A DNA stretch of 64,000 nucleotides, taken from NCBI GenBank assembly GCA_036874045.1, contig JAZBRI010000003.1:18329501-18393500 (forward strand), in the 5' to 3' direction. The position numbers were made by a program, and so were the translations under genes. Position 1 is the first letter of the stretch, and every line of letters starts with the position of its first letter. Positions 1-64,000 of the stretch are shown here, piece by piece. The stretch comes from Cymodocea nodosa (lineage: Eukaryota > Streptophyta > Magnoliopsida > Alismatales > Cymodoceaceae). A model generated the notes under the pieces. That model saw nothing but the letters and a program-made list of their open reading frames with translations. It did not search any database and was not told the origin of the DNA.

Positions 1-179
1 TAGATTTTTCAACCTATTTGATTTTAAACAATCTAAAAACTTTAAAACAACTTGAGCCTCAAATCAAGAAAGTTAAACGTATGTTCAGATATTAATTTCT
101 GTTTAAAAACAAAGAAGGTAGAATAAGCAATGATATTAAATAAGTTGGTATCAATTTTATATCAAAGATTATTAACAAA

Positions 180-191
180 GCTCTAATACCA
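180..191 (-). other. Primer binding site, iMet tRNA type (left copy)
   Basis: The minus strand reads TGGTATTAGAGC two bases after the LTR end. This is one base off TGGTATCAGAGC, the usual copia site complementary to the 3' end of initiator methionine tRNA. Confidence 0.8.
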
Positions 192-193
192 CT

Positions 194-1495
194 TGTAGGA
201 TCGTATGGCTACACAAGAGGGGGGTGAATTGTGTATTTTTAATATTTTCTAAAATATAATTGATACTTTAAAACTCAAAAAACTAGTCGAGACATTGTTT
301 TTATAAAATCATTTTTATTCAATGTTTCAACTACAATATACAATTCAATTCTCCTCAGAAATTGTAGATGCAATTATATCTCGATACCATGTATCATCTA
401 AACAATTTCATAACTACAAACAGAGAAAACTAATTTGCGGAATTTAAAACTTTTCTCCCTATTTGAGATCTTTCTTCTTCTTCTTTTTCTTCTTCAGCAA
501 TTCTTCAATGACAAATATCTTGTCTTTCTCTACTTCACCGAATTTGCTTTCTTCTGATACTTTAAATCTTCAGTGACATAAATAATACCTTTTTCTGCTT
601 CACTAAATTTTCTTCCACTTGAGAGATTTTCCCCAAAGAGGTGTTTTTGATCCCTGAAAAAGATTTTTCTTTTGGTGTGCAGGGATAATTTGATCCTTGA
701 AAAGATTTTTCTTTTTATGTGCAAGGATAGTTTGATCAACGAGAATTCTATGCCTTTTATACTATATCTTCATTTCATGCATATCCTTTACGTTTAACCA
801 CTATTAGTTTTCCACTTCTTCACGTCTTTTCTTTTCCCTTCATCGAAACACACACGTTCTGGCCCACGTTTACATTTCAAATTTTCTTTAATCATTAGTC
901 CTAGATCTCTGAAAAATTTCTTGCAAAATAAACTTTCTCGTCCAAAATCTTTCAAGCGTAATAAGAAGTCGTTACTTTAATGTTAACTAGACGAGTAACA
1001 CAAGTATATAAATATAACTTAATGTTTCTAACTTAACGAGTTCCTCATGTGTCATTTCACGTGACAAGTAATGTAGCTAACTCAACAAACCAACTTAACC
1101 TTTCTTTTGGATGGTTAAACGATAGCTCACCGAAAATAGTTTAAGTTTCGAATAGTTACAGTTGTTTGTTTCTGAAAAACTCTTTTTACCATAAAACTTG
1201 TGAGACACGTGTCAAGACCTGAAAACATGACTTAAGTTACCTTTCAGATAGTTACGACTGTAAGTCTTCGAAAAACTTTAACTCACTAATTCAGTAATAA
1301 ACAAATGTTTTTATAATAAGAATTTTACCACGTTGAAAAAATAACAACTTAAGTTTATAACGCTAACCTAACGTGTTGCCTTAATGTTCAATATAGCAAC
1401 TCAACGCGTTTAGATATGCTAACTTAACGAGTTAAACATGTGCACCTCACGTGATACAATACAACATTTGTAACTTATAATTTCACCACGTGTAC
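194..1495 (-). repeat. Partial LTR, SIRE-type family 1 (left copy)
   Basis: On the plus strand it begins TGTAGGATCGTATGGC and matches the solo LTR at 60483 to about the CACGTGT motif near 1490, after which similarity stops. On the element's own strand the 3' end is therefore intact and the 5' end is missing. It contains many short words such as AACTTAACGAGTT, CACGTGA and TCGAATAGTTA, which are discussed under findings. The exact right limit is uncertain by tens of bases. Confidence 0.75.
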
Positions 1496-1686
1496 AACAT
1501 TTGTAACATGTTTATCTTAGTCTCTTTAACTTGAGAAGTATCCTCATGTGAAACTTCTAATACATGTCACACCTCATAAGCAAATTTATATGCCAACACT
1601 TTACTGAACTGTTCATAACTCAATGCACAAAATAAAATATTTAAGCCCTTAGCATTCAGAGTTTCATTTTCTTTTTCAGTAATTGT

Positions 1687-1875
1687 CTAAGTATTATAAG
1701 GAGTAGTTAACGGAGTATATGGTTTAGAAATCATGAACCACAACTTATGATCTATACTTTGAAGAAAAACTGTCATCCTATATTTCCAATATTCAAAATG
1801 TATTCCATCAAATAAAGGAGGACGATTAAGATTTTGGCCTTCATATAAAGAAAAATTACCATTTCCAGTAGCCAT
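1687..1875 (-). pseudogene. Copia gag N-terminal fragment
   Basis: A minus-strand start codon lies about 200 bases after the LTR, where copia gag begins. The 62-residue translation contains PPLFDGIHFEYWKYRMTVF, typical of the start of plant copia gag (DUF4219/UBN2 type: a short lead, then F-x-G-x-x-F-x-x-W-K-x-x-M). Most of gag is absent. The stretch 1496-1686 on the left is not clearly LTR or gag and may be the deletion scar. Confidence 0.7.
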
Positions 1876-2059
1876 CTTACCTTAGATTTTTCAACCTATT
1901 TGATTTTAAACAGTCTAGAAACTTTAAAACAACTTGAGCCTTAAATCAAGAAAGTTTAACGTATGCTCAGATATTAATGTCTTTAAAAACAAGGAAGGCA
2001 GAATAAGCAATGATATTAAATAAGTTGGTATCAATTTTATATCAAAGATTATTAACAAA

Positions 2060-2071
2060 GCTCTGATACCA
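2060..2071 (-). other. Primer binding site, iMet tRNA type (right copy)
   Basis: The minus strand reads TGGTATCAGAGC, a perfect match to the usual plant copia primer site, two bases from the LTR end at 2074. It fixes the orientation of the element. Confidence 0.9.
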
Positions 2072-2073
2072 CT

Positions 2074-4029
2074 TGTAGGATCGTATGGCTACACAAGAAT
2101 TGTGTTTTTCAATATTTTCGAATATAATTGAAACTTTAAAACTCAAAACCAAGTCGAGACATTGTTTTCATAAAATCATTTTTATTCAAGGTTTCAATTA
2201 CAATATACAATTCAATTCTCCTTAGAAATTGTAGATGCAATTATATATCGATACCATATTTCATTTAAACAATTTCATAACTACAAACAAAGAAAACTAG
2301 TTTGCGGAATTTAAAACTTTTCTCCCTATTTGAGATCTTTTTTCTTCTTCTTCTCTTTCTTCTTCAGCAATTCTTCAATGACGAATATCTAGTCTTTCTC
2401 TACTTCACCGAATTTGCTTTCTTCTGATACTTTAAATCTTCATTGACATAAATCTGACATTTTCTGCTTCACTGAATTTTCTTCCATCTGATACTTCAAA
2501 TCTTTAGTGACATATATCTCACCTTTTTCTTCTTCACTGAATTTTCTTCCACCTTAGACTTCAAATCTTCAGTGACATAAATCTAACCTTTTCTGCTTCA
2601 CTGAATTTTCTTCCACTTGAGAGCTTTTCCCCGAAGAGGTGTTTTTGATCCCTGAAAAGATTTTTTGTTTGGTATGCAAGGATAACTGATCAACGAGAAT
2701 TCTATGCCTTTTATACTGTATCTTCATTTCATGCATATCCTCCACATTTAATCACTATCAATCTTCCACTTCTTCATGTCTTTTCTTTTTCCTTCATCGA
2801 AATACACACGTTCTGACCCACATTTACATTTCAAATTTTCTTTAATCATCAATCTTGGATCTCTGAAAAATTTCCTGCAAAATAAACTTTTTCGTCCAAA
2901 ATCTTTCATCAAGTGTAATAAGAAATCGTTACTTTAATGTTAACTAAACAAGTAAAACAAGTAGATATATAACTTAAGGTTTCTAACTTAACAAGTTCCT
3001 CATGTGCCAACTCACATGACAAGTACCATAGCTAACTCAACGAACTAAGTCTGTGGTGTTACGCTAACTCAACGAACCATCTCTATGGTATTACGATAAC
3101 TCAACGAACCATCTCCGTTATGTTACAAATAACTCAACGAACCAGTAATAAACAAATGTTTTTATAATAGGAATTTTACCACGTGCAAAAATAACAACTT
3201 AAGTTTTATAACGTTAACCTAACTTGTTACCTTAATGTTCAATATAGCAACTCAATGTGTTTAGTTATGTTAACTTAACGAGTTAAACATGTGCACCTCA
3301 CGTGATACAATATAATATTCGTAACTTTTAATTCACCACGTGTCTATTAGTCATTTTATAAAACTCGAACGGTTATCTACCCATGTGTATAAAAACTCGA
3401 GCAGTTATCTATCCATGCGTATAAAAACTCGAACAGTTATCTAACTCTTTGATTTTCATTACCGAACACACATGGAAAACACATGACAACTTAAAACATT
3501 AAAAACACACGTGCAGATAACTTAACTATACAAGTTTTTAACATAACTCTTTGACAAAAATGAAACATTAACTATCTGAAAGTTTACTTTTCCTATTTTT
3601 GCATAACACAAACACAACGAGTTCGTCTCTTCTTTTACTCACTAACTTAACGAGTTCTCACGTGACTTATTTTAACCTTTAAGCCTCTAACTTAACGTGT
3701 TCTCACGTGATCTCTATACAAATAACACTCTAACTTAACGAATTGTCTAAGCATACACTGTTCATGATACAGAAGATATAACTTTAAAATATATCATGTT
3801 TTTCAATAAAAACACACATTAACTTAACGTTTAGTTAAATGAAAAATTAATGCAATGCAACAACTAGTTATTAACTTAGTATAATTTCTGATCCAATATA
3901 GACAAGTATTATATCAGTAAGTTTTTTCTGTATTAATTGATGTTTTCAATTTCTTTTCACATGCAATAGTAATTGAGCAAATATGATTACTTTCATTCAG
4001 CACACATCATCAAAACAAAATACTCAACA
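2074..4029 (-). repeat. LTR, SIRE-type family 1 (right copy), expanded and mosaic
   Basis: It starts TGTAGGATCG and ends CTCAACA on the plus strand, like the solo LTR at 60483-62065, but is 1956 bases against 1583. The extra length has three sources: tandem copies of a CTTCACTGAATTTTCTTCC unit at about 2465-2620, repeats of AACTCAACGAACCATCTC at about 3030-3145, and a block at about 3355-3600. The last block matches the LTR of a different SIRE-type family at 33290-33480, in the same element orientation. Confidence 0.85.
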
Positions 4030-4870
4030 CTTATGTATACGTCATTATAGAGATTTTAACTGGAAAATACTTAGAAAATATGTACTCTTTATTAAAGGAA
4101 AGTTATTAACATACTGTTAGAAAAATTAAGTCTTGCAGTTGCCTCTTATTCAATTTATTGTATTGTTTTATTATTTGTCTACAATTGCTTGAGTAATTAA
4201 GTCCGTTGGGGGATCTTAAACGCTAGTCACTTGAACCAACTAGTTTTGGATGTGCTGACTGAAAACTCATTTTACTAGTAATTCAGATTCTATTTAATAT
4301 ATAAAAAAAAAAATTAATTACCTGTTCTCACTTATCATTGAGTAACTGATTATCTTTCTCCTAAGTAAGGGATTGTGATGACGTAAAAAGATGATATTGT
4401 GGGAGGTAATACATAAAATATATATATATAAATAAATAAATAAAAGGGGCAATGTACTCAAGCTTAATTTATTTTACAGGTGTTATAGTAATTCTGCCAT
4501 AATCTGTGCATATAATCTTTGTTATTTTTCTTTATCATTATCTATTCTTTACACATAAAGTAATGCATTTATTTTCTTAAGTTCATGTACTCATTATTGA
4601 ATTCTTTTAAGTTACCTAAAGGTATATCTTTATGAATTTTCTTTTGTAAACTGAATAAAATAAAAGCTAGAAAGTCTAAATTGTTAAATCTACTACTTAT
4701 TTCTGTATTTAAATTTTTTTTTTAAAAAAAAAAGAGACACACAAATCTATTTAAGGCTTAGCAACCAACTTAAGTTAGCTAATCTTGAACTTTAATGACA
4801 AATCTATTAGGGCTTGGCAACCTAATATTAAGTACGCCATAGATTCTCTAGGCTGCATTTATGTAGGGGG
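4030..4870. other. AT-rich spacer without recognised feature
   Basis: No coding similarity or clear repeat is seen. It holds short A and T runs and a TATATATAAATAAATAAATAA stretch near 4420. It may be flanking DNA or deeply decayed element sequence. Confidence 0.5.
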
Positions 4871-4871
4871 A

Positions 4872-5260
4872 GCAATTTATCATATAAGAATTCAACCATT
4901 ATGAACTATTATATGCTTTAATGAAAGAATCTACATAATCTCAGGAAATTAACATTAATTAAGTACATTTCTGAGCTATCGGTGAATTACAGGCTTTTTA
5001 CTTCTTAAGTATCTGAATTTTCTGTTATTTCGGAAAGTTATATTTCTTGTATCAGATAGTTATGTTTTAAACGACTAAAGAATATTTTATTATTTCCTAG
5101 AGTACACATGTCGAAACCTTAATGCATGACTTAAGTGAATATTCGGTAAGTTATCTAGTAACTATCTAAAATGCATCTGAGCATCGGATAGTTAGGTTTG
5201 TAAGTATCCAAAAATATCTGAACTCAATAAGTTATAACTATGCACGTGTTGAATTTAATT
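4872..5260 (+). repeat. Athila-type LTR (U3) fragment ahead of the env-like ORF
   Basis: From TATCATATAAGAATT onward this follows the U3 part of the Athila-type LTRs at 18191, 56501 and 63204 in the same order: TATATGCTTTAATGAAAGAA, TTAGTACATTTCTGA-like, TAAGTATCTGAATTTTCTG, ATTTTATTATTTCCT, GCATCTGAGCATCGGATAG. It is closest to the copy at 63204. It sits about 500 bases ahead of an ORF belonging to a copia element, so it is either a captured promoter-like block or a leftover of another insertion. Confidence 0.65.
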
Positions 5261-5699
5261 GCTTTATTATATTTTATACTTTTAAGAAACTCGAATAGTT
5301 ATGCTTAAGTCTTCTACTTTTACGCATATCCATCAAAGAAACTTGAATAGTTAACTTAATATTATTATATTTTATGAAAGACTTAAAATATGACAATAAC
5401 TATTCTAATTTGTCGTATAGTTATGTGCTTTACTGCTTATAAAAATCAAATAGTTATCATAAGTCTTCGAGTTTTCTCATTTTTACTTAGCTAGTAGTTA
5501 TTTTCTTTACACGAACAGTTACGCTAAGTTTTCTACTTTTGTTGATTGTAAAACTCATACAGTTATTGTAAGCATTCGAGTTACTTATTAGTAACGGATT
5601 TTATATTTATGATTTCAATGATTGAATCTGTTTATCCATTTATAAACTCAAAGAGTTATAAATGTTTTACTGATAACCTTTCATGTTTCTACCTTGATA

Positions 5700-5707
5700 A
5701 AACCCTA
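5700..5707 (+). promoter_or_regulatory. Telo-box upstream of env-like ORF
   Basis: AAACCCTA lies about 60 bases before the first start codon of the env-like ORF. Telo-boxes are known plant promoter or leader motifs. The same motif, reversed, lies ahead of the env-like ORFs at 10576 and 48859, so the position is shared. Function is inferred only from placement. Confidence 0.4.
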
Positions 5708-5764
5708 GCTTCACAATCTTTACTTCCATTAAGTTCTATAGTGAACAGTGAAGATTAATCAACA

Positions 5765-8375
5765 ATGTCAAGACGTGGACGAGGACGTGGTAGAATGACA
5801 AAGGTGCAAAAAAGAGAGATGAAACTTCAGAAGATAGAAAATGAGATCAACGACATTTACTCAAGGTATACTTTTTCTAATGAAGTACTACATGAAATTC
5901 AAAAAGCTGTTCAAGACGAGAAAAATTTTTGTTGGAAATTTATTAGAAACTATGCTGAGACACAGTTTAGACTAAAACAGACCGAACTTTCTGCATTACA
6001 AATGTAGAAACAAACTTTACAACCTAACCCTGAGGTTGTTACAAGTTCTGGACAAGTACTTGAAAAATTGATACAGTCTATTACTTATTATGGAAAGAAA
6101 TGGGGACCAATGATAGAAAATGCCAACAAGGAATTAGAATCTTTGTATTCCCAACATTATTTTCCCTCAATTCTTTTAGACGACATTCAACATTTTATTG
6201 ATGAACAGAAAACTGCCATTTGGAAAATGGGCCTTCAAAGTGAAGGACAAAAAGTTTATCAACTAAAAATGGCAGAGGTTGAGAGCTTAAAACTCTATAT
6301 TCCATTATTGCAACCTAGGCATCATGGTGAATGACCATCAAGACCACAAGTGCCTTTAACAGGAGAAATTAAGAAAACTTTAGAACCTCCTGAACAACCA
6401 GAAATACTACAGACATATAGTCAGAAAAAGAAGAAGACATTAGAATATTTTGGGTTAACAACAGGTGCACAAGGCATATTGCAGCAAAGAGAAGAATCCT
6501 TGAAAAATGGAAAACTATGTTCTATTGCACAAGCTTGACAGGATTTTGTTTCAGGAATCCTAACAGATGTGACAAATATCAGATTATAAGCATACACTCT
6601 AAGGTATTATATCACCTTAGTGCATAATGTTTCTTTTAATACAATAGACAATTTTTCACATTATGCTGCAAGCCAACATTCTTTTCCTACGGAAAGAGAA
6701 CATGTAGGAAATTTTGATGATACATATACAGATGATATCAATTTTGATGATATTTTTGATGACATAGACATTGAATCTATGAATTTTGAAGATATTTCAT
6801 CTAAAGAGGAATGTATAGATATTCTTTCTCTTATTGTATCTCGGATAGAGACTTTCGATTTTTGGTATAGTTGCTTATACTACACTTTATACATGTGGTT
6901 ATGTCTATTATAGTATATAGTATATTTGTTGATAAATGTATATAATCAACAAACTACACAGTATAAATAAAATATAACACTACCAATGTCTCAAATATAG
7001 AAATTTTAGAAATACAAAATGACTCTATTACACAGATAGATATAGAACATTCTTTCATATAGAGACAGTTGTTGTATAGATCAATCATAGAAATAAATGT
7101 TGCTGATAGACAAATTAATACAAAGACTATTAATACTGATATGTTTCAAGAAGATCAAACAAAGGAAATTCAGCAGATTATTGATACAACAATAACAGAT
7201 ATTTCTGACATTTATACTAGCTTTGATAGAAATTCCACTAGTTTTGAAAGATCTGAAAATATAGATGCTGCTAATAATATTGAAATAAGTCCTAGATCAG
7301 AACATCATGATAGGAAAATACCTAATCTTGAACAGAATTTAGACGAAAATACATTGTTATGGTTTAGAAATAGTTCCTGTTATGAAAAATTTCAAACATA
7401 TAAAACTTTTACAGTTTTATATTCAAGACCAATTAAGTTTGAAGGGATGGCACATATACGAGAAATGTTTGAATTTCAAGGCTTGTTGACTCTACTTCCA
7501 CAATAGCTAGGCCATCTTGTTATACCAGAACTTATAAGTTGTTTTTACTTAAACTTAACAGTGGAAGAAGGTATTCTTGTTTCCAATATACAAGACTACA
7601 ATATATATTTAACTCCAGAATTACTTTATCAAGTACTTGGTCTGAAAAATGGAGTTAAATTATCAAAAAGAAAACAGGTTTATCAGTTGGGATAGGACAT
7701 TAAAAGTTTAGCTAAAGATCCGACTGCCAACAATCCAATGAGATTACTAAATGATTTAAATGGCCAAGCACATTTTATTGCAAAAATACTACATGCTTCA
7801 CTCTTTCAAAGGTTTGGTCATGGTGTAGAAGTTGGCAGATGCTGTCTTTATGCTACATATGCATTAATTAACCATATACAGGTGAACTGGTATGATATTT
7901 TTGTTTCTCATATCTTAAACTTGCAAAGTAAATTATTTTATGGTGACACACTTTTGAGAATTGTGGCAAGTCAAACAGATATTACACCTTGGCCACAGAA
8001 AAGATTAAAGTTAAGATCTTTCTCTACAAAAGAACTACAAAAATACCAGGAAGCAAATACACCTATAATTCTACAACAACAACAACAATAGGATCAGCAA
8101 ACTCAGTCACAACAGCAACAACAACAGTCGACACAGTTTTCAAAATAACAGCAACATATAGATATACATATAGGTATACATACTGATACAAATACAGGTA
8201 CACATATAGATTTACATACAGACAAATACTGAATTTTTACAGCAACCATCACAAGTTTCACAAATTGATTTAGATCAAGCAATAATTGATCAGATAAACA
8301 GAGTAAGTATAGAAATTGCAAGGCAAATTTCAGATACTCTGATCAATATTTTTCGAAGACAAAGAGGCTTGTGAT
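5765..8375 (+). pseudogene. Env-like extra ORF of SIRE-type family 2 (broken)
   Basis: The region begins with a basic MSRRGRGRGRM stretch. It is followed by two diverged copies of a roughly 60-residue helical unit (5840-6000 and 6110-6290), both with YS-x-x-F/Y, an IQ dipeptide, a W and a closing Q-x-x-L/LK-x-x-E. An acidic, asparagine-rich middle comes next (6620-7330). The C-terminal domain (about 7330-8090) includes GQAHFIAKILHASLFQRFGH, an ATYALINHIQ stretch and LFYGD. This domain resembles the env-like / 'putative plant transposon protein' ORFs of Athila/Calypso elements and matches 11960-12870 here. After it come a glutamine run and a T/H/Y/I low-complexity tail. There are roughly six to ten breaks. 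Whether the family ever made an envelope is unknown; no convincing membrane segment was seen. Confidence 0.65.
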
Positions 8376-8685
8376 TATACAAATTATGTATTGCATGATT
8401 TATTTATTGTAATTTGTTATCAAAAATTACTTACGTAAAGCAATCACATTATGTAAACTGTTTATTGCATTTAATGATCATATACTTGTTTTTGACAATT
8501 TATGTTTAAAACAGTTTTATTTAAATAGTTTATTCTTATCCATGAAAATTATGCATGTTTAAAAATGTCTTTTTGAACAATATATACTTAGCAAGTTTTT
8601 TCTTCCTTACATTTTATTTACTTTTTTATAATGCTAAAAAAGGGGAGAAGATAGATTATTTGACTTATTAGGTTTTGACATCATC

Positions 8686-8698
8686 AAAAAGGGGGAGA
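8686..8698 (+). other. Polypurine tract, SIRE-type family 2
   Basis: AAAAAGGGGGAGA lies directly before the LTR start TGTTAGGAATTTTG at 8700, the usual second-strand primer position. Its mirror lies at 33687-33700 in the inverted copy. Confidence 0.85.
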
Positions 8699-8699
8699 T

Positions 8700-9504
8700 T
8701 GTTAGGAATTTTGTTTTGATGATAAATGCTTGATTAAAGTTTTTAAATAAGTCTAAATAATATTTTCTAAGTATAATAGTCACGTAATTAAATGTTGACA
8801 AGTTATCAAAAAGTTTCATTTAAATTTCAGATAGTTAACTTTCGAATAGTTAGATTTTCGAATAGTTAAAGTTTTTGGATAGTTAGAATTTTAGACAGTT
8901 AAACTTTTGGATAGTTAACGTTTCGATTTAGTCAAAGAGTTATGTTAAAAACTCGTATAGTTAAGTTATCTGTACGTGTGTTTTTAATGTTTTAAGTTAT
9001 CACATGTTTTCCATTTGCGTTAGGTAATGAAAATCGAAGAGTTAGATAACTGTTCAAGTTTTTATATGCATGGATAGATAACTATTCGAGTTTTATATAA
9101 TAACTAACGAACAGATAAGTTTTCTATGTTCAATCACGTGTTTTGCAGGTGCAAAAACTCGAAGAGTTATAGATAAGTGTTTGAGTTTTTACAAGACTTA
9201 AAGGATAAGTGCTCGACTAAAATGAAGACTTAGAAGATATTCTACGAAACTCTAGAAAGATAAAGTTTCGGTGAATCTATGAGTGGAGATCATGGAAATT
9301 CAAAATGATAGTGGAGAAAGTGGAAATTTCAAAAGTAATAGTGGAGAAAGTGGAAATTCAAAAAGATAGTGGAAATCGTGGATAATTTGAATTTGAAAAT
9401 AGTATGTAAATTATGGATTATGGATTAAGTAGATAAATATGCTGAACGTGAAGTCATAGTTCGACTACTAATAGAGAGTACAAGCTACATTACAAGGTGG
9501 ATCC
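8700..9504 (+). repeat. 3' LTR of SIRE-type family 2, left part
   Basis: It begins TGTTAGGAATTTTGTTTTGA and matches the reverse complement of 32900-33686. It is rich in GGATAGTTA, TCGAATAGTTA and CGAAGAGTTA words. It is cut at 9504 by the Athila-type element; the last five bases, GATCC, are the target site. The right part continues at 20390. Confidence 0.85.
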
Positions 9505-10495
9505 TATTTAGAATGAAAAAGTGCATATTATTAACGGCTAAATGAGGGTTAATTGCATAATATTTAGCTTATCATATGAGAATTAAGTCATTATGTTATA
9601 ATTACATTGTTATATGCTTTAATTAAAGAATCTGTTTAATTTTGGGAAATTAATGTTAATTTAGTACATTTCTAAACTATTGGTAAGTTGTAGGCTGTGA
9701 AATTCTTAAGTATTCGAATTTTCTGATATTTTGGACAATTATGTTTAACATATAGAACATATTTTGGATAGTTATGTGTAACAGACTGAACATGTCGGAT
9801 AGTTATGTTTAAATTATTGAACAGTTATGTTTTGAAAGAATATTTTATTATTTCCTAAAGTACACATGTCGAAACCATAATGCATGACTTAAGTGAACTT
9901 TCGATGAGTTATCTCTAACTATCCGAAATTGCAGTTGGGCATCGGACAGTTATATGTGTAACCCTCCGAAATCTCTTTTTATTTATAAAATAGCTAAGGG
10001 CACGTGTCATGTTTTGGTAAAGTGACTTAAGTGGACTTTCGATGAGTTAGCTGTAACTATTCGAAATGCATCTGAGCATCAGATAGTTAGATCTGTAACT
10101 CTCCAAAATGTTATTTTATGATTAAACTACTACTGACACATGTCGAGATCTGGTAGATTTACTTAAGTTATATATCAGTGAGTTATTTGTAACTATCTAA
10201 AATGCATCTGAGCATCGGATAGTTAAGTTTATAAGTATCTGAAATGCACCTGAGCATTGGATAGTTAAATTTATGCATGTGTTTTATAGTCAAATCAACG
10301 AAGAAAGTCCGTTGAGTTATCTGTAACTCCACTGACTATTTATTTTCTAATATGCCACTGTAGTGGTTGCAGAAACAAGACAGTTGGAAGAAAAACCACG
10401 ATTGCATGTATTGTGCAGGGAGAAGAAATCATCGTCGTTGATATGAATGAAGGAAATCCAACCGATCATTCAAGCAGAAGCAGTTACTACTGAAG
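9505..10495 (+). repeat. 5' LTR of Athila-type copy 1, shortened
   Basis: It aligns with the first about 985 bases of the 3' LTR (18191 onward), up to GCAGTTACTACTGAAGA. It then joins directly to sequence that in the other copy (48781) precedes the env-like ORF. The LTR's last 1.2 kb, the primer site and any pol region are missing here. The first two bases read TA where other copies have TG. Confidence 0.8.
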
Positions 10496-10642
10496 ACCAC
10501 AGATAAAATAGTAATAGTTGGTTCGGAAAATGACCCGATTACCTGCCTAAACTTAGGGCTTATTTAACTAAAACCTAGGGTTTTGGGGGCATTATCCGGC
10601 AAATCATTTAGAATCTAGAATAATAGAAATCAGAGTGATTTT

Positions 10643-12872
10643 GTGCTGTTGGGTAACTCCACGATGAGGAAAATGACACCTAAATTATGGGAAGATGTAG
10701 TGGACACCGCACAGTTTCTGAAGGAATCTGAAGAATGGCACACGCGACAAAAGATCCGGAATACAACAAGAGAGAAAGAGCTACAAAAGGTAGAATTAGA
10801 ACTCTTTAACTTGAGGAAAGTTTTAGTTGAGATAGAAATACAAATACCACAGATAATGGAGACACGTATTAGAGTGGCAACTAAAATTGTAGTTAGCCAA
10901 GAAAGAAAAATCCGGCCAAACAATGAAGTAGCCCTAGAGCTAATTCAACGTAAAGCCAGATTGTGGTTTAAGAAACGCATTGCTGGTCGAGGAAGCTAGG
11001 CAATATGGGAGCAGCAACGAGCAAGACAACAGGAAGAATCAATTGTTGAAAGACATGTTCCTGAGGAACAGCAGTCAGGACCTCCAGTTCAACCAACAAA
11101 ACCTTTACCACGATTAGCATTTGTTTGGCTAAGAACTAAAGAAGAAGAGAAAGAATTTACTAGCTTGGTCAAAACAGCAAGAGACCAATGTGATACTCAA
11201 GAAATAGCTATGGCTAAGACACATATTTTATATGATGTCATTAAGAGAAAAAGGGTCGAAGAAAGGATAAGGGCCCAATACAAAATAAAAGTTGAACAGT
11301 ATCAGGCAGCAGCTACTATCAAACCTGCTGCAAAAGGAGATGAAGCTGGTCCTTCGAGACCAACAGTTATAGAAAAAGTTAAACAGGAAGAACTAGTACC
11401 TGTGGCTCAAAGGCTTGTAGAGCCTACTTTTGTAGATTTAATTTCAGAAGATGAAGATGAAGAATAGGCACAACTAATCAGAAAAAAGAAAGGAAAAGAA
11501 AAAGTGCCTGCATATGGAGAAATTAAATTTGAGATACCATTGTCAACAGGGCTTGTGAAGCAAATTTTTATTAACCTGCTATCCGATTCTAAGGAGGAGC
11601 AAGAGGAGTTGTAGTAGTAGGAGCAAAGAAAAGAAAAAAATGAGGCTGAAATTAGTCTACAGCCTATACAAGAAGAAACAGAAATTAGGGCAAAAATTGA
11701 ATTGCCCGTGACTCCATCCCAATCTGTTATAGAATCAGAAAGAACAGTAACAGAACAAATTGGTAGTTAGGAGGAAGAAGAAAGAATAGACAATGAAGAG
11801 AATGAAAGAAGCCATTTAGATAAAAATAATTTCACAGATTCCACTAAAGAGCAAGAAACTCTTCAGCAATATATGAAAAGAATTCAAGACAAAGTGGAGA
11901 GTTCTGTCGGCTCACCACCACAAACAGAAACAGAAATTCAGGAATCTGTAGAAAATGTTCAAATGCAGCCTATGTTAGAGGAAGAGCAAGTACAAACCCC
12001 TTTGGAACAACAAAGTCACCTTCCTGACCCGACTGAAACAATAATTTTGAATGAAGTACATTTTTGTAGTCAGGAAGCTTATACCAAATACCAAGAAATA
12101 AGGGGTTACGATATTATTTACAATAGACTGGTAAATTGGGATGGAATGCAAGAAATCAAAGATCTATTTGAATTCCAAGGTCTACTGCAATTCATTTCTC
12201 AAGAGAGAGGGCATGTAGTATATTAGAATTTAGTGCCCTGTTTTTATGCAAATTTAAGAGAAAGAGAAGGAGGATTAATTTCAGACGTGGAGGAAGCTGA
12301 TGTATAGATAACACTAGAGCTTCTCCACAACATTTTTGGATTGAAGAATGAAGGAATAAAAATTTTGGAAGATACAACTACCGTCGAGTGGACTGAATAG
12401 GAAATCAAGGATTGTTTAACTATCAATCCTGGTGTACCTTTATTAAACAAATTGAAGGATTTAAGTGGTAAGGCACACATGGTAGCTAACATTCTGATTA
12501 AAAATGTCTATCAACGATAGGGCCATGACATAGAATTAAGTCAATTTGTCAAATGGGCTACATATGTAGTTGTAAACAGTATTCAATAAATTGGTTTGCA
12601 GTTTTTATCTCCAAGCTAAAAGTAGTAAAGAAAAAATTGTTTTATGGAGATTTGATTCCATTACTGATGGTGGACTGTATCGATTTCACTAAATAGACAT
12701 CAAAAAGGATCAGATCAAGAACCATTTTAGTGAAAGAATATAGAAATTTTGTAGCTACAGAGATAGTTGTACCTTCTGGAGGAATTACAGGAGCTGTAGA
12801 AAGAATTAATCAATTAGAACTTCAATTAGAAAAACTCCAGAAGCAAGTAGATGAACTTAGGAATAGAGATTA
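10643..12872 (+). pseudogene. Env-like ORF of Athila-type copy 1 (broken)
   Basis: Starting near MLLGNSTMRKMTPKLWE, this is a long charged region. Its first part is predicted helical, rich in K, E and R with W and Q, like the repeated unit of the ORF at 5765. Its middle is acidic with DLISEDEDEE-type stretches. The last part (about 11960-12870) has FCSQEAYTKYQEIRGYDI, FEFQGLLQFIS and a GKAHMVANILIKNVYQR stretch. It matches the second copy at 48836-51172 closely, and the copia-borne ORF at 7330-8090 more distantly. Upstream, a TAGGGTTT telo-box lies at 10576-10583. Resemblance to the Athila/Calypso env-like domain is from memory of the family. It is broken, with several breaks. Confidence 0.65.
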
Positions 12873-13889
12873 AATTGTATTGTTCGTCTACTTGTATAAT
12901 TGTATGAAAATGCATGATGTATTTGTAATGTAAATTGATTCATAATAATGAATATAATTTTTCAGATGTACTTTTCATACGTGTTTTGGATGTGAAATGA
13001 ATGAAATTTATTGAATATTATATAATTTGTGGAACTTTATGAATGAATATGTAACAGATTTACAATTTGCTGAATGACAAGATAAATGCTTAAAAATTTC
13101 TGCATGTTGCAAGGTAAAATGTAAATTCTGCATAATATAAAATGACCTACAAGTTAAATCTTTATATAATGTTCAGATTTAAATGAATTTTGATTAGAAT
13201 GATACATTAATGACATAGATTTAACTTTATTTCAATTAGCAGAATGAAAAAAAAAAAAAAGTAGAGAGAAATTTACGAGAGTAAACTTAGAAGTTGCTAA
13301 GTGTTAACTCAACGAAATAAGTCCGTTGAGTTAACTGTAACTCCACGAGGTCAATAATATAATATAAGGTCACTCCGTTGAGTTATCTGTAACTCAACGA
13401 AGTTAGTCTGTGGAGTTAGCAACAGTAACCGACTATGTTCCGTTGAGTTATCTGTAACTCAACGAGGTTAGTTCATGGATTAAGTAGAATAGTTATTCTT
13501 TTAACCATGAACAAAACTTCGTCGGTTTAGCGGTTACCAAAATTTAAAATTAATAGTGGTACACGTACCCATAAAAACAGGAACCACGATGCACGTTGCA
13601 AGATACGTTCTTGCAACGAGATTTATTCACTTTATGGATGTACATTATATATATAAATCAGAATATTTTTTACGAGTTACTAGCACTTTTAAAATAAAGG
13701 AGAATGCTTTGGAGGAACTAGAAGGAGAAGCAGTTGATTCAACTTCATCCGACAACAAATATTTACTGAATGGAAAGCTTCAGACTAGTATGTAATTAAT
13801 CTTCTACTATTTATTTATGAGCACATGGACCCGTTCTCTAAGCACTAAGCGATTAGTAAGAACACCTACCTAGGAATTTTCATTGTAGA
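12873..13889 (+). other. Non-coding spacer with inverted-motif array before gag
   Basis: It separates the env-like and gag modules. Positions 13303-13475 hold alternating AACTCAACGA and TCCGTTGAGTTA words in inverted pairs. A TATATATAAAT stretch lies near 13647. A 79-codon open frame at 13556-13795 is not kept in copy 2 and is not considered coding. The same layout appears at 51173-52140. Confidence 0.6.
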
Positions 13890-15159
13890 GGAGTACTGAA
13901 AAATTTTCTGAACTGAACTTTAACGAAATTCTTTGGGGTGTAGCTAACCTTTCTTTAAAAGAGAACGTAGAGATGGTTATTCCAGTAGAAAAACCATTAG
14001 GAGAAATTCTGTATCCAGAATTAGTTGATGAACCTTCATGTATTCGATTACCAAACTTTGAGGGAGATAGGTTTGAACTGAAATCTAATTATATTAGTTA
14101 ATTGCCACATTTTCATGGATTAGAAAGAGAAGATGCTTATTATTTCCTTAGATAATTTAAGAAGTTTGTCAAATGATAAAAATGCCGAACATGAGTATAG
14201 ATGCTATTAAACTTAGATATATCCCTTTTTCTTTAAAAGACACAGCTAAGAGATGGTTATATACTCTATCACCCGATTCAATTTCTACATGGACTAAATT
14301 TTGCTCTATTTTTCTGGAAAGATATTATCTAACACATTAAACGATTAAAAAGAAGAAATAAATATTAATGTGTAGCCAAAAATAGGGTGAATCATTCTGG
14401 AAATACTTTGAAAGATTTAAAGATTTATTGACTCAATGTCCACATCATGCAATGAGTAAAGCACAATTAATAGGTATAATTTATGAAGGCATAGATGTTT
14501 CAATGAAATCTTTATTAGAATCTACTTGTCAAAATGGATTTTTAAAGTTATGTAGTGAAGAAGCATGGGCATATTTAGAAAACTTTGCAAAAAAAACTGC
14601 ATAGTAGGAAAATTCGATTGAAGCTATTGTAGATAAAAAAATATTGCCAAGAGGAATGCATGAAATAGATTCAAATACTATGATTGAGGTGAAATTAAAT
14701 GAATTAACAAAGAAAATAGAAGAGTTATCATTAAATCAAAAGCTAGTAGAAAAGAATGCAAACATAAATGATTTAGATATTATTTATGCTAGAAACCAGA
14801 GAGATAACTTGGGAAATTCTTATAATCCTAATTGGAGAAATCACCCGAATTTATCTTAGAAAAACAACAATTTCTAGGGAGGAGAAAATATGAATGAGAA
14901 GAATATAAGTTATGAAGCATTACTGGAACAAGGATCTAGAATAGAGATATTAGAAAAGATAATCCAACAATTAAACAATCGTCTAGATTTTGTATTTAGA
15001 AGTGCTGTAATTCAAAATCAGAATATAAATATACCACTTAGACAGAAGGAACCAATGGAAGGTAGACCTACTAGAGGATTGCCAATACAAGCTATACCTA
15101 ATCCTATCAATAGAACGGTCAATGAAATTGATACCTGTTTTGGGAGGATAGCTGAATGA
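13890..15159 (+). pseudogene. Gag-like region, Athila-type copy 1 (broken)
   Basis: Athila/Tat-type gag features are visible: IRLPNFEGDRFELKSNYI near 14040-14098, a helical retrotransposon-gag core to about 14600, the NPNWRNHPNLS motif at about 14828-14856 (typical of Athila gag), and a short helix with KLEKIIQQLNNRL-like sequence. It ends at a RPTRGLPIQAIPNP stretch. The zinc-knuckle or gag-protease linker that usually follows is not present; the F-box module comes instead. It is broken, with several breaks. Confidence 0.75.
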
Positions 15160-15348
15160 AGCAGCATATCTGAAGCAACTATCTATATGTATATATGTTT
15201 TTATTTTTAGTTAATAGTATCGTAGAGTTAGTCCTTAACTCAATGAATTTAGTCCGTTGAGTTATTCCTTAACTCCACGAGGGTGTGCAGTAGTTATGTT
15301 AATTTTTGTCTCTGCTAAATTATTGTTTGTGTTATACAGAATCAACAA

Positions 15349-16468
15349 ATGGAATTGATGCAATTACCGTTGGATGCACTAAGGGAAGTACTAAGTAACT
15401 TGTCAGCCAAAGATCTGTGCAGGTTGTGTTGTATATCAAAGGAAATTAAAAACTATATTGAAGAAAAATATTTTCAGGGACTACAAGCTGCAAAAATGAC
15501 TAAGATTAGAGATGGATTCATATGGAGGTCATTTAATCGTAGTTCAATTAACCATGAATATCTAGCTACGGAAGAAACTACTGGAATTCCACCCAATGCA
15601 TTAGAAGGAATAAATCATATTATGAGGATAGATGAAGGATTAATCATATACAAGACGAGACCAAGGTATGCAAGTTTATTATTACCTAATATTTTGATAA
15701 GAAATCCTATAACAGGAGAAGAATGGAATATAGGAAGACCTAATAGATTTGAAGTACCCATTGTAAATTGTGGGTCAGCTTTAATATTTTCTGATAAAAA
15801 TTCTGCAATTCCTAAAAGTTATATTATTGGAGACCTACAGGAAATTGGGGTGAAGATTTACACTTAAGTGTGTATAATTTTTTGAATAGATCTTGGAATG
15901 AAAATATTATGATATATCTAGGACATAAATCATTAATTAACCAAACACATGTCATACTTATATATCTTGTCACAGATATTTCAATTGCATTTGGATCTGA
16001 TTTATACATAGTGAGCATAGACAGTTATGATGAATATATAGAAATTTTACCTATACCGAGTGATATAACTAAACCACCATCTGCAGAATTTAATAAAATT
16101 CAAATAGGAATGTGGTATAATGAAGAAGATGATCCTACTTTATGTCTAATAAGATTGTGGGATGAACTGATGAAATTTCAAATATGGATTATGGAAGACA
16201 TAAATGAATGGAAGTGGGAAGAGAAGTATATTGAAATAGATGTAGAAATAGAAATTGCTACATTACCTTGGAACCAAAAAGGATCCCTTTCTGCATTTCA
16301 TATCATTAATGGTAATACACTTGTATTTGGAATTTACACATTTACAAATTAAGAAGGAGAAAGAATTGCATGAAAACAGAATTAATAGCAAGAAGGACCA
16401 TGCCTAAAAAGTTTGTTTGGACTGATACATTTATTCCATTTGTTCCTACTTTTCAATCCTATTCTTAA
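15349..16468 (+). pseudogene. Captured F-box/FBA gene, copy 1 (broken)
   Basis: Residues from MELMQLPLDALREVLSNLS carry a plant F-box (L-P-x-D/x-L-x-x-V-L-x-x-L-x-x-x-D-L). An F-box-associated domain follows, with NPITGEEW, LYIVSID and FQIWIMEDINEW stretches. It matches the open copy at 53602-54741 along its full length. Plant F-box proteins of this type recruit targets to SCF ubiquitin ligases; whether this one ever did is unknown. TTATACAG, a good 3' splice-site shape, lies just before the start codon. An inverted-motif array lies at 15223-15288. The frame looks broken, with about two breaks. Confidence 0.8.
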
Positions 16469-18190
16469 GCTGTAATTTTGTGTGTTTAATGTTGTGTGTA
16501 TTCTACGTTTATGTATAAAAAAAAAAACAAAATATCAATCCAGTTTGTTGGTATCTATTCTGGGAAACCAATTGGCTTGCTTGTGAGCCACCAAAGGCAT
16601 AGGAGTCTGGGTTCCACACAAGACACTAAATTATCAATATTTGTTAAGTGTTATTTTGTTTTATATTTTGCTTTTATCTATGAATGAAAAGTTTTCAAAA
16701 TCAAAAATCGGAATATGCAGAAGGAGATACAAATAGAACAAGATATGTAACCAATTACTTACCCTAAATTTTAAATCAAACAAAACTATATTCATGCCTG
16801 CTACAATTACTGTACTTATTGTCAAATCTTTTACATTGAGGACAATGCAAAATGTAAGTATGGGGGGGAGGTAATTAAAGTAATAGCCATGTAAGTTTGT
16901 TAATTAAAGAAATTAAAATGGTACTACAAAGTTGTGGAAATTGAAAATTTTTATGAACTTGCTATAACTATCCAATAATTGAGACTGTAAAATGTATATA
17001 AATTGTAAATACTTGAATGTTATATTTAGAAGGCTATATAAGATGTTATAGAATTTACTATTTATGCAAATCTAGATATAGTATCTTATGTTTTTTTTTC
17101 TGAATTTCATGAGTTTAATAATTTCACGATTTTAAAATGAAATCAGAATGCTTAATGAAAAATCAGTAAATTATCTGAAGTTCTGAAGGAGCTGAGATGT
17201 GAATTCTAGATTAAATGAAACACATATGATTAAAGATACATTTAATTTGACTAATTGAACTTGTAGAATGATTTATGTGTAGATCTTATTAAACTACAGA
17301 AAAAGTATGAGCTCACTATTATGGATTTATATTTTCAATAAATGATAGAAGCAGGACTATATGAGATTGGTGTTTTACTTCATCTGTATTAATAAAATAC
17401 GTATATATATAGTATGTGATTAATGCTTTGTTTTGTGTGTATTTTGATTAAAAAAAAAAAAGGAAAAAAGAGAAAAAATTGAGAGTTTATTGACTTGTTT
17501 GATCACGAACCTTTTGTACTTGAGTAGATAGGTATGTAAGGATTGTTGACCTGAAAAGGGACTCTTGAAATCTGGCTACCTAAGATCCTGATCAAATCTG
17601 GGATTATTGATTGAAAGCTCGTTACATGGGTACATTAAAAAGTTCCTGTATTATTTAAGCTTGTCAAATTAACTTTTAAAGTACGAAAAAAAAAATATAT
17701 ATATATATATATACTATTTTGAAAAGATACAAGTGTTTTGTGAAATACAGATATCTTATGAATCAAGTATATTTTCTATTATCTAGAATTGTTGTAATAT
17801 GAATCTAGAATTGACTTTTGAAGTTGTTTTAATGGAGATACAATTCTTTATTCTACTTGTCTTAATCATATTGAATTGGATTGTACTTTGATTCGTATGT
17901 TGATGAAATTTCTTCTAGAAATCTTATTGGAAAATTCAAGATAGCAGATGATGAAAAGAAGAACAAACGATAATATAATTAACACCTATGTGATAATGAT
18001 ATACTTTGTATGTAATTGACATATATTCTAAGTATATTAGCAGGTTGATTACTGAAACAGACAGAATATATTTTTATGATGAATAAAAGAAAAAAAGAAA
18101 GAAGAAGAATTAATTCTAGCACTTTTTGAAAGACCAATTAATTAGATCTTAGTTTGCTAAGGGATTAGCAAAATTTAGGTATAGGGGAAG
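16469..18190 (+). other. Long 3' non-coding region of Athila-type copy 1 with internal purine run
   Basis: It is conserved with 54742-56500 and codes for nothing visible. Near 16838-16872, ACATTGAGGACAATGCA precedes TGGGGGGGAGG. This pair is common in Athila-type elements and may mark an internal polypurine tract. A block at about 16550-16628 (GGGAAACCAATTGGCTTGC onward) is strongly kept between copies. The terminal tract TTTAGGTATAGGGGAAG ends at 18190, next to the LTR. Confidence 0.6.
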
Positions 18191-20384
18191 TGTTTAGAAT
18201 GAAAAAGTGCATATTATTAACGGTTAAATGATGGTTAATTGCATATTATTTAGCTTATCATATGAGAATTAAGCCATTATGTTATAATTGCACTATTATA
18301 TGCTTTAATTAAAGAATCTGATTAATTTTGGGAAATTAATGTTAATTTAGTACATTTCTAAACTGTCGGTAAGTTGCAAGCTGTGAAATTCTTAAGTATC
18401 TAAATTTTCTAATATTTCAGACAGTTATGTTTAACATATAGAACATATTTCGAACAGTTATGTGTAACAGACCGAACATGTCGGATAGTTATGTTTAAAT
18501 TGCTGAACAATTATGTTTTGAAAGAATATTTTATTATTTCCTAAAGTACACGTGTCGAAACTATAATGCATGACTTAAGTGAACTTTCGGTGAGTTATCT
18601 CTAACTATCCGAAATTGCAACTAGGCATCGGACAGTTATATGTGTAACCCTCCAAAATCTCTTTTTATTTATAAAATAGCTGAGGACACATGTCATGTTC
18701 TGGTAAAGTGACTTAAGTGGACTTTCGGTGAGTTAGCTGTAACTATCTGAAATGCATCTGAGCATCGGATAGTTAGACCTGTAACTCTCCGAAATGGTTA
18801 TTTTATTATTAAACTGCTGCTGACACGTATCGAGATTTGGTAGATTTACTTAAGTTATATATTGGTGAGTTATCTGTAACTATCCAAAATGCATCTAAGC
18901 ATCGTATAGTTAAGTTTATAAGTATCTGAAATGCATCTGAGCATCGGATAGTTAAATTTATGCATGTGTTTTATAGTTAAATCAACGAAGAAATTCTGTT
19001 GAGTTATCTATAACTCCACGGACTATTTATTTTCTAATATGCCACTGTAATAGTTGCATAAACAGGACAGTTGAAAGAAAAACCACGATTGCATGTATTG
19101 CGTAGGGAGAAGAAATCATCGTTGTTGATATGAATGAAAGAAATCCAACCGATCATTCAAGTAGAAGCAGTTACTACTGAAGAAATATAAAGGAAAAGAA
19201 GAAAAAGAGGTGCATGTATGATCGATGGACGGTAAGTGTGTATAGAGGAGCACCGAGCTTTCTACAGGCAGTATCAGCAATTCTCCAAAGTACCACACCA
19301 ACCATCGTTACCACCACCATAATCACCAACCATCAGAGGTCTGTGAGAATACTTTCTTGATGTCGGGTCGATTCCAAGCCAAACACAGTGCTTGACAACC
19401 ACTATGAGGAGTGATCGCGTTGCAGGAAGGGAAGCTATTTTCACCAAGCGCCGACTCATATTTCAGGAGATCGTAAAGGTTTTATCCTTGGCTTCGAGTT
19501 GATGCTTGTATGCTGAAGAAAAGATTATCTTGCAATTCTAGACTCGCGATTCTATAGGGAGAGGAGACAGAATTGTAAGTGGTTTAATTTTTAGTGGTGT
19601 AATCGCGTTGCAAGTAGTGTCGGAAGTATTTACTGTCGAGTGAGATTACTTTGCATTTCACCTTTCGCCCATTTCCATGGTCATATTAAAACAAAAATAC
19701 CAAAAATAATTTATCTATGTTGGTATGTTGTATTTGAGTGTTGTATTGTTTGTGTTGTATCGTGATTAATGTTATCTTTGTCAGTGTTGTGATTGTTTTA
19801 TGTTTGTTTTAGTTTTACAGTTTATTGAAATTGGTTCATTCAAAAGACTTAAAGATTGTAATGGTTACTGTTTGAATTATCTGAATGTTAGTATTGCTTA
19901 ATGATAAATCCAATGTTTACTAACATTAAAGAGCTTAATTGATGTTATTTACAATCTATGGAATCGCCCAATGGTTGGCTGAATTCCTTTGTGAATAGCA
20001 GTATTAAAAAGAAAAGACAGGCTCGTGGAGTTAACTTAAGTCCACGAGGTTAGTCCGTTGAGTTAGCTATAACTCAACGAACTTTATCCGTTGAGTTAAT
20101 TGGAATTTAACGGAGAGCTTATTGAATATATAAATTTGATTGTTAACAAACGGATAGTTCTAAACTTTTAAGCAATTCCCTATGAGATCGACCTGCACTT
20201 GCACACTGATACAATAAACACTGTGCACTTGCAGTTAAAGTACAAATTGGAATTAATATCTAAATTGTATTAAATGTTGTTTGTTTACTTCTAAAAGAAA
20301 AAGAATAGGCATAAAGATAAATTAAGTAAAAACAAAAGTAACAAATCCAAATTTTTTTGGTGTAGTGTTGGGAAAAAGCAAACA
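18191..20384 (+). repeat. 3' LTR of Athila-type copy 1 (2194 bp)
   Basis: It begins TGTTTAGAATG after a polypurine tract and ends GCAAACA before the target duplication GATCC. The first half is packed with GATAGTTA, TAACTCTCCGAAA and CGAAATGCATC words. The middle (about 19300-19560) is richer in GC, with a possible decayed reading frame. The last part has AACTCAACGA/GTTGAGTTA pairs at 20023-20120. Confidence 0.9.
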
Positions 20385-20389
20385 GATCC

Positions 20390-20865
20390 TAATCTCAAAA
20401 ACCAAGTCTAAATATTCAATCTGGATCCCAAACTGAAAAATGAAGTCTGAATATTCATATCTAGAAAAATTCTCCAACATCAGAAGAAATTCAAAATTCC
20501 AAGTAATTTCAAAAAAGGAGCTGCAAACACAAAAAGTCTAGAAATTTGACAACTAGAGAAGAAGAGATATAGAAGCTGAGCGAAAGAAGGAAAGGAGCTA
20601 CGTATATAAAGATCAAGTTTTATACAATTCGAAATTAGTTTTGAATAAGGACTTCATTTTCTATTTGAATTGTATATCGAACATTACTCTATCAAAATCG
20701 TCAAGAAGGGAATTGAGATGAAAAGATATTGTAAATTCTTTCTTTAAAGTTTATAAAGAATAGAATTTTATTTACGAGTGTTTTGTGCTCTTGTTTTATC
20801 CGCTGGTAATTTTTAATTACTAAAGACACAATTTATCTCCCTTTTTGTGATACAATGATCTTACA
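20390..20865 (+). repeat. 3' LTR of SIRE-type family 2, right part
   Basis: It continues the LTR interrupted at 9504 and ends near GATACAATGATCTTACA. It matches the reverse complement of 32434-32905. Together the two parts make about 1.28 kb, the same size as the inverted copy. Confidence 0.85.
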
Positions 20866-21640
20866 AAAGAAACTCTAAAAGATTCTCTTTCAAAAGAATT
20901 TCGGGTAACTTTATGGGAGTTCGTAAAGTTATGTAAATAACTATACGAGGGTTCGTATAGTTAGCATGGTAACTGTATGAGGGTTCGTATAGTTAAAGAG
21001 ATAACTTGACGAAGGATCGATGCCTTGTCAAGTTGATTTTACTTTGAGTAAAGTTATAGTATACTAGGTTTTGAGTGAACCAAAAACTTCTAAGATTAGT
21101 GAATCTTGAGTAAGGATTCAAGAAGTAGACGTACCCTAGTTAAGGAGAACTACTATAAATTATCTCTGTGTTTTTATCTTTGTTTCATTTCTATATTAAT
21201 TAGATTTAAAAAAGAGACCAAAAATTAGAATATTTGTGATATACTTAATTCACCTCCCCTTTTAAGTATAAATCTTTTCTACTATTGCTGAGCTTTAACT
21301 TGAAAGCTCAAGGTATTAGTTGCTGAGTTTAAACCTAAAAAGTCAAGAGTTGGTTCTTACTTTAACGTGAAAGTAAGTGTATGTAAGTGGTTAATCACTT
21401 AGTGAAGTTTAAGTTGTGCCTTGAGGGTAAACTATTCATTAGCGAAGAACCATCTAAAAATTCACTTATATGCTTTTATTATTTGCTTTAGTCTCTTCTG
21501 CATTAACTAATTAGAATCATTAAAATTTAGATTGCATAAGTAATTAATCAATTTAAATTCTTAAAAAAATAATACACTCATCATTTATACTCCTTCTAAT
21601 AAGTCTATACGATCTTAACAATAACTTTTCTTCAAAATTA
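20866..21640 (+). repeat. Old copia LTR remnant
   Basis: It has the usual layout of a copia LTR 3' half: a GTAGACGTACCCTAG-type block, CTATAAATTATCTCTGTG, then AATTCACCTCCCC near 21248. From 21286 it parallels the reverse complement of the LTR at 34990-35180 (GAGCTTTAACTTGAAAGCTC, GGTTCTTACTTTAACGTG, CACTTAGTGAAG). Short GTTCGTATAGTTA repeats lie at 20905-20985. It is more decayed than its neighbours, so probably older, and may be what the SIRE-type family 2 element landed in. Confidence 0.55.
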
Positions 21641-23229
21641 ATTCATTTGCGGCAAGATGGAATATGTAGCAATGGTAGTGAAATAAAGGTTGGGCTGTGG
21701 AGAGGAGGAAGTGGAAATTAGGATAAATCAATTTTTACGCCCCTTAGAGCTGCTAAGGTTCCGTAGCTTAATTTGAGCAAATCAGTGTGTCGAAATTATT
21801 TGGTCAAAGATTAGTACCTTACTGAAGTAGGAACACACGCATTAAACATGATATTGCGCTTAATTACTTTTGGTTAAATATAATAATTATTTTATCATAC
21901 CTTGATATTTTTTTTCATCTATATTTTTGTAATTTTCATTTTTATCTAAATTGATGTATAATTCATTGACGTTCTCACGGACTTAATATTTTTTTCATTC
22001 ATTGCAGTGATCTTCACTTACAATTCTATACTTTTTTTTTCCAATCATGGCGTTGTCTGTTCTCACGTTCCTAATAAACATTTAATTTTATCTTTATTGA
22101 CGTGAACTTTGCAACAACTTCTTGCAAACCCTTCTACTTTTGTACACTTGTATTTTAAACTATAATTCTAAATCTTCAGTCACATTGTTTGCAATTTAAA
22201 CATGAAGGTTTGTACCCACGGTTCTCTTTAACTTGAAAAGAAAACCTTCTCACTTTTAGGTGAGCACATGTGGTAAGTTGCAATTACAATATTAACAAAA
22301 GAAATGAAGATGAGATAGATATTGTATTCCACACCTGTTAATTAGATTAGTTAAATTTTTAGTTGTAACAAACTTAAGAAAATATTGTAATACTTCTACA
22401 GATAATATGTGAGGGCTTTAGGAGAGCTTCATCACTCATTGCCAGTAATCAACGAGTAGACTTTCATTTACTGAGAAATCCTTTTGACATATCGAAAGAC
22501 AGAGGTTTACCTCTTTGTTTACCGACCAGACGACCACCGGCACGTTTGGAAATGTAACAATGGAGATTTTCCGCGGATGTGTTAAGGGGAAAGAAGTTCA
22601 GCTGGTTGGTGCTTGCACGTTTCTACACCTATTAAAAATTTCATGCATATTGTCCACAAATATGTCATCGAATTTATCATCTAACAAGAAATTCCACGTA
22701 GTAGCAGAAGGTACGCAGAGAAATAAGTATAATGCTGTTTCTCCAGGGAATCTACATCCTTCACTTTGATATTTACTCAAGAACAAAATTTTGTTCTTCA
22801 AAGCCAGAATTCCAAAGATTTCGACTTCCTTTGGTACTTTAGCCTTTCAAATGTATTTTGCCTGGGTGTAACATGTACGGTCATCACTTTCTAATTTATA
22901 GCATGAATTAACAGAGTATAACAACCATTTTGGCAAGGTTCCAATTAATGAGGTCGCTTGAGTTATAAAGGTTGATGTTGGTCATTAATCTTTCGAATTC
23001 AGCAGTACTTTATGTATTGATTGAATTATGCCAACTATGATATTTAGATTTAGGAGATATTTGTGTCATCAAGAATGTTGAAAATTAAAAAGTTGAAAAT
23101 AAATTTTTAATATTCTAGTATTTGTGTCATTTTAGAAAGTTAAAATTTTTTTCTAACTTTTCAATATATAAATAGATAGCACTTTTCAACTTTCAAATTA
23201 AAGATGGTCTAAAAGTCAGGAAACTCTAA
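21641..23229. other. Intergenic, nothing recognised
   Basis: Moderately AT-rich single-copy-looking DNA. Short open frames on both strands near 22515-22800 overlap each other, resemble nothing known to me and lack supporting signals. About 22500-22750 is richer in GC than its surroundings and could be a gene relic, but no product can be named. Confidence 0.4.
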
Positions 23230-24030
23230 CGTAAAGAAAAAATCCTTCGATATGATTATATTATATTATAAACTTGATTATATTATATTATTTTATTTTT
23301 ATTTTTATAATATTATTTATTATTATATTATTGTTTTATTATTTTTATTTTTATTTTTTAAATTACTTTGCATATACTTTAATATAATTAAAGTATATAT
23401 TGTTAATATAATAATTATTTTTTAATTTATCATTTTATTATTATTTCATTAATAATAAAAAATTAATTACTTTATTATTGTTAATATCATTTAATTTTAT
23501 TTTATAATATTAAAATCACAAATATTATTTTATTTAATTCATATTTTTTTGTTATTTATTATTATTTTATTATTTAAAATTAATTATAATTAAAGTTTAT
23601 ATTGTTAATATAATTAAAGTATAATATATTAATATAATATACTTTTTTATTTCATTAAAGTATATTAACTAAAGTATTATATTATTTTAATTATTACTTT
23701 CTAATGTACTTTGTATAATATATTATTTTTTTAATTAAAATTACTTTGCATATACTTTAATATAATTAAAGTATATATAGGTAATATAATAAAATATATA
23801 TTATTATAATTTTTTTTTAAATTTCTTTGCATATACTTTAATATAATTAAATTATATATTGTTAATATAATAAAATATGTATTATTATATTTTTTAATTT
23901 ATAATATTATTATTATTTCATTAATAATAAAATATTAATTACTTTATTATTATTAATATCTTTTAATTTTATTTTTATAATATTAAAATAATAAAATATT
24001 ATTTATTTAATTATTTAATATATAATATTA
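23230..24030. repeat. AT-rich tract with repeated palindromes
   Basis: Almost only A and T. A unit built round TACTTTAATATAATTAAAGTA, itself a near-perfect inverted repeat, recurs at about 23365-23415, 23741-23790 and 23825-23890, with a degenerate form near 23590-23640. Such DNA can act as matrix attachment DNA or be a replication or insertion scar. No coding is seen. Confidence 0.6.
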
Positions 24031-25046
24031 AAAATTCAAGAACTATATAATTTTCCTAACTTTTCATTAATTACGCAAGCACCATTAAATTTTACTTTCT
24101 AATTTTTCTAACATTCTGATTCTTAATTTTTTTAACTTTTTATTTCCTATCTTTTCTAACTTTTTAAGTGACATAAATCCTTCCTTAGTATCATTGGTAA
24201 GCACTTTCCAAACCAATTTTCCTTTCAAGGAAATACTTAAATTTCTTAGTTTCAAACCGCAATCTACCCTACCCTTTGAACGTAAACAGACATGCCCCCC
24301 AACTTGGGAGATGAAATTTATTTATTTCATTAATTAGAACTGGGATTCCAAAAAAATACCTTTCTAATTTTGTTGATAACTTGAACTACTTGTCAGGTAC
24401 GTGAAATACAGAAAGTATGTCGAATTTAATTCCAATTTTTATTTAGGAAATCCATTTATTTTCAAAATCAAATCCCTCTTAAATGCAAAATATAGTGTTT
24501 CTTGAGTACTCCAGAAGCTGTCATGAGTGCTAATTTATCTCTCTTAGAGAAGCACTTTGGGAATCATTTAGGATTTCACCTCCTAAATGTTATGCAATTT
24601 AGATATAATCTTGTAGCTACTGTTTAGCGACCTAATTATTAGGTGATAATCAATGACACACTTTTGACGTTTTGATATAATCAGTTATCTAATCTTATAG
24701 TTGCTCCTCTCTATGCAAATTCTCTTTCTTAAATTCTCATTCTCATTTCTTAACTCATTAAAGTTGCTCCTGCCTTGAATGCAGGGAAGATTCATTCACT
24801 CTATCCAAGGAAACAAGGTCTTGGCCTCATGTGAAAATGGATGATTCCTTATATTTCTGTCCTTTCGTATTTGAAAACTCTATAACCGGCCTCTCAAGGC
24901 AGAAGATGATCATCACAGGTGTGGATTCCTCCGCCGGCGAGACGGGAAAAACCCCCCCACCTGGTAACTCTTCCTCGTCCACACTCTCTTCAACGGAAGC
25001 AACGATATGCGTAATTACGCTCCACACCACAAGACGAGTGTCACCG
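24031..25046 (+). other. Upstream region of the oleosin gene
   Basis: Base composition shifts from AT-rich to mixed and then GC-rich towards the gene. No transposon signature is seen. Open frames overlapping 24827-25259 in several phases reflect the GC-rich composition, not extra genes. Confidence 0.4.
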
Positions 25047-25106
25047 TGCATGTCGTCCTCCAGTTGCCTACCGCCCCACGCGTCCTCCTTTCCCCCGGTA
25101 TTTAAT
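25047..25106 (+). promoter_or_regulatory. Probable oleosin core promoter with RY and ABRE-like motifs
   Basis: TGCATG, the RY core bound by B3 factors of the ABI3/FUS3/LEC2 class, is at 25047-25052. ACGCGT, like the coupling element CE3 of ABA-responsive promoters, is at 25078-25083. A TATTTAAT box is at 25099-25106, about 84 bases before the start codon. This set fits seed-specific, ABA-linked expression, as known for oleosins. The sites are seen; their activity is inferred. Confidence 0.5.
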
Positions 25107-25189
25107 CGCGACGACGATCGACTGTCTCGCCCAAGTTGCCAACCACCACCAGCAACGACGATCGATCGCGTACCATGGTCGTTCATTGA

Positions 25190-25597
25190 ATGGAGGAGAG
25201 CAGATACGAGTACAAGCCCCAGTATCGGCAGCCGGAGCCGGTGGTGCACAAGGTCGTGAAGACTGTCGGCGCAGCCACGGCTGGTGGGTCGATGCTGCTG
25301 CTTTCGGGGCTCACGCTGGTGGCCACGGTCATGGGTCTGACGGTGGTCACTCCCCTGCTGCTCATCTTCAGCCCTATCCTGGTCCCGGCGGCTGTCACCC
25401 TGTTCCTCGTCGCTCTGGGCTTCCTGTCCTCCGGAGGGTTCGGGGTGGCGGCGCTGTCGGTGATGTCGTGGTTGTATAGGTACGTCACCGGGATGCACCC
25501 GCCGGGGGCCGAGCAGCTTGATCGGGCGAGGATGACGCTTGCGGCCAAGGCGAGGGACATCAAGGCGACGACCGTCGGGCAGATGACGACGTCTTAA
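25190..25597 (+). CDS. Oleosin (low-molecular-weight type)
   Basis: Oleosins coat seed oil bodies and keep lipid droplets small and separate. The 135-residue product has a short hydrophilic N-terminus (1-25) and an uninterrupted hydrophobic stretch at about 26-98. At its middle is the proline knot P55-x5-S61-P62-x3-P66 ([13 protein letters not shown]), the signature of the family; it bends the hairpin into the lipid core. A charged amphipathic tail (101-135) follows. Length and the lack of the extra C-terminal insertion fit the L (low molecular weight) class. The start at GAATGG is the first methionine preceding all conserved parts. No intron is present. Codons favour G and C at third positions, unlike the AT-rich surroundings. 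The gene converges on the kinase gene, with 407 bases between stop codons. Confidence 0.95.
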
Positions 25598-26004
25598 TAA
25601 TTTAATAATTAGTAATTAGCGTGTGCAGTCATGGATTGATTGCATTCACTTCTCTCTAGTTTGTTTGTGTTTGGACACTCTCTGTGATATCAATTGGCTT
25701 GGCACTAACATGAAACCATGCTGTGATGGTCAAAAATTCAACACGAAGAACATTACAAAATAATATGGACTAGATGACTGATACTCCTACTTGTGCAAGG
25801 TTAGGATTTAGAAATAATACTAGCAAACGATAATTCCAACATCTGGAAGGTTTGACAATACATCCTTCCAGTATCAACACATGCTTGCCAAGCAAGACGT
25901 GACGACTAAAACTAAAAATACAACACTGATGGGATTTATCATGGTCCATTACAGGGTAAGCAATCGATCTGCTCTAACAATGGCAGACCAATGGAGACTC
26001 TAAG
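25598..26004. other. Shared 3' region of convergent genes
   Basis: It holds the 3' ends of the oleosin and kinase transcripts. TAATAATTTAATAATTAG follows the oleosin stop and could serve as a poly(A) near-upstream element. No canonical AATAAA was seen downstream of the kinase stop. Confidence 0.4.
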
Positions 26005-29000
26005 CTAGAAAAATTCAATGTCCAAGTATTTGCCTTCGCTCTTGATGTCCGTTCCAACCATCCTCTTTCCACCTTTGTCAACCCCTGTTGTCGATCCCAC
26101 CCGATCCACGGCTCCAAGCTTTGCAGGCAGGTTTACTTCCACTGGCCTTGGAATCTCAGGTGGTGTACTGCAACGTATTAGTGCCCAGTTTACTCCTTCG
26201 AAAAATGGATGCTGCTTGATCTCCGTAGCACCCCTTTTAACACCCAACCGATGTTGAGGCTCTTTAACCAAAAGCCCCCTGATTAAGTCCCTGCTGGAGT
26301 AGCTGGTCGGCGGCGACTCGGGAAACTTGAGTTGCTGGCCAATAACATTGAATAGAGTTGCACGGTTGCCAGATCCTTTGAAGGGCGTCTTCCCATATAA
26401 TAATTCATGCAAGAATATTCCAAATGTCCACCAGTCAACTGCACTTCCATGGCCTTCGCCTTTTATGATTTCTGGAGCTAGATATTCATGGGTTCCCACA
26501 AAGGACATCGATCTGGCAGCTGTGGGTTCAGCAACAAGCTCGGGAAGGGCGTTGGTCTGTAGCCCAGGCTCGGGACGTGGGTTTCTGAATTTTTTCTTGC
26601 TTTTCTGGCGGAAGAGCCTTGGCATGAAGCAGGCTGGCTGGATGCACACAGATGAAGGTTCAATGCAGACGGGTTGGACGCAGAATCCTCCAGATGTTTG
26701 TTTTGAAGGGTCATAATCAAGGGATGAAGATTTTATGAGAGTAGGGGAAACTGAGCATCTCAAAGAGAGATCGAAGTCTGATAGCATTATATGACCATCA
26801 TCTCTAACCAGAACATTTTCAGGTTTTAAGTCCCTGTAAACAACTCCAAGCATATGGAGATACTCCAAGGCCAACAAAACCTCTGCTGCATAAAACCTGC
26901 TCAATAAGATGGATCGGTTGCTTTGTAAAGGTGAAAACATCAATTCTATTCCAAAATAATAAAAAAGGTAGAATCCCATGTTGCTATTTGTAGGAAACGA
27001 AGGCTTTTGACAACATGTGTTTTCCATTTTCTTATGGGAATCAACATTAAAGCTTCCTATCATAAGAAATACATAAGAAAAGAAGACAATAGAAGAGTGA
27101 TTGATAATATAACTAAATAGATTCTAGCTAAGATGGAAATCTTCACAATACAAAGGGCAAGCCTAGTGAAAAGCATAATTTGAATAATTAACACTTTGCT
27201 ATTTACAAGATTGGTTATGTTCAATTGCAATTTGAATTTGTTGTGTTTGGGGATACCAAAAATTAAATCCAAGCCCACAAGGAATCAGGCTAGATGTTGC
27301 TTGACTTGGATTTGAGTTATGGTTCTTGACATCTATGATCCCTCACACTTGTGTGGGAATGAAAATCATGCGCATGTTTGATTAACTTGGAAAGCATTAT
27401 AAGCCACCCATTTGTGCTTAGTTGACAAAGCCATGAGGCTCATAAATCTAAGACCACTTAATAGTCTACGTTATTTGAGTTGTCACAGGTCATTGCAAAT
27501 ATCTAGTTTTCCACTCAATGTATAACATACAACAAGAATCCGTTGACCGTTAGGGCAAAAACAAATTATTTTCGTTGCAACACAATATCTACTAGAAGGC
27601 TTATTGCAATTAAGTGGGCGCTGGAATAAATACAAGGCCTACCTTATATATTTGGAGCACTTTCCAATCGCTACAACATTATGACAAATATGTGCAATAA
27701 TAAAATAAAACCAAAGAAAAACAGCTTTCAAGGATATAGGACAACCCATGACATCATGAATGCCTTTTCTGTCTAGCACTATACTGGGTCTGTAGAATAT
27801 TTTTGAATCTTCTCAAAGCATGACATTATGTTAATCCACGACTAAAAGAGACACCACTGTGAACCCAGCGAAACAGTCTGAAATACGTTATTGTGAACTT
27901 TAAAGGGATGGTTTGGCATGCTTTTAACAATAATATAATATACATGATTTGCCATTAATTTATAATTTGATGTAGCAAATGGTTTCTTGATGGTAGAATT
28001 ATGGAACAACACAAGCAATAGTATCTTAATGTGGCTAACCAATACAAGAAGCATGACAAGGGTGATGGCAATAAATATTTTGCAATATGATTAAAACACT
28101 CTGAAGAACATGCCAAACAATTTGGACCATGGTTTGATTAACTTTTGCAGGGCCAAGGATCAAGTTGATACTCCTCATGATGGTCAAGGCTAGATTAAAT
28201 CACTGTTAAACATTGACAAGAAGTTTTGAAAAAAAACATTTTAGTTGTGTATACAAAATGTGAAAAAAAAAATTAAAACCATACCTTGCAGCATATTCTG
28301 AGAAGTGCTTCCCTGGCTGTCGCTGCCTCAGAGTGTGTAGATCACCACCTGGGCAGAACTCCATTACCAAGCATGAAAACCGGTCTGTCTCAAAGTGAGT
28401 GTACAAAGTTGGCAAGAAAGGGTGATCCAGAAGTTGAAGAATTTCTCTTTCAGTCTGAGCCCTTGTTAGCTTTTTCCTGCTTGCTAGAGATGCTTTGTCC
28501 ATCACCTTCATCGCAAAGTAACATCTGGTTCCGCTTAACTCAGACAGATAAACACTGCCAATGTCACCACATCCAAGACGTTTGAGGAGTCTAAAATGGC
28601 TCATACCTAGTATACCATCTCTTGCTCGAACTGCAAGGATAGCATTCCATCTTGGATCATTCCACTTATGGGGTTTATTACCACTGCCTGTAATATTGCT
28701 CCAGTTACTATCATCACTGAGGCCACTGCTACCACTAGCTCTGCTCATGCTATTCTTAGTACTTCCAAGTGAATCTCCTATTACACTTCCTAAGGCACTC
28801 TCAGAGTTCTTTTCAATGGTAAAGACATCACTTCTATACGTGCTTGTGCAACAGCTAGTCCCAACACTCATTGCAGTGGTCATGCCCGTGCTGTCAATGC
28901 TACTAAGAGGACTGACATTGCCACTTGGAGGCAATGACGCATCCCAGACACACTCCTTCTCATCAGAATCTGGGGATGGATGTGTGTTTTCCTTGTTCTG

Positions 29001-29459
29001 TGATTTGCGCTCAGTGGAGAAAGGAGAAGACACCCTACCTAACTCATTGGGTGCTTCAATCAGGCTCTCCATTGGTGCTACGGGTGCTGTGTCTGGTTTC
29101 ACACCGTGAACTCGAATAGAGAGATCTTCCACAAATGACCCATTTGCAGGAAAACAGCCTACTTCCTTCTTGTTTTGATCTATCGCCACATACAATGTTT
29201 TCATAAGATCGGTATCCTCAGGTTCTGGAGGATGACTTGCTCCTCGGAAAGAACTAGACCCATCTTCTTCGCAAGACTCATCATCAGGTTTCAGCTCCTC
29301 CTCTTTGAAAGAAGGCTCCCTCCCACAAGCTTTCACAATCCCACGTCGATCTGAATCCTGAGGCTTCAGACCAGCAGAGCTCTCCTCCGATTTCACGGCA
29401 GTCTTATGACAATCTGGCCCTGAATCATGTGTCTTCATGGGCTCAGGGAATTTCTCCAT
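26005..29459 (-). CDS. D6PK-like AGC (AGCVIII) Ser/Thr protein kinase, two exons
   Basis: Exons are 29459-28285 and 26896-26005; the 1388-bp intron has GT (28284) and AG ends and splits an Arg codon. The exons total 2067 bases in frame, giving 688 residues. A disordered Ser/Pro-rich N-terminus (1-260) is followed by [11 protein letters not shown]. Kinase parts: glycine loop GCGDIGSV 296-303, lysine K318 in [15 protein letters not shown] 413-419, and DFD 432-434, the plant AGCVIII form of DFG. An insertion of about 90 residues with a polybasic RQKSKKKFR stretch near 488-496 precedes [12 protein letters not shown]. The protein ends KYLDIEFF, the C-terminal hydrophobic motif. D6PK kinases phosphorylate PIN auxin exporters at the plasma membrane, and the polybasic stretch binds phosphoinositides. 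The N-terminus is longer than in Arabidopsis D6PK, so the exact subclass is open. A start 14 codons upstream is possible but lacks family support. Confidence 0.92.
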
Positions 29460-29513
29460 GCTTATCAAACTTTCAACATTACTAACTAGGAATACCAGCA
29501 AAGAATCTTATCT

Positions 29514-30007
29514 CTGAAATATTAACATATAACTGAACGAATCGGTGATTCCTCTAAACCGATGAAACCAGGCTCTCTTTTCTTCCCGTCTTCTGTGGAA
29601 AAGATGCAATTGCGAGTTGTTAATTAGTATTGCCGCAAAGAAAAATAACAGGTAATATTTTTTGGGAATTATACGTAACTACATTTTCCTTTTGAAAGAG
29701 ATCCCCAAAACAAAACAACAACATCATAAATCAAGCAAAGGAGCCACGGAATGCATAGCTTTCTGAACGAAAAGAGGAAGCGTTCCATGCTTTTAGCTCT
29801 GAAAGCCCAACACCAACCGATCTACTAAGGTGAAATCATGACTTTCCGAAAACCCTACCAAACTTCACATTAATCACCCCAGCAAGACCCAAGTCACTCC
29901 TCTTGCAAAGAGATGGAAACCCCGAGGGTGGACGGACCCAGAAATCCAAGTTGCAGCAAACAGCAGCAGAACAGAAGCAATGCAAGAACAAAAGGTAGGC
30001 GGCATAC
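29514..30007 (-). other. Probable intron in the kinase 5' leader
   Basis: On the minus strand a donor CAAGG/GTATGCC (30007) and an acceptor TTAATATTTCAG/AG (ending 29514) bound a 494-base stretch, 55 bases upstream of the start codon. D6PK-type genes often carry a leader intron. The purine-rich stretch at about 30008-30190 would be the first leader exon. It contains an upstream ATG at 30135 that could start a short upstream ORF. Inferred from splice-site shape only. Confidence 0.45.
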
Positions 30008-30199
30008 CCTTGCGTCACTCCGACGGGACTTAGTGCTCCCCCTCTATCTAGGGTTTCTCTAGACCAGATGAGCGGAGCAGTGGCGGAGAGAGAGCAGAAG
30101 CGCGAGTGATATTCCTTCTCTCTTCCTCTACCCACCTTTGCTTTTTCCTCGGCCCGAGCTGAGCTTTGCTTTGCTTTCGCTGCCGCTGCAGCAGACTGT

Positions 30200-31190
30200 T
30201 GCGTTTACCGTTCTCCGTAAGTAAATCAATAAGTAATGCAATTTAAAAAAAAAAAAAAAACTTGTCGCTTTAAAGCATTGGTGGTCCCAGGAGACAGTAC
30301 ACCAGTTGTAGACCCTTGACTGACTGCTGGATTTCTTTATTCTGCCTCCCTCCTTCCCTTCTTTTCTTTTCCATTCGTTGGCAGTGGGAGAGATGATTAC
30401 CATTATCGGATTTCATAGATTAGTTCCATGATTATGCTAGATTTGGTTGAGTCGAGAAGATGTATCGGTAGATTTCTTGAAAAGTGGAAAAAGATGCACA
30501 TGCCAGTTCGTTCTTGCGTACAACCGCTGCTTTCGGTTGAACTCTTGTATATATATGTGCACATACATTCATTCACCACCCGGTGGCTGGCATGTGTAAT
30601 GTTCAATGTTGTCTTTTCTGCTTTGCCTTGCTTCCGACATGGAAAGAAAGCAGAGTTGTTTTGTTATGTTATGTTTGTATAGTTGAATGAAATATTTATA
30701 TATCTATATATATATATATATATATAAAGAGAAATATATATATACATATATATATATATTGACTGGCTGCATCGCATGGACTACGGCTACGCTGGTACGG
30801 GCGGGTAAGAGGATGGATGGATCCGGCAGGAGAGATCCAAGGTCCGGCGGAGTGAGTCGGATCCGGCGGCCCACAACACATGTACTCTCCCGTGAAGTGG
30901 TTTTCATTGATTTATTTATTTATTCGGAGAGAAGGTGCAGGTGCGGCCCACGGCGGTGAAACGTGACCGGTCATCGGGAGTGCTGCCGAGACTCGTACGA
31001 TGGACCACCGTAGGATGGGAGATTCTGATGTTGCTGTGGATGGATGGGGGCGAGAGGGAGATTGACGTCGATGCTGTCCACGTAAAACGACAGGACGTTG
31101 CATCACAGACGATGTTGTCCTTTCGTCCATGTATTTCTATTTTCTCTTTTTTCTTAAAAAAAAGATTTTTTTTCTTAAAGTAAAAAATAA
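30200..31190. other. Intergenic region upstream of the kinase, with TA microsatellite
   Basis: It should include the kinase promoter near 30190-30300, but no clear TATA box could be chosen. A (TA)n microsatellite with short interruptions lies at about 30696-30760. Open frames through it are low-complexity artefacts. Positions 30775-31100 are richer in GC, without recognisable coding. Confidence 0.5.
30696..30760. repeat. (TA)n microsatellite
   Basis: Two TA runs separated by AAAGAGAAA, followed by ACATATATATATATAT. A likely length-variable marker. Confidence 0.9.
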
Positions 31191-32433
31191 GGTAGATTAA
31201 ACAACTCTAGCTATATTTTTTTTAAAAAAAATTTTAACTATGAAATCACAAAGGAAGCACAAGTCTATCAAAATTTTTTAAAAAATAGAATAAAATCATT
31301 AGAGGGAGTCAGAAGTCTTTTAAACAAAATAATCAAGCAAAAGTAGCAAAGAAGCCTAGCACTCCTTAGCTCATTTGATCACCTTTTAGGTGTGTGTAGA
31401 ACTTGATCGATAAGATTTTCCTTTGAAGGCACATGTTGTGACATCATTTCTTTTTTGTTGCAAGTTTAAAAGTGAAATATATATGCTAAGAAAAACCTTA
31501 GCTCATGGTCTAAACAAGTACAATAAGAAGAGTTCAATAATAAAGTACAAAATAATCAAAAAGATAATAAGAATCCAATAGAGAAATAAACATCCTAAAT
31601 TGAAAGTAGAAGGTAAAAAATTAATAGAGAAAGAAAACTAGTTTACTTTCTCAATTTCGACTTTGTAAGATCACCTTTTAGCCACTTCTTTATATGAGAC
31701 ATGACTAAAGTTTGTTATTACTTAATGAAATGTTCGTAATTAAAGAAAATAAAATGCCCAAAATGATAAAAAATGAATTGTTTAGAAAGTTAAAAAAAAT
31801 GAAGTATTAGTGCACATATCAAAAAGTTTGTAAAGTTAGAATACTCATGAAACATTTATAACTCATAGAATGTAAGAAAATATAATGTTTGAACATCACA
31901 ACAAATTTGAGAAATTTAATAACTACATCAATTCAAAATTAACATATTTAAAGTTGTTCCACATAAAAAGTACAAATATCATGAAAAATTATTCAAAAGT
32001 ACAATGACATATTTTATGAAATCATTCCATCTATAAAAATTAACAAAATAATATCAAAAATTTCTTCCATCATACATTACCATCATCATATTTTCATGTA
32101 ACTTACCTACTAATTTTTTGCTTTATTTTTGACTCATTTCAATTGTAGTATTTGCTTTTGAATATACTTCTTTTGTTGGTTGTATATCATTTATAATGTT
32201 TATTTCTTTCAACTCATCTTAAAAATTTTCAAGTAAATTTATTAATCAAATTTACAAATAAAATTATAAAGTAAAAAATATGCGACGATAATCTTAACTT
32301 AGTGTAACACTAGTGGTCATAGAAAAGTAGGTATTAGTGAAGACCCTAGGGGAAGACCCTAGGGGAAAGACCCTATTATAAATATGTTCTCAAAATTGAG
32401 AGATTTCTCTAATCCTATCTATCTATCTATCTA
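31191..32433. other. AT-rich intergenic DNA with two small tandem repeats
   Basis: No coding or transposon similarity is seen to about 32330. Three tandem copies of a GAAGACCCTAGGG-like unit lie at 32339-32374. A (TATC)n run at about 32413-32436 abuts the end of the LTR beginning at 32434. Confidence 0.5.
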
Positions 32434-33686
32434 TCTAAGATCATTGTATCACAAGAGGGGGGTGAATTATGTCTTTAGTAATTAAAATTACCAGCAGATA
32501 AAATAAGAGCACAAAACACTCGTAAATAAAATTCTATTCTTTATAAACTTTAAAGAAAGAATTTATAATATCTTTTTAGCTCAATTCCCTTCTTGACGAT
32601 TTTGATACAGTAATGTTCGATATACAATTCAAATAGAAAATGAAGTCCTTATTCAAAACTAATTTCGAATTGTATAAAACCTGATCTTTATGCACGTAGC
32701 TCCTTTCCTTTTTTTTTCTCAACTTCTGTATCTCTTCTTCTTCAATTGTCGAATTTCCAGACTTCTTGCATTTGCAGCTCCTTTTCTGAAATTACTTGAA
32801 ATTTCGAACTTCTTCTGATGTTGGAGAATTTTTCTAAATATGAATATTTATACTTGATTTTTCAGTTTGAGATCTGGATCGAAAATTTAGACTTGGTTTT
32901 TGAGATTGGGATCTTCATTGTAATGTAGCTCATACTTTCTATTAGTAGTCGAACTCTAACTTTATGTTCATCATGTTCATCCACTTAATCCATAATCTAT
33001 AATCCACGTACTAATTTCAAATTCAAATTATCCATGATTTCCTCTATTTTTTTGAATTTCCACTATGTCCACTATCATTTTGAAATTTCCACTTTCTCCA
33101 CTCATAGATTCACCGAAACTTTATCTTCCTAGAGATTTGTAAAATATCTTCTAAATCTTCATTTTAGTCGAACACTTATCCTTTAAGTCCTGTTAAAACT
33201 TAAACACTTATTTGTAACTCTTCGAGTTTTTGCACCTACAAAACACATGACTGAACATAGAAAACTTATCTGTTTGTTAGTCATTTTATAAAACTCGAAC
33301 AGTTATCTATCCATGCGTATAAAAACTCGAAGAGTTATCTAATTCTTCAATTTTCATTACCAAACGCACATGGAAAACACGTGACAACTTAAAACATTAA
33401 AAACACACGTGTAGTTAACTTAACTATACAAGTTTTTAACATAACTCTTCGACTAAATCAAAACGTTAACTATCCGGAAGTTTAACTGTCTAAAATTCTA
33501 ACTATCCAAAAACTTTAACTATTCAAAAATCTAACTATTTGAAAGTTAACTATTTGAAATTTTAAATGAAACTTTTCGATAACTTGTCAACATTTAATTA
33601 TGTGACTATTATACTTAGAAAATATTATTTAGACTTATTTATAAACTTTAAATAAAGTATTTATCATCAAAACAAAATCCCTAACA
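32434..33686 (-). repeat. LTR, SIRE-type family 2 (1253 bp, uninterrupted)
   Basis: On the minus strand it begins TGTTAGGGATTTTG and ends ACAATGATCTTAGA, where the usual final CA is altered next to a TATC run. It contains the GATAGTTA and AACTCGAAGAGTTA arrays also seen in other LTR families here. Confidence 0.85.
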
Positions 33687-34019
33687 ATCTCCTCCTTTTT
33701 GATGATGTCAAAACCTAATAAGTCAAATAATCGTTCTTCTCCTCCTTTTTAGCATTATAAAAAAGTAAATAAAATGTAAGGAAGAAAAACTTGCTAAGTA
33801 TATATTATTCAAAAGACATTTTTAAACATGCATAACTTTTGTGGATAAGAATAAATTGTTTAAATAAAACTATTTGAAACAAAAATTGTCAAAAACAAGT
33901 ATATGATCATTAAATGTAGTAAACATTTTACATAATGCGATTGCTTTATATAAGTAATTTTTGGTAACAAATTATAATAAATAAATCATGCAATACATAA
34001 TTTATATAATCACAAGTCT

Positions 34020-34834
34020 CTTTGTCTTCAAAAAATATTTATCAGAGTATCTGAAATTTGCTTTGCAATGTCTATACTTACTCTATTGATCTGATCAATT
34101 ATTGCTTGATCTAAATCTAACTGTGAAACTTGTGATGGTTGCTGTAAAAATTTGATATTTATGTCTATACGTAAATCTGTATGTGTATCTGTATTTGTGT
34201 TTGTATGTATATTTGTATTTGTATGTATACTTGTATTTGTATCTATATGTTGTTGTTCTGAAAACTATGTCGACTATTGTTGTTGCTGTTGTGACTGAGT
34301 TTGCTGATCCTATTGTTATTGTTCTTGTTGTCAAATTACAAGTGTATCTACTTCCTGGTATTTTTGTAGTTCTTTTGCAGAGAAAGATCTTGACTTTAAT
34401 CTTTTCTGTGGCCAAGGTGTAATATCTATTTGACTTGCCACAATTCTCAAAAGTGTATCACCATAAAATAATTTACTCTACAAGTTTAAGATATGAGAAA
34501 CAAAAATATCATACATGTTCACCTATATATGGTTAATTAATGCATATGTAGCATAAAGACAACATTTCCCAACCTCTACACCATGACCAAACCTTTGAAA
34601 GAGTGAAGGATGCAGTATTTTTGCAATAAAACATGCTTGGCCATGTAAATCATTTAGTAATCTCATTTGATTATTGGCAGTTGGATTTTTGGCTAAACTT
34701 TTAATGTCCCATCCCAACTAATAAACCCATTTTTTTCCTGATAATTTAACTCTTTCATTTTTCAAACCAAGTACTTGATAAAGTAATTCTAGAGTTAAAT
34801 ATATATCGTATTCTTGTATATTGGAAATAGGAAT
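34020..34834 (-). pseudogene. Env-like ORF, C-terminal part (second copy, family 2)
   Basis: It matches 7580-8375: a GQACFIAKILHPSLFQRFGH stretch, ATYALINHI, then a low-complexity tail of repeating Y/T/K/R residues encoded by a GTATTT-like microsatellite at 34160-34250. The poly-Q part of the first copy is partly replaced by T/N/R residues, so the tail evolves fast. It is broken, with a few breaks. Confidence 0.7.
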
Positions 34835-36219
34835 TGTCAAGATCGGTAAACTCACCAGAGGGGGGGTGAATGGTGAAGATGTGTAAATTTTACTTCTTTT
34901 AATTTAGAATCGACTGATTCTATTAATTAGTGAGTTGAAATAATTTAATTAGATGTAAAACAATAAATTGAAAGGAACACAAAATAATTTTTAGGTGGTT
35001 CACCAACTCGGCTAATCCACCCCCAAGATTCACTTGGGCTTCACTAAGTATACGAATACTTACAACACTTACTTTCAGGTTGAAGCAAGAACCAACACTT
35101 AGAGCTTTCAAGTATAAGCTCAACAACCAACCTTTCTTTGAGCTTTCAGGTATAAGCTCTCAACCAACAGAGAATTTTCAGGTTGAAACTCACAAACCAA
35201 CACTTTGAACTTGTAACATAGAGTTTGAGTGCAGGGAGCTTTTGTGCTGTAGAAGACTTGAGATTGTTTCTGAATGATGCAAACTTGAGTGTATCTCTGA
35301 AAGTGTTTGTAGCTCACCGTATATGATAATCATTTTTTGTTGTTGTGATCTTCTCTTCACTTCTCATATTTATACCAAGAGGTATAACGATTATATTTTC
35401 TTCCAACGGATGTATTTTGCTATACTTGCTAAGAAATCAGACCTAAATATGGTAAGTTACCGTTCAAGGAGGTATTTCAAGATACCCTTCTGATTTCCTA
35501 GGTTTTTCGGAGGCTTCGCCATGTAACTCTCCGAAAATCAATAGTAACCTACCGAAAAGTCACTTAAGTCTTTCTGCCATGTAGGATTTCAGATCGTACA
35601 TATGAGCTATCATTCGATCGGATACTTGCAACTATAACTTACCGAACTATCCTTTGACTATCGGATAGTTAGCTACAGTAACCCTCTGAAATCCTTCTTT
35701 AAGTTTCCAACTACTTTCTTATTTTAGCACATGCATAATAGAATAACTTAAGTTTTGGATGGTTATAACTGTAACTCACCGAAACTCTTCAAATTTTGAA
35801 TAGTTAGCTTTCTACCTTTCTGAAAAGCCTTTTAAACTTCTGTTCTGGATTTCTACATGTGGGAAATTCAATGACTTAAGTTTCAGATAGTTAGCTACAG
35901 TAACTTTTCAATTCTTCATACAACCATCTTTCTAACTCTCTGAAGGCCTTCTACTTTTGGATAGTTATCCTTCTAATTGTCTGATAAAGTTTCTACTACT
36001 TAACACTAACTCTTTGGATACTTAAGCTTGATAACTCACTGAAAATTTATCTCTTCCAGATGGTTAAACTTGGTAACCTTTCGAAATCCTATTTATCTCT
36101 TGCAACACATACTGAACTATCTGTAATGACTTATTTGCCTTCTAAGCTATCAAATCTGTGAAATACAAAATATTTCCTCACACAGGTTTTTGCATTATCA
36201 AAATACTAGGGTCCTAACA
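34835..36219 (-). repeat. 3' LTR, SIRE-type family 3 (1385 bp)
   Basis: It runs from TGTTAGGACCCTAG to ATCTTGACA on the minus strand. In the R-like part (35090-35200) a unit around GAGCTTATACCTGAAAGCTC, able to fold back on itself, is repeated. Between 35510 and 36110 there are many GATAGTTA / TAACTCACCGAAA inverted pairs. Confidence 0.9.
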
Positions 36220-36510
36220 ATCTCCCCCTTTTTGATAATGACAAAATCCTTTACATTTATTTACATATATTTCACTCCCTAGATTTTTTCTATACATTTA
36301 GTCACATAAAAACTAAGTAAAGCAAAGATTTACAGTGAATACAGGAAAGTGGAGTTAATTCCTCCCCCTGACTATGTGTTAGAAATAGTGTAATTTCCAT
36401 ATTCTTCTCCCCCTATCTATGTGTTGGGATTTTCCTCCCCCTTTTATACTTCTCCCTTTGTCTATGTTGGAAATACTGTAATTTCCATATTCTTCTCCCC
36501 CTTTTTGTCA
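36220..36510 (-). repeat. Array of polypurine tracts before the 3' LTR
   Basis: The minus strand has at least five G-rich purine runs within 290 bases. One is next to the LTR (AAAAAGGGGGAGATTG); others are near 36362, 36407, 36434 and 36497, with a partly duplicated GAATATGGAAATTACA spacer. Clustered polypurine tracts are reported for SIRE/Maximus elements. Confidence 0.7.
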
Positions 36511-36622
36511 TTATATAAAAAGGTAATTTGTAAAACTGATATCTAATATGCCTTGCACAAGTACATGTTAGCAGAAAACAAGCTCTCATATGATGAGCTT
36601 GAGGAATTATAGATGAAAACAT

Positions 36623-38650
36623 TTAAAGATCATGTAATGAACATATGCCTAGATTTCTTCTAATATGATTAAAGGTTGATTCATTTAAGGGTTTTGTGAA
36701 AATATCTGCAAGTTGTTTTTCTATTGGAACTAACTTGAGTGAGATATTCCCCTTTTCCACATGATCTCTTAAAAAATGATGTCTAATCTCGATATGCTTG
36801 GCTCTGGAATGGAGTACTGTATTCTTAGATAAGCTTATTGCACTACTGCTATCACAAAATATAACTGTATTCTGAATTTTCAATCTGTAGTCTGCTAAAG
36901 TTTGCTGCATCTAAAGAATTTGAGCACAACACAGACTTGCTACAATATATTCAGCTTCAGTAGTAGATAATGCAATACAGTTTTGTTTCCTACTGAACCA
37001 TGAAATTAATGAATTTCCAAGTAGTTGGCATGTGCCACTAGTACTTTTTCTATCAGATCTGTTGCCTACATAATCTGCATCATTATAGCCTGTTAACGTT
37101 AGATTGCTGTCAACTGAGTAGTATAATCTGAAATCTTTAGTACTTTGTAGATATTTGAAAATTTTTTTGACTGATTTCAGATGAGATTCCTTTGGTGATG
37201 TTTGAAATCTAACACACAAACATACATTGAACATGATGTCTAACCTACTTGCCGTAAGATACAACAGAGATCCAATCATGCCTCTATATTTCTTTTGATC
37301 TACTACAACACTTGAGTCATCAATTTCAAGTTTAGTGCTTGAACTCATTGGTGTGTTCGCAGATTTGATGTTTTCAAAGCCAAATTTCTTTAACATCTCT
37401 TTGCAGTATTTTTCTTGGTTGACAAAGATGCCATTTTGCACTTGGTGGATCTGTAAACCTAAGAAAAACTTCAATTCTCCCATCATGCTTATTTCAAATT
37501 TATTTTTCATCAAATTTTGAAATCCATGACATAGTTTTTCTGATGTAGCTCCAAAAACTATATCATCAACATATATTTGAACTATCAAAATGTGCAAATC
37601 AAAAGTTTTGATAAACAAAGTACTGTCCACTTTGCCTATAGAAAAATTATTTTTAGTTGAGAACTTTTTCAATTTCTCATACCATGTCCTAGGTGCCTGT
37701 TTTAGACCATATAAAGCTTTATTTAGTTTGTAGACATGATCTGGCTTGACTTCATCTTCAAATCTGGGAGGCTATATAACAAAAACTTCTTCTTGAATTT
37801 CTCCATTCAAAAATGCACTTTTCACATCTATCTAAAATAATTTTATGCTCATACTGCTTGCAAAAGCAAGCAACATTCTGATAGCTTCTATTCTGGCTAC
37901 AAGTGCAAAAGTTTCTTCGTAGTCAATACCTTCTTGCTGATTATAACCCTGTGCAACCAGTCGTGCTTTATTTCTGAGTATGTTTTCTTCTTCATCTAAT
38001 TTGTTTCTGAAAATCCATTTAGTTCCAATGATGGATTTTCCTATAGGTTTTTCCACTAATTTCTAGACATTGTTTTTCTAGAATTGATTTAATTCTTCCT
38101 ACATGGCCATTGTCTAGTAAATATCCTTACAAGCTTCATCTACTGATTTTGGCTCTGTTTTTGATACAAATACACAGTAATTGCAAATATCTTGTGTTTT
38201 GCTTCTAGTTTGTACCCCTTTGGTTATATTTCCAATTATTTGTTCCATGAGGTGATCAGATTTGAACTTCCAACTGTTTTGATTCTGATCTGAAGCTTGG
38301 GATTTGAGTTTCTACTTGCAGTTACCTTTTTCCAAATATTCATTTTCACTATCACTGTCAATCTTCAAATTTTTGAAATTCTGTATCAGATTTTCATCAA
38401 ACTGAACATTTATACTTTCCTCTACTCTTTTGTCTTTAGCAAAGTATACTTTGTAAGTTTTGCTTCTAGATGAGTATCCAACAGGTATGGCAAGTTCAGA
38501 TTTTGCATCAAACTTGTCTTTAGCATTTCTAGTGTTTAAGACAAAGCATTTGCATCTGAATGTCTTAAAATAACCAACATTTGGATTCTTATCAAACCAA
38601 ATTTCAAAAGGTGTCTTATTCATCATAGATCTGATGTGAGTTTTGTTGGA
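36623..38650 (-). pseudogene. Copia pol remnant (integrase end, RT, RNase H), family 3
   Basis: In minus-strand order: end of integrase (MMNKTPFEIWFDKNPNVGYF), RT with the IYVDDIVFGAT catalytic block, and RNase H with [10 protein letters not shown] and SKNTVLHSRAKHIEIRHHF. It ends LADIFTKPLNESTF, as SIRE-type elements do. It is broken, with about four to six breaks. Confidence 0.85.
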
Positions 38651-38655
38651 GATGT

Positions 38656-39559
38656 TGTTAGGACCTGATGGCTTGCCAAAGGGGGGGTGAATGGTAAGAA
38701 AATTTGTTTCTTTGTAAATGAATGATTAAATAATAAAGCAAAATTGCAACCACAAAATGAAAGGAATGCACACAAGGTTTTTTAGGTGGTTCACCACTAA
38801 TGGCTAATCCACCCCCAAGGGATATTTGGACTTCACTAAACTTTCTCAAACTTACAAACACTGACTTTAAGGTCAAAGCAAGAACCAACCAATCTGATTG
38901 AGCATTTAGGTCGTAGCTCCAACCAATCTTCCATTGAAGTTTTCAATTCGTGTACTTCAGTAAACACTTGCTTGAAGAAACTCAGTTTCTATTTCATGAA
39001 GGACTTGTGAAATTGAATTTGTATTTGCTGATGATTTGATCTTGAGAACTTTTCTATTGTTGAGCTTGGTGTATAAATTCGTATGAGCAAAAAGTTGTCT
39101 AATTCTGTTGTCTGTTGCTTATATATATACTAATATGTGTAACGATCATATTTTTCTTCCAACGGATGTATTTTGCTGTACTTGGTAAGATTTCAGACCC
39201 AAATTTGGTAAGTTACCATTCAGGGAGGTATTTCAAAATACCCTTCCGATTTCTTGGGTTTTTCGGAGGCTTAGCCATGTAACTCTCCGAAAATCAATAG
39301 TAACCTACCGAAAAGTCACTTAAGTCTTTTTGCCATATAGGATTTCAGATCGTACATATGAGCTGTCGTTCGATCGGATACTTGTAGTTGTAACTTACCG
39401 AACTGTTCTTTAACTATCGAATAGTTAGCTACAATAACCCTCTGAAATCCTTCTTTAAGTTTTCGACTGCTTTTTTATTTCAACACGTGCATAATAGAAT
39501 AACTTAAGTTTCAGATAGTTATACTTGTAACTCACCGAAACTCTTCAAATTTCGGATAG
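38656..39559 (-). repeat. 5' LTR, SIRE-type family 3, truncated
   Basis: It matches about two thirds of the LTR at 34835-36219 in the same orientation (GGTTCACC, GGCTAATCCACCCCCAAG, TCCAACGGATGTATTTTGCT). It ends in the motif array at 39559, where Athila-type sequence begins. Confidence 0.85.
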
Positions 39560-39945
39560 TTTTTCTGCAATAGATCTAACAAAGGAATGTTAACTTGTAC
39601 TTTTTCAAAAATTTCTCTGATTTTTTCTTGTTTTTCAGGTATTGTTTGTTGTAATCTTTCAGGATAGGGTGCTAAAGATTTTGATTTCCAAGATTCTTTT
39701 TCTTTCAGTTGATTTGTTTGATCATTTTTAGCTTCATTAGCAGATTCAGATTGTTCTTCAATGATTTCTAGATTTTCAGCTATTACATTTTCGTTATCTT
39801 TTTAATTTTTACTCTTATCCACCTTCATATCATTTTCATTTTGAGTTTTTGGTGGTATATCAGTTCCAGATCTTAATGTTACACAAATATCTTCCAGATT
39901 TTCATGCCACATTGTGCTAAATTTCTGAAGGATTGGTGAACTAGG
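39560..39945 (-). pseudogene. Athila-type gag-protease linker, minus strand
   Basis: The minus strand encodes NLEDICVTLRSGTDIPPKTQ. Farther along is a RLQQTIPEKQ to VQVNIPLLDLL stretch, the usual link between Athila gag and protease. It faces the opposite way to the protease at 39970, so an inversion junction lies at about 39945-39970. It is broken. Confidence 0.7.
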
Positions 39946-39969
39946 AAAAGAGAGCGAAAAGTTCTTAGA

Positions 39970-40793
39970 AATGTCTTTTTAGCTGAGCAAAGTAGTTCCT
40001 TATTTTTGCCACAAATTCCTAAAAAGTTATCTGATCTTGGAATCCCTATTATATCATGCACCATAGGAAATACTATTCTAGAAAGAACCTTAATAGACTT
40101 AGGTGCAGGTATAAATGTTATGCCTAGTGATATATTTGCATCCTTAGGATTAGAAGGCTTAACTCCTACTAGTACGGTTATTCAATTAGCTGATAGAAGT
40201 ATAAGATACCCTAGAGGAAAAATAAAGGATGTCTTAATTAAAATAAAAAATTTTATATATCCTATTGATATTGTAATTTTAGATTCCCAACAAATTAAGC
40301 ATAAAAATAGTGATACATCTTTAATTTTGGGAAGGCCATTTTTAGCAACATCAAGGGCTGTTATAAATTGTAAAACTGGAGTAATGAAGTTAGCATATGG
40401 TAATGAGGATACTCAATTAAATATTTTCAAACCAGAAAGGTTTGAAGAATTAGAAATGTCCTTACATACCATAGACTTTTTAGAGGATGAAGGAGATATG
40501 TTAGATGATGTGATTCAAGAAGAATTAAATAGGCAAATCAATTCTGAAATTTTAGAAGAAAGTGAAAGCATAAATATAGAAGGAGATATGGAAGAAATTA
40601 ATTTAGAAAATGATGATGTTCAATTAGGAGCTCTAGCTTTTGATGGGCAACATTTAGAATTAAAACCTTTACCTCTTGAATTAACCTATATATTTCTAGA
40701 AGATAAACGAACCTATCCAATCATTATTGCTTCAGATTTAAAAGAGGATCAAATAGCTAAATTAAAAGATGTAGTAAAAAGTTATAAAGAAGC
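39970..40793 (+). pseudogene. Athila-type aspartic protease region
   Basis: IPIISCTIGNTILERTLIDLGAGINVMP contains the D-L-G-A-G-x-N-x-M-P form of the retroelement protease active site usual in Athila/Tat lineages. ILGRPFLATSRAVI, the second conserved block, follows. An acidic linker leads towards RT but is cut at 40793 by a copia insertion. The frame reads open from 40006 to the insertion point; the upstream part is missing. Confidence 0.85.
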
Positions 40794-41097
40794 TGTTATG
40801 CGAAGAGAAGTGCGGAAATGAAGAAGCTTGGACTCGTGGAGAAGAAAGAAGAAGGCAAAAGGGAAAAAACGTGTGAAGCAAATGCAAAAACACCATGTTT
40901 TAACATGGTTCCCCAATTGGGTACGTCCACAGATGGAGCTCAATTGAATGATTCTCTAGGTGATCACAAAGGGATACAAGATTCAACATTTTCTAAGCAC
41001 ACGTTGGGGGTTTATTTATAACATTTGTGTACCCCCAAGTGGCTAAGGACAAAACTACCCCTATTTGTAACAAACTAATTCAAGACACATAATAACA
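40794..41097 (-). repeat. 3' LTR of the Tork-like element (304 bp)
   Basis: It runs TGTTATTATGTG to CGCATAACA on the minus strand, with GGCAATGTGGAGAT as polypurine tract beside it (about 41100-41113). It is related in layout to the LTR at 62574-62946 (GGACGTACCC, GGGGAACCATGT shared). Confidence 0.85.
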
Positions 41098-41171
41098 ATC
41101 TCCACATTGCCTTGAATTTACAAACTCCACCTAGAACCAAATAAATTTCCATCTTCAAAAGACTCGAAGGG

Positions 41172-43810
41172 TCAACTATAAGCAAACACATTAAGTAAGT
41201 CTAAGCAATGCTTAAACTTGCTTTCAAGAACGCCTTTCGTAAACATATCGGCTGGATTGTCATGTGTGTTGATCTTCAAAATCTTCATGCGATCTTCTAT
41301 TCTAAGAAAGTGATAACGAACATCAATGTGCTTTGTCCTGTCATGAAACACATTGTCCTTCGTTAAGCTGATGGCACTGAGACTGTCACAGAAAATTTCT
41401 ACTTTATCATATCGCAGACCAAAGTCTCCAAGTAACCCCTTCAGCCAAATACCTTCTTTTGTAGGTTCTGTCATCGCCATATACTCAGCCTTTGTCGTGG
41501 ATAAAGATACAGTAGGCTGTAGAGTAGATTTCCAACTAATAATGGAATCTGCCAATGTGAAGACATATCCTGTTAAGGATCTACACTGATCAACATCACC
41601 TACAAAATCTGAATTAGAATATCCAGCTACACTACAGTTATGTTTAACACCATAAATCAGCCCTACATCAAACGTGCCCTTCAAGTATCTAAAGATCCTT
41701 TTCACGGCCTGCTAATGACTCTTCCCTGGATTTGACATAAACTTGCTTACAACACTAAGAGGGTAAGCAAGATTCGAATGAGTACAAACCATGGCATACA
41801 TAAGACTGCCAACTACCTGTGAATATGGAACTTTCTTCATGTATTCTTTTTCAGATTACGTCTAAGGTGCCATAGCAATTGATAATCGCAGGTTCCTATC
41901 ATAGGGCGTTCCGATGGCCTTGCTTGAAGCCATGCCAAACCTGCTCAAAATCTTCAGAACATAACTATATTGATGGAGAAATAATCTTCCAATGTTCCTG
42001 TCACGATAAATCTCCATCCCAAGGATTTTACCTGCCGGTCTTAAATCCTTCATTGCAAATTCAGATTTCAATGTGTCTTTCAAAACCTGTATTTCATTGA
42101 CATCTTTGGGTGCAATCAAAATGTCATCCACATACAAGAGCAAGTAGACAAATTCTTCTTTAATTTGTTTAATATAGACACATGAATCAAAACTACTTCT
42201 AACAAAACCAACATCAGTGATAAAAGAATCAAATCTTTTATACCACTGCTTGGGAGACTGTTTCAGCCCATACAAAGATTTCTGCAACTTACAAACGAGG
42301 TCTGATCTACCTCTTTTTGCAAAACCTGTTGGCTGTTCCATCCAGATGTCCTCATCTAAATCACCATGCAAGAAAGCTGTTTTCACATCCATCTGTTCAA
42401 GTTCTAAATCCTTTACTGCAACAATTGCCAAAAGGACTCGAATGGAGGTGTGTCTAACTACTGGAGCAAAGACTTCATTGAAGTCCACACCCTCCTTTTG
42501 TGAAAACCCTTTTGCTACCAATCTTACCTTATATTGTATTCCAAGGTTGCCCTACGTTCCTGATTTCCTTTTGAACACCCATTTGCAACCAACAATATTC
42601 CTATCCTTGGGACGTTTTACCAACTTCCAAGTCCTATTCTTATGCAAAGATTGTAGTTCTTCTTGCATAGCTCCCAACCAATGTACGGCTTCTGGTCTGC
42701 TAACGGCAGCATCAAAACTAGGTGGGTCAGCATCCACCTCACTAGCTACCTGTAGAGCAAAAGCGACCATATTATTGTAGCCATACCTCTATGGAGGGTG
42801 AACATCCCTCCTAGGATGATCTCTGGCAACACACCTTGAACGTGTGTCCACAACAAATTCATCTCCTCGATCTTCTTCTAAAATCAAACGTTGATCTGTA
42901 TCAACAGGAATAGACTGATCAGATATCAACGGTTGATTCAAATCAAGCTCCACCTACTCAGGAGTACTAGGTGGATTCAAAATAATTGGGTTTTCTTTCT
43001 TGTGGATCAAAGAAACCTCATCAAAGGTAACATCCCTGCTATGAATGACCTTTCTTGTTTCTTTATCATATATCCTATATGCTTTTACTCCCATTCCATA
43101 TCCCACAAAAATGCCTTCCTTGGCACGCGACTCCAATTTACCATGATTAATATGGTAATACGCAGGACATCCAAATACTTTCAATTTGGAATAGTTAGCC
43201 GCTTTATCCATCCATACTTCATAAGGGATCTTGTCGACAATTGCATTAGATGGCGACCTGTTCACCAAATAGGAGGCTGTGTTAACAGCTTCAACCCAAA
43301 AACATTTTTTCAGCCCAGCATGAGAGAGCATACACCTAGCTCTCTCCAACAACGTCCTATTAAGACGTTCTGCAACTCCATTTTATTGTGGAGTTCCCCT
43401 GACAGTATAATGTCTAGTTATGCTTGCATCTATGCAAAAAATGTCAAATTCATTTGAGCAAAATTCTAAACCATTATCTGTTCTCAAGTATTTTACTTTC
43501 CTCCCTACTTGGGTTTTCAACAATAACCTTCCATTGTTTAAAGTTCTTGAAGGCTTCACTCTTATGTTTCATAACGAAAACCCAAGTCATATGACTAAAG
43601 TCATCAACAATGGAGAGAAAATACTTAGAACCTGCTAAAGAGGGTTGTTGAGATGGTCCCCAACAATCTGCATGGACATAATCCAACTTCCCTTTGGTAG
43701 AATGTTCTACTCTTCCAAAGGAAACACGTTTTTGTTTCCCATAGATACAATGCTTGCATAAATCAATATCTGTAAAGATATGACCATCTAACCTGCCAAG
43801 TGTACTGAGC
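41172..43810 (-). pseudogene. Tork-like pol: integrase, RT, RNase H (broken)
   Basis: Integrase has RCMLSHAGLKKCFWVEAVNTA and NRSPSNAI. RT has KTAFLHGDLDEDIWMEQP, QSLYGLKQSPKQWYKRFD-like and LLLYVDDILIA blocks. RNase H has [18 protein letters not shown] and [10 protein letters not shown] and ends DMFTKGV. It is most like the plus-strand element at 58153-62946. It is broken, with a few breaks. Confidence 0.9.
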
Positions 43811-43812
43811 TT

Positions 43813-45084
43813 CTACATTCCCTTTAGGCCCAAATGTCCTAACCTAGAATGCCAAATAGCTGACATAGACTGTTGATCACTTATTGTAGCAGCTACCGAT
43901 CCAATGATAGGTCTACCCTGAAGAATGTATAAAGGTCCATCCTTGATTCCCTTCATTACTACTAGGGAACCTTTCAAAATGTGAAGTTTACCTCCTCCAC
44001 CTGAAAAACTGAAACCTTTTTGATCTATTAGCGAAATAATGTTCTTGCCCAACCTTGGCATATGCCAAACATTCTCCAAGACTTTGATCGTCCCATCATG
44101 CATCCTGAATCTGATAGATCCAACACCTGTTCTGTCACAAACATCATTATCTACTAAAGTGACCTGTCCACCATCTACCTCCTCATACGTATGGAAATAT
44201 TCTCTGTTGGGAGTCATATGATGTGATGCACCAGAATCCATAATCCAACTCTGATCGGAGTAGACATTACAACATACAGTAAGGGAGAAATCATAGTCAA
44301 ACCCTGAGTCTCCATTTTCGACGATTGTTGCATTTCCCTTAATCTTCAATTTAGGACAGTTTACCTTCCAATGCCCCTTTTCCTTGCAATAATTGCAAGT
44401 GTCTTTGGAAATTCTACCTCTGGACTCACTTCTGCCTCTACGCCTGTTGTCTCTTCTACTCTGCCATCCTCTAGACTCTGAATGATGAACTGTCAAACCT
44501 AATCCGCTAGCATCATTGCTACCATCTGTAGCCAAATGTCTCAATTCTCGAGAATGAAGACTCGATCTTACCTCCTCCAAAGTAATAGAATCTTTGCCAA
44601 CCACAAAAGATTGCACAAAATTCTCAAAGGAGAGAGGGAGAGATACCAATAAGATGAGAGCAGCATCCTCATCTTCCACAGTAACACCAATGTTCCTCAA
44701 CTCCATGAGAATGGTGTTGAGCTAATCCAAATGTTGCTTCAATGGTGTACCTTCCTTCATTCTTAGAGAGAATAGCCTTTGCTTCAACAACAACTTATTT
44801 GTAAGAGACTTAGTCATATACAGAGATTCTAACTTATTCCAAAGACCCAAAGCTGTATTTTCATCTGCTACTTCAATGATTATCTCATTTGATAAACATA
44901 GCAGAATAGTCGAATATGCCTTCTCCTCTTGTTCAAATTTGGCAGACTTCTTATCAAGGGTTGTCTCCACATTTAAGGGAGTCCAAATACCCTATTGTTT
45001 CAAAAGTGCTTTCATCTTAATCTGCCACAAACTAAAGTTGTTCTTGCCGTTGAACTTTTCAACTTTCAAGGCTGAAGATGCCAT
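43813..45084 (-). pseudogene. Tork-like gag and protease (broken)
   Basis: A gag start near 45084 (FNGKNNFSLWQIKM) leads to a UBN2-type gag, a CNYCKEKGHWKVNCP zinc knuckle, the protease motif WIMDSGASHHMT and the pre-integrase HSRLGHLG block. Order and motifs are standard for copia. It is broken, with about two breaks. Confidence 0.9.
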
Positions 45085-45289
45085 GACAGTAGAACAACAC
45101 AAACACAGCAAGCAAATACCAAATAATTCGGACAACAAATAAGCACAAAATTTGCTATCCCAAAGTTGCGGATGAATCTTTCATTCAAAATATCCCAACT
45201 AACAAATGCAGTTACCAAATTCAAAACATCACTCGTAAAGAATCCAAAACAAACAAAGATGAGCCAAGATCACACGTATTGTCTCAAAA

Positions 45290-45366
45290 TTCCCGAAGAA
45301 CTTCAAAGAATTCCAAAGAACTTCAAAGAATTCCAAAGAACTGCTAAAGAATTCCAAAGAACTGGC
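45290..45366. repeat. Short tandem repeat (about 20-bp unit)
   Basis: Units of AACTTCAAAGAATTCCAAAG recur about four times in the former leader of the Tork-like element. Confidence 0.75.
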
Positions 45367-45594
45367 CACACTTGATCTACCAAAAAAAAAAGGCCAAAAA
45401 AGAATTCCGCAAAATCACAACAACAAACTTCAAAAGTTATGATAGGAATTCCTACTACTCGTTTCACCAACGTGGAAACGACAGACGACCAAGTGCACGT
45501 TGAAAGCTTCAAGATCGCAGGCGTCGAACAAGAATTCCAACCACAGATGCTTTGTCACGAATATAAGTCGTGAGCAAAGATCACGTGAGCAAAC

Positions 45595-45910
45595 CGTAGT
45601 ACTAGCGTCGAACAAAGAACGCAAGCATTGATACGTGAACGCTGGCGTCCAGCAAAATGCGAACAATCACGCACGGGCGCTGGCGTAGGCAACGACAAAG
45701 ACAAATGCACGCAGGCGCTTGCGTCAGGCGAGGATGCGAGCAGTTGCGTGCGGGCATTGGCGTAGGCAACGACGTAGACAAATGCACGTAGGCGCTTGCA
45801 TCAGGCGAGGATGCGAGCGGTTGCATGCGGGCGCTGGCGCGGACGAAGACGTCGGCAAATATGCACGAGGGCTGGCGTGGGCAGACACTCAGACGATCGC
45901 GTGGGCAAGA
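45595..45910. repeat. GC-rich minisatellite, about 77-bp period
   Basis: GGCGCTTGCGTCAGGCGAGG is followed about 77 bases later by a near copy, and partial copies flank it (GCGCTGGCGTAGGCAACGAC). About three to four units are present. The high CG content is striking in an AT-rich setting. It lies where the 5' LTR and leader of the Tork-like element would be expected. Confidence 0.75.
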
Positions 45911-45926
45911 ATGAAAGTCAAGACTT

Positions 45927-47100
45927 GATACCTACTAGAATTCAATCAGGCTGGAGAGTATGTATAGACTATAGAAAGTTGAATGTTGTGACTAAGAAAG
46001 ATCATTTTTCCTTACCTTTTATAGATCAAATGCTAGAAAGATTAGCAGGGCAAGAATATTTTTATTTCCTAGACGGGTATTTAGGGTATAATCAAATCCC
46101 AGTAGCATTAGAGGATCAAGAGAAAACAACTTTCACCTGTCCTAATGGAACTTATGCTTTTAAGAGAATGCCATTTGGATTATGCAATGTGCTAGCTACC
46201 TTTCAAAGGTGTATGCAGGGTATATTTACTGGAATGACTGAAGATTTCTTAGAAATATTTATGGATGATTTTATTGTATATGGCAACTCATATGAAGTTT
46301 GTTTAAGTAATTTAGACCAAATATTAAAACACTATGTGGAAAAAAATCTGGTTTTAAATTGGGAAAAATGTCACTTCATGGTTAAATAAGGAATAGTCTT
46401 AGGGCATGTTGTTTCTAAGAAAGGGTTGGAAGTAAATAAAGCTAAAAAAGAAGTAATTTCTAATCTACTAGAACCTAAATTAGTAAAATATATTAGATCA
46501 TTTCTAGGACATGTTGGTTTTTATAGAAGATTTATTAAAGACTTTAGCAAGATAGCTAGACCTTTAACTAATCTATTAAAAGATGTTCCATTTAACTTTG
46601 ATAAAAATTGTAAGGAAGCATTTTTTAGACTTAAGATTAGCTTAATTTCAACTCCTATAATTCAAGTACCTGATTGGAACCATCCATTTGAATTAATGTG
46701 TGATGCATTTGATTTTGCTGTAGGAGAAGTGTTAGGATAGAAAATAGAAAAATCTCCTAGAGTGATTCATTATGCAAGCAAAACCTTAAATGATGCTCAA
46801 GTTAATTACACAACTACTGAAAAAGAATTATTAGCTGTTGTGTTTGCTTTAGAAAAATTTAGATCATATCTGATTAGAGATAAAGTAATAGTATACACGA
46901 ATCATTCAGCTCTAAAACATCTAATAAAGAAAAAAGAAACTAAACCTAGATTGATCTGATGGATATTATTATTACAAGAATTTGATCTAGAAATTAAAGA
47001 TAAAAAAGGTTGTGAGAATGTAGTAGCAGATCATTTATCAAGATTACAAATAGAAAAATCAAATATTGAAATTAAGGATAATTTTCCTGATGAACAATTA
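45927..47100 (+). pseudogene. Athila-type RT and RNase H (broken)
   Basis: It resumes at IPTRIQSGWRVCIDYRKLN, with FMDDFIVYG as RT catalytic block and [18 protein letters not shown] in RNase H. It continues the element whose protease is at 39970. The RT N-terminus is missing. It is broken, with about two breaks. Confidence 0.9.
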
Positions 47101-47193
47101 ATGACCATCAATACAATGCCTTGGTATGCAGACATAGTTAATTACTTAGTTACTAGTTTAACACCTAAGGATTGGAATAGATAGGATAAGAAA

Positions 47194-48423
47194 TTGTTTT
47201 TCTCAAGAGTAAAATATTACTATTGGGAAGACCCATACTTATTTAAGAAATGTCCTGATCTGGTTTTAAGGAGGTGTGTTCCAGAAATTGAATATTTGAA
47301 CATATTATCTTTCTGTCATGACCAAGCTTGTGGAGGACATTTTGGTTCAGGGAAAACTACTGCAAAAATTCTGCAATGTGGGTTTTATTGGCCAACACTA
47401 TTCAAAGATGCTCATAAATATTGCTTAAGTTGTTTAAGATGTCAACAAATAGGAAGAATATCAAAGAGGAATATGATGCCTCTTAATCCTATTGTTGAGG
47501 TTGAAATCTTTGATGTGTGGGGAATAGATTTTATAGGTCCATTTCCTATGTCTAATCAATTTAATTACATATTATTGGGGGTGGATTATGTATCTAAATG
47601 GATAGAAGCTATTCCTACAAAAACTAATGACAACAAAGTGGTAATACAATTTATAAGAACAAATATATTTGCCAGATTTGGAATACCTAAAGCTATTATT
47701 AGTGATAGAGGAAGTCATTTCTGTAATAGAAGTTTTAAAGCCTTAATGAAGAAATATGGAGTAAACCACAAAATTGCAACATCATATCATTCGCAAACAA
47801 GTGGACAAGTAGAAAGTGCAAACAAACAAATTAAATTAATCTTAGAAAAAGTAGTAAATCCTACTAGAACAGATTGGGCTAATAAATTGATAAATGCACT
47901 TTGGGCTTATAGAATTGCTTATAAAATGAGCTTAGGTATGTCACCTTTTAGGCTAGTATATGGAAAAAGTTGTCATTTACCTGTTGAAATAGAACATAAA
48001 GCTTATTGGGCATTAAAAACTCTGAACACTAATTTAAATCAAGTTATTGAAAATAGAAAAATGCAATTAATTGAATTAGAAGAATTTAGAAATGAAGCTT
48101 ATTCGAAGACTGTAAGAGAAAAAGAGAAAATTAAATTTTGGCATGATAGAAAAATTATTCCAAAAAGCTTTGAAATAGGACAAGAAGTATATCTTTATAT
48201 GGCTAGACTCCATAACCATCCAGGAAAATTAAGATCTAAATGGGCAGGACCTTACATAGTTCGAAATATTTATCCTTATGGAGCTATTGAAATTGAAAAT
48301 CCTAAAAATCAGAATATGTTTAAAGTAAATGGACAAAGATTGAAACCTATTCTAAAAACACCAAAAAGCTCCTTTGGAATTATTGAAGAAGTCAGAGTAG
48401 AGGATTACTCAAGCTTTACTTAG
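47194..48423 (+). CDS. Athila-type integrase frame (fossil element)
   Basis: A 409-codon open frame. The zinc-binding H-H-C-C region contains GGHFGSGKT and CLSCLRCQQIGR. The D-D-E core has VWGIDFIGPFP, IISDRGSHFC and SGQVESANKQI. Then comes VYGKSCHLPVEIEHKAYWA, a hallmark of Athila-type integrase, and a C-terminal PGKLRSKWAGPYIV (GPY/F) module. The frame looks whole over its length, but the parent element is broken. Confidence 0.92.
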   Translation: MFFSRVKYYYWEDPYLFKKCPDLVLRRCVPEIEYLNILSFCHDQACGGHFGSGKTTAKILQCGFYWPTLFKDAHKYCLSCLRCQQIGRISKRNMMPLNPIVEVEIFDVWGIDFIGPFPMSNQFNYILLGVDYVSKWIEAIPTKTNDNKVVIQFIRTNIFARFGIPKAIISDRGSHFCNRSFKALMKKYGVNHKIATSYHSQTSGQVESANKQIKLILEKVVNPTRTDWANKLINALWAYRIAYKMSLGMSPFRLVYGKSCHLPVEIEHKAYWALKTLNTNLNQVIENRKMQLIELEEFRNEAYSKTVREKEKIKFWHDRKIIPKSFEIGQEVYLYMARLHNHPGKLRSKWAGPYIVRNIYPYGAIEIENPKNQNMFKVNGQRLKPILKTPKSSFGIIEEVRVEDYSSFT

Positions 48424-48835
48424 TAAAAAAATCAGTTTTTTATGTTGATATAAAAAAAAAACATAAAAAATATATATATATATAATATAAAAATCGTTGC
48501 GGTTCAACCGACCAGATCCATCGGTATGACTAGAACATATAAATATGTATATTAATTTTTGAAAAAAATATTTAGGTCTGACCAAAACATTGTATCGGTT
48601 AAACCGGTAGAAAAACAAAAAAACTATTCTCTGTAATATTTTTATTATTATATATGTTTATACGGGGAGTCCATTGAGTTACGCTTAACTTAACGAGCTT
48701 ACTCCATTGAGTCTTAAGTTAGTCAACGAGCTTATTCCGTTGAGTTAACTATAACTCAATGGAGTATTGTAACTAAGACCGCAGATAAAATAGTAATAGT
48801 TGGTTTGGGAAATGACCCGATTACCTGCCTAAACT
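48424..48835 (+). other. Spacer between pol and env-like module, with inverted-motif array and telo-box
   Basis: An AT-rich start, then 48664-48768 with TCCGTTGAGTTA / AACTCAATGGAG pairs, as ahead of gag and F-box modules. A TAGGGTTT telo-box is at 48859-48866, just past it. From 48785 it parallels copy 1 (10501). Confidence 0.6.
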
Positions 48836-51172
48836 TTGGGCTTATTTAAACTAAAACCTAGGGTTTTGGGGGCATTATCTAGCAAATCAATTAGAATCTG
48901 GAACAGTAGAAATCAGAGCGAGTCCGTGCTGTTGGGTAACTCCATGATGAGGAAAATGATGCCTGAATTCTGGGAAGATGTAGTGGACACTACACAGTTT
49001 CTGAAGGAGTCTGAAGAATGACACATGTGGCAAAAGATCAGAAATACAACAAGAGAGAAAGAGCTACAAAAGGTAGAATCAGAACTTTTCAATTTCAGAA
49101 GAGATTTAGTAAATTCGGATATACAAATACCTCAAATAATGGAAACACGAATCAAAATAGCAACATAAATAGCTGTAAGCAAGGAAAGACAAATTAGGGC
49201 AAGTAATGAAGTTGCCCTAGAATTAATCCAACGTAAGTCCCAGCTCTGGTTCAAAAGATGATTCTGTAGATGAGCTAGATGGGCGATCTGGGAGCAAGAA
49301 AGAAAAGAAAATGAAGAAGAGGCAATTGAAGAACAGGAAGAACCAACTACTGAAAGACCTGTTCTTGAGGAACAACAGTTAAGACCTTCAGTTCCACCAT
49401 TTAAGCCACTAGCACGAGTAGAAATGATGGGGCCTTCGACTGAAGAAGAGTTAAAGGAATTTCAAACACTAGTTCAAGTTAGAAAAAACTAAGGAGAATC
49501 AGAAGATTTGGTAGGGGCTAAAGCACACCTAGTGTTTGATGCACTTTACAAAATGAGGGTTACATAAAAGTTGAAAGCCCAATATAAAATCAAATTGGAA
49601 TAGCATCAAGAAGCTACTACTAAACCTACTGCAAAAGGAGATGAAGCTGGTCCTTCGAGACTAGTAATTATAGAAAAAGTTAAACAGGAAGAGCCAGTAC
49701 CTGTGGCTCGAAGGCCTATAGAGCCTATTTTTGTAGATTTAATTTCAGAAGAAGAAGAGGAAGAACAAGCACAATTAATCAGAAAAAAGAAAGGAAAACA
49801 AAAAGTACCTGCATATGAAGAAATTAAATCTAAGATACCATTGTCAATTGGGCCTATGGAGCAAATTTTTATAAACCTGCTATCCGATTCTGAAGAGGAG
49901 CAGGAGCTGCAGCAATAGGAGCAAAGAAAAGAAGAAAATCAGGCTGAAATTAGTCTGCAGCCTGTACAAGAAAAAATAGAAATTAGGGTAGAAATTGAAT
50001 TGCCCGTGACTCCATCCCAATAAGTTACAGAATCAGAAAGAACAGTAACATAACAGATTGGTAGTCAGGAGAAAGAAGAAAGAACAGAAAATGAAGAGGT
50101 TGAAAGAAGCCATTTGGACAAAAAGAATTTCACAGATTCAATTGAAGAGCAAGAAACTCTTCAGCAATTTATGGAAAGAATTCAAGATAGAGTGGAGAGT
50201 TTTGCTGGCTCACCACCACAAACAGAAATAGAAATTCAGGAATCTGTTGAAAATGTTCAAATGCAACCTATGTTAGAGGAAGAGCAAGTACAAACCCCTT
50301 AGGAACAACAAAGTCACCTTCCTGACCCGATTGAAACAACAATTTTGAATGAAGTACATTTTTGTAGTCAAGAAGCTTATACCAAATACCAAGAAATAAG
50401 GGGTTATGACATTATTTACAATAGACCAGTAAATTGGGATGGAATGCAAGAAATCAAAGATCTATTTGAATTCCAAGGTCTACTGCAATTTATTTCTCAA
50501 TAGAGAGGGCATGTAGTATATGAGAATTTAGTGCCCCGCTTTTATGCAAATTTAAGAGAAAGAGAAATAGGGTTAATTTCAAATGTGAAGGAAGTTGACG
50601 TACAGATAACACTAGAGCTTCTCCACAACATTTTTGGTTTAAAGAATGAAGGAATAAAAATTTTGGAAGATACAACTACCGTCGAGTGGACTGAACAGGA
50701 AATTAAGGATTGCTTAGCTATCAATCCTGGTGTGCCATTATTAAACAGATTGAAGCATTTAAATGGTAAAGCACACATGGTAGCTAACATTCTAATTAAA
50801 AATGTCTATCAACGATAGGGCCATGACATAGAATTAAGCCAATTTGTCAAATGGGCCACATATGCAGTTGTAAATAAGATTCAAATAAATTGGTCTGTAG
50901 TTTTTTTCTCCAAGGTGAAAGTAGTAAAGAAAAAATTATTTTATGGAGATTTGATTCCACTATTGATGGTGAACTGTATTGATTTCACGAAATAGACATA
51001 AAAAAGGATCAGATCAAGAACCATTTCAGTGAAAGAATATAGAAATTTTGTAGCTGTAGAGATAGTTGTACCTTCTAGAGGAATTACAGGAGCTGTAGAG
51101 AGAATTAATCAATTAGAACTTCAATTAGAAAAACTCTCGAAGGAAGTAGATGAACTTAGGCATAGAGATTAA
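48836..51172 (+). pseudogene. Env-like ORF, Athila-type copy 2 (broken)
   Basis: It parallels 10643-12872 in order: charged helical N-part with LLGNSTMRKMMPEFWEDVVD, acidic DLISEEEEEE stretches, then the conserved domain with FEFQGLLQFIS, a ITLELLHNIFGLKNEG stretch and GKAHMVANILIKNVYQR. There are many breaks, about eight or more. Confidence 0.65.
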
Positions 51173-52140
51173 ATTGTATTGTTTGTCTACTTGTGTAAAA
51201 TTGTATGATGTACTTGTAATGTAATTGATTCATATTAATGAATGTAATTTCTCAGATGCAATTTTCATACATGTTTTGGATGTGAAATGAATGGAATTTA
51301 TTGAATATTATGTAATTTATGGAACTTTATGAATGAATATGTAACAGATTTACAATTTGCTGAATGATAGGATAAATGCTTAAAAATTTTTGCATGTTGC
51401 AAGGTAAAATGTAAATTCTGCATAACATAAAATGACCTGCAAGTTAAATCTTTATATAATGTTCAAATTTAAATGTATTTTAATCAGAATGATGCATTAA
51501 TGACATAGATTTAACTTTATTTCAGTTAGTAGAATGAAAAAGAAAAACAAAAAGAGAGGTACTTATGAGAGTAAAACTTAGAGGTTGCTAAGTGTTAACT
51601 CAACGAAGTAAGTCTGTTGAGTTAACCGTAAATCCATGAGGTTAGTAATATAATATAAGGTCACTCCGTTGAGTTATCTGTAACTCAACGAAGTTAGTCT
51701 GTGGAGTTAGCAACAGTAACCGACTGTGTTCTGTTGAGTTATCTATAACTCAATGAGGTTAGTTTGTGGATTAAGCAGAATAGTTATTCTTTTAACCATG
51801 AAAGAAACTTCGGCGGTTTAGCGGTTACTAAAATTTGAAATTAGTAGTGGTACACGTACCCATAAAAATAGGAACCACGATGCATGTTGCAAGACATGTT
51901 CTTGCAATGAGATTTATTCACTTTATGAATGTGCAGTATATATAAAATAGAATGTTATTTACGAGTTACCAGCACTTTTAAAAGAAGGGAGAATGCGTTG
52001 GAGGAACTGGAAGGAGAAGCAACTGATTCAACTTCATTCGACAATAAACAATTATTGAATGGAAAGCTTTAGACTGGTATGTAATTAATATTCTATTATT
52101 TATTTATGAGCACATGGACTCGTTCTCTAAGTACTAAAAG
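51173..52140 (+). other. Spacer with inverted-motif array before gag, copy 2
   Basis: It matches 12873-13889. AACTCAACGAAG and CCGTTGAGTTATCTG pairs lie at 51596-51765. Confidence 0.6.
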
Positions 52141-53443
52141 ATTAGTAAGAACACATACTCAGGAATTTTCATTGCAGAGAAGTACTAAAAAATTTTCTGA
52201 ACTGAACTTTAACGAAATTCTTTGGGGTGTAGCAACCTTTCTTTAAAAGAGAATGTAGAGATGGTTGCTCTAGTAGAAAAACCATTAGGAGAGATTCTGT
52301 ATCATGAATTAGTTGATGAACCTTCATGTATTCGATTACCAAACTTTGAGGGAGATAGGTTTGAACTAAAATCTAATTATATTAGTCAATTGCCACATTT
52401 TCATGGATTAGAAAGAGAGGATGCCTATTATTTCCTTAGAGAATTTAACAAATTTTGTCAAATGATGAAAATGCTGAACATGAGTATAGATCCTATTAAA
52501 CTTAGATATATCCCTTTTTCTTTAAAAGACAGCTAAGAGATGGTTATATACTTTGTCGCTTGATTCAATTTCTACATGGACTGAATTTTGCTCTGTTTTT
52601 CTGGAAAAATATTATCCAACACATCAAACGATTAAAAAGAAGAAAGAAATCTTAATGTGTAGCCAAAAACAGGGTGAATCATTTTGAAAATATTTTGAAA
52701 GATTTAAAGATTTACTGACTCAATGTCCACATCATGCAATGAGTAAAGCACAATTAATAGGTATAATTTATGAAGGCATAGATGTTTCAACGAAATCTTT
52801 ATTAGAATCTACTTGTCAAAGTGGATTTTTAAAGTTATGTAGTGAAGAAGCATGGGCATATTTAGAAAACTTTGCAAAAAGAACTACATAGTGGGAAAAT
52901 TCGGCTGAAGCTATTACAGATAAAAAAATATTGCCAAGAGAAATGCATGAAATAGATTCAAGTACTATGCTTGAGGTGAAATTAAATGAATTAACAAAGA
53001 AAATAGAAGAGTTATCATTAAATCAAAAGCTAGCAGAAAAGAATGCAAACATAAATGACGTAGATATTATTTTTGCTAGAAACTAGAGAGATAACTTGGG
53101 AAATTCTTATAATCCTAATTGGAGAAATCACCCGAATTTATCTTGGAGAAACAACAATTTCCAGGGAGGAGAAAATATAAATGAGAAGAATATAAGTCAT
53201 AAAGCATTACTGGAACAAGGATCTAGAATAGAGAAATTAGAAAAGATAATCCAACAATTAAACAATCGTCTAGATTTTGTATTTGACAGTGCTGCAATTC
53301 AAAATCAGAATAGAAATTTACCACTTAGACAGAAGGAACCAATGAAAGTTAGACCTACTAGAGGATTGCCAATACAAGCTATACCTAACCCTGTCAATAG
53401 AACGGTTGATGAAATTGATACCTCTTCTAGGAGGGTAGCTTAA
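52141..53443 (+). pseudogene. Gag-like region, Athila-type copy 2 (broken)
   Basis: It shows IRLPNFEGDRFELKSNYI, LPHFHGLEREDAYYFLREF and the NPNWRNHPNLSWRNNN motif, and ends near the same RPTRGLPIQAIPNP stretch as copy 1. The shared end point shows that the loss of the usual gag tail happened before the copies separated. It is broken, with several breaks. Confidence 0.8.
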
Positions 53444-53601
53444 TAAAGCAGCATATCTGAAGCAACTATTTGTATGTATATATGTTTTTATTTTTAGTTA
53501 ATAGTATCGTAGAGTTAGTCCTTAACTCCACAAGGGTGTGCAGTAGTTATGTTAATTTTTGTCTCTGCTAAATTTTTGTTTGTGTTATATAGAATCAATA
53601 A

Positions 53602-54741
53602 ATGGAATTGATGCAATTACCGTTGGATGCACTAAGGGAAGTACTGAGTAACTTGTCAGCTAAAGATCTGTGCAGGCTGTGTTGTGTATCAATGGAAATT
53701 AAAAACTGTATTGAAGAAAAATATTTTCAGGGACTACAAGCTACAAAAATGACTAAGATTAGAGATGGATTCATATGGAGGTCATTTAATCGTAGTTCAA
53801 TTAATCATGAATATCTGGATATGGAAGAAACTACTGGAATTCCACCCAATGCATTAGAAGGAATAAATCATATTATGGGGATAGATGAAGGATTAATCAA
53901 ATATAAGATGAGACCAAGGTATGCTAGTTTATTATTACCTGATATTTTGATAAGAAATCCTATAACAGGAGAAGAATGGAATATAGGAAGACCTAATAGA
54001 TTTGAAGTACCAACTGTAAATTGTGGGTTAGCTTCAATATTTTCTGATAAAAATTCTGCAATTCCTGAAAAATTATATTATTGGAGACCTATAGGAAATT
54101 GGGGTGATGATTTACGCTTAAGTGTGTATAATTTTTTGAATAGATCTTGGAATGAAAATATTATGATATATTTGGGACAGAAATCATTAATTAACCAAAC
54201 ACATGTCATACTTGATGGATATATATATCTAGTCACAGAGATATCAATAGCATATGAGTCTGATTTATACATAGTGAGCATAGACAATTATGATGAATAT
54301 ATAGAAATATTACCTGTACCGAGTGAAATAGCTAAACCACCATCTGTAGAATTTAATAAAATTCAAATAGGAATGTGGTATAATGAAGAAGATGATCCTA
54401 CTTTATGTTTGATAAGACGGTGGGATGAACTGATGAAATTTCAAATATGGATTATGGAAGACATAAATGAATGGAAGTGGGAAGAGGAGCATATTGAAAT
54501 AGATGTAGAAATAGAAACTGCTACATTACCTTGGAACCAAAAAGGATCCCTTTTTGCATTTCATATCATTAATGGTAATACACTTGTATTTGGAATTTAT
54601 AATATATTACATGTTTACAAATTAAAAAGGAACAAGAATTGCATGAAAACAGAATTAATAGCAAGAAGAACTATGCCTAAAAAGTTTGCTTGGACTGACA
54701 CGTTTATTCCATTTGTTTCTACTTTTCAATCATGTTCTTAA
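53602..54741 (+). CDS. Captured F-box/FBA protein frame in a retroelement, copy 2
   Basis: 379 codons, open throughout. The F-box is at residues 6-40 (LPLDALREVLSNLSAKDLCR). An F-box-associated domain spans about 105-345: IRNPITGEEW 117-126, WRPIGNWGDD 161-170, VILDGYIYLVT 202-212, LYIVSIDNYDEYIEILPVP 222-240, FQIWIMEDINEW 280-291, and a closing LVFGIYNILHVYKL. Such proteins link targets to SCF ubiquitin ligases through SKP1. It sits between gag and the 3' non-coding region, a place where some plant elements carry extra genes. A splice-acceptor-like TTATATAG precedes the ATG by 10 bases. The same gene in the same place in copy 1 shows it travelled with the element. The target and any present expression are unknown. 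Confidence 0.85.
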   Translation: MELMQLPLDALREVLSNLSAKDLCRLCCVSMEIKNCIEEKYFQGLQATKMTKIRDGFIWRSFNRSSINHEYLDMEETTGIPPNALEGINHIMGIDEGLIKYKMRPRYASLLLPDILIRNPITGEEWNIGRPNRFEVPTVNCGLASIFSDKNSAIPEKLYYWRPIGNWGDDLRLSVYNFLNRSWNENIMIYLGQKSLINQTHVILDGYIYLVTEISIAYESDLYIVSIDNYDEYIEILPVPSEIAKPPSVEFNKIQIGMWYNEEDDPTLCLIRRWDELMKFQIWIMEDINEWKWEEEHIEIDVEIETATLPWNQKGSLFAFHIINGNTLVFGIYNILHVYKLKRNKNCMKTELIARRTMPKKFAWTDTFIPFVSTFQSCS

Positions 54742-56500
54742 GCTGTGATTTTGTGTGTATTCTGCATTTATTTTTAGAAAAAAAAAAAGAAAAAAAAATA
54801 TAGTTTTCATTTTATTGTATAAAAAAAAAAACTAACAAAATACCAGTTTGTTGGTATCTGTTCTGGGAAACCAACTGGCTTGCTTGTGAGCCACCAAAGG
54901 CATAAGAGCCTAGGTTCCACACAAGACACTAATTTATTAATATCAGTTATTTTTTTTTATATTTTACTTTTATTTGTGAATGAAAAGTTTTTCAGAATCA
55001 AAAATTGGAATATGCAGAAGGAGATACAAATGCAACAAGGTATGTAACTAATTACTCATCCTGAATTTTAAATCAAAGAAACTGTATTCATGCCTGCTTC
55101 AATTACTGTACTTATTGTCAAATCTTTTACATTGAGGACAATGCAAAATGTAGGTATGGGGGGGGAAGTAATTAAAGTAACAGCCATGTAAGTTTGTTAA
55201 TTAAAGAAATTAAAATGATACTGCAAAGTTGTGGAAATTGAAAATTTTTATGAACTTACTGTAACTATCCGATAATTGAGACTGTAAAATTTATATAAAC
55301 TGTAACTACTTGAATGTTATATTTAGAAGGCTATATAAGATGCTATAGAATTTACTATTTATGCAAATCTAGATATAGTATCTTATGTGTTTTTTCTGAA
55401 TTTCATGAGTTTAACAATTTCACGATTTTAAAATGAAATCAGAATGCTTAATGAAAAAATTAGTAAATTATCTAAAGTCCCGAAGGAGCTGAAATGTGAA
55501 TTCTAGATTAAATGAAACACATATGATTAAAGATACATTTAATTTGACTGATTGAACTTGTAGAATGAATTATGTGTAGATCTTATTAAACTACAGAAAA
55601 AGTATGAGCTTATTGTTATGGATTCATATTTTCAGTAAATGATAGAAGTAGGACTAAATGAGATTGGTGATTACTACATCTGTATTAATGAAATACGTAC
55701 ATATACAGTATGTGATTAATGTTTTGTGTGTGTATTTTGATTGAAAAAAAAAAAAAGAGAAGAAAGAAAAAAAAGAGAGAAAATTTTGAGAGTTTATTGA
55801 CTTGTTTGATCACGAGCCTTTTGTACTTGAGCAGATAGGTATGTAAGGATTGTTGACCTGAGAAAGGACTCTTGAAATTTGGCAACCTAAGATCCTGATC
55901 AGATCTGTGATTGTTTACTGAAAGCTCGTTACATGGGTACATTAGAAAGCTCTTGTATGATTCAAGCCTGTCAAATTAACTTTTAAAGTAGGAAAAAAAA
56001 AAAAAAGAGAAAAAAATATACATATACTATTTTGAAAAGATACAAGTGTTTTGTGAAATACAGATATCTTTTGAATCGAGTATATTTTCTGTTGTCTAGA
56101 ATTGCTGTAATATGAATCTAGAATTGACTTTTGAAGTTGTTTAATGGAGATACAATTCTTTATTCTACTTATCTTAATCATATTGAATTAGATTGTATTT
56201 TGATTCGTATGTTGTTGAAATTTCTTCTAGAAATCTTATTGGAAAATTCAGGATGATAGATGATGAAAAGAAGAACAAAAGATAATATAATTAACACTTA
56301 TGTGATGATGATATACTTTGTATGTAATTTGCATATATTCTAAGTATATTTGCAAGTTGATTACTGAAACATACAAAATATATTTTTATGCTAAACATAA
56401 GAAAAAGAAAGGGGAAGAATTATTTCTAGCACTTTTTGAAAGACCAATTAATTAGATCTTAGTTTGTTAAGGGACTAGCAAAATTTAGGTATAGGGGAAG
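54742..56500 (+). other. 3' non-coding region of copy 2 with internal purine run and terminal polypurine tract
   Basis: It matches 16469-18190. ACATTGAGGACAATGCA and a following TATGGGGGGGGAAG lie near 55129-55168, and the terminal TTTAGGTATAGGGGAAG ends at 56500. Confidence 0.65.
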
Positions 56501-58152
56501 TGTTTAGAATGAAAAAGTGCATATTATTAATGGTTAAATGATGGTTAATTGCATAATATTTAGCTTATCATATAAGAATTAAGCCATTATGTTATAATTG
56601 TACTGTTATATGCTTTAATTGAAGAATCTGCTTAATTTTGGGGAATTAATGTTAATTTAGTACATTTCTGAACTATCAGTAAGTTGGAGGCTGTGAAATT
56701 CTTAAGTATCCGAATTTTTTGATAATTTAGATAGTTATATTTAAAAGACCGATCATGTCGGATAGTTATATTTAAATTGCCGAGCAGTTATGTTTTGAAA
56801 GTTTCCTGAAGTTAACAATTAGTCGTTTCGTTGCATTAATTTCTCATTTAGCTAAACATTAAGTTAACATGTGTTTTTATTGAAAAGCATGATATGCTTT
56901 AAAGTTATATCTTCTGTATCATGAACAGTGCACATTTTGATAACTCGTTAAGTTAGTGAGTAAAAGAAGAGACGAACTCGTTAAGTTAACATAACTAAAC
57001 GCGTTGAGTTGCTATATTGAACATTAAGGCAACACGTTAGGTTAGCGTTATAAACTTAAGTTATATCTTCAAAGTGTCACACCAACCATCGAAGGTCTGT
57101 GAGAATGCTTTCTTGATGTCGGGTCGATTTCGAGCCAAACATAGTGCCTGACAACCACTGTGAGGAGTGATCGCGTCGCAGGAAGGGAAGCCATTTTCAC
57201 TAAGTGTCGACTCATATTTCAAGAGATCGTAAAGCTTTTAGCCTTGGCTTCGGGTTGATGCCTGTATGCTGAAGAGAAGATTATCTTGCAATTCTAGACT
57301 CGCGATTCTATAGGGAGAGGAGACAGAATTGTAAGTGGTTTAATTTTCAGTGGTGTAATTAAAGATTACTTTAAATTTGATTACTTTACAAGTAATGTCA
57401 GAAGTATTTATTGTTGAGTGAGATTACTTTACATTTCACCTTTCGCCCATTTCCATGTTCATATTAAAACAAAAATACCAAAAACAATTTATCTATGCTG
57501 GTATGTTATATTTGAGTGTTGTATCATGATTAATGTTATCTTTGTCAGTGTTGTGATTGTTTTATGTTTGTTTTAGTTTTACAGTTTACTGAAATTAGTT
57601 CATTCAAAAGACTTAAAGATTTTAATGGTTACTATTTGAATTATCTGAATGTTAGTATTGCTTAATGATAAATCCAATGTTAACTAACATTAAAGAGCTT
57701 AATTGATGTTATTTACAATCTGTGGAATCGCCTAATGGTTGGCCAAATTCCTCTATAAATAGTAGTATTAAAAAGAAAAGACAGGCTCGTGGAGTTAACT
57801 TAAGTCCAAGAGGTTAGTCCGTTGAGTTAGCCATAACTCAACGAACTTTGTCCATTGAGTTAACTGTAATTCAACGAAGAGCTTATTAAATATATAAATT
57901 TGATTATTAACAAACGAACAGTTCTCAAATTCTTTAGCAATTCCATGTGGGATTGACCTGCACTTGCACACTGATACAATAGACACTGTGCACTTGCAGT
58001 TAAAGTACAAATTGGACTTAATATCTAAATTGTATCAAAAGGTTGTTTGTTTACTTCTAAAAGAAATAATAGGCATAAAGATAAATGAACTAAGTAAAAA
58101 TAGAAGTAACAAATCCAAGTTTTTCTAGTGTAGTGCTGGGAAAATACAAACA
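56501..58152 (+). repeat. 3' LTR of Athila-type copy 2, mosaic (1652 bp)
   Basis: It begins TGTTTAGAATG and ends ACAAACA. Between about 56805 and 57065 the usual Athila-type U3 is replaced by a block matching the reverse complement of the SIRE-type family 1 LTR (61500-61915): GTTGCATTAATTTCTCATTT, AAGCATGATATG, TCTTCTGTATCATGAAC, GTTGAGTTGCTATATTGAAC. The second half returns to the Athila type. Confidence 0.85.
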
Positions 58153-58211
58153 ACACTCCAATTGTTGGTGCAGCTACATCAGCTATATCTGGTTAGCAGG
58201 ATTTTTCTGTC

Positions 58212-59123
58212 ATGTGGCACTTAAGGATGGGTCATTTGGGGCAGAAAGGAATGCAGAAATTGAGTAGTCTGGGTAAGTTTGATGGGCACAAGGTTGCTTG
58301 TATTGACATGTGCAAGGATTGTGTCTTTGGCAAACAGAAAAGAGTGTCATTTGCACGCAGTCAGCATAGCTCCAAGGGAGTTCTTGATTATATTCATGTT
58401 GATTGTTGGGGGCCTTCACGTCAGCCTTCTATTGCAGGTTCTAGATATTTTCTTTCTATCATTGATTGTCATTCAAGGATGAACTGGGTTTTCTTTTCGA
58501 CACACAAAAGTGAAGCTTTTTCTTGCTTCAAGCATTGGAAGAAGCAGGTAGAAAACCAAACAGACAGAAAGGTAAAATATCTTAAAACTGATAATGGTCT
58601 TGAGTTTTGTTCTCAAGAATTTGATAACTTTTGTAAAGATGAAGGCATTACACGACATAACACTGTCAGGTATACCCCTCAGCAAAATGGAGTGGCTGAA
58701 AGATTGAACAGAAAACTCCTAGAAAATGCACATTATATGCTCTCTCATGCAGGTTTGAGCAAGAAGTTTTGGGCAGAGGCTATTAACACAGCTTCCTATC
58801 TGGTGAATAGGTCCCCTTCTAGTGCCTTAGATGGGAAGATACCTCTTGAGGTATGGTTGAAAAGATCTGCTAGTTATTCAAAGCTTAGAATTTTTGAGTG
58901 TCCAACTTACTATCATGTGAACAATGGCAAGCTGGAACCACGTGCCAAGAAAGGCATATTTGTGGGCTATGGTGTTGGTGTAAAGGGATACAAGATATAT
59001 GATATTGAATCTCACAAAGTAATATATAGCCGTGATGTTACTTTTGATGAGGATTCTCTTTTGCAGGCAATAGATAAACTAGCAGGTGAAACACTAGAAA
59101 TTGAGCACACCCTTCCTGAATAG
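58212..59123 (+). CDS. Copia integrase frame (fossil element)
   Basis: A 303-codon open stretch with the HLRMGHLGQKGM pre-integrase block, a C-x2-C pair (CKDCVFGKQ), DYIHVDCWGP, KTDNGLEFCSQEF and RYTPQQNGVAERLN as the D-D-E core, then AINTASYLVNRSPSSAL. It has the standard copia order. The parent element is broken. Confidence 0.92.
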   Translation: MWHLRMGHLGQKGMQKLSSLGKFDGHKVACIDMCKDCVFGKQKRVSFARSQHSSKGVLDYIHVDCWGPSRQPSIAGSRYFLSIIDCHSRMNWVFFSTHKSEAFSCFKHWKKQVENQTDRKVKYLKTDNGLEFCSQEFDNFCKDEGITRHNTVRYTPQQNGVAERLNRKLLENAHYMLSHAGLSKKFWAEAINTASYLVNRSPSSALDGKIPLEVWLKRSASYSKLRIFECPTYYHVNNGKLEPRAKKGIFVGYGVGVKGYKIYDIESHKVIYSRDVTFDEDSLLQAIDKLAGETLEIEHTLPE

Positions 59124-60477
59124 ATGGAGATAGATGACGCACAACAGCCGCCTATCACTGATCAAGTTGAAATTAGAGAAATCTCATGTGAAACTCAAGA
59201 AAATGAAGTTGAGGTGGAAGAGGTAGAGCAACCACCACCAAGAACCATTGGCAAAGATCATCCTAGAAGAGACGTTAGACCTCCAATTAGATATGGCTAT
59301 GATAGTTTGATTGCTTTTGCCTTACAAGTAGCAGTTGAGGTGGTGGAGAATTCTGTTGATCCACCTACATATGAAGCTACAATGAAAGATTCAGAAGCTG
59401 GTCTTTGGATGTCTGCTATGGAGGAGGAACTCCAATCTCTCCATAAGAACAAGACTTGGGAATTGGTGAAACGTCCAAAGAACACAAATATTGTTGGTTG
59501 CAAATGAGTTTATAAGAAGAAGATTGGGACTCAAGGCAACGTAGGTGTGCAGCACAAGGCAAAATTAGTCGCCAAAGGTTATTCACAGCGAGAAGGAGTT
59601 GACTTCAATGAGGTATTTGCTCCTGTTGTACGTCGTACATCTATTAGAATTTTGTTATCCATTGCTGCAGCATAGAATTTAGAATTGGAACAACTAGATG
59701 TAAAGACGGCCTTTTTGCATGGTGAGTTGGAAGAAAATATTTGGATGGAACAACCAATAGGGTTTGTGGTGAAAGGTAAATCTGATTGGGTGTGCAAATT
59801 AAATAAGTCCTTGTATGGACTTAAATAGTCACCACGCCAATGGTACAAAAGGTTTGATGCCTTTATAGTTAAAGTTGGTTTTAGACGCAAGAACTATGAT
59901 TCATGTGTATATCTTAAAACTCTTGATAAGAGTACACATGTTTATTTGTTATTGTATGTTGATGATATTCTTATAGCTGCGAAGAATATCGAAGTGATAT
60001 AGGAGCTGAAGGACACATTAAAATCAGAATTTGATATGAAGGATCTTGGTCTAGCTGGTAGAATTCTTGGAATGGAGATTAGGCATGAAAGAAATTCTGG
60101 TAAGCTGTTTTTGAATCAACAGAAGTACATTGAGAAGATCCTTAGCAGATTTGGTATGGCTTCATGCAAAGCCATTAGCACACCTTATGACAGAAATGTC
60201 AAATTGTCATCTGCGATGTGTCCACAAATTGATTCTGAAAAGCTTGATATGTAGCGAGTTCCTTATGCACAGGCAGTTGGAAGTCTTATGTATGCTACGG
60301 TATGCACTAGGCCTGATCTAGCATATCCCTTGAGTGTTGTTAGTAGGTTCATGTCCAATTCGGGCAGGGAACATTGGAAAGCAGTTAAAAGGATATTCAG
60401 ATATTTGAAAGGAACACCAGGTGTTGGCTTGATGTATGCAGTAGATCAGGGTTGTACTATGGCTAGTTATACAGACT
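59124..60477 (+). pseudogene. Copia RT region (broken)
   Basis: It shows [50 protein letters not shown] and ILGMEIRHERNSGKLFL, then CTRPDLAYPLSVVSRFMSN at the start of the RNase H connection. It is close to the minus-strand copy at 41862-42780. It is broken, with a few breaks. Confidence 0.9.
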
Positions 60478-60482
60478 CATAC

Positions 60483-62065
60483 TGTAGGATCGTATGGCTA
60501 CACAAGAGGGGGGTGAATTGTGTATTTTTAATATTTTCTGAAATATAATTGAAACTTTAAATCTCAAAAACAAGTCGAGACATTGTTTTCATAAAATCAT
60601 TTTTATTCAAGGTTTCAATTACAATATACAATTCAATTCTCCTCAGAAATTGTAGATGCAATTATATTTCGATACCATGTATCATCTAAACAATTTCATA
60701 ACTACAAATAGAGAAAACTAATTTACGGAATTTAAAACTTTTCTCCCTATTTGAGATCTTTCTTCTTCTTCTTTTTCTTCTTCAGCAATTCTTCAGTGAC
60801 GAATATCTTATCTTTTCATGCTTCACCGAATTTGCTTTCTTCTGATACTTCAAATCTTCAGTGACGAAAATCTTACCTTTTTATGCTTCACTGAACTTTC
60901 TTCCACTTGAGAGATTTTCCTTGAGAAGGTGTTTTTGATCCCTGAAAAAGAATTTTCTTTTGGTATGTAGGGATGGTTTGATCCTTGAAAAGATTTTTCG
61001 TTTTGTGTGCAAGGATAAATTGATGAACGAGAATTCTATGCCTTTTATACTGTATCTTCATTTCATGCATATCCTTCACGTTTAACCACCACCAGTTTTT
61101 CACTTCTCCACGTCTTTTCTTTTTCCTTCATCGAAACACACACATTCTAACCCACGTTTATATTTCGAATTTTCTTTAATCATCAGTCTTGGATGTCTGA
61201 AAAAAATTTCCTGCAAAATAAACTTTCTTGTCCAAAAGTTTTTCATCAGTGTAATAAGAAGTCATTACTTTAATGTTAACTAAACGAGTAACACAAGTAT
61301 ATATATAACTTAACATTTCTAACTTAACGAATTCCTCATGTGCCATTTCACGTGACAAGTACTGTAGCTAACTCAACGAACTATGTCCGTGGTGTTATGA
61401 TAACTCAACGAACCATCTCCGTTGTGTTATGATAGCTCAACGAACCAGTAATAAACAAATGTTTTTATAATAAGAATTTTACCACGTGCAAAAATAACAA
61501 CTTAAGTTTATAACGCTAACCTAATGCGTTGCCTTAGTGTTCAATATAGCAACTCAACGCGTTTAGTTATGTTAACTTAACGTGTTAAACATGTGCACCT
61601 CACGTGATACAATACAACATTCGTAACTTATAATTTCACCACGTGTATAACACTAACTTAACGAGTTCGTCTCTTCTTTTACTCACTAACTTAACGAGTT
61701 ATCACGTGACTTATTTTAACCTTTAAGCCTTTAACTTAACGAGTTCTCACATGACCTCTATACAAACAAAACTCTAACTTAACGAGTTGTCTAAACATGC
61801 AATGTTCATGATACAGAAGATATAACATTAAAACATATCATGCTTTTCAATAAAAACACACGTTAACTTAACGTTTAGCTAAATGAGAAATTAATGCAAC
61901 GAAATGACTAGTTATTAACTTCAGATCCAATACAGACAAGTATTTATATCAGTAAGCTTTTTCTGTATTAATTGATGATTTTAATTTCTTTTCACAAGTA
62001 ATAGTAATTGAGCAAATATGATTATTTTCATTTAGCACACATCATCAAAACAAAAATACTCAACA
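60483..62065 (-). repeat. Solo LTR, SIRE-type family 1 (1583 bp)
   Basis: TGTAGGATCG to CTCAACA on the plus strand, flanked by CATAC at 60478-60482 and 62066-62070. On either side the copia RNase H region reads on (GACTCATAC / TATGCAGGTGATG). No internal sequence is left, so an element inserted here and was reduced to one LTR by recombination. It is the best reference for this LTR family in the window. Confidence 0.95.
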
Positions 62066-62070
62066 CATAC

Positions 62071-62505
62071 TATGCAGGTGATGTTGACAGAAGGAGATCA
62101 TTATCTGGTTATGTCTTTACATTTGCAGGTTCTATTGTGAGTTGGAAATCAACTCTGCAGCCTATGGTATCTTTGTCCACAACTGAGGCTGAATATGTGG
62201 CTATGATAGAAGCTGCAAAGGAAGGGATTTGGTTGAAAGGCTTACTTGGAGACTTTGGTTGGCGCATTGATAAAGCTGATATCTTTTGTGATAGTCTTAG
62301 CGCTATTTGTCTCTCCAAAGATAATGTCTTTCATGATAGAACTAAACATATTGATGTTAAGTATCACTTCCTCAGGAATGAAGACATGATAAAGATTATG
62401 AAGGTCAACATAAAGGACAATCTGGCTGATATGTTTACAAAGGGCGTTGTTGAAAACAAGTTCAAGCATTGCTTGGACTTACTCAACGTCTATTGCTGCT
62501 GCTGA
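62071..62505 (+). pseudogene. Copia RNase H end
   Basis: [39 protein letters not shown] and [10 protein letters not shown] lead to [19 protein letters not shown], the usual copia pol end. It belongs to the element interrupted at 60483. Confidence 0.9.
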
Positions 62506-62573
62506 CCCAAGTTGGGTCTTGGTGATCCATCACCTGTTCGTGATGAAGATTGATGAAAGACAAGGTGGAGATT

Positions 62574-62946
62574 TGTGATGTGTGTGTCTTCCATCAAGTA
62601 TATGTATGTGTCTTTGTATATGGTTGTATTTCTTTGATAATTTGTATAGGGGCAAACTTGTCTTTTGTGTATCACCAACCGTTGCCCCTATATATGTAAG
62701 AGGTCATCCACATCTAAGGGATGCCATGCCAAACCATCCCTTGATTTCGTTCTCCCCCTTCTTTGTACCAGCAACCATACAGCAAGGAATCACGATAGAT
62801 TGATCACCCGTGGACGTACCCGTGTTGGGGAACCATGTAAATTTTTTGTTCTTTGAATTCTCCACTTGCAATCCTCTCTTCCACACAGATCTCTTCTCCA
62901 CGCCACCCCTAGATGCTCCACATTTGTTTGATCTTTTCGTACAACA
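62574..62946 (+). repeat. 3' LTR of the copia element (373 bp)
   Basis: It begins TGTGATGTGTG after the purine tract and ends GTACAACA. TATATATGTAAGAG near 62690 may be its TATA region. The flanking ATGAT could be a target duplication; the other end is not in the window. Confidence 0.8.
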
Positions 62947-64000
62947 ATGATAATATAATTAACACCTATGTGATGCTAATATATTTTGTATGTAATTTAC
63001 ATATATTCTAAGTATATTTGTAGGTTGAAGAGGAGAAAACAAAGTTAAAACAGATTACTAAAACATACAGAAAATCTATATAGCAATCTAATTTATTATT
63101 TTGAAGAAGAACTAGGTGAAGAATTAATTCTCGCACTTTAGAAAGACCAACTAATTAGATCTTAGTTTGCTAAGGGACTAGCAAAATTTAAGTATGGGGG
63201 AAGTGTTTAGAATGAAAAAGTATATAATATTAATGGTTAAATGATGGTTAATTGCATAATATTTAGCTTATCATATGAGAATTAAGCCATTATGTTATAA
63301 TTGCACTGTTATATGCTTTAGTGAAAGAATCTACATAATTTTAGGGAATTAATGTTAATTTAGTACATTTCTGAATTGTCGGTAAATTGCAGGCTGTAAA
63401 ATTCTTAAGTATCTGAATTTTCTGTTATTTCAGAGGGTTATGTTTAATGTACCGGACAGTTATGTTTTAAAGAATATTTTATTATTTCTTGAAGTACACA
63501 TGTTGAACTTAAATGCTTTAGTATATCACGTGAGATGCACATGTTTAACTCGTTAAGTTAGCATAATTGTGCATGTTGAGTTAGATGAATACACACTAAG
63601 GTAACACGTTACGTTAATAGCTTATTTCTTTATTGCACGTGTTTTATAGTTAAATCAACGAAGTAAGTCCGTTGAGTTATCTGTAACTCCACGGACTATT
63701 TAATTTCTAATAAGCCACTACATCGGTTACAAAAACAAGACATTCGAAGGAAAACCACGATTGTATGTATCACATAGGAATTCACTCTTGGAAGGGAGAA
63801 GAAATCACTATTGTTGATCTGAATGAAGGAAATCCAACCGATCATCTAAAGCAGAAGCAGTTACTACTAAAGAAATATAAAAGAAGAGGAGAAAAAATGA
63901 AGAAGGTGTGGTTTGAAGTGTGTGGCAGTGTGTGTAAAGGTGGAGGACCATGCTAACTACAGGCGACGTCGGAAGTTCATTGAATCATCCACACTATCAC
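62947..64000 (+). mobile_element. Athila-type element, copy 3: 3' internal end and LTR start
   Basis: 62947-63203 matches 17965-18190 and 56281-56500 (GATAATATAATTAACACC onward) and ends in the tract AGTATGGGGGAAG. The LTR starts TGTTTAGAATG at 63204 and runs off the window. Within it about 63490-63640 is exchanged for SIRE-type family 1 sequence (TCACGTGAG, TTTAACTCGTTAAGTTAGC). At 63775-63880 it keeps a GAAGAAATCACTATTGTTGA stretch also present at 10425 and 19110. Confidence 0.85.

Follow-up and report, generated by a model that had tools for sequence, protein, structure and literature searches.

The 64-kb stretch of DNA analysed here (the window) holds at 53602-54741(+) one intact open frame of 379 codons, which a preliminary description had taken for an F-box gene carried inside a retroelement. 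The locus raises the question of whether this gene belongs to the element around it and, if so, what an LTR retrotransposon could gain from an F-box protein. The F-box claimed at the start of the frame was recovered by profile search: Pfam PF00646 matched residues 4-41 of the 379-residue frame with an E value of 7e-9 and 35.7 bits, against a cut-off of 20.5, and matched all 14 intact copies scanned (best 1.9e-10). Behind it, where an F-box-associated domain had been claimed, FBA_1 (E 0.0073) and NCBIfam TIGR01640 (26.9 bits) did match the C-terminal part, but both fell below their cut-offs in the copy that carries the frame (copy 2). FBA_1 was found at E ≤ 0.1 in 12 of the 14 intact copies scanned (best 6e-4), and we regard such a domain in the copy 2 protein as only suggestive. 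A search of 5.8 billion proteins gave 1170 candidates and no homologue of the frame at E ≤ 1e-3, and no relative was found among viral contigs, where neither of two pattern matches was related. In the PDB, the sequence search returned two weak unrelated hits (E 0.44 and 0.87) and the profile search none, and single-sequence fold prediction was poor (pLDDT 34).

A second copy of the gene (copy 1) lies upstream in the window. The parts of both copies, together with an unoccupied relative of the repeat that copy 1 entered, are as follows.

9500-9504 (+): target duplication GATCC on the left of copy 1, seen in the sequence
9505-10496 (+): truncated 5' LTR of copy 1, at a K2P distance of 0.079 from its own 3' LTR
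14386-14601 (+): gag piece of copy 1 (PF03732, 3.7e-6)
15349-16468 (+): F-box gene of copy 1, its frame disrupted by indels
18191-20384 (+): 3' LTR of copy 1, about 2194 bases, TG...CA
20385-20389 (+): target duplication GATCC on the right of copy 1, seen in the sequence
32436-34834 (-): empty-site relative of the target repeat of copy 1, without the insertion
39904-40793 (+): protease region assigned to copy 2, taken from collinearity as part of the same insertion
45909-48423 (+): RT-RNase H-integrase of copy 2, collinear with L064 and L065 as far as these extend
48775-52076 (+): region from integrase to intron donor (5' exon side) of copy 2, common to copy 1 from 10493
50504-50815 (+): ORF A of copy 2, weak match to PF20167 (Transposase_32), below cut-off
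52077-53592 (+): GT-AG intron of copy 2, 1516 bases, AGACTG / GTATGTAAT ... TTATATAG / AATCAATAAATGG
52213-53443 (+): gag (capsid) coding region of copy 2, inside the intron, broken by stops and a frame change
53602-54741 (+): F-box gene of copy 2
56490-56500 (+): polypurine tract TATAGGGGAAG before the 3' LTR of copy 2
56501-58152 (+): 3' LTR of copy 2, TG...CA, with 56802-57079 unlike the LTR of copy 1

Copies 1 and 2 share their flanks over 10493-18524 and 48775-56801 with 88.7% identity. Copy 1 had been said to hold the same gene in the same place with the same flanks; place and flanks stand, but its frame is broken, with losses of 1, 9 and 10 bases relative to copy 2. Its acceptor is TTATACAG, with the last base at 15339. 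Similarly, of the LTRs and target duplications said to bound it, the LTR ends and GATCC on both sides are present, but only 992 bases out of about 2194 remain of the 5' LTR. GATCC on both sides and the unoccupied relative at 32436-34834 indicate that copy 1 was inserted into another repeat. We rejected the idea that copies 1 and 2 are one segmental duplication, given that their 3' flanks differ. We also rejected copy 1 as the natural form of the element, since the integrase precedes the start of the shared region at 11 of 12 loci, the window among them, with L054 as the one exception. Copy 1 thus resembles a deletion product.

Copy 2 seems instead to have kept pol and to have been broken up by a Copia-type element nested in it: a minus-strand insertion (RVT_2 at 41862-42548) parts its protease from its RT, and its RT-RNase H-integrase is collinear with 11 of the 12 loci across the integrase end. 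Its gag matches PF03732 at 1.2e-4 on 52688-52888, just under the cut-off of that profile, and the order seen there, gag, F-box and then TATAGGGGAAG, places the gene between gag and the 3' polypurine tract as originally described. ORF A, which we take to be possibly at an env-like position, matches PF20167 at E 8.5e-4 with 19.7 bits against a cut-off of 45, and no PF20167 match at E ≤ 0.05 was found in the ORF A pieces of two other copies. We found no 5' LTR of copy 2 within the window and no primer binding site at the 5' ends of copies 1 and 2; the one match to a canonical primer site in the window (25446, three mismatches) lies outside both.

Besides copies 1 and 2, the window holds no further F-box match, and LTR pieces related to this element family (about 69-82%) lie at 4877-5250 and at 62946-63964, the latter with about 260 bases of 3' inner sequence. 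Copia-type frames are nested among gypsy-type ones at 36911-37768(-) and 41862-42548(-) (RVT_2, 2.6e-34 and 3.7e-63), and another at 58212-59120(+) combines gag_pre-integrs with an integrase core. A short motif around GTTGAGTTANNNNTAACTC, noticed by eye at 48668-48768, 13303-13490, 15177-15305, 20023-20115 and 51595-51763, turns up in either orientation within the LTRs and inner regions of several elements. Finally, two long open frames at 26005-29459(-) each carry one half of a protein kinase domain (PF00069, 4.2e-37 and 1.2e-14) and are probably exons of one host kinase gene.

The gene had been described as present in two copies, which holds within the window, but a search of the 374.6-Mb assembly (28 contigs) scored at least 108 full-length matches to the 379-residue frame, out of 7035 first-look candidates. 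These matches are 89-93% identical, the query's own place excepted, and copy 1 is not among them, so that 108 is a lower bound. We examined the flanks of 50 copies, copy 2 included, chosen as the best protein scorers of the 108 matches, a choice that enriches intact frames. Element sequence stood on both sides in 50 of 50, and the LTR was reached at the expected distance in 18 of the 20 loci with longer flanks. This search for copies with the same flanks upholds the claim that the gene belongs to the retroelement; a gene occurring only as a host gene without element flanks was not what we encountered in this sample.

F-box genes are numerous in plants, and a host F-box gene with elements nearby by chance, duplicated together with its surroundings, could in principle give such a picture. 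However, all 50 copies sit in element flanks on many contigs, target duplications accompany two insertions, and copies 1 and 2 differ in their 3' flank. By flanks and duplications this explanation is refuted for the copies examined, and we give it practically no chance. Intact F-box frames were found in 18 of 51 copies, in a sample favouring intact ones, and most single copies appear to be decaying. Three close F-box copies on contig C2 (L035, L037 and L040, within about 0.41 Mb) have a common 5' break at window-equivalent 52614 and are probably local duplicates.

The order of the whole element is 5' LTR, primer site, zinc knuckle-PR-RT-RH-INT, ORF A, intron with the gag capsid, F-box, polypurine tract and 3' LTR. 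It was assembled from one locus read in pieces (the C19 copy, made up of L064, L055, L025 and L066, with a 372-base gap between L055 and L025 unread) and from a second 5' half (L065), which is collinear with it. By coordinates, the C19 copy measures about 16.2 kb end to end. It has a 5' LTR of 2241 bases, a TGAAC duplication on both sides, a K2P distance of 0.062 between its LTRs and a 3' LTR that now ends in TA. The primer site TGGCGTCGTTGCC, presumably resembling the tRNA-Asp primer site of Athila elements, lies 7 bases behind the 5' LTR in L064. A CX2CX4HX4C zinc knuckle was seen in both L064 and L065, and the order PR-RT-RH-INT, with a gypsy-type RT, rests on matches to RVT_1, RT_RNaseH and integrase, the protease match being below its cut-off. 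The marks of an LTR retrotransposon are all present: direct LTRs with TG...CA ends, 5-base duplications (GATCC in copy 1, TGAAC in the C19 copy), the primer site in L064 and the polypurine tract. By its gag type, its Ty3/gypsy-type RT and the presumed likeness of its primer site, we tentatively assign the element to an Athila-like group of Ty3/gypsy.

The position of the capsid gene is unusual. No gag capsid was found before the protease at E ≤ 1 in either of the two 5' halves (L064 and L065). It lies behind the integrase in copy 2 and downstream of an integrase end in a distant relative (L067, see below), and the L065 locus continues with 21 codons from the start of the capsid frame and then enters a nested repeat (L073). 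A longer open gag is found at L045:540-1616 (PF03732, 1.4e-16). A capsid gene behind pol and inside an intron also departs from the usual gene order, and one may ask how such an element forms its particles. This capsid stands apart from the zinc knuckle-protease-RT frame and is yet constrained over many copies.

How would the F-box frame be expressed from such an element? The 1516-base intron of copy 2 starts with GTATGT and ends with TATATAG behind a U-rich stretch, and its acceptor, 9 bases before the F-box ATG, was judged splice-like before other copies were compared. First, the intron is exactly absent in 8 of the 50 copies (L007, L019, L023, L025, L027, L028, L038 and L044), which are joined as AGACTG / AATC (6 by letters and 2 by BLAST coordinates). 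Second, this joined site occurs with at most two mismatches at 200 places genome-wide, every listed one without mismatch, against 0 for the reversed control; these are places, in which separate events and descent from spliced parents are not told apart. Third, the acceptor AG is kept in 21 of the 23 unspliced copies displayed and lost in L005 and L018. Fourth, the eight spliced copies need eight changes on the 51-copy F-box tree, which is the maximum and is also reached by 631 of 1000 label shuffles. They are thus unclustered, as random scattering gives, and the closest copy is unspliced in all eight cases, with tree supports beside spliced copies of 0.27-0.93. One spliced copy on contig C1 (L051 and L023) stops at its 5' end at window-equivalent 48943, and the 4.3 kb beyond that end have no match to the window, LTRs included, in keeping with a 5' truncation.

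The 1516-base difference might also be an ancient deletion or insertion variant, spread by recombination or template switching and unrelated to splicing. Athila families do recombine (PMC2410132), a single spliced 3' end could have reached several lineages if template switching occurred between packaged RNAs, and tree supports next to the spliced copies span the range given above. Against this, GT and AG stand at the two edges and the 3' end is U-rich, the same join recurs in the eight copies and is matched at the 200 places, and all eight spliced copies have an unspliced copy as their nearest; we consider such a variant quite improbable. Since template switching is possible, the number of independent events is uncertain and could be lower than the copies suggest. 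The C19 copy is itself spliced and yet has two LTRs, a primer site and the TGAAC duplication, so that spliced RNA was very probably the template of its transposition. Together, these data make splicing of the F-box element well supported, and the spliced element RNA was very probably reverse transcribed. Because pol and ORF A sequence remain upstream in the spliced C19 copy, translation of the F-box frame from that RNA would need a bypass of the long leader, further splicing or an inner promoter.

The gene is also found beyond the main family. Three copies of an older subfamily (L068-L070), with 77-79% amino-acid identity, are still in elements, and the one member scanned (L068) matches the F-box. 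On contig C7, the more distant L067 shows 33-40% identity across F-box and C-terminal part (E 2.5e-53) and has its own Pfam F-box match (1.5e-7) in an interrupted frame. There, the order is integrase, F-box, gag, with an integrase end upstream (45 residues, 53%) and a gag capsid downstream (181 residues, 61%), and the F-box ATG is preceded by TTTTATTTTCAG. The C-terminal part of L067 has another seven matches, spread over six places, with 61-87% identity. With 150 of 1639 candidates scored, 38 out of 145 genome matches exceeded the TIGR01640 cut-off; L067 and L070 are among these 38 and are relatives of the F-box gene. From these comparisons, the F-box gene was either long carried by this element lineage or taken up repeatedly by related elements. 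Among the genome matches examined, a part of those listed, none was recognised as a host gene that could be the donor. As for the form of the capture, a poly(A)-tailed cDNA was rejected as a firm claim, since A-runs of at least 9 occur 15 times in the window.

We then asked whether the F-box frame is kept by selection, comparing synonymous with non-synonymous differences between copies. Under a pairwise codon model with transition bias, ω between window copies 1 and 2 was 0.30 (LRT 16.8), whereas null windows from the rest of the element gave LRT values of at most 7.9 (18 windows) and 7.1 (118 windows), and the other two frames of the gene gave ω of 1.10 and 0.88. The simpler NG86 method did not separate the gene from its surroundings: its dN/dS of 0.355 was matched or undercut in 16.7% of 3684 overlapping null windows. 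The p of 0.004 from an NG86 simulation was dropped on the same ground, null windows elsewhere in the element being equally low, and the codon model was used instead. Over 80 random pairs of the 51 copies, median ω was 0.35, with 67 of the 80 pairs significant, and in the first 40 of these pairs frames 1 and 2 gave 0.98 and 1.12. In the older subfamily, ω was 0.21-0.25 among L068-L070 and 0.245-0.56 against the main family (LRT 5 to 47).

For other frames of the element, ω was 0.38-0.44 for RT, 0.45-0.49 for the protease-side frame, and 0.32 for the ORF A pieces between the window copies. For gag, median ω was 0.49 with 37 of 70 pairs significant (other frames 0.86 and 0.90), measured with an open copy as frame; the broken frame pieces of the window had given 1.05. 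Between the window copies alone, gag gave 0.65 with an LRT of 1.6, which is not significant. Counts of shared against singleton variants in 49 of the 51 copies (without L035 and L040, which nearly duplicate L037) are ambiguous and lend weak support. In frame 0, the non-synonymous to synonymous counts go from 214/73 in singletons to 21/20 in variants common to at least 10 copies, and nonsense variants from 23 to 0, but for variants common to at least 3 copies Fisher p is 0.002 in frame 0 and 0.0003 in frame 1. Taking the codon-model results together, purifying selection on the F-box frame, about as strong as that on RT, is well supported.

These values bear on whether the gene is a passive passenger, picked up from the host a single time and since copied along with the element while being of no use to it. 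LTR elements often take up genes, with 672 captured genes reported in rice and 1343 in sorghum (PMC3726574), and the decay of most single copies, with so few intact frames even in a favourable sample, is what a passenger would show. However, the in-frame ω values of the main family and of the older subfamily lie well below those of the other frames, which are mostly near 1, and the older subfamily and the distant relative still sit in elements. We hold this explanation to be improbable.

We consider it likely that an Athila-like family has retained an F-box gene as a lasting accessory, probably expressed by splicing and with a product presumed to act as an SCF adaptor. Unspliced element RNA would serve the capsid, and RNA joined at the acceptor before the ATG would serve the F-box protein, by analogy with env in retroviruses. 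As expected from its family, the protein would join the host SKP1-cullin, and whatever its C-terminal part binds would be marked for degradation. The most likely classes of target are a host factor limiting the element or a protein of the element itself. The target may be a host protein that limits the element, for instance in RNA silencing, which is the least supported step of the scheme; a role against silencing or defence proteins was labelled speculation in the preliminary description too. A fuller and tentative version of this proposal sees a rearranged lineage, with nucleocapsid and pol first and the capsid in an intron behind. Splicing might then switch the element from capsid to an F-box protein directed against a host silencing factor, which would make it the retrotransposon analogue of viral F-box suppressors, old enough for identity between two families to have fallen to about one third.

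The other class of target leads to self-regulation, in which the F-box protein would turn over an element protein (capsid or integrase) or a cell-cycle factor, so timing assembly or replication with no role in defence; the choice to splice would in that case decide whether capsid is made or kept in check. Gag and F-box do flank one splice choice and both frames are constrained by their median ω, but gag alone is not significantly constrained between the window copies, and the sequences do not tell a host target from a self target. We regard self-regulation as possible but doubtful.

Several known systems resemble the element proposed here in part. The Athila/Calypso clade (Ty3/gypsy OTA) likewise has a PF03732-type gag, PR-RT-RH-INT, large non-coding stretches, extra ORFs 3' of pol and 5-base duplications. 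It also includes pol-less gag/env elements, which are frequent among Arabidopsis Athila (PMC2410132), and copy 1 also appears pol-less. In contrast to that clade, the element described here has its capsid gag behind the integrase in an intron and a 3' F-box gene. In PMC6317226, the classing of 8453 Ty3/gypsy elements used the domain order GAG-PROT-RT-RH-INT, and the term 'F-box' has 0 occurrences in its main text; only 21.4% of the extra ORFs in that study resembled a known domain. Extra ORFs, env-like splicing and gene capture are described in a review (PMC7264820), according to which the extra ORFs of plant retrotransposons are mostly without known function. Among the titles and abstract openings of the literature listed, we found no plant LTR retrotransposon encoding an F-box protein, and supplementary tables could hold F-box hits.

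With respect to splicing, barley Bagy-2 (PMC7264820) is an Athila-clade element with a 3' sense ORF and a spliced RNA, but its ORF is env-like, whereas here the ORF encodes an F-box protein and gag lies in the segment removed. For Diaspora, an Athila-clade element without env, it was proposed that improperly spliced RNA was packaged and reverse transcribed and the gene lost in one step (PMC1142308). The intron-less copies found here resemble that process, with the difference that env loss was proposed there and precise intron loss is seen here in many insertions. In the Copia element EVD, splicing of shGAG also sets the balance of element products (PMC8892269), but it yields the GAG RNA there and removes gag here.

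With respect to the gene itself, orchid Ty3/gypsy elements carry an m6A demethylase (PMC9289625), likewise a host-type regulatory gene fixed as an accessory ORF. That RNA demethylase was tested in vitro, whereas the product here is a presumed ubiquitin-ligase adaptor recognised by its sequence. In the accompanying screen of 121 genomes, the domains named do not include F-box, a term with 0 occurrences in the main text. Polerovirus P0 (PMC6356646) is an F-box protein encoded by a plant parasite that uses SCF against AGO; it belongs to an RNA virus, and the functional likeness is a conjecture made without sequence comparison. The extra gene described here has a recognisable biochemical role, many copies, in-frame selection and a likely expression route recorded as intron-less insertions, and what a plant retrotransposon gains from an accessory gene becomes directly testable.
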